Source: Ecdyonurus torrentis (lineage: Eukaryota; Arthropoda; Insecta; Ephemeroptera; Heptageniidae). From it: a stretch of 64,000 nt of DNA. The notes under the pieces were generated by a model. That model did not search any database. It saw nothing but the letters and a program-made list of their open reading frames with translations, and was not told where the DNA came from. The stretch's first letter is position 1. Every line of letters starts with the position of its first letter. A program made the position numbers and the translations under genes. Below are positions 1 to 64,000 of the stretch, one piece after another. Location of the stretch: positions 23,638,957 through 23,702,956 of the forward strand of contig OX439135.1 in the NCBI GenBank assembly GCA_949318235.1, given 5' to 3'.

Positions 1-704
1 TTATTTGAGTGCCAGACTTTAATTTAAGGCGGAAAATCAGCTACTACGGGATTTGACTAAAAAGTCGTATATAGAAGGAAAAATCTAAAATTTTGCATGG
101 TGATACATTAGGTTAAGGCAACTTCAAAAATGTTAAAATTTTGGGGGGTCACCATGCTAGATTTTGAATTATGATTTTTTGAAGTTTTCGTCCCATAAGA
201 AGTCATGTTAATTTTAGTAAATTTCAAAAATTATTTTCTCTCTTATCTGATGGTCACGGGTACTGAAAATTTTATCATGGGTAGCTGTTATCATTAAGTT
301 TGAGGTGACATAAAAAAATTAGGTAGTTTTCTTTTTAGATTTTGAGATACAAGCGAACTCAATACAAGCCTTAACCGTACACACATACTTTTTGAAACTT
401 CATAACGTTGTAAGACTTCATATTGAAAAACATAAATCTGATGCATCAAGTAATTGAAAAGAACAATCTTATTAAATTAATAAATAAATCTTTTAATAAA
501 TAAAAAATAATTCGTATATAAAATTATTATTATTTTTCATTATAAAGTAGTTAATAAAATAAACATTTAATAATAATAAAAATTATATTTTTTTATTATA
601 AAATTGTATATGCACTTTTTTATTTCTTTCTTAAATATAAGTGAATCAAGTCTATATAATTATCTTCTCAAAAACAAAATAAATAACTCCTTATATACGT
701 ATTT

Positions 705-945
705 CCGCCATTGTTGTGGTCCCTAATGCATTATTAGCATAGTGGAAACTTCATTCCTCGCCTAATTTTCCACATAAAAAAAAGTTTATTTCAACTGAAC
801 ATTTTTTCTTCAATTTCTTCGAGCTTATTATAGGAGCTAGAAATTAGTCTTTGATTGAGGTTTGAAGCTTCTTTTGCTAATAAAACAATTAAAAAGACGT
901 TTTTCCTATGCTGGTCTATGTATTCCTGACCAACAATATGGCGGC
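705..945. mobile_element. MITE family X, copy 1
   Basis: About 240 bp with imperfect inverted ends of about 40 bp: GCCGCCAT...CAGCATAGG-like at the left and CCTATGCTGG...ATGGCGGC-like at the right. It belongs to a family with six copies in this window and has no coding capacity. Confidence 0.65.
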
Positions 946-2138
946 TCTTAAACATGAGTGCAACCTGTCTATAAATAATATCTCTCGCCGTAATAATGTA
1001 AAACAAAGCAAAAAAGGAAGTGAGCTCAGAGATAAAATATTACATATTTTAGATTTTTTCGTGAAAGAATTCGTATAGAAAAAAAAAACAAAAACAAAAA
1101 ACAAAACGCTTATATATAACCAAGTTAATTTTCTTAATAAACATTTTTTTTTTCTTCTTCTTTCTTTTTTTTCCAAGAAGTCCATGTAAAAATATATAAA
1201 AAATTGATACATTCATTATATAAAATTATATCTGTAACATGTTAGTATTTTTTGTTTTGAAGTTGATCAAGTCATGCACACGTTGCACAAGCACAAACAT
1301 ATGTATAATCGTATCTGAATCTGAAGGATGATTAGATATGTTAAATCCAAATAATACTTAACTGGACCTAAAAAAATAAATAAAAAATCAAATTAATAAT
1401 TATAACATAAACTATAAATTAACTACTATATAAATAAATATTTTCTAATGAAATAAAAATATTAATAAAAAATTATACTTACTGCTTTAGTGCGCACGTA
1501 AATGATTTTTGTTGTTTTTTCCTATTTACGTTTTTTCTCCTCAAAATAGCATTTTTTAATTAAATCAATTATTTTTTTCTTTAATATATATTAGTATTTT
1601 AAATTAATTCATAGAAAAGAAGAGCTAAAAAATATTATTACTGTGTATTAATACTGTGGTAAAAAATCTTTAACCAGAAACTTTATGGGAATAAGAAAAC
1701 ACAAATTAATTCTGAAGTATGCGCCTGAAAAGTTGATGCAACTTTTTTTAATTAAATGGTAATTCTAAAAACAAAAGTTGCAAAATAATATTAATACACT
1801 GTTCTATATCTTAAATTTTTTCTTCTTTTAATTATAACTTATAACCAACTATCATTTTGCTGTAAAATAGTTTTCATATAAGTATATTTGCTTATGGGAA
1901 ATAGAAATAAATAAACTGTGTACGAAAATATATTCCATCTTTCAGCAAATATTAAAAAAAAAAATAATAATAATAATAAATAAATAAAAAAAAAGGCAAA
2001 GCTTAATTATTCTGAAATAAATAATTTACTATTATAGTTGTTTATTTCGAATGTGCAGAAATATTTCACATATTTCCACATATAAAACATAAACATAAAA
2101 TTAAACATGCCGTATTATATACAATGTATTCGTGTGAT

Positions 2139-2627
2139 TAACCTTTGCCGACGTAAAACGTAGCTGGTGGAGAAGGGACAACAATGTTGGGGAAACGGGC
2201 CTGAATTAGGAGTCCAAGACTCCGGCGGCATACCCCTGCTAGAAGTCATAGCCTTACACCAATGTAAATGCTGGATGACGTGCTGTATCTAGTTTCCTAC
2301 GAGACACTATCCTAAACCGATGGTGGATCCGAAGCAACGCTATATCACCTGTCATGAGGATAGTCACATATCGTCACAACAACCGCGACACAGTCGCAAG
2401 TGGACTTTGGCCTGACCGTTGAGGACCGCGATGTGTTGTTGTATTATAGCAGTCGAAGTGACACCTCACATATGGCACAAGTGTATAATAGGGTGGATGG
2501 AAGGACACACGGGTACACGTGAGAATCCTTCTCTTTACACACATCTCTAGTCTACTTGAGACCGTGAGTTTATAGTCGTTCAGCTGCTTAACAGACGGAA
2601 ATACGAGTCACCAGAGGCACGTGGTCG
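2139..2627. repeat. Block Y, copy 1 (about 490 bp, function unknown)
   Basis: This block is clearly richer in GC than its surroundings, ends in a poly-T run, and is nearly identical in three full copies. Inside it, CACAACAACCGCG and CGCGATGTGTTGTTG form an inverted pair that could fold. No open frame or tRNA-like promoter boxes were recognised. It could be a SINE-like element, a structured RNA or a satellite component. Confidence 0.6.
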
Positions 2628-3091
2628 TTTTTTTTTCCTTAAAGGAATAGACCAGAGAAAAACATAAGCATTTATATCACAAAACACTTGATGGAATTTT
2701 CATAAGTAACTATAGTTTGTCTCATAACCCAACAGTAGCCCCGTAGCAGTGATCAGTAAATTCAATTTATGCAACCCGCACAACATTTTCATACTAATTT
2801 TTGCATGTTTCAGACGTCATAAATATGAATTTAAACGCAAATGGCATACTTTACAATTTTTTACGCTCTCTAGCTCGTGGGGCTACATTAACATTCTGGT
2901 TAAAATTGTCATCAGTTTTGAAGATCCCATTTCGTGTTTATTCAATAAAAATCACATGTTGTTTTATGTGGTCTATGGCTTTAAATATACCACACATTAT
3001 CTAGTCTTCCAACTTAAGAGTTATACATAGGAAATATTACGCATATAACTAAATTTTGCATTGTTCTAAAGCTTATATAATAAATTAATAT

Positions 3092-4167
3092 ATAGAGACC
3101 GGATTTAAAGTTTTTCAACATTTTTTCTGTCATATTTAGGTCACTTTTAATGAAAAATGAGTGCAAATTGCGCAATTTTAAGTCGTTTAATACCCATTTA
3201 TTTTCAACATTTTTCAATATTTTCAACATTTTTAATGTTTTTGCAACATTTTTCAACATTTTTGCATATTATTGCATGAAAAAAAAACAAAAACAAAAAA
3301 AACGAAAACTTAAAAATTTTAGGGTGAAATTTTAAATTACTACATAACTTAGGTTAACATTGAAATAAGTTGGTGCCATTAAAATTAGAATTTATTATAA
3401 TTTTTTTTTGTACTTTGAAAAAAAAAAAAAAAAAAAAAAATTGAAGTAAAATCAAAGTTTATATATTTTTTTTTTCACCATAACCGTAAGACAACGCATG
3501 ACAAAAGCTAACAAACAAAAATTTTAATTGTTTTATTAATGAAATTGTAGAATAAAATTAATACAAAATATAAGGGGGGGGGGGGAAGAGCATTAAATAT
3601 TTTGAATAACGAAATTTTGAGATTTTAATAAGACAATTATTTTATCTTTTTTAAATTATTTTTCCTTTTTTGATGACGTCGCATGTAATAATGTTAACTC
3701 AAAATTAAAAAAAGAGTGAATATATATAAAAAAAATTTAATTAAGGTGGTGGGGGACTGACTTGGACCGGAAATCGCTAAAAGAAGAACTATATTTTCCT
3801 AATAAATTTTTGTACATGATTTAATTCCAATAAAACAAACACTATAATTTCAATTTCAAATAAAATCAAGTAAATTTAAAAGATATTTTTTTATACCAAA
3901 AAAAATTTTAATGATATTTTTAATAATTGTAAAAAAGTTTCTAATTTGACTAAAATTCCCGCTCAAATTTAAATTTCCACATTTACATGTTATGTTTAAA
4001 GTGTAATAACTTAAATATTTGATCGTGTTTTCACATGTTTGACATAACTAAATTTTTAAGAAACTTTTCTTCTTTACTTTGTGCTATTATTATATATTCG
4101 CAACCGTCCTAGTTTGCGAGATATCAGTCGGTCACCTACCCCCTTAAACTTATGATACCCTATATGG

Positions 4168-4199
<32 letters not shown>

Positions 4200-4648
4200 C
4201 TTCCTCATCTTACAACTACGATGAGCTCTAAAAATATTCAGTAGTATTTCTGGTAGTCGTTATATGTACAGTGAATAACAACGAAAATCTTTGGGATAAA
4301 AATTTGAATTTGAGAGATATGGACTTTTTATATATAAACGTTGAAGAAAATATGGTAAACTGAAAATTTTAGTAGATATAGAAAAATATCTTAAAACCTA
4401 TGGATTTCTACAAGTCAATTATTATCATTTAATGTATTTTTAACATTTATATTTTCTGAAATTTTAGCAACCATAAAAAAAAACTTGTAAAAGTTTGTGT
4501 AATCATTGCGGAAGGATAAATAAACAACTTTTGTGCTATTTTATAATTTTCAACATTTTTCAACATTTTGCCAACATTTTTGGCTCATAAAATCACCTTT
4601 TTTTGTGACATTTTTGTCAAAAAAATCAACAATAAATCCGGCCTCTAT
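3092..4648. mobile_element. 1.56-kb non-autonomous TIR transposon (copy 1)
   Basis: The ends form a terminal inverted repeat: ATAGAGACCGGATTTA at the left and the complement of ATAGAGGCCGGATTTA at the right. Subterminal DNA is rich in CAACATTTTT-type repeats. It is flanked by TAATAT on both sides; the duplication could be 6-11 bp because of local similarity. The related locus near 16080 has one copy of this sequence and no insert. No transposase frame is present, so the superfamily is unknown. Confidence 0.8.
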
Positions 4649-4871
4649 TAATATATAAATATTTTGATATAAAAATTAAAACAAAAAAATAGCTTTTTTT
4701 AATTATAAAATAATTAAGACAATAAATATTTATTAATATTGAAGATTACATTTTTTATTTAAAAAGTTCTAAACACATTCTTTGATTTCTTTTTTAAATA
4801 AAAGTGAATTAGGTGTATATAATTTTCTTTTCTAAAACGAAATAAATAACTCCTTGCACATCCTTCGCGTT

Positions 4872-5110
4872 GCCGCCATGGTTGTGGTCCCTAATGCATT
4901 GTCCAGCATAGGGGAAACTTCATTCCTCGCCTAATTTTCCACATAAAAAGAGTTTATTTGAACTGAACATTATTTTTTCAATTTCTTCAAGCTTATTAGG
5001 AGCTAGAAATTAGTCTTTAATTGAGGTTTGAAGCTTCTTTTGCTAATAAAACAATTAAAAAGACGTTTTTCCTATGCTGGCTTATGTATTCCTGATCAAC
5101 AATATGGCGG
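4872..5110. mobile_element. MITE family X, copy 2
   Basis: Has the same inverted ends and interior as the copy at 705-945, and is one of the better preserved copies. The inverted similarity appears to extend outward to a TTGCACATCC-like motif. Confidence 0.68.
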
Positions 5111-5520
5111 ATCTTAAACATGAGTGCAACCTGTCTATAAATAATACCTCTCGCCGCAATGTACTGTAAAGCAAAGCGTCAAATGAAGTGAGCTCAGAGG
5201 TAAAATATTACATTTTTTAGATTTTTTTACGTGAAAGAATTCGTATAGGGGAAAAAAAAAAAAAAAAAAAAACACACGCTAATATAATAATAAACTTTTT
5301 TTTTTCTTCTTCTTTCTTTCTTTTCTTTTTTTTTTTTTTTAAGAAATCCATGTAAAAATATATATAAAAAATTCATACATTCATTATTTTAAAAGTATCT
5401 GTAACATGTTAGTATTTTTTGTTTTGAAGTTGATCAAGTGAAATCATGCACACGTTGCTGCTGAAGATTTCTTATTATTTAGTTATTTACCAAAGTGGGC
5501 GTGGCTAAAAGATTTGACGT

Positions 5521-5828
5521 TATAGGGTGGTTTCATTCATGTTCAAGTCAACGCCATTAGTGAGTACTAAATAACATGGGCCAGTTTGGGAAAATGACTC
5601 ATTTTGCCAGTTTAAAAATACTTAGCAATATTTTTGGGAGCATTGATGCTATTTAAAGGTTGAATTAGTATCTCAAATATGCAAGAAAAATAATAATAAT
5701 AAAAAAAAAAAAAAAAAATCCAAAGAAAATAGCAAAAAATTACTTTGTCCTATGCTGAGCAATGCTATTCATTATTGCTAAAGGCATCGAAAAGCACTCA
5801 GAATTACGTCATGCGTACACATCCTTAT
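5521..5828. mobile_element. TATAGGGTG MITE, copy in unit 1
   Basis: Begins with TATAGGGTGGTTTCATTCAT, has the interior shared by the family (ACTCATTTTGCCAG, CTATGCTGAGCAATG) and ends in a degenerate complement of the start. An identical copy lies at 13988-14295. Confidence 0.6.
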
Positions 5829-6204
5829 TGTGAGAGATTTCATTTGAGACAAAACTTTTTGTAGTACGAGAGAAAAAAGTCTGGTAAAAATATTATATCC
5901 TCTCTTATCTGATGGTCACGGTTTTTGACAATTTTATTATAAGTAAATAATTATCTTTCACGTAGCATCATAAATTGATAAAGTTTCTATGCTTACTCTA
6001 AAACTGTCTTAGTGGCTGCAATGGGTCTACATAAGGTTCTATATAATTATATAATCTTGCTGACTTTTTTGTTCCATAATATGGAATATAATTAACAATA
6101 ATATTATGAAGTAAGTTTTATAAGAGTAGCTGTCATTATTTTGATATTGTTAACTTTTTTATTATTTATGTACTCATACTAATCCAACCAGAGCCTATGC
6201 TTCA

Positions 6205-6380
6205 TATAGGGTGTATGTGGATGACGTCATATTTAATGCGCTTAGAGGCCATACTGAAGTAGTAATTTACATATATTCCTCAGCATAGGGCAAAGTTCAT
6301 TCCAGCCAATTTTCTTTAGAAAATCGGTTAATTTTTTGGATATTGTTATTTTTCTTTCACATACTTGAGATACTTTATCG
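6205..6380. mobile_element. TATAGGGTG MITE, truncated inverted copy
   Basis: Starts with TATAGGGTGTATGTGGATGA followed by CGTCAT, the opposite end of the family, and is lost after the CACATACTTGAG interior. A second-unit copy lies at about 14671-14845. Confidence 0.55.
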
Positions 6381-7045
6381 GTTTGTTCTGAATTAATTTA
6401 AACTGGACTTTTTGCAATTTTTATTTACACCACTTCCTGTCTTTAAAATCCATAAATAATTAAATATTACTAACTAGTTTAAAATTATGCGATTTTCCAT
6501 ATTTAAAATATACAGAAACATATCAAAGAATTTTGCGAAATCCCAATTGTATTATAAATCCACACATTTTAATGTAGCAATAAAATTAAATATAAATAAA
6601 AAAAATATTTAATAAAAAAAAATTACTAAAATAAATATAAGTAACAATTATATATAAAGTTGTAAATTAAAACACTTATTATATATTTTATTATTAAATT
6701 TAAATGTTTTATAAAAAGTTAATACTGTTGCATTGATACGTAACATGTTTTTTTATATTTATTTATGAAGCATATATGTTAGAAAATTTAACCAAACTGT
6801 TTTAGACGCCTGAAAAGTTGATCTTTTCTGACAGTATGTGACCTTTGCCCTTTAAATAAAATCAAGGCTAACCACCGGTGGTTGAAAATTTAAAATATAG
6901 ATTTGACAAAGTTTGTCATTTTTTGTAATTTTTATTTTTTGGTTGGAAATAGTTTGTAATATGTCCTAAATGTGTACCAAGTTACAACTTGGAACATTTG
7001 TAACTTTAGGAGGAAAGTACGGAAAAGTATGTCCGCCACATATAG

Positions 7046-7222
7046 GATAGTCACATATCGTCACAACAACCGCGATTCAGTCGCAAGTGGACCTTGGCCT
7101 GACCGTTGAGGACCGCGATGTGTTGTTGTATTATAGCAGTCGAAGTGGCACCTCACATATGGCACAAGTGTATCATAGGGTTGATGGAAAGACACACGGG
7201 TACACGTGAGAATCCTCTTTAC
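7046..7222. repeat. Block Y, 5'-truncated copy
   Basis: Matches the second half of block Y and is interrupted at its 3' side by the foldback at 7222-8097. The end of Y resumes at 8098-8176. Confidence 0.6.
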
Positions 7223-8097
7223 ACATGCCGTGATAAAAAAAAAAGCTGATAATGATTTTTAAAGTTTTGATAAACGTCTTATTTGTGACAATGATCCTAC
7301 GTTTATCAAACGTTTAAAATGTTATTTTCAGAGAAAGCAAAATGCCTATCATAATTTATCAAAACTTGATCAACATATTATCAACAAAAAAGCATGGTTA
7401 TCACAACTATATCCTGCTATCCCACCTTTATCATGACTTTGGTTCGTTCTATAAACTACACACAAAATTGAGCCAGTCCTCAGACCTTTTTCCTTTGTTA
7501 TTAACATATGATCACAACGTCACTGCATATTCGAGACGTGTATTTGACTTATACTTACGATTTATTTAAGAAATAAAATTTTTAACGAATTTTTTTATAG
7601 TTGAAAATTATTTATATTTTTCTGCATATAAAAAAGTATCAAAAGTGCTAAATTTGAGGAAAATTTTATGTATTTTGCTTGTGCAAGAATTTGACTTCCT
7701 AATAAAATAAGAAGGCACCTCATGTCATTTGGACACTCTCGCCAGGCATGTACCGGCGAGCTACAAGACGAGCCGTCTCACCTGTCGAGCAATTGCGCCG
7801 GAAGTCAAGTTTTTACACAAGCCAAAAATGTTATTTTTTCTTGAATCAGACATTTTTTATACATTTTTACTAGTTGAAAAATAATTATTATAATATTCAT
7901 CTAATAAAACGTATGAAGGGAAATTTATTACTGAAATAAATCGCAGGTAAAAAAAATCAACTACAAGTCTCCAATAGGCAGTGATGTCGTGATCATATGT
8001 TATTAACAAAGGAAAAGTCTTGAGCATTGGCTCAATTTTGTGTGTATTTTATAGAATGAACCTTTATCAGAAATTCCGTTTTGATCGGGACAGCTTT
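7222..8097. mobile_element. Foldback element inserted in block Y
   Basis: About 870 bp whose outer arms (7440-7525 and 7979-8061) are reverse complements. A second, inner pair is centred on GAATTTGACTTCC and GGAAGTCAAGTT. It splits a block Y that is continuous in the second tandem unit. An open frame inside the left arm has no recognisable similarity, so I do not call it a gene. Confidence 0.6.
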
Positions 8098-9190
8098 ATA
8101 GTCTACTTGAGACCGTGAGTTTAGAGTCATTATCTGCTTAACAGACGGAAATACGAGTCACCAGAGGGACGTGGTCTCTCTCTCTCTCTCTCTTAAAGTC
8201 ATTAATTCATTCATAGTTTTATAAAAGTTAATTGTTATAGGCTAACAAAAAACTAACGATCATATCATCGATAACAACACTTTTTGCTCAATAAATAAGA
8301 AAAAGTACAAAAAAAAAAGAGGTCACAAATACGAAAAATATCACCAAGAATATAAAAAAGTATGTATAAGTAAGACGGATAGTTATCATGAACCAATAAT
8401 ATATAATTTTTTATTGGAATAAAACTTTTAGAATAAGAGATATAGTCACTGTCCTCAATAACAGCAAAAGGAAAAGTAATTTTTTATTTGAGTGCCAGAC
8501 TTTAATTTAAGGCGGAAAATCAGCTTCTACGGGATTTGACTAAAAAGTCGTATATAGAAGGAAAAATCTAAAATTTTGCATGGTGATACATTAGGTTAAG
8601 GCAACTTCAAAAATGTTAAAATTTTGGGGGGTCACCATGCTAGATTTTGAATTATGATTTTTTGAAGTTTTCGTCCCATAAGAAGTCATGTTAATTTTAG
8701 TAAATTTCAAAAATTATTTTCTCTCTTATCTGATGGTCACGGGTACTGAAAATTTTATCATGGGTAGCTGTTATCATTAAGTTTGAGGTGACATAAAAAA
8801 ATTAGGTAGTTTTCTTTTTAGATTTTGAGATACAAGCGAACTCAAGACAAGCCTTAACCGTACACACATACTTTTTGAAACTTCATAACGTTGAAAGACT
8901 TCATATTGAAAAACATACATCTGATGCATCAAGTAATTCAAAAGAACAATCTTATTAAATTAATAAATAAATCTTTTAATAAATAAAAAATAATTCATAT
9001 ATAAAATTATTATTATTTTTCATTATAAAGTAGTTAATAAAATAAACATTTTATAATATATAAAAATTATATTTTTTTATTATAAAATTGTATAATATGC
9101 ACTTTTTATTTCTTTCTTAAATATAAGTGAATCAAGTCTATATAATTATCTTCTCAAAAACAAAATAAATAACTCCTTATATACGCATTG

Positions 9191-9432
9191 TCGCCATTGT
9201 TGTGGTCCCTAATGCATTATTAGCATAGTGGAAACTTCATTCCTCGCCTAATTTTCCACATAAAAAAAAAGTTTATTTCAACTGAACATTTTTTCTTCAA
9301 TTTCTTCGAGCTTATTATAGGAGCTAGAAATTAGTCTTTGATTGAGGTTTGAAGCTTCTTTTGCTAATAAGACAATTAAAAAGACGTTTTTCCTATGCTG
9401 GCCTATGTATTCCTGACCAACAATATGGCGGC
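9191..9432. mobile_element. MITE family X, copy 3
   Basis: Counterpart of the copy at 705-945 in the second tandem unit, with the same inverted ends and orientation. Confidence 0.65.
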
Positions 9433-10607
9433 TCTTAAACATGAGTGCAACCTGTCTATAAATAATATCTCTCGTCGTTATAATGTAAAACAAAGCGAAA
9501 AATGAAGTGAGCTCAGAGGTAAAAATATTACATTTTTTAGATTTTTTCGTGAAAGAATTCGTATAGAAAGAAAAACAAAAAACAAAACGCTTATGTATAA
9601 CCAAGTTAATTTTCTTAATAAACTTTTTTTTTTCTTCTTCTTTCTTTTTTTTCCCAAGAAGTCCATGTAAAAATATATAAAAACTGGATACATTCATTAT
9701 ATAAAAGTATATCTGTAACATGTTAGTATTTTTTGTTTTGAAGTTGATCAAGTCATGCACATGTTGCACAAACACGAATAGTCGTATATGAATCTGAAGT
9801 ATGATTAGATATGTTAAATCCAAATAATACTTAACTGGACTTAAAAAAATAAATAAAAAATCAAATTAATAATTATAACATAAACTATAAATTAACTACT
9901 ATATTAATAAATATTTTCTAATGAAATAAAAATATTAATAAAAAATTGTTCTTACTGCTTTAGTGCGCACGTAAATGATTTCTGTTGTTTTTTCCTATTT
10001 ACGTTTTTTCCCCTCAAAATAGCTTTTTTTAATTAAATCAATTATTTTTTTTATATATATTAGTATTTTAAATTAATTCATAGAAAAGAAGAGCTAAAAA
10101 ATCAAATTCTGTGGTAAAAAAATCTTTAACCAGAAACTTTATGGGAATAAGAAAAAATAAGAAAACACAAATTAATTCTGAAGTATATGCGACTGAAAAG
10201 TTGATGCAACTTTTTTAATTATGGTAATTCTAAAAACAAAAGTTGCAAAACAATAAAAATACACTGTTCTATATCTTATCTTTTTCTTTCTTTAATTATA
10301 ATTTATAACCAACTATCATTTTGCTGTAAAATAGTTTTCTATAAGTATATTTGCTTATGGGAAATAGCAATAAATAAGCTGTGTACGAAAATATATTCCA
10401 TCTTACAGCAAATATTAAAAAAAAAAATAATAATAAATAAATAAATGAAAAAAATCTAAAAAAAAGGCAAAGCTTATAATTATTCTGAAATAAATTTACT
10501 ATTATAGTAGTTTATTTCGAATGTGCAGCATTATTTCACATATTTCCACATATAAAACATAAACATAAAATTAAACATGCCGTATTATATACAATGTATT
10601 CGTGTGA

Positions 10608-11095
10608 TTAACCTTTGCCGACATAAAACGTAGCTGGTGGAGAAGGGACAACAATGTTGGGGCAAGGGCCTGAATTAGGAGTCCAAGACTCCGGCGGCAT
10701 ACCCCTGCTAGAAGTCATAGCCTTACACCATGGTAAATGCTGGATGACGTGCTGTACCTAGTTTCCTACGAGACACTATCCTAAACCGATGGTGGATCCG
10801 AAGCAACGCTTTATCACCTGTCATGAGGATAGTCACATATCGTCACAACAACCGCGACACAGTCGCAAGTGGACTTTGGCCTGACCGTTGAGGACCGCGA
10901 TGTGTTGTTGTATGTTAGCAGTCGAAGTGACACCTCACATATGGCACAAGTGTATAATAGGGTGGATGGAAAGACACACGGGTACACGTGAGAATCCTTC
11001 TCTTTACACACATCTCTAGTCTACTTGAGACCGTGAGTTTATAGTCGTTCAGCTGCTTAACAGACGGAAATACGAGTCACCAGAGGCACGTGGTC
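10608..11095. repeat. Block Y, copy 2
   Basis: Near-identical to the block at 2139-2627, again followed by a long poly-T run. A few single-base changes lie in the first half. Confidence 0.6.
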
Positions 11096-11552
11096 TTTTT
11101 TTTTTTTTTTTTTTTTTTCTTTCTTAAAGGAATAGACCGAGAGAAAGGTAAATAAAAGGTAAATAAATAACATTATTTTGTCTCAAAACCCAACAGTAGC
11201 CCCGTAGCAGTGATCAGAAAATTCAATTTATGCAACCCGCACAACATTTTCATACTAATTTTTGCATGTTTCAGACGTCATAAATATGCATTTAAACGCA
11301 AATGGCATACTTTACAATTTTTTACGCTCTCTAGCTCGTGGGGCTACATTAACATTCTGGTTAAAATTGTCATCAGTTTTGAAGATCCCATTTCGTGTTT
11401 ATTCATTAAAAATCACATGTTGTTTTATGTGGTCTATGGCTTTAAATATACCACACATTATCTAGTCTTCCAACTTAAGAGTTATACATAGGAAATATTA
11501 CGCATATAACTAAATTTTGCATTGTTCTAAAGCTTATATAATAAATTAATAT

Positions 11553-12637
11553 ATAGAGACCGGATTTAAAGTTTTTCAACATTTTTTCTGTCATATTTAG
11601 GTCACTTTTAATGAAAAATGAGTGCGAATTGCGCAATTTTAAGTCGTTTAATACCCATTTATTTTCAACATTTTTCAATATTTTCAACATTTTTAATGTT
11701 TTTGCAACATTTTTCAACATTTTTGCATATTATTGCATGAAAAAAAAAACAAAAAAAAAAAAAAAAAACGAAAACTTCAAAATTTTAGGGTGAAATTTTA
11801 AATTACTACATAACTTAGGTTAACATTGAAATAAGTTGGTGCCATTAAAATTAGAATTTATTATAATTTTTTTTTGTACTTTGAAAAAAAAAAAAAAAAA
11901 AAAAAAATTGAAGTAAAATCAAAGTTTATATATTTTTTTTTTCACCATAACCGTAAGACAACGCATGACAAAAGCTAACAAACAAAAATTTTAATTGTTT
12001 TATTAATGAAATTGTAGAATAAAATTAATACAAAATATAAGGGGGGGGGGGGGGAAGAGCATTAAATATTTTGAATAACGAAATTTTGAGATTTTAATAA
12101 GACAATTATTTTATCTTTTTAAAATTATTTTTCCTTTTTTGATGACGTCGCATGTAATAATGTTAACTCAAAATTAAAAAAAGAGTGAATATATATAAAA
12201 AAAAATTTAATTAAGGTGGTGGGGGACTGACTTGTACCGGAAATCGCTAAAAGAAGAACTATATTTTCCTAATAAATTTTTGTACATGATTTAATTCCAA
12301 TAAAACAAACACTATAATTTCAATTTCAAATAAAATCAAGTAGATTTAAAAGATATTTTTTTATACCAAAAAAAATTTTAATGATATTTTTAATAATTGT
12401 AAAAAAGTTTCTAATTTGACTAAAATTCCCGCTCAAATTTAAATTTCCACATTTACATGTTATGTTTAAAGTGTAATAACTTAAATATTTGATCGTGTTT
12501 TCACATGTTTGACATAACTAAATTTTTAAGAAACTTTTCTTCTTTACTTTGTGCTATTATTATATATTCGCAACCGTCCTAGTTTGCGAGATATCAGTCG
12601 GTCACCTACCCCCTTAAACTTATGATACCCTATATGG

Positions 12638-12674
<37 letters not shown>

Positions 12675-13121
12675 TCCTCATCTTACAACTACGATGAGCT
12701 CTAAAAATATTCAGTAGTATTTTGGGTAGTCGTTATATGTACAGTGAATAACAACGAAAATCTTTGGGATAAAAATGTGAATTTGAGAGATATGGACTTT
12801 TTATATATAAACGTTGAAGAAAATATGGTAAACTGAAAATTTTAGTAGATATAGAAAAATATCTTAAAACCTATGGATTTCTACAAGTCAATTATTATCA
12901 TTTAATGTATTTTTAACATTTATATTTTCTGAAATTTTAGCAACCATAAAAAAAAACTTGTAAAAGTTTGTGTAATCATTGCGGAAGGATAAATAAACAA
13001 CTTTTGTGCTATTTTATAATTTTCAACATTTTTCAACATTTTGCCAACATTTTTGGCTCATAAAATCACCTTTTTTTGTGACATTTTTGTCAAAAAAATC
13101 AACAATAAATCCGGCCTCTAT
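11553..13121. mobile_element. 1.56-kb non-autonomous TIR transposon (copy 2)
   Basis: Same element as at 3092-4648, carried in the second tandem unit with the same ends and flanks. It shares its insertion site with copy 1, so it was duplicated with the surrounding unit rather than inserted separately. Confidence 0.8.
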
Positions 13122-13345
13122 TAATATATAAATATTTTGATATAAAAATTAAAACAAAAAAATAGCTTTTTTTAATTATAAAATATAATTAAGACAATAA
13201 ATATTTATTAATATTGAAAATTACATTTTTTATTTAAAAAGTTCTAAACACATTCTTTGATTTCTTTTTTAAATAAAAGTGAATTAGGTGTATATAATTT
13301 TCTTTTCTAAAACGAAATAAATAACTCCTTGCACATCCTTCGCGT

Positions 13346-13585
13346 TGCCGCCATGGTTGTGGTCCCTAATGCATTGTCCAGCATAGGGGAAACTTCATTC
13401 CTCGCCTAATTTTCCACATAAAAAGAGTTTATTTGAACTGAACATTATTTTTTCAATTTCTTCAAGCTTATTAGGAGCTAGAAATTAGTCTTTAATTGAG
13501 GTTTGAAGCTTCTTTTGCTAATAAAACAATTAAAAAGACGTTTTTCCTATGCTGGCCTATGTATTCCTGATCAACAATATGGCGG
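13346..13585. mobile_element. MITE family X, copy 4
   Basis: Counterpart of the copy at 4872-5110 in the second tandem unit. Confidence 0.65.
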
Positions 13586-13987
13586 ATCTTAAACATGAGT
13601 GCAACCTGTCTATAAATAATACCTCTCGCCGTAATGTACTGTAAAGCAAAGCGTCAAATGAAGTGAGCTCAGAGGTAAAATATTACATTTTTTAGATTTT
13701 TTTTCGTGAAAGAATTCGTATAGGAAAAAACAAAACAAAAAAAAAACACGCTAATATAATAATAAACTTTTTTTTTCTTCTTCTTTCTTTCTTTTTTTTT
13801 TTTTAAGAAATCCATGTAAAAATATATATAAAAAATTCATACATTCATTATTTTAAAAGTATCTGTTACATGTTAGTATTTTTTGTTTTAAAGTCGTTGA
13901 TCAAGTGAAATCATGCACACGTTGCTGCTGAAGTTTTCATATTATTTAGATATTTACCAAAGTGGGCGTGGCTAAAAGATTTGACGT

Positions 13988-14295
13988 TATAGGGTGGTTT
14001 CATTCATGTTCAAGTCAACGCCATTAGTGAGTACTAAATAACATGGGCCAGTTTGGGAAAATGACTCATTTTGCCAGTTTAAAAATACTTAGCAATATTT
14101 TTGGGAGCATTGATGCTATTTACAGGTTGAATTAGTATCTCAAATATGCAAGAAAAATAATAATAAAAAAAAAAAAAAAAAAAATCCAAAGAAAATAGCA
14201 AAAAATTACTTTGTCCTATGCTGAGCAATGCTATTCATTATTGCTAAAGGCATCGAAAAGCACTCAGAATTACGTCATGCGTACACATCCTTATT
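13988..14295. mobile_element. TATAGGGTG MITE, copy in unit 2
   Basis: Second-unit counterpart of 5521-5828. Confidence 0.6.
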
Positions 14296-14670
14296 GTGAG
14301 AGATTTCATTTGAGACAAAACTTTTTGTAGTACGAGAGAAAAAAGTCTGGTAAAAATATTATATCCTCTCTTATCTGATGGTCACGGTTTTTGACAATTT
14401 TATTATAAGTAAATAATTATCTTTCACGTAGCATCATAAATTGATAAAGTTTCTATGCTTACTCTAAAACTGTCTTAGTGGCTGCAATGGGTCTACATAA
14501 GGTTCTATATAATTATATAATCTTGCTGACTTTTTTGTTCCATAATATGGAATATAATTAACAATAATATTATGAAGTAAGTTTTATAAGAGTAGCTGTC
14601 ATTATTTTGATATTGTTAACTTTTTTATTATTTATTTACTCATACTAATCCAACCAGAGCCTATGCTTCA

Positions 14671-14845
14671 TATAGGGTGTATGTGGATGACGTCATATTT
14701 AATGCGCTTAGAGGCCATACTGAAGTAGTAATTTACATATATTCCTCAGCATAGGGCAAAGTTCATTCCAGCCAATTTTCTTTAGAAAATCGGTTAATTT
14801 TTTGGATATTGTTATTTTTCTTTCACATACTTGAGATACTTTATC
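14671..14845. mobile_element. TATAGGGTG MITE, truncated inverted copy (unit 2)
   Basis: Second-unit counterpart of 6205-6380, with the same CRE-like TGACGTCA near its end. Confidence 0.55.
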
Positions 14846-15514
14846 GGTTTGTTCTGAATTAATTTAAACTGGACTTTTTGCAATTTTTATTTACTCCACT
14901 TCCTGTCTTTAAAATCCATAAATAATTAAATATTACTAACTAGTTTAAAATTATGCGATTTTCCATATTTAAAATATACAGAAACATATCAAAGAATTTT
15001 GCGAAATCCCAATTGTATTATAAATCCACACACTTTAATGTAGCACTAAAATTAAATATAAATAAAAAAAATATTTAATAAAAAAAAATTACTAAAATAA
15101 ATATATAAGTAACAATTATATATAAAGTTGTAAATTATAACACTAATTATATATTTTATTATTAAATTTAAATGTTTTATAAAAAGTTAATACTGTTGCA
15201 TTGATACGTAACATGTTTTTTTATATTTATTTATGAAGCATATATGTTAGAAAATTTAACCAAACTGTTTTAGACGCCTGAAAAGTTGATCTTTTCTGAC
15301 AGTATGTGACCTTTGCCCTTTAAATAAAATCAAGGCTAACCACCGGTGGTTGAAAATTTAAAATATAGATTTGACAAAGTTTGTCATTTTTTGTAATTTT
15401 TATTTTTTGGTTGGAAATAGTTTGTAATATGTCCTAAATGTGTACCAAGTTACAACTTGGAACATTTATTTGTAACTTTAGGAGGAAAGTACGGAAAAGT
15501 ATGTCCGCCACATA

Positions 15515-15790
15515 TAGGATAGTCACATATCATCACAACAACCGCGATTCAGTCGCAAGTGGACCTTGGCCTGACCGTTGAGGACCGCGATGTGTTGTTG
15601 TATTATAGCAGTCGAAGTGACACCTCACATATGGCACAAGTGTATAATAGGGTGGATGGAAAGACACACGGGTACACGTGAGAATCCTTCTCTTTACACA
15701 CATCTCTAGTCTACTTGAGACCGTGAGTTTATAGTCGTTCAGCTGCTTAACAGACGGAAATACGAGTCACCAGAGGCACGTGGTCGTTTT
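15515..15790. repeat. Block Y, 5'-truncated copy without insertion
   Basis: Second-unit counterpart of 7046-7222 plus 8098-8176, here continuous up to the poly-T run. It is the uninterrupted form of the foldback target. Confidence 0.6.
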
Positions 15791-16287
15791 TTTTTTTTTT
15801 TTTAAACGTTGTTAGTTCAGTTATTATCAAATTTAAGTTTTATAAAGGTTAATCGTTACAGATTAACAAAAAACTAACGATCATTGTATTGATAACAATA
15901 CTTTTAGTTAATATCCGCAACATTTTAAAAGTTATTTATAACTTATCGAACTTATAGCTTAAATATACCACACATTAACTAGCCTTCCATAATAGCTTTA
16001 TACATAGGGAATACATAGGGAGTAGTAAATAATCATATAACTTAATTATGCTTTATTCTAGAGCTTAATAAATTAATATATAAATAGTTTGATAAATAAA
16101 AATTAAAAGAAATATATTTTTTTTAATTATAAAATAATTAAGACACTAAATATTTATTAATAAATAAAAATCAGATTTTTTTATTAAAAAATTATAAATA
16201 TACTCTTTTATTCTTTTCTTAAATACAAGTGAATCAAGTCTATATAATTATCTTCTCAAAGACAAAATAAATAACTCCTTACGCATT

Positions 16288-16526
16288 GCCGCCATTGTTG
16301 TGGTCCCTAATGCATTGTCCAGCATAGGGGAAACTTCATTCCTCGCCTAATTTTCCACATAAAGAGAGTTTATTTGAACTGAACATTATTTTTTCAATTT
16401 CTTCGAGCTTATTAGGAGCTAGAAATTAGTCTTTGATTGAGGTTTGAAGCTTCTTTTGCTAATAAAAGAATTAAAATGACGTTTTTCCTATGCTGGCTTA
16501 TGTATTCCTGACCAACAATATGGCGG
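16288..16526. mobile_element. MITE family X, copy 5
   Basis: Copy inside the partial third tandem unit, with the same paired CAGCATAGG and CCTATGCTGG ends. Confidence 0.63.
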
Positions 16527-17659
16527 ATCTTAAATATGAGTGACACCTGTCTATAAATAATATCTCTCGTCGTAATAATGTAAAACAAAGCGAAAAATGA
16601 AGTGAGCTCAGAGGTAAAATATTACATTTTTTAGATTTTTTCGTGAAAGAATTCGTATAGAAAGAAAAACAAAAAACAAAACGCTTATGTATAACCAAGT
16701 TAATTTTCTTAATAAACATTTTTTTTTCTTCTTCTTTCTTTTTTTTCCCAAGAAGTCCATGTAAAAATATATAAAAAAATGATACATTCATTATATAAAA
16801 GTATATCTGTAACATGTTAGTATTTTTTGTTTTGAAGTTGATCAAGTCATGCACATGTTGCATAAACATGAATAGTCGTATATGAATCTGAAGTATGATT
16901 AGATATGTTAAATCCAAATTATACTTAACTGGACCTAAAAAAATAAATAAAAAAACAAATTAATAATTATAAAATAAACTATAAATTAATATTACTATAT
17001 TAATAAATATTTTCTAATAAAATAAAAATATTAATAAAAAATTATACTTACTGCTTTAATGCGCACGTAAATGATTTCTGTTATTTCTTCCTATTTACGT
17101 TTTTTCCCCTCAAAATAGCATTTTTTTAATTAAATCAATCAACTTTTTTTTATATATATTAGTATTTTAAATTAATTCATAGAAAAGAAGAGCTAAAAAA
17201 TCAAATTCTGTGGTAAAAAAATCTTTAACCAGAAACTTTATGGGAATAAGAAAACACAAATTAATTCTGAAGTATGCGCCTGAAAAGTTGATGCAACTTT
17301 TTTAATTATGGTAATTCTAAAAACAAAAGTTGCAAACCAATAATACACTGTTCTATCTTAACTTTTTTCTTCTTTAATTATAATTTATAACCAACTATCA
17401 TTTTGCTGTAAAATAGTTTTCTAAAGGTATATTTGCTTATGGGAAATAGAAATAAATAAACTGTGAACGAAAATATATTCCATCTTTCAGCAAATATTAA
17501 AAAAAAAAAAAAAAAAAAAAGACAAAGCTTAATTATTCTGAAATAAATTACTTTTATAGTAGTTTTATTTCGAATGTGCAGCATTATTTCACATATATTT
17601 CCACATATAAAACATAAACATAATTAAACATGCCGTATTATATACAATGTATTCGTGTG

Positions 17660-18150
17660 ATTAACCTTTGCCGACGTAAAACGTAGCTGGTGGAGAAGGG
17701 ACAACAATGTTGGGGAAACGGGCCTGAATTAGGAGTCCAAGACTCCGGCGGCATACCCCTGCTAGAAGTCATAGCCTTACACCAATGTAAATGCTGGATG
17801 ACGTGCTGTATCTAGTTTCCTACGAGACACTATCCTAAACCGATGGTGGATCCGAAGCAACGCTATATCACCTGTCATGAGGATAGTCACATATCGTCAC
17901 AACAACCGCGACACAGTCGCAAGTGGACTTTGGCCTGACCGTTGAGGACCGCGATGTGTTGTTGTATTATAGCAGTCGAAGTGACACCTCACATATGGCA
18001 CAAGTGTATAATAGGGTGGATGGAAAGACACACGGATACACGTGAGAATCCTTCTCTTTACACACATCTCTAGTCTACTTGAGACCGTGAGTTTATAGTC
18101 GTTCAGCTGCTTAACAGACGGAAATACGAGTCACCAGAGGCACGTGGTCG
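17660..18150. repeat. Block Y, copy 3
   Basis: Near-identical third full copy, followed by poly-T. It is better conserved than the AT-rich DNA around it. Confidence 0.6.
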
Positions 18151-19070
18151 TTTTTTTTTCTTTTTTTTTTCTGAAAGTAATAGACCAGAGAAATACATAA
18201 GCATTTAAATCACAAAACACTTGATGGGATTTACATAAATAACATTAGTTTGTCTCAAAACCCAACAGTAGCCCCGTAGCAGTGATCAGTAAATTCAATT
18301 TATGCAACCCGCACAACATTTTAATACAAATTTTTGCATGTTTCTGACGTCATAAACATGAATTTTAACGCAAATATGGCATACATTACAATTTTTTCAC
18401 GCTCTCTCGTGGGGCTACATTAACATTCTAGTAAAAATTGTCATCAGTTTTGAAGATTCCATTTCGTGTTTATTCATTAAAAAAAATACATGTTGTTTTA
18501 TGTGGTCTATGGCTTTATAACGTCATTAAATCATTCATTCATAATATTATAAAAGTTCTCGTTTTAGAAATTAACATTTAAGAAATAACTAACGATATAT
18601 TATCAGATCAGTTTGATAATGTTTGATAAATTATGATAATATTATCGTCGCAACGATAACGGGGATCACTTTTAGCTATTTTTTTTGAGAAATAAGTGCC
18701 TATTTTTTTTCTGCTGTTATTTTATTTTTCTCACATACTTAAAGATACTAATTCAACCTATTAACAATATCAATGCTCTCAAAAATATATTGCTTAGTAT
18801 TTTTAAACTGGCAAAATGAGTCATTTTGCTATGCTACCCATGTTATTGAGTGATCGAACTCGACTGGTTGTACAATAATTTAAAATTATGCAACCTGAAT
18901 TATGGATCAGTCAAATAAGTTGCCTATATTTTAGGATATTAATTTTTTTCTGAAAACAAGGATAATGTGAACGAATAAAAATAAAATTCAATCGTCGATT
19001 GAAAGAAAAAAAAAATAAAAGTAAATAAATAAAAAATATATATAATATATATATTTTTATCAATAATTTA

Positions 19071-19395
19071 TTAAGGGAGTAGGGGACCGACGTCGGCTAG
19101 TAGACTCAAACTTTTATCGTCAAAAACATCTGAAATTTTGCACAATGATACTTCAGCTTGAGACAATTTTCAAATATATAAAAATTTTGTGGGGTCACCG
19201 TGCAAATTAATTTTATATGATTTTTTTGAAATTTTAAGCCCATAAGACCCAATGTTAATTTCAATATTTTTTTTCTTTTTTTCGGGACGGTCAAACATCT
19301 TGAAATTTTTATCACGGCTAGGTGTGACCCTTACCCTTAGCTACACAATGACACCAAATTTAGTTTAGACCCAAAACACTTCTAGTTTTTGAGAT
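19071..19395. mobile_element. Element Z, copy 1
   Basis: Begins AAGGGAGTAGGGGACCGACG and contains GGGGTCACCGTGCAAATTAA. The same sequence occurs in reverse orientation at 20870-21258. A diverged relative, sharing the GGGGTCACC core, starts each tandem unit at 1 and 8484. Confidence 0.6.
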
Positions 19396-19714
19396 ATAAT
19401 GTCGTTACCCTGCTTACTTCTTACTTCAATCCCAATCCTTTATTATAATTTGAAATGAACACAAATGTCAAAAAAACTGTAAATTTGCTGTTGGACAAAT
19501 TTAATGTAAGGTTAAGCGCAAATTAATTTAATAAATAGAAAAATAAGTAAAAAAAAAAAAAAAAAACAAGAAATTACTTTAAAAAATTATTATTTTATAA
19601 AATAAATTTTATTATATGAAAATTCAATTTAATATTTTATACTGATAAAATTTATTTTCAAATTATACAAAAAAATAAAAATAAAAAAAATAAAAATAAA
19701 ATACATAATAAATT

Positions 19715-20011
19715 CGTCATTCTGAGTGCTTTTTGATTCTCAGCTTGAGCAATGAATAACATTGCTCAGCATATAGGACAAACACGTGTAGTTTTTTACT
19801 ATTTTCTTTGGAAAATTAGCTATTTTTTGGTCATTTATATTTTTCTTGCATACTTGAGGCACTAATTCAACCTGTTAACAGCATCAATGCTCTCAAAAAT
19901 ATTGCGAAATATTTTTAAACTGGCAAAATGTGCCATTTTCCTATACCGCGGCCAATGTTATTTAGTACTCACTTATGACGTCGACTTTAACATGAATGAA
20001 ACCACCCTATA
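19715..20011. mobile_element. TATAGGGTG MITE, inverted full copy
   Basis: Reads as the complement of the family and ends in ACCACCCTATA. It shares the TTGCTCAGCATA and GCCAATGTTATTTAGTACTC interior motifs. Confidence 0.6.
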
Positions 20012-20869
20012 TAATTATAAAATCTAAAACAAATGCAAAGAAGACGTATGTAATTTGTTCAATTATCACGAAGATAAAATACATACATAAAATCATACAT
20101 ACAACCTGCTTAACAGATCAGTAGAAAAAGTTGCCTATATTTTAGGATATTAAGTTGATAATAATAATAATAATAATAATAATAAAAGGTAAATAAAATA
20201 CAAAAGCATTGATTATGCATAATGGCAGAACCTATATTGATATGGTCGTTTTTATTGTATATTTATCTTTTACTAGTAAAATTCATGTTTTATAAAAATA
20301 AACGGAACGGGAATATAATGGAAAAATAAAAGTGATGTTTCCTGCCTGTTACTCGACAGTAATTATTTCGGGGAAAAAAAAATGTTTTGTCTTGTACGAC
20401 CCAGGTACGACTCTAAATAAATTACAAATTATCTGACTTATCAGAAAATTAAAAAAAATTGCACATATTTCAACATATATGTCTCTTTTATATAATGTGC
20501 TAAACTGAAAAAATTATAAAATAAAAATTTAACTCTATTTTTTGTATCGAATTGATATCTAAATCTCTTTAAATGGAAAAATCGTAAATATGATAACATT
20601 GGCGTTGCCGCGCAGGATCGACACAGGCCAAGATGTAGAGCCCATGATGTAGAGCAATAGAGCGGGTGCGGTCAAGATGCCTTTGGTACGGTGGGTGACA
20701 AAGAATACATTGAAATGTTTGCATTTATTTTATTCCCATTGTTGTGCAAGTTTTTCATTTACTTCGGATATAAATCCAAAATCCAATCAACTCCATTATA
20801 TTAAATACAATACATTTTTTTATATATATAATAAATTTTTAAAATTGACATTTCCTTCTTTTATGTTGG

Positions 20870-21258
20870 TGGGGAGTAGGGTACCGACCTTACATCTAAA
20901 AAAAACTAGAAGCCTAGCCTAGAAGTGTTTTAGGTCTAAATTTGGTGTCATATTGTGTAGCTAAGGCCGCTAAGGGTCACACCTAGCCGTGATAAAAACT
21001 TCATCATGATGTTTGACCGTCCCGAAAAAAAGAAAAAAAATTATTGAAATTAACATTGGGCCTTTATGGTCTTAAAATTTCAAAAAATCATATAAAATTA
21101 ATTTGCACGGTGACCCCCCCCCCCCCCCCCCCAAATTTGTATATATTTGAAAATGTCTCAAGCTGAAGTATCATTGTGCAAAAATTTCAGATATTTTTGA
21201 CGTGAAAAGTTTGAGTATATAAATGGCCAACGTCGGTACTTATTAACTTAATTCCCTT
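20870..21258. mobile_element. Element Z, inverted copy 2
   Basis: Reverse-complement copy of 19071-19395 with inverted ends (GGAGTAGGGTACCGAC and the complement of a GTACCGACG-containing right end). A poly-C run of about 19 bases interrupts it. Confidence 0.6.
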
Positions 21259-21914
21259 AAAAACTGTATTAAAAATGAAAAACCTGAAGCAACATTGTTA
21301 AATAAATATCTATTTCAAAGAAAGATTTTGGATATCATACTCATACATGAAAAGATAGTAAAAATAACAATTATTTCATAATAATTCACTGCGCTGCTCG
21401 AATTTAAATCTTTGTAAAAGTTTTAAAATTTACCGCCTCTCATTTCAGATGTCGCCACTTTCTGGAGAAGAAAAGAAAAACATTTTGGAGTAAAGTAAAG
21501 TTTTTTTACGGTAAGAAACTTCCAGACTATTTCTTTACTTTAAAGGTAATTAATCAATAAAAATTAGTTAAAATTGAATTATTATATATCTTTAAACTTA
21601 ATGTGTTAGTTATAACTTAAAAATGTAACATAATAATCACTAAAAACATTAATAAAGAAACAACAAATTTGACTGAAAAAGTGAGACAAAATTTTTTTTC
21701 AATCTTTTTTTTTTTTGACAGACATGAAATGCTCTGTTTATTTTAAAATTATCATTATTTAAATCTTTATATTGCTGTTTTTATAAGAATAAATTATTAA
21801 AGAAAGCTTAAACCACAATCAAGATGTACTACAAGTATAGTTTAATTATATAAATAAAAATTTTGTCTCAAGAAAAAAAAATCAGCTGGGGGTTTCTTTA
21901 TTGAATGGCGAGTC

Positions 21915-21983
21915 GTTTTGTTCAGTCAGTTTCAGATTTCAGACTTTGAGAAAGACTGCTTTTTAATTTTTTGTTATTTTTTC
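21915..21983 (+). promoter_or_regulatory. Possible CUEDC2 start region and 5' UTR exon
   Basis: TCAGTCAGTTTC at about 21924 fits an arthropod initiator (TCAGTY). A plausible donor, TTC then GTATGT, lies at 21983/21984. Coding exon 1 begins with an acceptor at 23437 placed before the ATG, so an upstream untranslated exon must exist. This place is a guess; no TATA box is clear. Confidence 0.25.
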
Positions 21984-22764
21984 GTATGTCCTTGAATTAT
22001 CTTTTTTTGGTAATGTATTAGTTTTATTGGTAATTATAATAATTAATTAAAAATGACTTGAATTTGTATATTATTTGTTTTTGTAGCATTGTAAATTGTA
22101 ATGTTGCATATATTTATGAAAAAATCATTGTTATTGCTCCGCGGTAATATGAAGTTTTGTTTTTTGAGGACTTAACAATGATGTTTATGTAATATTGTAT
22201 TTATTATTATTAATCAATATAATATGGGTTTTCCGTGTATAGCGTGTATTAGGATACATATTAATAAGAAAATTTGCTCTAACATGATCAATTTTAAAAT
22301 TTTGAAGTTCAGAAAATATATTTTGACTATTAAAAAGTAAAATATTCACATTTTTGCAAGGATTACATATTTATGTATAAAGTAAAACATGAATTTTGAG
22401 TGCAATTATGAAAAGGGTGAGAGGGATGAAGGAAAAATGCGAGAAATGATGTATTAGAGCGAGGCTTTTTATAAAATCAATAACATGAGGAAATGTATGG
22501 AAATATTTATTTTTATAAATTTTATTATTTGGCTTGAATACAATATATTTCAAAGTCAAGAACTTTTACTGTACAAAAAAAATAACTCGATTATTTTTGT
22601 ATAAAAAAACCTTTAATACCATTTTAAAGTATGAATAGTATCCTTCTTTTAAAATTTACTGATTTGATTGTGTAGTATTACAAAAATCGCAAAAAGAACA
22701 TGTGTTTCTCCCCATAAGCGCGATTTTAAATTAGGGGTCCCACGTCTCTGTTTTCTAGCTCACT

Positions 22765-22900
22765 TATAGGGTGGTTTCATTCATGTTAAAGTCGACGTCA
22801 TAAGTGAGTACTAAATAACATTGGCCGGTATAGGAAAATGGCACATTTTGCCAGTTTAAAAATACTTTGCAAATTATTTTTGAGAGCATTTGATGTTCTG
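22765..22900. mobile_element. TATAGGGTG MITE, truncated copy
   Basis: The left 135 bp of the family, starting TATAGGGTGGTTTCATTCAT and breaking off after GAGAGCATTTGATG. It lies upstream of the first coding exon of the CUEDC2 homologue. Confidence 0.55.
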
Positions 22901-23437
22901 TGATTGGTTTTTAGTTTTATCCCACATTTTCAATTACACCCTGATTACAAATCAAAGTAAAAATCACAAAAATGCAACATAGAACATTTTCTCTGACCAT
23001 CAATCTGAACCCCCCCCCCCCCCCAATCATGAGATAGGACCATCCCATACACCATCTCGCATCAATTGTTACGTTAGAAATAATTTGACTGATAATTTCT
23101 GTGCAACCCACAACATATCGCTGCGATTGTGCGTTGCATCGTTTGGTTGTTGAAACAATGAAGGAAACAAGTTGTTTGGTTGTCATAACAATGAAGGAAA
23201 CAAGTCGTTTGGTTTTCAGCATTTAAAGGGCACAAGTCAATTTTCGCATAGAAACAACATTATAAATTTTTAATGTAGCTATTATTTTCTTATTTTTTGA
23301 CATTTTTCTAGCAAATACGGCGGATATGTAAAAAAAAAAAAAAAAAAAAAAAAAGTTAATTTTACATACAAAATGTTAAACATTGAACTTTTTATTGAAA
23401 TTTTACTAACCTCAGTGATGTTATGTTTTTGTTACAG

Positions 23438-23534
23438 GAACATCCAAAATGAGCAGCATAGCAGACCAGGAAGATCTTGTTAAAGAAGCTTTGTTTAAAT
23501 TTCTACGTAAATACATTCCAAGTGCACAGCTCAG
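23438..23534 (+). CDS. CUEDC2: CUEDC2 exon 1 (first coding)
   Basis: The acceptor TTTTTGTTACAG precedes GAACATCCAAA and the ATG at 23449. It encodes the first 28 residues (starting [11 protein letters not shown]) and ends at CAG/GTAACT in phase 2. The acceptor upstream of the ATG means transcription starts further left. Confidence 0.9.
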
Positions 23535-26091
23535 GTAACTGTCAAATTTTAATGTATTTTCTCAATTAGTTTTTGCTTGAAGAAATGATTGAAGAAAGTT
23601 AAAGGCCCACAGACGCCCTGGCTTTTTAAAATCTTTAAACAATTTCACAAGTTGTTAAAATCTGATGCGACTATTCCTTCTAATTTAAATATTAAATTAA
23701 AGTTTGATCGTTTTTTGGCCAAACAACGATCAACTGACTTTTATACTTCGATTCGTGTAAGTTTTTAGCTTTAATCAGCACTCAGCCACATTTTATGGTC
23801 AAAATGACAAACAAGCCTTGTATGAAGCAGCAATAACTGCTAATGTGATTTTGGCCACCAAAAGTGACCAAATAGGGTGAGACGGTTCTGAAGATACGTG
23901 AAGCGGAGTATATAAGGGGACGTGTCAAACTTTGATTTAGTTTTTTTTAATTAAAAGGAAGAGGTGCCCGGCTCCATACGACATTTACAATTATTTTCAT
24001 AAAAAGTAGTACTAAATAGTGGATTAAGCACAACTTCAAAAGATTTAGTGTCCGTGGCCCTTTAACAGTTTCTTCTGCAAAGTATAGTGAGGCTCTTTAA
24101 CAATGATTAGCTGTTCTAAAAAAAAAAAAAAAAAAAAAAAAACAAACATTCATTGTGCATAATTAATTAGGAAAGGTTAAACCATTTAGGTTGGAATATG
24201 TAATCAAAATTAAAGGATATAAGAACCCAACAAGCAGTGCCTTACCACGATGAGGTTCGTAGCTTGGTGAAAGTGTTGATGGCACAGCTAACACAAATAT
24301 TTACATGTTAACTAAGATGTTTTGAGAGCAACAGCCTCTTTTTCAGTTGCTATACTATACTCTAAACTTCTCAAGAAGAAGGCTGTTGCCCTTGCTAAGT
24401 TAACCACCTCATCGTGGTATAATGTGATGAATTACTAGGAAAGGTTAAAACCATTTTGGTTTGAATTGATAATCAAAGAAAAGGATAGGAGAAACCAACA
24501 AACGCCTTACCACGATGAGGTTCGCAGCTCTGTGAAAATCTTGATGCCACAGCTTACACACATATTTACAAGTTAACTAAGACGTTTCGAGGGCAACAGC
24601 CCTCTTCTTCAGTTACTTAGAGTGTAGTGAAGGCAAATTGGTTGGAATAGGCTGTCTAGGTGGGAGAGGGGAATGGAGGAGGGGTGGTTTCTGCAGGAGT
24701 GTGGGTGAAGGTGAGGGTAAAGTGAGGGAGGGGGAGTTTGATAATTGCTATTTTGTATTATCTAATATTTAGACCTAGCGGGTGATCTATACAAATACAT
24801 AGACCAGTGTATTTACCTCTAATTTATCTGATTTTCCAGTCAAATTGATGAGATCGTGCTGAGTTACGTGGTGAGCATTCTAGAAGAACTAGGCTCAGAT
24901 GAAGATGCCCTAGATGAAGAATCTTTTGATCTAGATGGATTCTGTGAGATGATGGCTGCGTATCTACCTGAGTTTTCTATCATTCAGCCAGGTGCAGTCT
25001 GTGCTTGGATGTTTGAGCTTGCTTCTAGTCTTGCACAAATCAGGAAATCAGGTAACATTTAATTATGTACTATTGTTTTTAGGAAAATAAACCATTGTGA
25101 TGTTTAGGTATGATAAAATAAAAAGAAAATGCTAGGAGAAAGCATACACTGGTCTTACCATAGTGAAGAGAGTCCCATAGTTTGGTGACAAATCTTGTTA
25201 GCACACTTACCGGTATAAAAAATTAATGCATTGGAAATATTTCAGCAATAAATATAATTATCTTTTAAATTTGTCATACTGTTATTATTATTATTATGAT
25301 ATACATATATCAATGTTTTCCCGTCAAAGTTAACTAACTACACTTTACAAATTTCACTCCAAATGAAAAATTTACGTTTGTCGCTTCTACGCATTTTAAC
25401 AGAGGAACTAGATAGGTGAACTTGGAATTTGTAAAGTGTTGAGCAGTCATTTTTCACAAAATTTGTAAAGTGTAGTTTTTTTTACTCAACAGTTAAGCAT
25501 TGATATAGTAAACTCTCAATTTTGTGAATACGAAAGGGTCCCAGAAAAAAGAACATTTGACAAAATGGATAGGTTTAACATTGGCATGCATATATTGAAA
25601 TCTACTGCGGATCTAACTGAGCATTTCACATATTTGAGAGATTACTGTATTTAAAAATAATAAGGAAAACCAAACAGGTATTTTACAACAATCAAATCTG
25701 TAGCTTTTGTTTTGATAGATTGTTATTTAACTTTGTAAAAAGTAGCACCGTACCTGTTTTTATTATTATTATTTTTTTTTTTAAACATATATTTGCATAT
25801 AATATTATTACAAAAGTGGTCACATTTGTCAAATGCTTCCAGACAGCATTTGCTCCTGTAGAAGCATTAGTATCAATAATAACATAAAAAGAGGGAAGGA
25901 CATAAAAAAAATAACAATAATAATAATGAGAATGAAACTGAAAATAGCATAAGTGTGAAACATAAATGATATTCATAAAGTCAGCATATTCTAATAATAT
26001 GGGCGATAGGTTGAAATAGCTCAAAATGGCATAAATAATTGATTAATTGATTTTCAAATGACTTAGCTTCTCGGGACTATAAATCGTACTA

Positions 26092-26122
<31 letters not shown>

Positions 26123-27938
26123 GTCCTTGTGAGTTTACAGTGTATGCTTGATGGGTTGGTCCTATCTCATAAATTTTTCATTTAACATTTACTGTTTTGA
26201 GGTCAGGAACCCGTTAATTTATTTGAAGGGCAACCATAGTATTACACCCCCCCCCCCCCCCTTTCCTCATATTACATAATCCCCATGTTGTTTTGACAGC
26301 CCGGTCAGCTACAGAGGGCGACAGAGAACTGCCTCCCCTACCTCCAGTAACCAGGGTACATCAAGAAAGCAGTGGTAGTTCTCAGTCTTCAGAGCAAGGC
26401 TGGGCAGATACAGGCAGCAAGAGAGTGCACCTGTTGTCAGAGACAAGTGATGGCAGCTCAGACAGTGGAGATTACCTGCCCACTCATGAGGTACGTCACT
26501 TGAAACATAACTTTAGATTATATGCAAGCAATCTAAGGATTAGCCTCAGACGTGGAAAAAGCAAAATATCTCAAAATTGGTTTGACAACTTTTTTTTTTA
26601 AACTTTAGGAAGGTTAAAAAATATCATAATCTACAAGCTCCAGTTAAGAGAACATACAAATTGTGATTCCAGATAATTAGGATTTAAATTTGCATAATGC
26701 TTAGCATTGTGTTTTTGTTTTTTCAATTTTAAAAAATTTAGTTAAAAATTGTCTTTTTTTTTATTTAAAAATCAAAACTCTTACATACAGCATACCTTGC
26801 AATTCTAGGATGTAATTTATGTTTGTGATATTCCAGGAGCAGGCTTACATAGACTCACAGCTACAACTTCTCATGGAGATGTTCCCCGCTGCATGCTCCC
26901 TGGAAGTACGTCATTGTCTCGCCATCGCTGGGGGAGACGTAGAGCAGGCAGCTCAACTGGTCTTACATCGTCAAGAGGCAGGACAGAGTCTCACATCGTC
27001 ACATTCCGTGCAGGTAACGATGCATATCTTAAAATCATTGAACGAAAAGCATGTCTAGTATCCTAACATACCTAATTATCAATGTTAATTTGGCCAGAGT
27101 CATTGATTTTTAATTTATTTTACATTTACGAAATGTCAGCTGCAGGTTTATGACGTCACAGCTTGCCTGTTTCCGCAATAAGTGAAAAAAAAAAAAAAAA
27201 AAAAAAAAAAACTACAGTACCAAAATAATTTAACCCATTAAAAAAACCTTGATACATAGCAAATTAAGGGTAGAGGGGGATTATTCCAAAGTTAGCACTA
27301 TAAAGAAAACCCGTGTACTATGTTTGATATTTTTACTACAGGGGGTCGGAGGTCGTAGTAAACCTAAAGTGGATGACCAGCAGCTGAAAGAGAGAATCAT
27401 CGCTCGATACTCATACATTGATCAGGCAGAGGCAAACAGGGAACACCGACCAGTGGCTCCTAAGTCTGTAAGTGTTCAAGTATTAACTAAAGGAAAAAAC
27501 TGTCGCAATTAGGATCAATAATAATGAACAGCATAGAATTAGCAGCGCTGGCCTTACTTACCACAGTAGAAGTTCTACAAAGAGGTCAAAGTCTCACGTG
27601 GCACAGTGTTTAGTTATAAAAAGTTCAGTTCATAACTAAGAGCTTTCACCATATATTAATGACATTATCAATCAAAGAAGAGATTTACTTGAGCATGTCA
27701 CTGAGCAGTGTGTAGTCTTGTTCTGTGATGTACTCAAGTAAATCTCTTCTTTGATTGATAATGGCATTAATATATGACGAAAGCTCTCAGTCATCAACAT
27801 TTTTATAACTAAAACTGTGTCACACAAGATGTCAACCTCTCCATACAACTTCTACTGTGCTAAGTAAGGCCCTTGCTGGTAACTCTATCCTGTACTTTAT
27901 TATTGAGTGTTAAAATATTAGTTATTTATTCATAAAAC

Positions 27939-27980
<42 letters not shown>

Positions 27981-28257
27981 TCAATTAAAAATAGTCACTT
28001 AAACACATAAAACTGCAGTTTGTTCTGCAGAAAATAAATGTTCCTTAAAATATTTATAATAATATGAATAATACTGATATCATATTAAATATGTTTGATG
28101 TGATCAGGAGCCAAAGAAAATGGTTCGTTATCGTGACAACAAGATCGTAAGTTTGAAAGGAGAACGTTTCACTGAGGTAAAGAAAGACGATGAAGAAGAT
28201 ACAAAGAAACCCTACGTCAGTCTCAAACCTACACGACAACATCGTGCAGTTCATTGA
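23438..28257 (+). CDS. CUEDC2: CUE domain-containing protein 2 homologue
   Basis: Six coding exons join in frame: 23449-23534, 24840-25051, 26300-26490, 26837-27013, 27342-27467 and 28108-28257. They total 942 nt and encode 313 aa, against about 287 in human CUEDC2. All introns are GT-AG. An acidic N-terminal half is followed by a CUE ubiquitin-binding domain at about residues 168-210, with the MFP motif at 178-180 and LVL (in place of the usual di-leucine) at 204-206. The C-terminus ([19 protein letters not shown]...[11 protein letters not shown]) matches the family's conserved tail. Vertebrate CUEDC2 binds ubiquitin and has been linked to APC/C control, NF-kB signalling and steroid-receptor turnover; a similar role here is inference. 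The gene converges with the BTB gene about 15 kb downstream. Confidence 0.93.
23598..24065. mobile_element. TTAA-flanked MITE (CUEDC2 intron 1)
   Basis: About 465 bp with inverted ends: TTAAAGGCCCACAGACGCCC at the left and GTCCGTGGCCCTTTAA at the right. TTAA at both borders recalls piggyBac-type target duplication, but no transposase is present and the assignment is inference. The same element lies inverted at 28509-28991. Confidence 0.65.
24190..24645. repeat. Foldback pieces in CUEDC2 intron 1
   Basis: CCTTACCACGATGAGGTTCG occurs at about 24240 and 24508, and its complement CCTCATCGTGGTA closes a palindrome at about 24408. The same family recurs at 29335-29690. The rest of intron 1 to 24839 is G-rich and shows nothing coding. 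Confidence 0.6.
24840..25051 (+). CDS. CUEDC2: CUEDC2 exon 2
   Basis: Acceptor ATTTTCCAG, donor CAG/GTAACA. It enters in phase 2 and leaves in phase 1. It encodes an acidic helical region ([19 protein letters not shown]...) ending QIRKS, which matches the conserved N-terminal part of the family. Confidence 0.9.
25052..26299. other. CUEDC2 intron 2, repeat-bearing
   Basis: It holds half of the CTTACCATAGTGAAG foldback family (25120-25215), a T run of about 30 bases near 26093, and a poly-C run near 26247 close to the acceptor. An antisense frame at 25692-26024 is low-complexity and has no recognisable product. Confidence 0.6.
26300..26490 (+). CDS. CUEDC2: CUEDC2 exon 3
   Basis: Acceptor TTTTGACAG, donor GAG/GTACGT, leaving in phase 0. 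It encodes a Pro- and Ser-rich low-complexity linker between the acidic N-terminal part and the CUE domain, and is probably disordered. Confidence 0.88.
26837..27013 (+). CDS. CUEDC2: CUEDC2 exon 4 (CUE domain)
   Basis: Acceptor TATTCCAG, donor CAG/GTAACG, with phase 0 on both sides (59 codons). It carries the whole CUE fold: [14 protein letters not shown] in helix 1, [12 protein letters not shown] in helix 3. MFP and the hydrophobic pair near the end are the known ubiquitin contacts of CUE domains. Confidence 0.93.
27040..27190. repeat. Half copy of the 43.9-kb foldback family (CUEDC2 intron 4)
   Basis: It shares TAGTATCCTAACATACCTAA, AAATGTCAG and TTATGACGTCACAGCTTGCC with the palindrome in the BTB gene (43938-44250), but only one arm is present. 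Confidence 0.6.
27342..27467 (+). CDS. CUEDC2: CUEDC2 exon 5
   Basis: Acceptor TTTTACTACAG, donor TCT/GTAAGT, with phase 0 on both sides (42 codons). It encodes a conserved charged helix ([20 protein letters not shown]) typical of the region after the CUE domain. Confidence 0.9.
27512..27892. repeat. Palindromic foldback in CUEDC2 intron 5
   Basis: Two arms of about 170 bp fold on each other. AAGAAGAGATTTACTTGAG pairs with CTCAAGTAAATCTCTTCTT around a short loop, and GCGCTGGCCTTACTTACCAC lies near the outer end. An A run of about 37 follows at 27942-27975. Confidence 0.75.
28108..28257 (+). CDS. CUEDC2: CUEDC2 exon 6 (last coding)
   Basis: The acceptor TGTGATCAG is followed by 49 codons and TGA at 28255. 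It encodes the conserved C-terminal tail, including [13 protein letters not shown] and [12 protein letters not shown] strong donor, CTAG/GTGAGT, lies 16 nt past the stop (28273/28274), so the 3' UTR is probably spliced. Confidence 0.92.
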
Positions 28258-28508
28258 ACTAGTCCTCTTCTAGGTGAGTTCTACTTTGATTATTATTTTA
28301 TAGAAGTACAGGTAACTGTTGATTTTTGTGAAATGTTCCTAAGTTGATTTTGCAGCAGACTTCACTGTTGGAGCTCTCAAATTTATGAATTGCAATTTTG
28401 TGGGTCTCTTGTGTCTCGTGTGTGTGAGGGGGAGGGGGGGGGGGGGAGTCAATAAAAACTAAAACTGAAGTGAACATTTTCTCTTAGAAAATTCTGACTG
28501 ATTGCTTT

Positions 28509-28991
28509 AAAGGGCCACAGACTCTAAATTTTTTGAAGTTGTGTTTAATCCACTATTTAGTACTATGTAGTATTTATGAAAATAATTGTAAATGTCATGT
28601 GGAGCCGGTGTGCCTTTTCTTTTTAATTAAAAAATTAAATCAAAGTTTGCCATGCCCACTTACATACTTGCTTCACGTATCTTCAGAACTGCCTTGCGCT
28701 ATTTGTTCACTTTTGGTGGTCAAAATCATATTAACAGTTATTGCTGCTTCATACAAGGCAATACCTGTTTGTCATTTTAACCATAAAATGTGGCCGAGTG
28801 CTGATTAAAGCTAAAAACTTACATGAATCGAAATATAAAAGTCAGCTGATCATTGTTTGGCCAAGTAATGATCGAACTTTAATTTCATATTAAAATAAGA
28901 AGGAATGGTCACATCAGATTTTAACAACTTGTGAAATTGTTTTTGCACCTAGTAGATTCTAAAAAGCTAGGGTGTCTGTGGGCCTTTAACA
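28509..28991. mobile_element. TTAA-flanked MITE, inverted second copy
   Basis: Reverse-orientation relative of 23598-24065, running from TTTAAAGGGCCACAGACTCT to GGTGTCTGTGGGCCTTTAA. Short frames inside it are shared repeat sequence and not genes. With the other copy it brackets exons 2-6 of CUEDC2. Confidence 0.65.
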
Positions 28992-29153
28992 TGTTTCCCA
29001 ATAATGTATGCAGATGTGGAGACTTTATTGTTGCAGTCATTCATTTGGGGGGGGGGGGGGGGGGGGGTACTCACTTCGGTAAATTTGCTTTATAGCTGTT
29101 GAAGTTTTTTTTAATGCTAATATCTATCAATCTGTTTGGCTCAAACATGAAAT

Positions 29154-29190
<37 letters not shown>

Positions 29191-29334
29191 GGCTGTATCT
29201 AAGCCCTGTTGTTGTTGTTTTAATTTTTTTTTTAAACATTTGACCTGTTTTAAAAAATTATCAAACAGGAAAATATATTTAAGCATCATTGATTTAATCA
29301 ACACTTTACTATGCATGTTTCAATTAATAATCGA

Positions 29335-29690
29335 AGAAAAGGATAGGCAAAACCAACAAGCGCCTTACCACGATGAGGTCCGTAGCTTGGTAAAAATCTT
29401 GATGGCACAGGCTACACAAATAAGAAGAAGGCTCTGTTGCCCTCAAAACGTCTTAGGGCTGTAAGCTGCAACCTCTAGTTAAACCTTAGTTATCTTTTTT
29501 TCATTTTCAACAATCAAAATAACAACTTAACTACGGTTTAACTAGTTAGTTAGCGTCGCAGCTTATGGGGGTTAGTAAACTTGTAAATATTTGTGTAGGC
29601 TGTGCCACCAAGATTTTCACCAAGCTACAAACCTCATCGTGATAAGTACACTGCTTGTTGGATTCTCCTATCTTTTTCTTTGATTCTTTC
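29335..29690. repeat. Foldback with a nested repeat
   Basis: CCTTACCACGATGAGGTCCG at the left pairs with AACCTCATCGTGATAAG at the right. Nested at 29459-29576 is a unit (TAAGCTGCAACCTCTAGTTA...) that recurs in opposite orientation at 45152-45276 in a BTB-gene intron. Confidence 0.65.
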
Positions 29691-29751
29691 TATTAATTTA
29701 AACCAAAAATAGTTTTAACCTTTCCTAATTAATCACTTTGCTATGTTTCAG

Positions 29752-30333
29752 TTGAATGGAGACAAATGATATTACAAGCTACATAATCTACTTACTTTGT
29801 GCGTCGTTGTAACTTAACATTTGTTACAACATTTGCACCACAAAAGGTAAGTCCCAATGGACTATTCTCTTATATCAAAATCTTCTCATCACAATTATCA
29901 ACAAAACTGATACTTTATATAACTACAAAAATTATAATAATAAATACAATTTTATGTTTTGGGCCCATTTATATATTCAGTATTGTAAATTTGTATTATT
30001 TTTTAAAATTTTTCTTCTAATTAGATCTGTCTTTATTTGTAAATGTTAATGCTGATCTGGTCTTTTATTGAATACAGTAAAGTATTGTACCTTTAAAATT
30101 TAAGATTACTGTACAATAATATATTATACAACTTTTGTAAATACTATTTCTAAGATTGCAAAACAAATATTGTAATCAAAACCACTTTTCTCATTCAAAT
30201 AATGCATTGTAATCATTCAATTTATAACAAATGCAAGAACTTTTAAAATATTATAAAAAAATTGTAATAAATTTTATGTAATACTTTGATTTGGTCAATT
30301 AATGTTATAGGGTTATCTTTGATTTGTATGTGT

Positions 30334-30371
<38 letters not shown>

Positions 30372-30408
30372 TTTACATTACCAGATCTATAAGAATCTTT
30401 CAAATAAA
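29752..30408 (+). other. Possible CUEDC2 3' UTR exon with polyadenylation signals
   Basis: The donor at 28273/28274 can pair with the acceptor CTATGTTTCAG ending at 29751. AATAAA signals follow at 29939, 30266 and 30403. The intron would hold a TTAA-flanked MITE and a foldback. Which signal is used cannot be told from sequence alone. Confidence 0.4.
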
Positions 30409-30716
30409 AAAAAAAAGTTTTTTTTTTATTTGTTCAAATGTTAAATTTTGTAGGTATCCATTAGTATTTTATGTAAATGTAATGGGTAAGAAAGGAAGTG
30501 CCAGAAAAGCAAACCACGTAATATTAAAAGTGGGACCCAGCTTTTCTGAAGTTTTCTCCAACTTTTACCGTCAACTGATTTCCGACACTTTTTATACGTT
30601 TACATAAAATGCTATTGAAAAGAGTGCTGTTCTCAAACCCTATTTTCTTGCTACAAAAAAAAATGTGTATTTCATTCGAATTGTCTTTTTAGCAACAGAA
30701 AACTGGGTTTACAAAT

Positions 30717-31108
30717 GACATTAAATCCCTTGTCAACTTACTTTTTTATCATTTAAAATACTAGATTGATAATTACCATACCTTATTATCCATGAATTAG
30801 ACACCAACACGTTGATTTTGTATTGATTTTCAATTTGACGGTTATTTCACGCATCTGACGTCACAATGTACCACCGCCAATCACAGTCACCGCTTTGGTC
30901 ACATGATACATTTAAGCCCCTCCCTCAAGTTACCTATCATTGTTACATTGTGACGTCAGATGAGTGAAATTACCTTTAAAAATAAAAGTAAATGAAAATA
31001 AATACAAAATCAAGGTGTTGGTGTCTACTTCATGTATAATAAGGTATGGTAATTATCAATCTAGCATTCTAAATGATAAAAAAGTAAGTTGACAAGGGAT
31101 TTAATATG
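30717..31108. repeat. Large palindrome (about 390 bp)
   Basis: Outer arms AAATCCCTTGTCAACTTACT and AGTAAGTTGACAAGGGATTT pair, and the arms include complementary GATTGATAATTACCATACCT. Fragments of the same family occur at 44863-44925 and 52060-52200 in the BTB gene. Confidence 0.8.
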
Positions 31109-32218
31109 GCTTTTTTGCAGTGCTTGTGATTTATTTCAAATATTTTAATATACATTAATTATGCTGAAATTTTATGTTTACTTCAATATTGCATACAATA
31201 TTTGGTAGTAGCAAAGTATTGACAATATAAAAAGTGACAGCAGTTCCAACATTGTTCTAAATATGTTTATTGAAAATCTTTGTTGAAAATGTAAAAAGCT
31301 GTTTTTGTTTGGAACTGACAGATTTAAATGTAATGGAATGAATTACAAATAAAATTCAGCATATTATAAATAATTTGAATTAAATACATTAACACTTGAA
31401 ATTACATCATAAGCACTGAAAAAGCCTCTAAAAACAGATTTCTTATCAAAATTTAAACATGAAATTGTTGAACAATTACTACTTTTTGTTTAAAAAAAAT
31501 GTAAAAACCTAAAGAAATACCACCGACACTAACATAATTCCAACTGCACCCTCTGATTGGCTTGTTATGGTCATGTGACCTCCAATTCTGAGTGCTGATT
31601 GGCTCAAAAATAAGCTGAGCCTTCACAAATTGTTGTCACATTCTGGTAATGTTAAGTCTATATAGCTTTACATAATTACTGAGTTTCAAATTTCTGAATG
31701 AAAAAAAAAAAAAAAAAAAAAAATGCAACTTTTTTAAAGAGAATTTTTAATTAATATAATTTGTCGTATCACATTTAAAGTTTAAAAATGTGTACTTATA
31801 CTTTTAACTATATAATAATACAAAAAAAGGAGTATTATTATTTAAAAAAACTACTTTTAAAAGAATTCAAAATATATTCAGCATTCTTACATAATTACAT
31901 AAACCTAGGATAATAATATTATGTAAAATTAAATGAATAGAATTTTTTATACATACTCCCCCATTAAAACAATATTAATAACAACAGTATTACTAACAGC
32001 AGAAATTCATTTTCTTGGCATTTAATAATAGAATTTCAATAAAATAATTTTAGTCTTTAATTTTTGATCAACCAATTTAACATTTTTTTTTATGTGTATT
32101 ACAAAAAGCAACTGAACAAATATAATTTTTGTTGTTAAAAAAAGAAGAAAAAAAGTAATACGGCCATTTGGAATGTTCCTTATTTGTTTTTACATACATA
32201 TGATTTTTATAGATAAAA

Positions 32219-32853
32219 ATTGATAATTGAAAAATCTGATAGAAAAACACATAGATTAAGAAAAGTTGGGGAATGGGAGATAGTATGAAATTACACTTAC
32301 AGGGATGCAAGGTAGAGAAAATATTCTACCCCAGGCCAAAATTATATTTATAAAGAGTAAGTTCAGTGGTTACAACATGGCTTATGTTAGATAATGACAA
32401 GAACTGTCCATAAACTCACATATGATGACCCAAAGCCCTTCCGTAGCCCCGCAAACCCGTGATCATCCTGCGAGATATGCAACATGTCCCGTATATTTTA
32501 CATCATAGTTACAGCTTTACTATAGAAAATGTTGTAGCGGGTTGCATATCTCGCAGAATGAGTGCAAGTTTAAGGGGCTACCATGGGGCTTTGGGGCATC
32601 ATATGTGAGTCAATGAACAGTTCTCACTATCTAACATTGAAGAAGCCATGTTGTAACCACTGAACTTCCTCTATAAGCGTATGTGAGTGGCTCATTGCTC
32701 TGTAGAAAGCGAGCTTATACGATTATTTCTTTTCGGCCTGGGTTAGAATATTTTCTTAACCTTGCATCCCTGTATAAGCTCATACTATCTCCCATTCCCC
32801 AATTTTTCCTAATGTATCTATGTGTTTTTCTATCAAATTTTTAAATCATCAAT
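32219..32853. repeat. Large palindrome (about 635 bp)
   Basis: Arms include GGGGAATGGGAGATAGTATG with its complement CATACTATCTCCCATTCCCC, and CAGGGATGCAAGG with CCTTGCATCCCTG. Matching runs continue inward to the GCATATCTCGCAG pair near the centre. Confidence 0.8.
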
Positions 32854-33436
32854 TATCGCATGGATGAATTTTTTTCCTAATATCTATTTGACAGCTAAAA
32901 AGATAAGAATGATAAGTTTTTGTTCTTTTTCCCAATGGCCTATAATGTTCAATACATTATTAAGAATGGTTTTTCATTAAAATGATCCTATGTTAATTTT
33001 ATTTTAAAGAAAAATTGAAAGACAATTTGTATTTCATGAAAAAAAAAAAAAAAAAAGGAGTAAATTACTAATTTTTTCCCCCTTTATATTTTCTCAATAT
33101 TTGTAAAAAAATATAATTTTTTGTTTAATAATGTAATATACAAATTATTGTATAAATAATAATAATAATAATATTATGATTCTTGATGATTTGTATTAGA
33201 ATAGAGTGATAATAGTTTAAATTAATAATTTAATAAATGTATTTTAGCATTTTATTTTTTAATATATTGCAAAAGTTTGAAATTGCAAGAGAGCATAATT
33301 TTAAAAATGTATTTAAAGAGAAAGAGAAACAATTGAATAGGTAAAATTGATTGAAAATTAATAAAAAAGAATTGAAACAAATTAAATTGTAAATCTTGGG
33401 AGTTAGATTTTATTGCCTAAAAAGTAACTTAAAAAG

Positions 33437-33478
<42 letters not shown>

Positions 33479-33504
33479 CAGTTACGTATGTTAAATTTGT
33501 AATA

Positions 33505-33765
33505 AAATGATAGAAGAAACCAGCACTGGCCTTACCATAGTGAAGATGGTCCCATAGTTTGGTAAAAATTTTGCTAGCACAGATATAAAAATCTAACATA
33601 AATATATTGAATAGCTTTTGACAATAAACTACAAAAGAAATTAGGAGTTGAGTGCTGAAAGCTGTTAGGTTTTTATGTCTGTGCTAGCAAGATTTTCAAG
33701 ATTGGACTCTCTTTACTATGGTAAGGCCCTTGTTGATTTCTCGTAGCATCTTCTTTCAAATTTAT
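33505..33765. repeat. CTTACCATAGTGAAG-family foldback
   Basis: GGCCTTACCATAGTGAAGAT pairs with CTTTACTATGGTAAGGCC, and GCTAGCACAGA with TCTGTGCTAGC. The loop is less conserved than the arms. Confidence 0.75.
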
Positions 33766-34792
33766 TTAATGGAAAAAAAAATTACTGTGTTTGATTGATA
33801 AAAGGATTTGATAGAAATGTAAAGATAGATTTGAAAACTTGGGTAGTGAAAGGTTGGGGGTTTTACTGACAAGGAAGCTTTGCAAGTAAGAGAGAAAATA
33901 TTCAGAAATTAAATTATTAAAATTTGTATGTACAAGCAGACTCATTCTTATCTACGTATATGAATAGAGAGCGAGTTTATAGGATTGGCTTGCATTTTGC
34001 ATTGTGCAGTGGGACAAATACTTACCCTACCACTTTGCACAGCCAAGAACAGCTTGTATTGGATTTACTAGGCCTTGTCAGCATAGTGTGGAGAGAGAAA
34101 CCCAATCAATAATTTATTTAAATCACAATTAATGTATTTTATAGTCAAATTTGCATATATTTAGTTTACTATTCTTTTTATGACGATTAAATTATGCTGC
34201 AAAAAAAATTATTATAAAAAAAAGATAAAATGCTAAAAAAATACAAATATTTATAAAAAAAAAAAATGCACAATCATAATGTAAATAAAAAACACTGTTG
34301 TATTACTAAATTTATAAGTGGCGTGTTTGCTTTTAAAATATAGATGACAAATGACGTCTATATATTATGATGAAGGGCCCAATTTGTATGAAAATATGAA
34401 TGGTTGATAAGGGTTAAGAAAATAAAAAAACATAATATATCCAACCCTTTTAGTACACTTGAATAACATTTTTTCATTAATTAATGAAGACTGAAAAAAT
34501 AAGAAAATTTGGTAATGCTAAAAAGAAGAGAAAAATGGGTAAAAAAAAAAAAAAATTAAATTGTTTTTAAAAAAAATAGAAGAAAGAAATCTCATAAAAG
34601 TTTATTGTAAAAAAATGCAATTGTATTAATAATGTCTGTGACTTTAGATTATATATAATGTAAATGTTTGGATAAGATATTGTAACTTGTAAGGTACGGA
34701 GAACTTTATTTTGAGGCAAAATTTACAATTGTATTAAATTATGAGTGTATGTAATTTAGCGACTAATTTACTTGGGAAGTTTTAATGAAAGG

Positions 34793-34935
34793 TTTTGGTT
34801 TTTGTGTTACACCATACGTGTTATATAAGCAGTAAACTGACATTGAAAAGTAATTCGGTTGAGTCGATTTCCTTTTCAATGTCATTTTACTGTTTATATA
34901 ACACAGTGTAAGGTGTAACACGAAAGACAAAATCT
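34793..34935. repeat. Short palindrome (about 140 bp)
   Basis: TTTGTGTTACACC pairs with GGTGTAACACGAA, and TGACATTGAAAAG with CTTTTCAATGTCA. Confidence 0.7.
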
Positions 34936-35144
34936 GTCAGTATTAAATTATGTTAATTTTTTAGAAGTTAAAAAAAAAAAAAAAAAAAAAAAATGAAATT
35001 TGCATGGTTTTTACTGCAAAATTTTTAGTGATCATAATTTTTTGCTTTCTTAAGAAAAAAATATATATAAATGATAATTAAAAAAAAAAAAAAAAAAAAA
35101 AAGATATTGCATTGGGAAATATGATAAATTTAAAAGAAAAGAAT

Positions 35145-35490
35145 AGAAAAAAACAGCGCTGGTCTTACCATAGTGAAGAGAGTCCCATAGTTTGGTGACA
35201 AATCTTGCTAGCACAGATATAAAAAACTAACATATTGCAAATATTTCAGCAATAAACACAAGATAGATGAAGTGTCTTCATCAGTCCTTACAGACTTGCA
35301 GAGAAACCACGAATCTCTGAGTCTGAAGGACTGATGAAGACACCCTATCTCTCTTGTAGTTTATTGCTGAAATATTTGCAATGTGTTAGTTTTTTATATC
35401 TGTGCTAGCAAGATTTGTCACCAAACTATGGGACTATATCTCTTCACTATGGTAAGACCAGTGTATGCTTTCTCCTAGCATTTTCTTTCA
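35145..35490. repeat. CTTACCATAGTGAAG-family foldback, best copy
   Basis: Nearly perfect arms of about 150 bp: TGGTCTTACCATAGTGAAGA with its complement at 35445, GCAAATATTTCAGCAATAAA with its complement, and the central pair CTTCATCAGTCCTT / AAGGACTGATGAAG. An isolated half copy lies in CUEDC2 intron 2. Confidence 0.82.
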
Positions 35491-36437
35491 AATTTATCAT
35501 AAGCTGAATTTTGATATACTTTACAAAAATTGCCCAAAAAAAGTAAAATAAATAGAAAATTTAATACTTATACAACTTTGACTCAAAATAAACCATTTCT
35601 CAAAAAAATTGTATAAAAAAAATTGTCTTTTTTTTTGCAACTTTATTAAAAATGTAGTTATGTATGAAAAACAAAAAAAGGAATCTTAGTAATTAAATCT
35701 CTTGCCCATTCTGAGCTTTCAAAATAAATTTCTTAATTTCTCTTTATTTGTTTATAATATTGTACTTAATTTTTCTATTTGTAAAATAAAATTTTGTTCT
35801 TTTCACTTTTGTATTTATGTTTATTCGTAATATAATTTAGCATAAAAGTGTTTTTTTGCTAAAAAAAAATGAAGATGCCATTATTTGTAAATTGTTTATA
35901 ATTTTATGATATAGTAACTTACTATAAAAAAAAATAAAAGTTACTATCACTTTTTTATTTTATTTTTTTCTCTCAAAAGAAAACTATTATTAAAACTAAC
36001 ATATTATATTATAATTTTTCCTATATTATCATATATAAAAAAATTGTTTCCTAAAATATTATGTAAAAAATGCATAATTATAATATATGTATTTAAGTAT
36101 AGAAAAAAAATGTTTATGTATTGTTAAATGTTGTGCAAAAAAAAAATGTCCCAAATTTTAAATAAAACTTCTTTGTGAACATTACAGAATTTTGATAAGC
36201 TGTGGTTAAGATTGCGAATTTTAATAAGGAAAAAAAAAAGTTAAAATGTTTTGTTTAATTATTAAAAAAAAAAAAAGTTTCATATGATGTCATTTTTTTT
36301 TTTTTTTTTTTTCATTGGCCAATACTGTATAACATTTTAGTATTTTGGGCTGACTATAGGGAATACATTTATGTAGTAATTCAAATTTTCTTTCAAAATT
36401 TATAGAATTTATTGGAAAATATCACAATAAAATATAA

Positions 36438-36482
<45 letters not shown>

Positions 36483-36639
36483 AAGCTAATAAATACATAA
36501 TAACTAATAAGAAATAAAGTCCTTTCAGAATATGCATAATGCTTATTGGGTTAATTTTGAAATGGTCGCAAATTTAGTAATCTAATGTTTTTTCACTAAC
36601 AAGAAGAAGAAGGGGGAAAAAAAAAAAAAAAAAAAAAAA

Positions 36640-36862
36640 AGTGAACAATTTGACTTTTAAAGTATTTTTCACATGGCGAGTAAATTTGACGCGCGTCGAT
36701 GGATACGCAAAGTTGGAACAATATAAATAAATGGAGCCGTTTACATGTAATTTTCAAAAACAATATGAATGGTTCCATTTGTTATTTGTTTACATTGTTT
36801 CATCTTTGTTAATCCATTGACGAAGTCAAATTTACTCGCCATGTGAATAATACATGGAAAAA
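36640..36862. repeat. Palindrome (about 220 bp)
   Basis: CACATGGCGAGTAAATTTGA pairs with TCAAATTTACTCGCCATGTG. Long A runs flank both sides. Confidence 0.7.
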
Positions 36863-37487
36863 AAAAAAAAAAAAAAAAAAAGAAAAGAAAAAAAAGTAAT
36901 AATAACAAAAAAGCAAATCTTAAAAATTGAGCCACAAAAACCAGATCCTGTTTTAATTCAGTGCTATGGTAGTGAAAAATGAACGATATTTAAAGTAAAA
37001 TATAAAGGAAATATTAGAATTCCCATATCTTAATCATAGCTTATCTTTAAAAAAAAAAAAAAAAAAAATTGAACTTCAATTTACAACAAAATAATGATAA
37101 TAATAATATATTTGGTGTTTTAAGTGTTTGATGTCAATACTATATATGTGTGAACAACTTAAATGTCTAAACTCATATATAAATGTGTGTGTTAAAAAAA
37201 AAAGTAAGAAAAAAGAAAAAGCTACACATAATTGGCAACTTTTCAGTTTATTTATTATTTTAAAATAATTAAAAATTATTAATTTTGTGATTTTAATCAT
37301 AATCATTGAAATATTTTAAACTTTTTGTTTTAAAGTGAATAGCATTCTGTCAAAAGAATTAAAATTTATTTTTATTTTAACTTTTACAAGGGCAATTTTT
37401 ATGTTATAATTTACTGTTTATATCTGCAAAAAATACTTGCATTTTGGTTGAAAATTTTTTATTTTGTGAATATCAGATGTTGCAAAA

Positions 37488-37920
37488 GTTTAGTGATGAA
37501 ATAAACAAACTGACAGCTCAACAATACTAACAAAGTGCTAGCAGACGACTTTGTGTTCCTGTCTACATTTAACATGCTTTCTTATGGAGCAATGATGCAG
37601 CTATAACTTATTATTTATCAGAGCTGAAATTTTTACTGTAGCTTACTGAGCCTCAAAGCTTTTGCTTTCCTGGATTTCAAGTGATTTGGTTAAAAATTAT
37701 TTTTTCACTCAATTTACTTCAAATCCAGGAAAACAAAAGCTTTGAGGCTCAGTAAGCTACAGTAAAAATTTCAGCTCTGAAAAATAATTTTAACTCAAGT
37801 TATAGCTGCTTCATTGCCCCATAAGAAAGCATGCTAAATGTAGACAGGAACACAAAGTCGTCTGCTAGCAATTTGTTAGTATTGTTGAGCTGTCAGTTTG
37901 TTTATTTTCTCACTAAACCT
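37488..37920. repeat. Large palindrome (about 430 bp)
   Basis: AAACTGACAGCTCAACAATA pairs with its complement at the far end, and CTTACTGAGCCTCAAAGCTT with AAGCTTTGAGGCTCAGTAAG near the centre. The arms appear more than 90% complementary by eye. Confidence 0.82.
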
Positions 37921-38039
37921 ACTTTTGCAACGTCTTCTATTGTGTATGGAACTAGGAGAGTAATTGTTTCATAAAATTGAAGGTTTTTTTTTTATTATTA
38001 AAATGCTTATTTTGATGACTGCTACAGAATTTCATTCAA

Positions 38040-38082
<43 letters not shown>

Positions 38083-38894
38083 AATGATGATTTTTTTTCT
38101 TTCAAGTTATTAATTAAATAAAAATTAATTCTTTTGGTATAATGTTATGTCAAAAAAATAAAAAAATGTCAACAAAAAAATACATTTTAAAAAATCCCAC
38201 TGTTAAAATTGTTTATTTTAATTTAATTAACAGCTAATTATACTGCCTAATTAATTTTTAAAAAACAAAGGTTAAAAAAAATTAAACCTTTTAAGTTCAA
38301 ATTTATATTCAGAAAAAATTCATTTAATTATTAATTATTTATTGATTTTTAAAAAGGCTATTGTATATATTTCATATGCACTACATAATAAAAAAAATGC
38401 TTTAAAATATAATTCAACTACATTTTCTACATTAAATGAATTTTTTTATTGATACAATAAAATAATTACTAACTCATCTCATTAAAAAAAATTATATAAA
38501 AAAAATGCATTTATTCTATTTATAAAATTATTTTATAATTATAGTCTATTATAGAAAAAAAAATGGTCCTCTGTTTTTGTATGAATAATGTGAATTTTTC
38601 ATTTGCAGATTTTTTTGTCCTTTTTTTTTCTTTTCTTGTATAATGTATAAGATTTTTGTGATAATTTTGAGTAGCTTATAAAAAATTAAATGAAATTATA
38701 GTAGTAAAAATAAAATATTATAAAATGAAATTTTGTTTTATTTTTTTACCAAAAATTCCTTGTAATAAAGTTTTGGTGAATTTTTTTTTGCTAACTAATA
38801 GCTGAAATGCGTTTTAAAGAGCTATTAAATGATAATATTAATTAGATTAACAATTACATCAAAATTAAGGAATTTTATAGAGGATAAATAATGT

Positions 38895-38943
<49 letters not shown>
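38895..38943. repeat. (GA)n microsatellite
   Basis: An uninterrupted GA dinucleotide run of about 48 bases directly left of a large palindrome. Confidence 0.9.
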
Positions 38944-38944
<1 letters not shown>

Positions 38945-38947
<3 letters not shown>

Positions 38948-39720
38948 GGCCATAAATTTTCATTACATTTTTTTCTTACATTTGCTCCTATAAAGTAGGC
39001 TGATTGCTTTTACATATTTGCACTGCAGAGTAGCCTAACCTACCAGGCTTTCCAAAATTCAGTAAATTGAAAGTGCAATAAAATCTTAAATAAGGGTTGA
39101 AATTAAAAATCCACCCTCATTCCATTATCTACTAGGCATTGTCTATAAAATAAAATAATAAAATGCAATTTTTAGTATTTTTGTTTTTCATTAATAACTT
39201 TTTTATTTAGGGGTTGTTTGTGAATTTAGCCCCGTTTCTGTGATCAGCAGGTCAAGGGCTTTCCAACGATATGTAAATTATTAAGATTTGCTTCCCTACC
39301 TTTCAAGGTCACCAAAAGAAGGAAGGCTATACACTTGCTTGTTTTTATAACCTTGAAAGTTAGTGTCAGGAATCTGAATAATTTGCATATCATTGGAAAG
39401 CCCTTGACCTGCTGATCACAGAACTGGGGTCAAATCCTCAAACAACCCCTAAATAAATAAGTTATTAATGAAAAACAAAAATACTAAAAATTGCATTTTA
39501 ATATTTTATTTTATGGCCAATACCTAGTAGATCATGGAATGAGGGTGGATTTTTAATTTCAACCCTTATTTAAGATTTTATACCACATTCAATTTACCAA
39601 ATTTAGTATCACCTTTAAGTAGGCCACCTGCAGTGCACAGGTGCAATCGTGGCTGCATACTTTCAATTTTTGTAGGAGCAAATGGGGTTTCATTTCATGC
39701 TCATAAATTTTCTTGCTACC
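38945..39720. repeat. Large palindrome (about 775 bp)
   Basis: Outer TTTGCTCCTA pairs with TAGGAGCAAA. Inner arms ATGAGGGTGG/CCACCCTCAT and GCTGATCACAG/CTGTGATCAGC pair as well. The centre is CTACCTTTCAAGG-like. It is the longest foldback in the window. Confidence 0.78.
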
Positions 39721-40144
39721 ATTTCTTCTCAATAGTTTTTTTCCTTAAAATTATTACCATTTTTTCTCTCACTTTGTCTCAAATTCAAATTCTATTTAAT
39801 ATTTTTTTATTTTATTTATGTACCGTTCAAAACTAGTTTATTTAAAATTATAATAAAACAAATAGATTAGGAAAAATTGTACTGGATTTTTCATTAAAAT
39901 TTATTAGTTTAATTAACTAAAAATTCCTCAATTCTAATTTTAATTTTTTAAAGTTATTTCAATGTATTTTGATAACAGAAAAAATTGAAAAAGACAATAT
40001 AATTTCTTCTTTAGTTACTTTTTTCCTATTCTACCCTATTTTTCTTCATTACTTTGCATCGAGTTAATACTATTGAATCTTTAATTTTTTTCTAATCAAA
40101 TTTTTTTTAGTTTGCAGTCTCAGTCTGTCACACAGTATATTATA

Positions 40145-40329
40145 CAGTAGTCCATCTCCTATAGCGGGAATGTCAGATCGAATGCGCGCCATAATTCCGA
40201 CTGGGTGAAGTTGTCAGAACTACACGTAACATTACTTCAAATTACGGCTTCTAGTTCTGTCACCTTCACCCAGTCGGAATTATGGCGCGCATTCGATCTG
40301 ACATTCCCGCTATAGGAGATGGACTACTG
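40145..40329. mobile_element. CAGTAGTCC palindromic MITE, copy 1
   Basis: 185 bp, flanked by TA on each side, with ends CAGTAGTCCATCTCCTATAG and the exact complement. TA targets and CAGT ends fit Tc1/mariner (pogo-like) MITEs; this assignment is from known end patterns, not from a transposase. Confidence 0.75.
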
Positions 40330-41136
40330 TATCATCTACTGTGAGTCTGTCACAGTGTCTTTCACTCCAAATTATTAATAACTTTAAAATATAACTACCC
40401 TCAAAATAGGATAAAAAGGTAAATATAAAAATAAAGAACAAAAACCAAATACATGAAAAATATTTATTTATTTATTAATTATTAAGAATTATGATTGATC
40501 ATATAATTACTATAATCAATGATTAATAATAATAAGATTGATGATTTATTTACATTAAGTGATAAGTTACAGTTTTGTATACCTAAGAATATTTTATATT
40601 TTCTCTGAAACATTAACTCATACAAAAATTTTTTTTTAGACAAAAAAGACCCGTGATATATTTTTTTTTAATTCAACAAAACATCAGAATATTTTTATAT
40701 ATATATTTTTTAGTGCTAGGATGATTCCCATATTTTTCTTTTAAATGTACAATTATTATATACAAAGAATGAAATTTAAATAATAATGTGATATATAAAA
40801 AAATGAAAAAGCCATTTGCCATCTAATATTTTTAATATTATATGCAGTAAAATTTATCTTTTTACTATTTCTATTTAAGTGCTTCACTTTCTTTCTTTTT
40901 TTTTTATCTATTTTACAAAAATCTATTGAAATTTTTCTATCATATCAAAAAAGATTGTTTAAATACAATTTTTATTTGTTTCATATTTCATTTAAGTGTC
41001 ATTAGTTTTAATGACATTTGGTTAAAATTTGACATTAACAAATTTTTAAATCAATAAGAAGTCAAATTAAGTTTTTTCTAATTTATTTATCTAATAAATT
41101 TCTGATGAAATAAGGGACTTTCGAAAGTAGATGGTA

Positions 41137-41362
41137 CAGTAGTCCATCTCCTATAGCGGGAATGTCAGATCGGTTACTCGCGTGCCACCTATAGCAAATC
41201 ACAAAGAAGTATGCGTTTTTGCATGGTGCGCGTGCAGTATGTGCAGCGTAGGCTGCATTTATCTCCTGTGTGCACGCTGCAAAAACGCATAGTTCTATGT
41301 GACTTCATGTAGGTGGAGCGTGGAACCGATCTGACATTCCCGCTATTAGGAGATGGACCACA
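41137..41362. mobile_element. CAGTAGTCC MITE with a different interior
   Basis: Same TIR as the 40145 copy, but the interior is another inverted sequence (CTATGTGACTTCATGTAGGT-type) rich in CpG. It is adjacent to the next copy, which begins 11 bases later. Confidence 0.65.
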
Positions 41363-41372
41363 GTAGATGGTA

Positions 41373-41557
41373 CAGTAGTCCATCTCCTATAGCGGGAATG
41401 TCAGATCGAATGCGCGCCATAATTCCGACTGGGTGAAGGTGACAGAACTAGAAGCCGTAATTTGAAGTAATGTTACGTGTAGTTCTGACAACTTCACCCA
41501 GTCGGAATTATGGCGCGCATTCGATCTGACATTCCCGCTATAGGAGATGGACTACTG
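41373..41557. mobile_element. CAGTAGTCC palindromic MITE, copy 3
   Basis: Nearly the same 185-bp element as at 40145 with the interior in the opposite orientation, TA on both sides. The shared ends are almost unchanged, suggesting recent movement. Confidence 0.75.
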
Positions 41558-42334
41558 TATAATATACTGTGGAGATGGACTACTGTACCATCTACTGTCC
41601 TGAAGTTCCAAATGTAATAATTTATTTTAAATCAAGCGGTTTGAAAATATAAAAGAATATAATATAGTCATTTTAAAGATGCTTAAAAACCAATCATTAC
41701 TTATGATATAAAACTTACGATTCATAAAAAAATTAAAGTTATACAGAATTCTTCAATTTCAAGTTGAATTCTAATCCCGAAAGGAATCAATATTTTTAAC
41801 CAATTACCAATAAAACTGACACTTTTTAATTGTAGATGTTATTAAACCACATTACTTTTTGGCCAATCTAACACATTTGATAATAAAAAAGAAATGCATA
41901 ATAGCCTCTTACGACGACAACAATAATAAAATAAGAGAATGACTGTTTAATTTTAAGGAGAAATATAAATAAAGACAGAATTTATGTCATAATTAAACCC
42001 TAAAATTATCAGCCGTCACAAGTCAAAATATTTATTATTATAAAATAAAATAAGGATATTTTTAGGTTGAAAATATTGAAATAATTTTTATTATAGATGG
42101 TAATGCAAGATGAAATTTTCATGAAATGAATAGCAGTTTAATAATTTATAGATGCTTCAAAATTAACATTAATTTCTTATATTTATATCACTAAATTAAA
42201 GATTTTTTTCATTAAAACTTTGAATTTATACTTTACTCTAATTTCAGCCAATAATCGCAATTTTTACTTTAAAATTTCAAGCCGGTATTTTAATTTTTTT
42301 TTTATATAGACCCCTTGCACATCCTTGCACTTTG

Positions 42335-42580
42335 TCGCCATGTTTGTGGTGCCTAATGCATTGTCCAGCATATGGGAAACTTCATTTTTCCTAATATTTT
42401 TTCACATAAAAAATAGTTTATTTTAACTCAACAAATCTTTCTCATATTCTTCGAGCTTATTAGGAGCTAGAAATAAGGCTTTGATTGAGGTTTGAAGCTT
42501 TGTTTGTTATTAAAAAATAATAATAAAAATCATGTTTTTCCTATGCTGGCCTATGTATTCCTGACCAACAAAATGGCAGC
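42335..42580. mobile_element. MITE family X, isolated copy 6
   Basis: A more diverged copy, far from the tandem array and about 1 kb past the 3' end of the BTB gene. This shows that X is a dispersed element and not only part of the array unit. Confidence 0.62.
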
Positions 42581-43060
42581 TCTTAAATATGAGTGCAACC
42601 AGTCTATAGCAATTTGAATCTTAACATTTGTTATGAAATTTCCTTTTTTTTTTTTTTTTTCTTTTTTTTTTCTTCCTGTACATTTTTCACGTTTAATTTC
42701 TCTCCGTCTCTCTTTGCTTAGTAAATCAATATCTCACATTACCATAGCGTAATAGAAATAATAATAATTAAATAAACCAGATTAACTATTTCCAAAATAC
42801 AAAAGGCTTATTATTACAAATAACAATTTCAGGATAGGATTTTCTTATAATTTAAACAAAAAATATTACAAAATAACAATAAAAAAAGTCCCATCTCAAT
42901 TGAAACATTTTTCTCACAACACATCTAATAAACAGTGCAGATCAATGTTAGGTTTTTCATGTTTATCGTATTCTCGTAAGGGTATCACATAAATGACATA
43001 TTGCTTTCTTGTTTACGTAAAGAATGGGGTTAAATGACGGCACTTCAGAAAATTTAAAGT

Positions 43061-43102
<42 letters not shown>

Positions 43103-43522
43103 GAAATATTTTATTAATTCATTTTTGCTTTGATGGTGGAATTTTTTCTAATGTGATTTTTTTTAGTTGCTCAAATAGGATAGAAATAAAAGCACGGTGT
43201 ATTTACAATTAATTATAAGCTAAATTCTCTTAATTTTGATGGTTAATGGGAGAGGGATCACTTTAAATTAGAGATTTATCAAAATTAGAGAATTTTGCTT
43301 TGCATCAATTTTCAATACACAATGCTCTAAATTTTCTCTCTTTATTTCTCTCATATTATTTTTGTATAGGTCTAATTAATAGCTTTTTTTCCAGTTTTTA
43401 TTGGAAAAAAAAATTGCATAAGATACAAAAATTTTCCAGATCGCTGCCTTAAATTCTCCTTGGATAGATTGGTGTATGTATAACGGCATCTTGTGATTAT
43501 TGGGTCCAGTTGACCCGCACTG

Positions 43523-43528
43523 TTTATT
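43523..43528 (-). terminator. Polyadenylation signal candidate, BTB gene
   Basis: AATAAA on the minus strand, 25 nt past the stop codon. Other AATAAA sites occur further left, so this need not be the only one. Confidence 0.5.
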
Positions 43529-43552
43529 TCAGACGATAATACTTAAAAAGGT

Positions 43553-43764
43553 TTACGTGGCATCGGCTTGGTCAGAGTTTGACGACATGATAGCCGCATC
43601 ATCCTCGGGAGGGTCAGCTCCCGGGTCAGAACTCAGCGGTAAGTCAGCGTCAGCATCATCCAGTTCAGAACCAAGGTCAGGTGGAGCGGGGTCTTGTTCC
43701 AAGTTGAGGCCAAAGTCAGTTTCATTCTCAGGGTAGCCAGGTGGGGGTGCAGCCAAGTTAGAAC
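43553..43764 (-). CDS. BTB gene, last constant exon (acidic C-terminus)
   Basis: On the minus strand the acceptor CTTCCTTCCCCCAG precedes GTTCTAAC. The split codon completes GGT with the previous exon's final G. The exon encodes 69 further residues, rich in Asp, Pro and Ser (constant-region residues 402-470), ending DQADAT and TAA at 43555-43553. AATAAA lies just past the stop at 43528-43523. The region is probably disordered and could act in activation or repression. Confidence 0.88.
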
Positions 43765-45762
43765 CTGGGGGAAGGAAGGTAACAAGTTTGTTAATATCTC
43801 ATCATAACGAGTCATAAAGTAATTACTAGGCGAGTTTCATATTAAAATTTAGTTCTTTGAAAGTGTCTGGCAGCAGTTTAGTTTTTGTGGAAGTGACTGG
43901 CTTTTTAGGTGAAAATTATGATTAACTTTGCAACTTAGGAATGGAACACTTTGAACAAAAACCATGTCTAATATCCTAACATACCTAAATAATAAATATC
44001 AACGTTAATTTGACCAGTCATTGATTTCTAATTAATTTTCCATTCACAAAATGTCAGATGCATGTTTATGACGTAACTAGTCCATGCGCGAGGAAACAGG
44101 CAAGCTGTGACGTCATAACCATGCATCTGACATTTTGTAAATGTAAAATAAATTAGAAATCAGTGACTCTGGTCAAATTAACGTTGATATTTAGGTATGT
44201 TAGGATACTAGACATGTTTTTTGTTCAATGTGTTCTGTCTTTAAGATTCCCTAGTCTACTAACCCACTATTACACCTAGCCTGGAAATCAAATACACTGC
44301 AGCTTACAAGTTAGATTGCAATAAGGATTCATGACTTTGAATGTCATATCTGATGAACTTGAGCTTGATTAACGTCCTAGACTATGTCCCAGACATTCCT
44401 GCACAAGGCAGTGATCACCTACCTTGTTGATCATCAAGCTGAGGTGCAGAAGAGTCGTCGTGTGATTCACCGTTGTGATTACCAGTATCAAGGAAGCCAG
44501 AGATGTCTTCTCCTCCTCCTCCTCCATCGTCCTCATCATCGTCGTCGTCTTCTGCTCCACTCTCTGCTGGCTCATCTCCTTCTGCATAGTCCTGCAAGCG
44601 ACACAATCAAGTTAGATACGTCTGTGATATGACACCAATCCCCTTGAGGGCATGGGACCTTATGATAATTTGGCTACGAGCACAGGCACTAACACTGCAC
44701 TCTTCACGACTCCTAATACCAGACGTGTATGACTAGAAACACCTTTAGTTTCACGTAAAGTCATTCTAGAGCTCATCTTTAGAATTAATAGTTAAGTTTG
44801 GTAGGACTCAATTTGAAAATGTAATGTAATTTTTAGGAGAGCAAGTGGGAGAAAGAGAAGAATTATGGTAATTATCAATCTAGTATTCTAAATGATAAAA
44901 AAAGAAAGTTTACAAGGGCTTTAAGTCTCCCAGCACACAATAACTAACGTACCTTTTCCATATCATAGTCCTGGGTTTGGTCCATTGGGTCCATCGACTC
45001 ATCGTTGCTGTCACTGATGTCGATAGGCTCCATCTTGATCTCCTGAACAAACAAAATCACACAATGTCAGTAAATAATAAAATTCTTTTTAGTAAGGACA
45101 AAAAATCACTTACTAAAGGTGCTTCTTAATTTTAAAGTTTTGACATTATACCCCCGTAAGCTGCGACGCTAACTAACTAGTTAAACTGTAGTTAAGTTGT
45201 TATTTTGATTGTTGCAACAATTAAAAAAAAGATAACTAAGGTTTAACTAGAGGTTGCAGCTTACAGCCCATAGTCTTTTAACTATATGTCCTTGCCTGAT
45301 ATCAATTGTATTCTGGATTTCATACAACCGCTACGAATTAAAAGAAGAAAAAAAAAATTTAAAGGCCAACAGCCGCCTTTCAACCATTGGATCGATGAAC
45401 TCAGATGTAAACAAATGACGTCACAAAGTGTTGATAATTGAAATTGTTTACTTCTTCTTTTATGAGTAAATAAAACGTCAAATTTCCAGGCAATTGCCTA
45501 CGCTAAGTTTATCTACTACTTTTTCTATTTCTTATGACGTATTCAAACATAGGGGTTAACTTCGTGTAGACTTCCTCATTCTTTTATTTTTTAACTTTGG
45601 ATGTGTAAGAAGCTCCTAGATCTGAGATTTTGACTACTGTATATATTTTTGATGATACATATTTTGCTCTTAATTGAATGTTCTACACACATACAGTGTA
45701 TATAACTAGAAATGGATGTAATCAAAAATCTTTATCAAAAAGCTTTAAAAAAAATGAAGAGG

Positions 45763-45796
<34 letters not shown>

Positions 45797-46395
45797 GAAA
45801 ATTAAAATAATAAAAATAACAACAAAAGCACATTTCTGTGACCCAGGAGATGATTACTGACCTCAAAGGAGACGAGAGGTGTTATCTCGATGCCAGGTGA
45901 GTTAGCTCTCATGTCAGTGAGATGCTGAGGAGAGCGCGCTCTCACAGGCAAGACACTAGCGACCTGCTGAGACCTGGGAGCAAGACGTGTGATCGACACA
46001 GAGCTGGAGTTGGGGAGCAGAGGTGGAGAAGCAACTGGGCGCGGGGGAGACACTGGCATACGTTGTACAGGAGGAGGGGCAACAACTGGGGGTGGAGGGG
46101 GAGCGTGATGACGTACTATCGGAGGTGGGGGAGGAGACACAGTGCGCTTTCTCTTCACCCTGGAAACAAGCAAATAACACATTTTAACTTCAAATTTGTA
46201 ACATATTATGGACTAAATTATTGGCATAAAACATTGTTATGCTTGTAAAAAGATAAGACTACAGAAATTGTACAGAAACTTTATTATTGTAGTTATAAAT
46301 ATATTTATTTGTTTATTGTTTTAATTGTTAATAATGACTACATTACAATGCTCATTGTAACAATACTATGTTAATATGAACTGCCTGGGCAAATA

Positions 46396-46450
<55 letters not shown>

Positions 46451-49400
46451 AATGTGAAGCTAAAATAGGATAGAGAGGAACCAAATGAGAGTTGACGCCA
46501 GGCAGCAGCGTCAACTGAAAATCTCAAATGGGGATAGGTTTATAAAATTATATATTTTGAGGAAATATATACTATGCCATTATGTCTCATGCCGTTATGC
46601 ACGGCCCTAAACACGCGTTAGCGTTGTAAGGCGAGAACTTTATGCATATATTAATTAGGAGATATAGGAATTTGAGTAGGAGGCGGGGGGTTGCAAGCAC
46701 AGCAATACATTGTACATAAAAAACAAATATAACTCAATAGTTACAAACGTTTCGCCCTCCCACAGGCTCATCAGTGTAACGGGAAGAGTAACACAGTCAA
46801 GCTAGAGATGATGCTCACACCATGACATCTGCTAGCTGACTGTGCAGTGGTCTGCGAATTTTCTGGGCTTTTATACCCAGTGGCGCACCTGCCACACGCG
46901 CCGATTGGTTAATAAATCGGCGCGAGAAAATTCGAACGTATTTTAAACCACATACTTGCTAGTTACATACATATTACTGTGCTTAAGGCGAAATAAAGTA
47001 AAAAGAAGACAGGAAAGAAAAATAGAGGATGTGTTACTAGAAAAAACGGACTGTTTTGCAGTCAAAGTTATTCTTCTAGCGGGACAACACAGGACGGACA
47101 GGAAAAACACATAAACAAAATCGTCTGAGCGATATATATATATATATATATATAATATCTATCAGGTAAGATACCATCTTTGTTAAAAATTGAAGAAGCA
47201 GTTTTTGGAAATAGTAGACTTAATTCTGATGTTACAACAATATAGTATCTTTGATGTGTCCAATATTCTTAGTTTAAGAGATATAACTTGGGCATGTATT
47301 GCCTCATGGTTCTTCAGTTTGAGCTGAGCCTACTAACATTATGACCAAGGCACACTTACCTAGGTGACAAAGGCCTCTCGTCTTGATCTTCCTCCTGGTC
47401 AGGTAAGGACGACGAAGGTCCAGCCAAGCCTTTGATCTGCAGCGCCTCTGCTGCAGCAAGCAACGAGCCAAGCTTCTCGTGCTCCACGTTCACCTCACCA
47501 CAGTACATGAAGTCCACGAGACAACGAAGTTCCCAGAACTTGAGGTCCCGAGGCATCAGGATGATGGGATGTTTGCAGGGGTTCTCACTGAGCAGGCGCT
47601 CCAGGTAGGCCGAGCACGAGGATAACACAACCTGGCGACACAAATATTGAGCTATATGTGAGAAACTTTGGATTGTAACTTTGGAATGGGTGTAATAGGT
47701 CCTAATATAAATTTATAACATTGAAAAAGACTTTTAATTAACTGTCTGATATAATAGACTACTATCACAGTGTTTTTAATTGTTACAACGTGTAAGTGAC
47801 AACGATTTTTCCATGAGAAATTTATTACGAATATTCAAATTTATTTTAAATAGTTAGTTCATTGCAAGTGGTCTATTTTGATAATTTTAGTTGTTAGGCA
47901 AGCCACCTTAGTATTCATTTTACAATTCTGCAAGATCACATGACCACACACAGACAGTGATATACCTATAGTATTGTTACGATATAAAAATAACAAAGTT
48001 GAAATTAAAGAAAATGTGATTATCTGGCGATGTTTTAATATATTTACAAGAAGTTTCTATAGTTGAATATGTTTTCAAATTTCAAATATAACCAACATTT
48101 TTTTTTTATGATCCTTATTCCAATCTGCTCTCTTAAAATTAAAAGAAAAGGATAAAAGAAACCAGGAAAATATACTTCAAATAAAAATTCTTATATAATA
48201 CTAGACTAATCATATTTCTCATAGGCAAAATTGGGACACTCTGACCACAGGAGAGAAGCAACTGGGACAAGGGAGAGGGGGCCATGCAGGAGTAAAAAAA
48301 AAAAAAAAAAAAAAATCTTAAAAGGGGGCGTGGTCCCCAAATTTTTTAGCATTATTCAAATGGAAAAATCATGAATCGGTTATTCAAATTCATTAAAGAT
48401 CAATAAATTTGTCTTTTTTTTTCTTCTTCTTCTTTTTTTTTTTGGGGGTGGTGGGGGGGGGGGGGAGCCAATCATTGTTAATGAGCCTCACTATACTTAA
48501 CAGAACAACCTTTAATGTTACAACATTGAACATTAATCCTAAACTGTAATTGTAGCTATCAACTAAACTTGTATTTGAATTTTACAATTTTGCAAGATCA
48601 CATTAATGCAAACAGACAATCACATATTGTATTGCTACCATATAAAATAACTAACAAGTTCAACTTAAATAAAATGTGATTATCTGGCAATGTTTCAATA
48701 TATTTAAAACACATTTCTATAGTTGAATAGGTTTTCAAATTTCAAATATAACCAACATTTTTTTTTCTTTTCTTTCTTTCTTTTTTTTGTATGGAGTTAT
48801 TTTTTTAATCTGCTCCTTTAAAATTAATAGGAAAAGTTATTGGAAACCAGCAAAAAGCTGTGACAGCTTATTTGTCATTTCTTATAACCTAATTTGTCAT
48901 GTGCAACCACGATGGTTTAATTTCCTTTAATTTTTTTCCTGTCAAATATATTTTTCTAGTTATCAGGCAGTGATAAACAAATTTAAGTGTCTCATTTGTA
49001 ATTTTGTTTGAGCAACATAATATTATAGGTACAAGTATAAAAAAAATAATAATAAAAAATAAAAAAAAAATAAAGTTTTTTCTTTTCAAATGCCTGAATT
49101 TATTTACAAAATTTATTTTCCTTTATTTAATTCCTAAATTTATTTGCAAAATTGATCTTATTTTACTTTGGAAAACTGTTCCATTAAATTACATTGCCTT
49201 AATTACTAATTATAATCTATAAATATTAGGCTATTATTATTCCTATTATTATAAATTATAAGATTATAAATTTGTTTTATTTTGCCATATTAGAGGCATA
49301 GAACACAATGATGTATGCGGACTATGAATGGAAAATAAATTGGTTTGTTAGGATATTACACAATTTTTTATTCAAGGTGTCCTACCCCTTAAATGTTTGC

Positions 49401-52400
49401 ATTGGCTTATACTACTCTCTAAAAGACATGGAATGCAGGTAAAAACCACAATATAGGGTGGTTTCATTAATGTTAAAGTCGACGTCGTAAGTGAGTACTA
49501 AATAACATTGGCCGGTATAGGAAAATGGCAAGCGATTTTTTTGAGAGCATTTATGCTGTTAACAGGTTGAATTAGTACCTCAAGTATGCAAGAAAAATAA
49601 TAATGACCAAAAAATAGCTAATTTACCAAAGAAAATGACTAAAAAACCACGTTTGTCCTATGCTGAGGAATGTTATTACTCAAGAAGAGCATCGAAAAGC
49701 ACAATCAGAATGACGTTATGAGTACACACCCTATAGCAATGCTCTATCCTTATTATATAGGGTCTATGCATTCATGTTAAAGTCGACGACATGTTGGATA
49801 AGGTGGCATAAGAAAAAAAAATTATTTTGCCAGTTTAAAAACACTATGCAATATTTTTTAGAGCATTGATGCTGTTAATATGTTGAATTAGTATCTCAAG
49901 TATATGTGAGAAAAATAACAAATAACAAAAAAAATAACCGATTTCCCAAAGAAAATTGGCTTAAATGAAGTTTGTCCTATGCTGAGCAATGTTATGCACT
50001 ACTCCAGTATGGCCTCCAAGCGCAATAAATATGACATCATCCACATACACCCTATAGATCAGTGCATAAAACACAGTGAAAGCTTCCATATTTGCTATGT
50101 GATAATTACCTTATGACATTTGATGCTTCTTCCCTCACAAGCCAAGGTAACATCAACAAACTTCTCTCTATTTAACAAACTTGGGAACATGGTTTGCAAG
50201 TTGTCGTGGAAACTGTTCCATCTGAGGCACACTTGTTGTGGTTCGTTGTCTTCTGGTGGGGGTTGAGGCGGTGGAGGCGGACGTAGTCTCATTCTATTTG
50301 GTAAAGGTTGTAGCTGTTGTTGTTGTTGTTGTTGCTGCATGGGACTTGGCTTGGGTAAGAGACGTGGCTGTTGAGGTGCCGCTTGCATCGGAGGTGGAGG
50401 CTGAGAGGGTGGTGGACCGTCCATGTAGGAGTGATGCATCATCATGGGAGTGGGAGGAGTTCCAGGTTCTGGCTTTATGTAACCTGTATCAACATAGTAC
50501 ACAGCAGATTAGCTTCTATAAGGACTCATACATCCTAATACACAGATTAGTAAAAACTGGGGAATAGGAGATAATCAATAGGATGCTGTGGCAATGAAAA
50601 TAATTTCTAGACCAGACCAAAAAAAAAAAAAAATATATATATATCAATGCATAGAGCATAACGATCTTGTTGCGAACAAAATGTCTATCTCATATTTCAT
50701 CACGAGAAGCAAAAGGTCTATCTCAAATGCCATCTCCATAACTTTCGGGAACGTATTTTATTACACGAAACAAAATGTCTATCTCGAACGCTATCTCCAT
50801 AACGTTCGGGAACGAGATAGACCTTTTGCTTCGTGTGATAAAATACGAGATAGACATTTCTTTCGCAACAACTTCGCTTAGGTAAGAGTATGTACTAGCA
50901 GATAATACCTTTCAAAATTTGGTTTTGGTAATTATGTAATTTAGAACATTTTAATCAAAGGATTTTACGCATTTTACCGAATCAATAGTGTTGTTAGTAA
51001 ACCCTAGCTGTTTTCTTGCACCAAAAAATGCACATTACATTTGAATAACCTAAGTGGATCATCAGAAAACGGACAGGGTTTGTGAACAACATTTATGTTA
51101 TAAATAATTTTTTACTTCAATACACGTCTCCAGCTGACCAGTACTTTTCAGCGGGAATCCTTTTTAAATTACATAGTCATCTACTTACATTACTGTACAT
51201 ATACAACTAACCTCCTGACCACCCCAACATGATATACGTGAGAATACTGAAAATCAACTGCACTGCAATTCTATGTTAAAAATAATTTGAACAACAAATT
51301 CTATGTAACCCTCATTACTGTTAGCAACTAACTACAGTCAACCGGGGTGACCTTGAACATCCATTTATCTCTACTTTGGGCATTCATTTCAAAATTTTGA
51401 ATTATGTCATTAAGATTAAAAACAAATTTGAATAGTAAGATTCTTCAAATTTGTAAAATGAGGCCCCGATACAGAGATAATTGAGTGTTCAAAGTCACCC
51501 CAGTTGACTGTACATAGGTACACATGAGACACTACGTACCAACAGAAGTAGAGGTGGAAGGCCTGGGTCCCATAGAATCAGGTTTACGAGACGTCGAGGG
51601 TCTCGGCTGCTGCTGTGGATGAGAAGGCATTTCCGGCTTTCTCGATGGCCCAGGGGAGGGAATGTTGTTCTGTGCTGGCCATGCAGTCTCTCCACTACCC
51701 ACTGCATCTTTAGGAGCTGAAACATTAGTAACATTTTGTCGTTAGATACGTTGTAATGTGGAATGTTTGAGGCTTGTCGTTGAGGTACGCTATGGACAAT
51801 CTCAAGTGCAGTTTATTTATTGCACAGAGTGTAAAAATTAGGAAAACAAATGTTTTCTAGTACCTAGAAAATACATTGATCGTACGTCAAAGCAAGAGTG
51901 TATTTTCACTTTATATTTGAAGTCATAGAGGCTACTCAAATATGATGTGTACCATGGATATATGGGTAATACCTAAATATTATGTATGCTCTCTACCCAT
52001 TTTACTAGTTGACAGTACCCATGTACTGGAAAAGAGTGTAATTAGTGCACTTTGTGACGTCAGATAAGTTTTATTTCAACCGTCAAATGGAAAATCAAAG
52101 AAAATAAATACAATATCAACGCGTTCATGCCTAATTTGGCCAAAATAAGGTATGTAAATTATTCACCTAGCATTCTTAAGGATGTAAAAAAAAAGTGCAT
52201 AATCTCTAGTACATTGAAACGTGGGTGACCAAACAACGTCTGAAGTAATCTTTACATTTAAAAATATCTCTGGAAGCTCCATCTAAAATTCTCATTGAAA
52301 AGGACACATTTACCCATATAAATTCTGATTGACAAAAAATAGAAAGGTGTTTACCAAATCTTCGGATAAATTAATACATACTGTACATTGCAAATACTTC

Positions 52401-54645
52401 GCACAAACTATCCAGTTTCACACTTCACTTAAACTCAATTAACTTACTGGCTATCCAATTGTAAAGAAAAAAAACTGGTGGTATCATACAGCTAAGATAT
52501 TAACCAACTTCCTTATTAAGTCTTTTTATTACAGATATTAAAATAAAAATTAATAACGTGACTTTATGCAACAGCTGATTAATATACATGCCACTCCCCC
52601 AAGATACACAATGTTGTTATAGACAATTTACTATACTGAGGTTTTTTAATATTTGACCATATTTCATACAAAATAAAGTACAAAGTTGCATTCTTTAGAT
52701 CAAAGAAACTATTTCCTTATTAAAAACATAAACCATACATAAAATCCGCAATAAATATATAAATAAACACGAAAATAAGTTTTCTTTCTAGAACTGAATA
52801 AATTATCATTTTTAATTTATTCTGATCTTTCAAATATATGTTTTTACGACACATATCTTAAATATTAGACAGTAAATATATTCTTTATAACATAATATAC
52901 ATTATGAAGCTGAAATAAATTCAAAAACACTTAAATTAAAGTAAAAAACAACACTTTTAAAAGCCAGTGACGCTCATTAAAAATTCAGTCAAAGTTTCGA
53001 TTTTTACAAAGAAAAAACCAATACATACGTATATTATTTTGGTGCGGTAAAGGTGGTACAAATTCTAATGTAGTATTTCTTTCAGGATGTCTAATATGAG
53101 TCGCTAAATGACTTCTAATATTAGAAGTATTATGAAAAATAAGAGTTCTTTTACATATATTACAAAGCACTTCTGTATCCGATAATAAAGTACAATATTC
53201 CCATACTTTTGAATGTTTCCGACTCATAATTATATAAAAAAACAAATATATAATACTTTAAATATAGTATATTTACTTTTAAAATACTTTTAATAAGTAT
53301 TTTATATCAAAAACTCAACTTTTTTTTAGACACAATAAAATAATTTTAGAGCTATAGTCATTTTTCAGACACAAAATGGCGGCCCCATCCAACTTGTGTG
53401 TGTCTACAATACCAGTAAATTTATGCCATAAAATTACCTTTTATAATTTCTGTATCACATTGATGGAATCTTAGAGTACTAGTTCCTTGTGATGAACCTT
53501 TATATGTATAAACTTTAAAACAAATATTACATGCTACCACATTATCACATCGTTCACCAGTGTTTTTTAATCGTATAGGACCAAATCTCGTCCATACATC
53601 ACTTTTAGCATGTTTCCATGGTCCTTTAGTATTTTCATGTTGTGGAATTATTTCCGCAAAACCGTCTAATAGTAAACGACGTATTAAGTTCTTATTAGCA
53701 ATATCCATTACGTACATAGAACGTTTTACGCAACAGACTTGAACACGACGGAGAAAAAAAAATTATTATTATAAACACAAGCGCTAAAATGTGTTTTTTT
53801 TTTCACTCCCCTCTCACGCTGTACGTTTTCTAACCGGCTTATATTATATGAGGGGAGTTGAGTGTGAGAGAGAGAGAGATAGAGCGAGAGAGTGAGCTAG
53901 AGGAAAAAAACCGGATATATAATCCGGTTCAGAAAATCAATACTCTCTCTACTGCCCACTTACAAAATTTTATGTGTTGTCATAGCAACGGAAGGATTAA
54001 ATTTCTAAGTAGAAATAACAACTTTTTATATTAATATTTATTAATTAAAATAAAATTAATTAATTTTAATTTAAAATATTTAATTGTAACAACACATACA
54101 CCTAAAATGTTGTATATTTTATATAAACAAGAAGACTGAGATACGCAGTGAAACGCCTATTATTGTTTATATTATATACGTCAACAATGACAAAAAAAAA
54201 AAAAAAAAAAATAACAATAATAAGAGAAAGAAGAAAAAAATATAACAATAATAAAAGAAGAAAAAAAAACATAATAATAATATTAGGGAAAAAAATTGAT
54301 ATTTTGAAAGACTAATAAAATTTTATAACACTCCCACCCCCCACCCTTAATATTTTAGTCTAGTTGAATAAATTGCATTTTTGAAAATTAATGTAACTTA
54401 TCGGTTTAGCGCGCGTGGAAAGCTAAGGGTCCCCTAATTTAACATTACGCTTATGGAGAAAACCTTTTTTCTTTTTTTTTTTTTTTTTTACTTTTTTTTT
54501 TTATTGAGAAAATTACTTTACCAATTCTGGAGCAATTAAAATGAGAAATACCAGGCGTACTTTTACGTGTTTTAAACTAGACATTTTTTTAAACCAATAA
54601 AATTAATTAAAAAGAGAGAAAAAACAAAATTTAACCCCTGCATAC

Positions 54646-54681
<36 letters not shown>

Positions 54682-57126
54682 GATGACATACTTTGCTTAT
54701 ACGTAATATTTTTATTCCTGCTATAGATAAATATTTTAATTAAAATGTAATGAAAATAACAACTCACATCATCATACCTAGTAAATAAAAAACATAAAAT
54801 TCATATGTACCTAAATCTTCATCTTCATCTGAACTCAAATCCACCTCTGAAAATGGACTCATAGCAATGGTAATCGATCTACTTGGCGAATCCAAAGGAT
54901 ACTCGTAAACATAACCACCTTCCTCATCGCTTGAATCTGAATCATCTAAAGTAATTTCTGGTACAGAGGGACTTTTCGTGTCATTACGTGGGAGTGGAGA
55001 TTTGGGATGAAGTCTTTTTTGACACCTATAGATTGGTCCCATCGGTGTCTTACATCGATTTTCGATTGTCTCTTTTTTCTTGTAATCCACACGTGACACC
55101 ACATGAGTTTTAGTATTCAACGACTTATTTATCACACGTGGATTAGGTATAATAGGTGGACCATTTAATGGCCTATTAATATAATTGACAATAGGTAAAG
55201 GTGCACGCGATTTTACAGATTTATTTTTAGTTCTTCTTTTACGTGCAGAGGATTTAGGTCTTGGAGTCCTTCCAAATATTGCCCGAGCATCAAATTCGCA
55301 TCGTTTTCTATTATTTTGTACTGTTTTAGGTTGTGTTAATTCAGTCTCTTTTCTTAGGCCAGGTGTTTTTGAACGTGTCATAATAGGGTTTCCTATTACG
55401 GTTACTTTTCTTAGGCCAGGAGTTTTTGAACGTGTCATAATAGTTGAGGATGGTGGTCGAACTATACATTCACCACTTTCGGTTTGATAATTTTTGTACC
55501 AGTTTCGTAACGTTGATTGCGATATTGTCAGTTCCAAAGCTACGTCTTTTAATTTCTCGCCGTTAATTACTCGATTTAATGCTGTATCACGGAAGTGATC
55601 ACTATAAGTAATTGGAGTTAGGCTCCTTTTCATTTTAGCCGGCATTGTTAACAATTTTAAATCACTGTAATGTCACACACGATAAACGTCGGTTCTGCGT
55701 CGGTTTTACAGAAACAAAAAGAAAACATAGGTCATAAAGGCACGGTGGCTGACAAGAAACTGAGGACGAGGATAAAAGAAGGAAACAAGAGATCTGCAAG
55801 CGGCAAGCCAACATACAAGAGCAAGCAAGAGCCAGTGGCAAGAGCCTACCGGAGTCTGCTGCCCGCCTTGCTAGCTAGCGCCCTGCACAGTGCAAGGAAG
55901 GCAGAAATGTATCACGGTATAATACAATGTTGCCACGACATAATCAGTGCTACGACCCTGCGAGCATCCCTTATTACATATCTCACATTGCCTCTTTCAT
56001 ACTCCTTACCGCGGAGATGGCGTATGCCTATATCACCATAGTATAGGGTGTATGCATTCATGTTCAAGTCGACGCCATGTTGGATAACTCAATAACATGT
56101 TTGGCATAGGAAAATAACTCATTTTGCCAGTTTAAAAACACTACGCAATAATTTTAAGAGCATTGATGCTGTAAATATTATGAATTAGTATCTCAAGTAT
56201 GTGAGAAAAATAACAATAACAAAAAAATAACATATTTTCCAAAGAACATTGCCTTATACAAAGCTTGTCCTATGCTGAGCAATGTTATTCACTACTCCAG
56301 TATGGCCTCCAAGCGCATTAAATATGACGTCATCCACATACACCCTATAAATAATATAATTATAATATGCTATGACGTAAGCGGTATCTCGTATGCTTAT
56401 CTATAAGCATTGCGAAACCATTGACTAATAAAGGAACAACTGTTTTGAAACCGACTTTAGGTAATTTCGAACACATCCACGGCACCGATTCAGGAAAATT
56501 TAACGTGTTTGAGGTCAATAAAAAAAAATTACAACAAATTTTTGTTACCAGTGAAAATATTAAAAAAAAAAAAAAAAAAAAAAAGAAGTCAGGACCGAAA
56601 AATTTAAATGACATTATATAGGGTTGATGCGGATGACGTCATATTTATTGCGCTTGGAGGCTATACTGGAGTAGTGAATGAGATTGCTCAGCATAGGACA
56701 AACTTCATTTCAGCCAATTTTCTTTGGGAAATTGGTTCATTTTTTTGTTGTTGTTATTTTTCTCACATACTTACACCATACAAGCATCAATGCTCTCAAA
56801 ATTATTGCATCGTGGTTTTAAACTGGCCAAGTGTTTTATTTTCCTATGCCACCCATGTTATTGAGTTATCCAACATGGCGTCGACTTTAACATGAATGCA
56901 TAGACCCTATAAGGAACAACAATAATAACACGTGATAAGAAATAAAAGCAGAAAAAGAGGGGGGTGGGGGGGAATCATAATATTCAATCTGTTTTGAAAA
57001 GATGTTTTGACATTTTACATCACAATTTCTATTTCTGCATAAAAAAAAAAAACTTCCTATTTAATAAAGAAAATTATTACTGTATATTATTATTGTCTAC
57101 TTATTTTATTTATGCACTTTGATATG

Positions 57127-57160
<34 letters not shown>

Positions 57161-60100
57161 TTATTTTTGTTTTACAATAACAACGATATTTTTTTTTCTT
57201 CCCCAAAATGATAAAATGAAATTACCCACACAATTATAGTATCCATTTTTATGAATCAAATCAAAGAAATTAAGGAAACCCAAAGGTAAACTGTAATTTG
57301 TTCTCACATCGTTTTAAGATTAGAAAGAAATTGTAACAGATATAACAATAGCAAAAGAAAAAAAAAATGCAGAAATTTATGAAATTATTACTTAAAACCA
57401 TAAAAAATAACCAAAATTTCATTTAAAACATAACAATCACTAAGCATTGTAATTATAAATAAAACTGTCACTTCAAAATAAAAAAAAAATAATAATAATA
57501 ATACAAAAATTAAAAAGCATTCATTATGTATCAAGTAATATGAACGCTAGTATATGATAAACATGACAACAGCGCTTTCATACTTACGAAGATGTGTATG
57601 TTCTCCCGTCAAACTAACCAATGTATCTCCAATAGTCAAAGCACGACCTCTACACAGTTGTCTCTTTTGACATCTCCAATATATTTTATTACTATCAGTA
57701 CCACCATATCGGTCTTTCTGATAAACAAAACCACGCATATCAACTAATCTACAAATACCACGTGAATTTTGTACAAAATTGGTACAATTCGGCATTAAAT
57801 AATTATAAAATTTCGGAGCCGACATTTTGTATAACTACAGGTTCGACCGTATATTGCAGACAACAAAAAAACTAAATATTGCCGAGAAGGCCGAGCTTTG
57901 TCGATTCGGTCGGCCGGCTATATAGCATGGGTTTTATGTGACGTAATATAATTTCATTGGTCCGTTCATTTCGCCGCAAATTTATTGACCCGTTTCTAAG
58001 AGGGAAAAAATCAGGCACGTTTTAGGGAAAAATATATAATATGGTGATATTTTTTTATGCGTATATTTTTTAAGTCCTTAAAGAAAAATTTAATTACTAT
58101 ACCATTAATTAAGTTGACCTTTTTGAGGTAATATCAATAAGTAAGGATTTTATTAATAATAACAACAGCTGAAATTTTTTGTTTACTTTTTTTTTTCTGC
58201 CGGTTGCTTTTGTGTTCGATGTAATTTGGTAAATAAAAACATTTGTGATTTTACTTTTAGTAATTTTAAAAGTACCAGTTTAATTTGAAATTCATTGTTT
58301 ATATTTTTATACTATTTTAAAACATTACCGGTAAATATAAGGTCTAATAATTGCTTGCAAATTTTTATTTGAAATTGATTTGAAAAATCGCTCTATAGAA
58401 ATTACGTAAAAACTTACAATAATAGTTCGTATATCTTCTTCTTCTCCCTCTTCTTACAATACGTTCCTGATATTGCAAACTTTTAGAAATTTCATCATAA
58501 ACCATCATAGATTTTGTTGTATTATTTTCATCATAATTGCCAACGACAATCATAGGTACAGCAGTTTCTTTTAACCTAGGCCTAATCACATCCCATTGTA
58601 AACCTTTTTTATCGTTAGCAATATGCGAATCTTGATAATCAAACACATTAAAATGTTTCGAACATACTCTATGTTCGATATTATATACATAATTGTCACT
58701 TCTAAGGTTTGAGACGGCAGAGAGCCATTGTAAAAATCGAGTATGTCTTTTAGTTTTATCGGGGAAACGATGATAAAATATTCTCACACCATCCGTATCG
58801 ACGTTCGATTTATTTCTGCACATCCACACACAACACCCCGGCATTGTTTATGTTATGATTTCACAGCAAAACACTTTGCAAAAAACTACTTTGCTGATTA
58901 CACTACACGCCTACATTCAGAATACATACAAACTTTTATTTTTAGATGATAATTATATTCGTATATTTTCGTTTAACTTCGATACCTTTCGGGTTTTCAT
59001 ATTATTTTTCATTAGGGGGGAAAAATAAAGGGGGGGAGTAAATATACCGGTACCGGTATAAAATGCAAAAAATTAACAATTTCCTTTTACTAAAGAAGTT
59101 CTATTTTAAAATTAATGAATTTCAATATTGAAATAAGCTTCAAATAACGAGTAACCATTTCAATTAAAAAAAAATAAAAATAATACAAATTTTTCAAACA
59201 TTAAAAAAAAAAAAAAAAAGTGCAATCAAAATCAATGCATTATGTATAAAATCAGCTGTTACTGACAATAAAAAATCAACGTGTATATTTAAAATAAACA
59301 AACATACCTGCTCGAGTTGGATAACTATATTTTGCAAAAACGGAAGTAGGCAATTGTAAATGAGAAATCGCATCAATATGAAACTTAAATAAATGTTTCC
59401 ATAAATTAGTAGTACCACATCTCGCCTGTGTTCTTCCACGACTTAAAGTCCGATCACATAATTGACACTTAACAATAACTGACGTATCATTATTGACAAA
59501 ATCAAAAAAATCCCATACACCACTTTTTTTAGGCATATCAAACCGATTTTTTTATATAATAAAAGTTTTTTTTTTTTTTATGCACCGATATCCAAGCGTA
59601 TATTAAACACGCTAGCAATATACTAAATGAAAAATCGTATAAATTTTAGACGATTCCATTTTAAGATATATATTTGAGGGGTGTACGGTAGTTACCATGT
59701 GGAACGATTCGATAAGATATCGTAAAAATTTTCTCATGCTGAAAAAAATAAAATAAAAGTGCCTCTTTTTTTCTAGCCTCTGTGTAAAGGTATCGTTTTA
59801 TTACGGTTTGACGATTTTTTGGTCGATATTACGTGTGCTAATGAAAATATCGCAACCCTGTATACAGCATATAATAATTGGTTTTGTTTGTATTTTATGT
59901 TACGTCAGAGAATAACGTGTTGCAAAATCGAATCATACTTAATATTATGTTGCCATTTTGGGTCTCAATTGATTTTTTTGAAAAGAAAAAAAAATCTATG
60001 CAAAAATACTAAGTTTTACAAAAATTATACTTCCGATTTTTTTTTCTACTTATTTTAACTGTTTTTTTTTTTTTTTTTTTTTTTTTTACCGAGACAATAA

Positions 60101-60393
60101 TAAAAATATATGATAATATATATGAATGATTTTCTACGAAATAATTTTAGGGTTGATCGCAGCAATTTCTAACAAAATCATTTATTTGTTTTAACTTTTG
60201 CATGCGCAATAAAATTCACATTGAAGACAATTTGCTTTGAATAACAATTTGTTGCGTTAAGTAGCGACAAATGAATATTTAAATGAATTTAAGTATATTT
60301 TAAATCATATTTGTTGATTTCATTAATTCAATATATTTTATGGCGTTTTAATGTTCACAATTATCACCAAAAGTCAATTATAACCTAATATAA

Positions 60394-60441
<48 letters not shown>

Positions 60442-62383
60442 ATTACCATTATAATACAAAGAAGGGACAATACCACGACGCCTCTTGAAGCCTTGTATCC
60501 AACCATTACTATAATTAAAATCACGAATTCCTAATTGATCACCAATAATCTTAGCTTGATTTCTAATATCTTCTTCAGTTGGTGAATTGAATGGTGTTTC
60601 TACACGTTGTATCCATGCATGTAATGCATTCTCTAAATGTTCGTGTTTACCACATCTTTGACGCATTCTAAATAAAACATAATATTACCCTGAGTTGTTG
60701 TGACGTCACAGGGCGAACCTATGTCACGTCATAACAACAAAACAAGTGGTCAAAAAAAAAAAAAAAAAAAAATGCAAAGCATAATATTATATAAAATTTG
60801 CATTCTTTCGAACTCAGCTGACTTTTTTTTTTCTTTTTTTTTTTTTAATTCACGTCCTGCACGAGTTTTTTTTTTTTTTTTTTTCAATGTTACAAATTTC
60901 AGTGATAATTTTCATTTTTACATAACAATTCGATCAACCAACTTTTGCAACAATCAACAAAATTCTTATGCAACTCGTGAATTTACAATCACATTTACGA
61001 AATAATTATTAATATCACGTAATATATTCAAATTATTTTATAAGTAAAAGTAATAAATACAAATTATTTTATAAGTAAAAGTAATAAATACTACAAATTT
61101 GCTGATATTTAGAGTAATAAAATGTCATTTTAAATTGCACTATAATAAATATAGAACTCCCCCCCCCCCCCCCCCATCTTAAAAAAAAAAAATAAAAAAA
61201 AAAAACAGCTGATATATATGCACCGAAGAAATACCTACAATCTCAAACAATGCGGATCAAACTGAGCACACTGCATCCACTTTTCTTTCTCTGCAATTAT
61301 GTTACACACAGCTCTACGACTTATAGATTTACCCCACCTATTACTAAAATAAAAAGCAATATTTTGCTGTGAAGTATGTGGATTTTCACTACTATAAATA
61401 CAAATATCACATTTTTCACGTGGTGATATAGGTGTTCTACGTAATGCCATAGTATAATAGCTTCAATAAAAACACACTTCGTACACCAACTGTAAACCAA
61501 GTAAAACTAAACCAAAAAATCAATAAGAGATAGAGAGAGTGGTAGTAGAGATGGCTTTCGTGTTTGTGGCACTATATCCAAGGTAGTCATTTTTAGAACT
61601 TTTTCCTTTTACTTAGATGGCAGCACTACCTTATAATATAGGCATTATATGCAGGGGGGGGGGGGGGGGGGGGGGTTACGGTAAACTATCATTATGGCGG
61701 TATGCAATTGTGTAACTGTACAATTTGGTTTCAAAAAAGGTAAAGAGCTCTCAGGGTTGATGAAGTACACTCATCGACTAAAAATGTAGAAAGTATGTTT
61801 TAAATTATACGATTCAAATAAAAAGTAACACGTGTGTGATTGAAACATCTGGCTGGGATTTGTCTGGCACGTGGTGAGTGCTAAAGTTTGACGTGGGGCA
61901 TGCATATGTGATTTATTTTCTTCAACTTGCACCAAGCAAAAAATAATAACAAAAAAGTCATGTACTCATAATGAATAAATTAACAAAGTATTCTTCACAG
62001 CAATTTTTTTTTAATATAAATTATATTTTTAGCATTTTTTTTTTAAATTATTGCGTTTTTTTTTTTAAACTATCAGATTTTTTATATTACAAAAAGAAAA
62101 AATGTATAAATTATCTAATAACTATTATTTCAAACTTCTTTCTGTAAAACTCCAACGAATTTCAACGTGATTTTACTTGTACGTAAAATAGCTAATGATG
62201 TAAACCGTTAATAATAAATAGCTACTAATATATTGTGAACATTAAATTTATTTTTAGCTTATTATCCAATAAATTTCTAATATCCTGTAACGTATCAAAT
62301 AAAATTGACATTAAGAAGTTATTACCAATATAACTGGTAAAAAAACAACTATATTATTATAAAAAAAAAAAAAAAAAGCATAC

Positions 62384-62418
<35 letters not shown>

Positions 62419-62766
62419 TTTCAAAGTTCCTAAGAAGTTATTTAACAGATCTCCTTCAGCAGGTACCATAGGACTACACTTCAACACAGAGTTGAGAATA
62501 GGGTACACTGTAGGTACCCTTGTAGCTACTGCAGGTAATGAAGCAATAGGATCCAGTTCAACACGAGTTACATTATGACAGGCATTTCTCCAAGATTCAG
62601 GATGACAATTGTGACACCGATCACAACATGTACTGAACTCTGGCTTACACTTGTGTTTCCCATCTCGCGGTGTTTCCACTAGTCTTTCACATTCAGAGTC
62701 TGTTTTAATGTAGCCTGGACATCCCACACTACCACCTGCATTATATTTAGTTATTGGTGTGATTGA

Positions 62767-62806
<40 letters not shown>

Positions 62807-63687
62807 TATTTAAAAAATAATAAGTATGTAAAAATTCACTATTTGCATGGTTATTATTAATATTTATAATAGAGGTCACGTGCGTCCCCTAATTGGCTAA
62901 TTTTCTATCTTTTAGCATTGAATAACCATGCATTTCTAGCGTATTTTAAGAAAACAATTGCATCGGGGACAAAAATATTTAATAATTTTTTTCACCGATA
63001 ACAACTATTGTTTTAACTAAGTGATTAAATTCGTTTGCAATCAAATTTGCAAAATAATAATAAAAACGCAAATCGTAAAATTATTTTAAATTTATCAAAA
63101 GCTAAATTAAAAGCCAAAAATATTAATTTTTAATATTCAAAATTTTACGCCGTATTAAAAATAAAATACTTCAGTTAGTTATTAACTCAAATTTAATGGT
63201 ATACTAAAAATAGCCACTTTAAATTACATTACACGGAAAAAAAACTAATGACAGGTAAATTGTAGCAGGTAAATATTAAATACAGGTAAAATCTCAACTA
63301 ATATAGTTGAAATACATGCTAATTAAAGTAACAATACCTACATCAGGTAATATTACATTAATCAGTACCTGTTTCAGGCTTATATTAACCTATTACAAAA
63401 TATCAATTTTTTTCCGTGTATGATTTTTCTTAACGGTAAAAGCAATTAAATAAAATCCCTAATGACTTATTCTCGCACACCAATGATAAAAATCAATTTC
63501 CTTATCACTTGCCTTGCTTAACACATTTCCACCTAATGGAACCATCACTCAATGGTTTATGTCTTACGTATGAAAAACCATTACAAAATATTTTTCTACC
63601 GCCTTTATTCGATATAGAACTTTGAATCTGTAGCTCTGGTAACAAGCTCATCTCGATACCGACTACGGTTAAGAAACACAAAAACAT
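43553..63687 (-). CDS. BTB transcription factor with variable N-terminal DNA-binding cassettes
   Basis: The constant exons are 51716-51540 (optional), 50483-50110, 47631-47360, 46159-45862, 45042-44953, 44591-44423 and 43764-43553 (stop TAA). From the 50483 exon they encode 470 aa. The order is a SUMO-type motif, a Pro/Gln-rich region, a TTK-type BTB domain, a basic Pro-rich segment and an acidic tail. Upstream lie eight ATG-started cassettes with different DNA-binding domains (FLYWCH, CENP-B, BED, THAP, FLYWCH, Psq, BED, BED), each leaving in phase 1 to fit the constant acceptors. Predicted products with the optional exon are 694, 674, 606, 672, 609, 808, 623 and 596 aa. BTB domains of this class multimerise and recruit chromatin factors, so the product is probably a nuclear regulator. 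Exons and frames are seen; their joint use is inference. The gene may continue past 64000. Confidence 0.85.
43938..44250. repeat. Palindrome in the last BTB-gene intron
   Basis: Arms of about 140 bp: ATCCTAACATACCTAAATAA with a matching right arm, and CAAAATGTCAGATGCATG with CATGCATCTGACATTTTG. A half copy lies in CUEDC2 intron 4 (27040-27190). Confidence 0.75.
44423..44591 (-). CDS. BTB gene, constant exon (Asp/Gly-rich)
   Basis: The acceptor TGTCGCTTGCAG is followed by GACTATGCAG; the donor is CAAG/GTAGGT in phase 1. It encodes residues 345-400, with a run of acidic residues and glycines (EDDDDDEDDGGGGGED) and a Ser/His-rich end. The antisense frames on the plus strand here are shadows. 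Confidence 0.88.
44953..45042 (-). CDS. BTB gene, 90-nt constant exon with SUMO-type motif
   Basis: Acceptor TTTGTTCAG, donor AAAAG/GTACGT, 30 codons in phase 0 on both sides, so it can be skipped without a frameshift. It encodes EIKMEPIDISDSNDESMDPM and a short acidic end. IKME (316-319 of the constant region) fits the SUMO consensus (hydrophobic-Lys-x-Glu). Confidence 0.88.
45152..45276. repeat. Repeat shared with 29459-29576, inverted
   Basis: Reads GTAAGCTGCGACGCTAACTA through GAGGTTGCAGCTTACAG, the reverse complement of the unit nested in the foldback at 29335-29690. Confidence 0.65.
45862..46159 (-). CDS. BTB gene, constant exon (basic and Pro-rich)
   Basis: Acceptor TTGCTTGTTTCCAG; the first G completes AGG with the previous exon. 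The donor is GAG/GTCAGT in phase 0. It encodes residues 216-314, opening VKRKRTVSPPPPP. VKRKR looks like a nuclear localisation signal, followed by poly-Pro segments and Ser-Pro sites. The donor is a little weaker than the others. Confidence 0.86.
46395..46447. repeat. (TA)n microsatellite
   Basis: A TA dinucleotide run of about 50 bases in the intron between the 47360 and 46159 exons. A shorter run lies at about 47132-47154. Confidence 0.9.
46741..46925 (-). promoter_or_regulatory. Intronic promoter-like block with hammerhead-like core
   Basis: Read on the minus strand: CCAAT (46908-46904), then TATAAAAG (46875-46868), then an initiator-like CACAGTCAG (about 46845), and about 75 nt later CTGATGAG...GGCGAAACG (46774-46748). 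The last matches the conserved core of hammerhead ribozymes, with a possible 4-bp stem II. The GCGCCGATT / AATCGGCGC palindrome (46898-46923) overlaps the CCAAT. It could be the 5' end of a Penelope-like or retrozyme-type element or a real internal promoter. Stem I/III closure was not found. Confidence 0.45.
47360..47631 (-). CDS. BTB gene, constant exon with second half of BTB
   Basis: Acceptor TTTGTGTCGCCAG, donor CTAG/GTAAGT in phase 2. It encodes residues 125-214, starting VVLSSCSAYLERLLSENPCK, the BTB core after the CHK end of the previous exon. It goes on through LRCLVDFMYCGEVNV and LLAAAEALQIKGLA, all typical of TTK-type BTB domains. It ends in an acidic Ser/Asp/Glu linker. Confidence 0.94.
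47920..48855. repeat. Direct duplication in the BTB intron
   Basis: About 250 bp at 47920-48170 (TTGCAAGATCACAT-like through AAGAAACCAG) recurs in the same orientation at 48578-48855, sharing AATGTGATTATCTGGC and CAAATTTCAAATATAACCAA. Poly-A and poly-G runs separate the copies. No coding sequence was found. Confidence 0.7.
49453..49735. mobile_element. TATAGGGTG MITE, full copy
   Basis: TATAGGGTGGTTTCATTAAT at the left and GTACACACCCTATA at the right, with the family interior. It lies in the intron that splits the BTB domain. Confidence 0.7.
49756..50056. mobile_element. TATAGGGTG MITE, second full copy in tandem
   Basis: Begins 21 bases after the previous MITE in the same orientation and ends CACATACACCCTATA, about 50 bp before the BTB exon's donor. 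Confidence 0.7.
50110..50483 (-). CDS. BTB gene, constant exon with first half of BTB
   Basis: Acceptor TGTTGATACAG, entering with two bases of a split codon; donor CATAAG/GTAATT in phase 0. It encodes residues 1-124 of the constant part. IKPE (2-5) fits the SUMO consensus. Met/His/Pro-rich sequence, eight glutamines and a poly-Pro stretch follow. From residue 82, QQVCLRWNSFHDNL and FVDVTLACEGRSIKCHK form the start of a TTK-type BTB domain. There is no in-frame ATG at the exon's start and the acceptor is strong, so it needs an upstream exon. Confidence 0.93.
50640..50882. repeat. Palindrome next to the BTB exon
   Basis: GTTGCGAACAAAATGTCTAT pairs with the ATAGACATTTCTTTCGCAAC end. Two inner near-direct repeats (CTATCTCCATAAC) lie in the left arm. 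It sits between the optional linker exon and the BTB exon, with no coding sign despite an open frame. Confidence 0.75.
51540..51716 (-). CDS. BTB gene, optional Pro/Ser linker exon
   Basis: Acceptor CTAATGTTTCAG, donor GTTG/GTACGT, entering and leaving in phase 1, so it can be included or skipped. The correct frame reads PKDAVGSGETAWPAQNNIPS and goes on rich in Pro, Ser and Gln; it is not the longest open frame. It joins any cassette to the BTB exon. Its acceptor is the first one downstream of all the cassettes. Confidence 0.82.
52060..52200. repeat. Fragment of the 30.7-kb palindrome family
   Basis: It shares TTGTGACGTCAGAT, AAAATAAATACAAT and the AATAAGGTATG...CTAGCATTCT segment with one arm of 30717-31108. 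The rest of 51717-53028 is AT-rich with nothing coding. Confidence 0.6.
53029..53227 (-). CDS. Cassette V8: BED zinc finger first exon
   Basis: ATG at 53227; 66 codons plus one base, then donor ATAC/GTATGT in phase 1. The protein starts MSRKHSKVWEYC. A BED finger spans about residues 5-45, with the aromatic KVW start, C22-x2-C25 and H40-x3-H44. BED fingers bind DNA and occur in hAT transposases and in chromatin proteins such as BEAF-32 and DREF. There is no acceptor close upstream of the ATG, so it looks like a first exon. It is the cassette nearest to the constant exons, and spliced to 51716 it gives 596 aa. Confidence 0.85.
53378..53391 (+). promoter_or_regulatory. YY1/Pho-like motif upstream of V8
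   Basis: AAAATGGCGGCCCC fits the YY1/Pleiohomeotic core (AANATGGCGGC), about 150 bp upstream of the V8 ATG and past the V7 donor. A promoter role for V8 is inference. Confidence 0.35.
53438..53717 (-). CDS. Cassette V7: BED-like zinc finger first exon
   Basis: ATG at 53717; 93 codons plus one base, donor AAAG/GTAATT in phase 1. A charged N-terminal part (about 1-38) is followed by a BED-like finger at 39-90: DVWTRF, C63-x2-C66 and TSTLRFHQC. The last pair is H85-x-C87 rather than the usual H-x3-5-H, a variant that I believe occurs in hAT-type fingers, so metal binding should be checked. Spliced to 51716 it gives 623 aa. Confidence 0.82.
53855..53990. promoter_or_regulatory. GAGA tract and X-box-like site upstream of V7
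   Basis: A GAGAGAG-rich stretch at about 53866-53900, as bound by GAGA-type factors, and GTTGTCATAGCAAC (53976-53989), one mismatch from an RFX X-box. Both lie 150-270 bp upstream of the V7 ATG. CCGGATATATAATCCGG near 53921 is a 17-bp palindrome. Promoter function is inferred. Confidence 0.35.
53991..54810. other. Inter-cassette stretch between V6 and V7
   Basis: AT-rich DNA with A and T runs. A segment near 54410-54460 (AAGGGTCCCCTAATTTAA...CTTATGG) is an inverted relative of 22700-22745. I see no coding sequence. Confidence 0.5.
54811..55645 (-). CDS. Cassette V6: Pipsqueak-type HTH first exon
   Basis: ATG at 55645 (MPAKMKRS; the next Met at 55633 is also possible); 278 codons plus one base, donor TTAG/GTACAT in phase 1. 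A Psq/transposase-type helix-turn-helix spans about 13-55 (FRDTALNRVINGEKLKDVAL, then STLRNWYKNY). The next part carries an exact 12-residue repeat (IMTRSKTPGLRK at 69-80 and 88-99), a basic stretch (SSARKRRTKNKSVKSR) likely to be a nuclear signal, and acidic Ser clusters near the end. It is the longest cassette; spliced to 51716 it gives 808 aa. Psq HTHs occur in Pipsqueak and other BTB factors, there C-terminal to BTB. Confidence 0.87.
56042..56349. mobile_element. TATAGGGTG MITE, full copy
   Basis: Ends TATAGGGTGTATGCATTCAT and CACATACACCCTATA. A TGACGTCA CRE-like octamer sits near the right end. A same-family element lies in opposite orientation 270 bp away. Confidence 0.75.
56617..56911. 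mobile_element. TATAGGGTG MITE, inverted full copy
   Basis: Begins TATAGGGTTGATGCGGATGA and ends CATAGACCCTATA. With 56042-56349 it forms a tail-to-tail pair that could fold back. The stretch from 56912 to 57587 has only low-complexity sequence. Confidence 0.75.
57588..57825 (-). CDS. Cassette V5: FLYWCH zinc finger first exon
   Basis: ATG at 57825; 79 codons plus one base, donor CTTC/GTAAGT in phase 1. Almost the whole exon is one FLYWCH finger: GFVY at 32-35, YWRC at 49-52, C58 in LCRGRALT, and H76-x-H78 near the end, giving a C2H2 set. FLYWCH fingers bind DNA, occur in Mod(mdg4) isoforms, and are related to Mutator-type transposase fingers. Spliced to 51716 it gives 609 aa. It has the best promoter-like sequence of the set, at 57890-57960. 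Confidence 0.88.
57900..57960 (-). promoter_or_regulatory. Promoter-like CCAAT / CRE / TATA for V5
   Basis: Read on the minus strand in order: CCAAT (57960-57956), TTACGTCA (57946-57939) and the TATA-like GCTATATAGC (57926-57917). This lies 90-135 bp upstream of the V5 ATG, in a locally GC-richer patch. The order and spacing suit a Pol II promoter, supporting a separate start for this cassette. Confidence 0.45.
58418..58844 (-). CDS. Cassette V4: THAP zinc finger first exon
   Basis: ATG at 58844; 142 codons plus one base, donor TATT/GTAAGT in phase 1. A full THAP domain spans about 1-99: C4/C5 and C9, FYHRFPDK, the conserved W40, C61-x2-H64 in CSKHF, and AVPMI (95-99) matching the family's AVPTIF box. 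An Arg-rich stretch (RRGRRRR) precedes the donor. THAP domains are DNA-binding fingers shared with P-element transposase. Spliced to 51716 it gives 672 aa. Confidence 0.9.
59308..59536 (-). CDS. Cassette V3: BED zinc finger first exon
   Basis: ATG at 59536; 76 codons plus one base, donor GCAG/GTATGT in phase 1. The protein starts MPKKSGVWDFFDFV. The BED finger runs from about 6 to 54 with C24-x2-C27 and H48-x4-H53 (NLWKHLFKFH). A short hydrophobic tail leads to the donor. Spliced to 51716 it gives 606 aa. A+T-rich DNA on both sides shows no other coding sequence, and there is no acceptor close upstream. Confidence 0.87.
59537..60446. other. Inter-cassette stretch between V2 and V3
   Basis: T runs (59569-59579, 60063-60087), AT-rich DNA and, next to the V2 donor, a (GA)n tract (60398-60437). 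A plus-strand frame at 59819-60058 has no recognisable product. Confidence 0.5.
60398..60437. repeat. (GA)n microsatellite beside the V2 donor
   Basis: About 40 bases of GA (CT on the transcribed strand) starting 10 nt inside the intron that follows cassette V2. Confidence 0.9.
60447..60667 (-). CDS. Cassette V2, exon 2: Tc5/CENP-B-type HTH
   Basis: The acceptor TTATTTAG at 60668/60669 is followed by AATGCGTCAAAG, entering in phase 2. The donor is AATG/GTAATT in phase 1. It encodes the second DNA-binding module of CENP-B-like proteins (LENALHAWIQRV, then QLGIRDFNYSNGWIQGFKRR). The ATG at 60666 falls inside the joined frame, so it is probably an internal Met. Together with 61450-61239 it gives 144 residues. 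Confidence 0.86.
61239..61450 (-). CDS. Cassette V2, exon 1: CENP-B N-terminal-like HTH
   Basis: ATG at 61450; 70 codons plus two bases, donor GATT/GTAGGT in phase 2, which fits the 60667 acceptor. Reading through would hit a stop in the next codon. Residues 8-57 (ISPREKCDICIYSSENPH... and SRRAVCNIIAEKEKW) resemble the first HTH of CENP-B/ABP1-type proteins, a domain shared with pogo/Tigger transposases. The two V2 exons thus rebuild the usual double-HTH arrangement, and with the constant exons give 674 aa. Confidence 0.83.
61451..62417. other. Inter-cassette stretch between V1 and V2
   Basis: A purine-rich patch (61527-61560), a G run of about 19 (61656-61675) and AT-rich DNA. A short plus-strand frame at 61694, ending at an AAG/GTAAAG site, is discussed among the rejected items. 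I see no minus-strand exon. Confidence 0.5.
62418..62735 (-). CDS. Cassette V1, exon 2: FLYWCH second half and Cys-rich tail
   Basis: Acceptor ATATAATGCAG, entering with two bases of a split codon; donor AAAG/GTAAAA in phase 1. It begins GGSVGCPGYIKTD and reaches GKHKC, completing the FLYWCH finger begun in 63687-63513. The last ligand pair reads H-x-C rather than H-x-H. A second cysteine cluster (CCDRCHNCHP) and a Pro/Leu-rich tail follow. The donor lies in front of a long A run on the minus strand. Confidence 0.84.
63513..63687 (-). CDS. Cassette V1, exon 1: FLYWCH first half
   Basis: ATG at 63687 gives 58 codons plus one base; the in-frame ATG at 63651 (MSLLPELQIQS) may be the real start, since the first residues are hydrophobic. 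It encodes the first half of a FLYWCH finger: GGRKIFCNGFSYVRH, then IRWKC. It ends at CAAG/GCAAGT, a GC-type donor in phase 1, matching the acceptor at 62736. The joined V1 protein with constant exons is about 694 aa. It is the most upstream cassette in the window; others may lie beyond 64000. Confidence 0.82.
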
Positions 63688-63744
63688 AAAAAAAATAACG
63701 CAATAACAAAAGTTCCTATACGAGTAAAAAAAACATTCCCATTG

Positions 63745-63812
63745 CCGGTCTCTGATTGGTTGAAGTTTGTCACGTGATCTCCCCCCAAGGTTCCCTCAGT
63801 TATGACGTCATT
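63745..63812 (-). promoter_or_regulatory. Promoter-like CCAAT / E-box / CRE cluster for V1
   Basis: GATTGG (CCAAT on the minus strand), TCACGTGA (E-box) and TATGACGTCAT (CRE) lie within about 70 bp, 70-125 bp upstream of the V1 ATG. This supports a separate start for V1, but it is inferred from motifs only. Confidence 0.4.
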
Positions 63813-64000
63813 GAATTGAGAAAATCTATAATAAAATGTTCTTGCGATGGGAACTTCACGTTTGCTATAGAATTATTATAGTATGGACACATTGGAGTAA
63901 AAATATCAATAATTTTGCATCATCATCGATGTTTTATAATGTAGTTGTTGATCAATTAAATTAATTATCATAATATATTTTTTTTCTCTCGTTCTAAAAA

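Follow-up and report, generated by a model that had tools for sequence, protein, structure and literature searches.

On the minus strand of a 64,000-nucleotide stretch of the mayfly Ecdyonurus torrentis (contig OX439135.1), referred to here as the window, eight alternative 5' cassettes encoding DNA-binding domains lie ahead of a single set of exons encoding a BTB domain and its tail, and they are very probably joined singly to this BTB-and-tail module within one gene. The locus is real and conserved in protein models, following the logic of lola in the reversed order. The textbook genes lola and mod(mdg4) combine one BTB module with many DNA-binding tails, and the mayfly locus resembles them, at the level of gene structure, in having one constant BTB part common to many alternative DNA-binding domains. 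In these genes the BTB comes at the N-terminus and the exons that vary follow on the 3' side; here the variable exons are located at the 5' side and the BTB in the middle, with the constant part ending in a stop codon at 43553 and an AATAAA at 43528, thus the reverse of the lola/mod(mdg4) order. The initial annotation had described eight ATG-bearing DNA-binding cassettes 5' of shared BTB exons, and this arrangement is confirmed by splice sites, phases, reading frames and Pfam domains.

The minus strand was read from 64,000 to 43,000 and the exons were placed by splice signals. The eight cassettes span 53,029-63,651, and all of them begin with an ATG and finish at a phase 1 donor (8/8), the donor exon ends being 63513, 62418, 60447, 59308, 58418, 57588, 54811, 53438 and 53029, while the acceptor exon starts of the constant region, 51716 and 50483, are both in phase 1 as well. 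Every donor and acceptor listed by the initial annotation is present at its base; the donors were adopted from it and there was no blind prediction, so the probability that all eight cassettes share phase 1 by chance, (1/3)^8 or about 1.5e-4, is not a clean test. In all eight spliced cassette-to-constant frames, the stop at 43,553 is the sole stop.

Regarding the constant part, its seven exons (C1 to C7) encode a proline/glutamine-rich linker, a BTB domain split between C2 and C3, and a tail that is proline-rich and then acidic. C1 (51540..51716, minus strand, as are all exons below) has PKD as its first whole codons, and its 177 nt, bounded by phase 1 on either side, can be left out without a frameshift. 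C2 (50110..50483) carries the proline/glutamine-rich linker and the first part of the BTB, matching Cloeon by tblastn at 77% over 52 amino acids, and C3 (47360..47631) carries the rest of the BTB, matching Neocloeon at 78% over 74 amino acids. They are followed by the proline-rich tail of C4 (45862..46159), with a short tblastn match, by C5 (44953..45042), matched in 13 of 120 relatives, by the acidic C6 (44423..44591), and by C7 (43553..43764), which holds the acidic tail and the stop codon. When the 120 relatives were compared with the window by tblastn (E<=0.01), the matches were confined to this locus and to the minus strand. The BTB scores 78.9 bits with Pfam and matches the sequence of the CG6765 hexamer chain 8rc6 with an E of 6.9e-10. 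The motif ahead of its core, given earlier as the TTK-type FxLRWN, actually reads VCLRWN, fitting the TTK type save for the first position, V in place of F. Rfam yields no match in the window at gathering scores.

In each cassette, Pfam detects a DNA-binding domain that passes its gathering score (8/8), comprising two FLYWCH, three BED, one THAP, one Tc5-type HTH and one HTH_Tnp_1, compared with none of seven ORFs taken from other parts of the window as a small control (0/7), and no catalytic transposase domain is detected in the cassettes by Pfam. With at least five domain families, the cassettes as a whole are not tandem duplicates of each other. The most upstream one, K1, is made of two exons, the first (63513..63651) with the ATG and the first half of a FLYWCH zinc finger, closed by a phase 1 GC donor (AAG/gcaagt), and the second (62418..62735, 318 nt) with the other half of the finger and a linker, also ending in phase 1; the finger scores 27.3 bits. 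As both exons end in phase 1, skipping of 62735-62418 is possible, at the cost of half the zinc finger. The single-exon cassettes, all ending in phase 1, are K4 (59308..59536), a BED zinc finger of 38.1 bits; K5 (58418..58844), a THAP domain of 50.4 bits; K6 (57588..57825), a FLYWCH zinc finger of 40.3 bits; K7 (54811..55645), where a transposase-type HTH (HTH_Tnp_1) of 27.8 bits (cut-off 24.1) is followed by a long tail with an acidic end; K8 (53438..53717), a BED-type zinc finger of 25.7 bits; and K9 (53029..53227), a BED zinc finger of 32.2 bits.

The Tc5-type cassette differs in its start from what had been annotated. The exon K3 (60447..60667) encodes the Tc5-type HTH (HTH_Tnp_Tc5, 50.6 bits) and ends in phase 1, but one base ahead of its ATG (60666) there is a possible acceptor, tttatttag/A. 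Upstream, the exon K2 (61239..61450) carries an ATG and a first CENP-B-type HTH, labelled HTH_ABP1_N, with 24.0 bits against a cut-off of 22.5 when the exon is scored alone and 21.0 bits in the joined K2/K3 protein. Its donor (att/gtaggt) is not strong; it is in phase 2, matching the K3 acceptor, and the join reads through. Because of this possible acceptor, the upstream CENP-B-type HTH and the phase match, K2 and K3 are likely one two-exon cassette with a bipartite CENP-B/Tc5-type domain, starting at 61,450 and not at 60666, and the total stays at eight. The same pair, CENP-B_N and then Tc5, is seen in the Periplaneta isoform P0019. K3 as an independent first exon was rejected, owing to the possible acceptor one base before its ATG and the phase match with K2.

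A search with the BTB part retrieved 1290 proteins, from which the best 120 were compared. The BTB entry motif is found in 114 of these 120 relatives, always at residue 69 or later, and the motif pattern missed the other six, one being the scorpion protein P0001, which is BTB-first. The DNA-binding labels among the best 120 include FLYWCH, BED, THAP, Tc5 plus CENP-B, psq, Myb-like, MADF and C2H2-type domains, and some proteins are unlabelled. The proposed order, a DNA-binding N-terminus, a BTB in mid-protein and a constant tail, is encoded in the window and recurs in the relatives' protein models. DBD-first insect isoforms (e.g., Apis LOC411361) share with the window the BTB group, the order and homologous cassettes, although some of these relatives carry Myb-like, MADF or psq domains, which were not seen in the window.

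Within species, 17 insect protein sets were compared for a common C-terminal block. In 15 of the 17, an identical C-terminal block holds the BTB motif and the N-termini differ, and for 12 of these sets the DNA-binding domains named by precomputed Pfam labels are different, the exceptions being two Schistocerca sets and Dufourea. The pattern is missing from the Halyomorpha set, where the block is of 36 amino acids and the models diverge near the C-terminus, and from the Osmia set, where one differing residue inside the BTB cuts the block. The Cloeon pair is drawn from two assemblies and the Dufourea pair contains a fused model. Periplaneta has six N-termini on one identical block of 438 amino acids; domains pass the cut-off in half of them (Myb-like in one, CENP-B plus Tc5 in another, Tc5 in the third), and the other three have none. 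Among the best 120, the five hymenopteran models labelled FLYWCH and BED (P0050, P0094, P0095, P0096 and P0120; P0096 by motif) hold FLYWCH, BED and BTB in one chain, a domain order equal to that of K1, K4 and the BTB in the window; these fused models are taken as neighbouring cassettes read together by gene prediction. Seven relatives (lgn source) are on contigs of 1,556 to 3,790 bases, and in the window the BTB exons end 5,868 bases away from the nearest cassette and 10,466 away from K6. If these contigs were assembled from RNA, as we infer, they would represent spliced transcripts.

The residue at the junction is restricted by the phase, as a phase 1 join to C1 produces the codon N-CT, with only A, S, P or T possible before PKD. 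The eight isoforms of the window have A, S and P at this position; in two Neocloeon models the common sequence begins exactly at PKD, preceded by A and S, and Cloeon has P and A at the junction. The test was applied to 13 of the 17 sets, with Halyomorpha, Osmia, Cloeon (shown apart) and Dufourea left out and one of the three Apis models omitted. In six of the 13, the residues before the common block fit a change of the first codon base, compared with about 21% for random pairs, and in the other seven there is no fit, and the first residue of the block (V in six, A in one) would need to be the junction codon. The junction residues are consistent with phase 1 and are informative in six sets only.

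As for the cassettes themselves, seven of the nine cassette sequences (K2 and K3 being counted apart) match N-termini of DBD-first relatives. At E<=0.001 among the best 120 relatives, there are 39 matches for K1, 37 for K4, three for K6, two each for K3 and K9, one each for K5 and K8, and none for K2 and K7. The nine best K1 matches shown are all hymenopteran (top 39% over 72 amino acids), and the best K4 match has 41.5% over 53 amino acids. K6 matches the Neocloeon isoform X5 (51% over 63 amino acids), K8 the Rhodnius isoform X10 (41% over 51) and K9 the louse Menopon (55% over 40), while the matches of K3 to Halyomorpha and Periplaneta N-termini are weak (33-34%), as is the single one of K5, to a Schistocerca THAP isoform (30%, E 2.5e-4). 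At E<=0.01 over 231 proteins, the cassette matches are restricted to P0002-P0120 and P0127, the other 110 later-listed proteins giving none; neither for K7 nor for the first exon of K2/K3 is there a homologue among the 231. In this comparison, the only proteins matched by both K1 and K4 are four fused hymenopteran models, with the domains at different places, and K4 and K9 both match one Rhodnius BED protein. When K6, K8, K9 and the K7 HTH were searched without the BTB in 5.8 billion proteins, none of 754 candidates matched at E<=0.01, perhaps owing to the requirement for exact five-letter words in common.

The BTB tree has 44 rows, leaving out P0127 and P0139 (no motif match), with a midpoint root for display. 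Within the DBD-first group (99/99), the window clusters with two mayflies, Cloeon and Neocloeon (99/97), and its highest identity is 82%, with Neocloeon. The BTB-first relatives, collected in a second list of the best 120 of 270 matches, fall outside the DBD-first group. Most of P0129-P0231 are of this kind, their BTB motif lying at roughly residues 9 to 22 and their variation at the C-terminus, and the nearest BTB-first proteins among the matches listed are about 60-69% identical over the BTB. The BTB-first isoforms of Cryptotermes, Zootermopsis and Periplaneta have a common BTB start and differing C-termini, some with a psq HTH. Thus, these insect relatives keep the ordinary lola order, which is reversed in the window; among the matches listed, the nearest BTB-first proteins form an ordinary lola-like family, and the mirror order marks one group. 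Isoforms of moths, beetles and termites are numerous in P0129-P0231, under bric-a-brac 2-like and other names. The scorpion protein P0001 was rejected as a member of the DBD-first group, being BTB-first, outside that group and on a very long branch.

Regarding the mechanism, we consider it moderately likely, for this step taken alone, that every cassette serves as a first exon under a promoter of its own. In-frame stops are located 6 to 147 bases ahead of each ATG, and therefore no cassette merely extends an upstream reading frame. The GC content of the 250 upstream bases is raised at five of the eight starts (not K4, K5 and K9). No common promoter motif stands out upstream of the ATGs, the best 7-mer having a nominal p of 3.8e-3 with 1990 7-mers present, and the CRE-like TGACGTCA (13 sites) and CACGTG (20 sites) are scattered over the window. 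A less likely arrangement, to which we give a minor share of the probability, is that of one upstream promoter and a common non-coding leader, spliced to a single cassette and onwards to the constant part, with the cassettes acting as mutually exclusive exons. Acceptor-like sites are present before the ATGs of K1 (64 nt), K7 (103 and 114), K6 (170) and K8 (179), and a leader located beyond 64000, the edge of the window, would fall outside it, but for five of the nine ATGs (K2, K3, K4, K5 and K9) no acceptor in the preceding 200 nt scores above 2. This acceptor scoring is a weak test, because the nine predicted sites themselves score from -3.7 to 8.9 and four of them (C1, C2, K1b and K3) are below 2.

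From separate first exons, cis-splicing at phase 1 would join the chosen cassette to 51716 or 50483, and as the cassettes are on the same strand as the constant exons, cis-splicing suffices and trans-splicing is unnecessary. The trans-splicing of short cassette transcripts to a BTB pre-mRNA has a precedent in mod(mdg4), which does so in flies and moths according to the accessible part of PMC4667647; it is very unlikely here, with all cassettes upstream on the same strand within 12 kb of C1 and with cassettes and BTB held in one chain by the fused gene models of relatives. That a BTB gene starting near 51.7 kb merely adjoins an array of DNA-binding exons of another gene or of dead transposons, as the lack of K7 homologues among the 231 proteins might suggest, is hardly credible given the phase agreement of 8/8, cassettes with no catalytic transposase domain by Pfam, homologous cassettes directly ahead of the same BTB in other insects' proteins and a switch at the same residue in Neocloeon.

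The predicted protein would bind DNA via the domain of the chosen cassette, and its BTB would assemble it into homo- and hetero-oligomers. This assembly is what we infer from the kind of BTB, as fly TTK-type BTBs have been shown to form hexamers and to heteromerise broadly (PMC11426971, accessible text). As the BED, CENPB, THAP and FLYWCH families are counted as transposon-derived (PMC10027918, in the part available), the cassette array probably grew by capture of such domains. We consider it probable that the locus is an ancient mirror-image lola, where one BTB module has been collecting transposase-type domains as alternative first exons since before the split of mayflies and bees, with cell types choosing the N-terminal readers by promoter and mixing them in BTB assemblies.

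In protocadherin clusters and UGT1A, tandem 5' cassettes feed one constant 3' part. In arthropods, the nearest 5' cassette layout found is that of the chelicerate sDscam, where tandem 5' cassettes preceded by promoters share one constant 3' part (PMC4835542, accessible text). The gene structure of the mayfly locus is similar to these three in that its 5' coding cassettes stand in tandem on one strand and have donors that fit the constant 3' exons; however, the cassettes of the three repeat one domain type, compared with at least five domain families here and a predicted nuclear regulator as the product. In Drosophila, lola and mod(mdg4) join a TTK-type BTB to alternative DNA-binding exons, FLYWCH included, as described in the available parts of PMC11426971 and PMC4667647, and the mayfly locus differs from them also by its use of BED, THAP and CENP-B-type domains. 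According to the accessible text of PMC11426971, a TTK-type BTB normally sits at the N-terminus; CG6118 and bric-a-brac2 are given there as exceptions, and no swappable N-terminal DNA-binding exons are mentioned for them. As far as the available text of PMC4667647 goes, mod(mdg4)-like genes were sought there with the BTB upstream of FLYWCH, and such a search would miss a DBD-first locus.

The initial annotation knew of no described case, and in the open-licence literature, searched by title and the start of the abstract, none of the matches listed deals with a locus that combines a shared BTB with a choice of DNA-binding exons at the N-terminus; likewise, the gene identifiers of six relatives were not found in open-licence main texts. 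The relatives are filed under unrelated names, such as jim lovell-like, tramtrack-like and bric-a-brac-like (bric-a-brac 1-like among them), which may be why the DBD-first locus was overlooked. A related reverse-order locus, present in protein models of insects as far apart as mayflies and bees, would show that the principle holds as well when the DNA-binding part is in front, a placement where the selection of this part could depend on the choice of promoter and not on 3' splicing or trans-splicing. Such a locus would, in addition, keep collecting transposase-type DNA-binding domains and offer a direct test bed for their capture as exons.

Other elements are present in the window. Plus-strand ORFs at 26230-29461 resemble exons of another gene, with no Pfam family above cut-off. 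The region 1-18517 is a long tandem repeat, where 2702-7225 and 11163-15700 are 98.3% identical, 1-2636 and 8484-11105 are 94.9% identical, and 468-2983 and 16064-18517 are 91.2% identical. Long palindromic elements, which are their own reverse complement over about 300-620 bases at 79-86%, are located at 43944-44235, 39019-39637, 35120-35501 and 27515-27906. Finally, a repeat of about 300 bases has three copies, 83-86% alike and one of them inverted, in an intron (49756-50056) and between cassettes (56042-56352 and 56613-56911), and it is probably a small mobile element.
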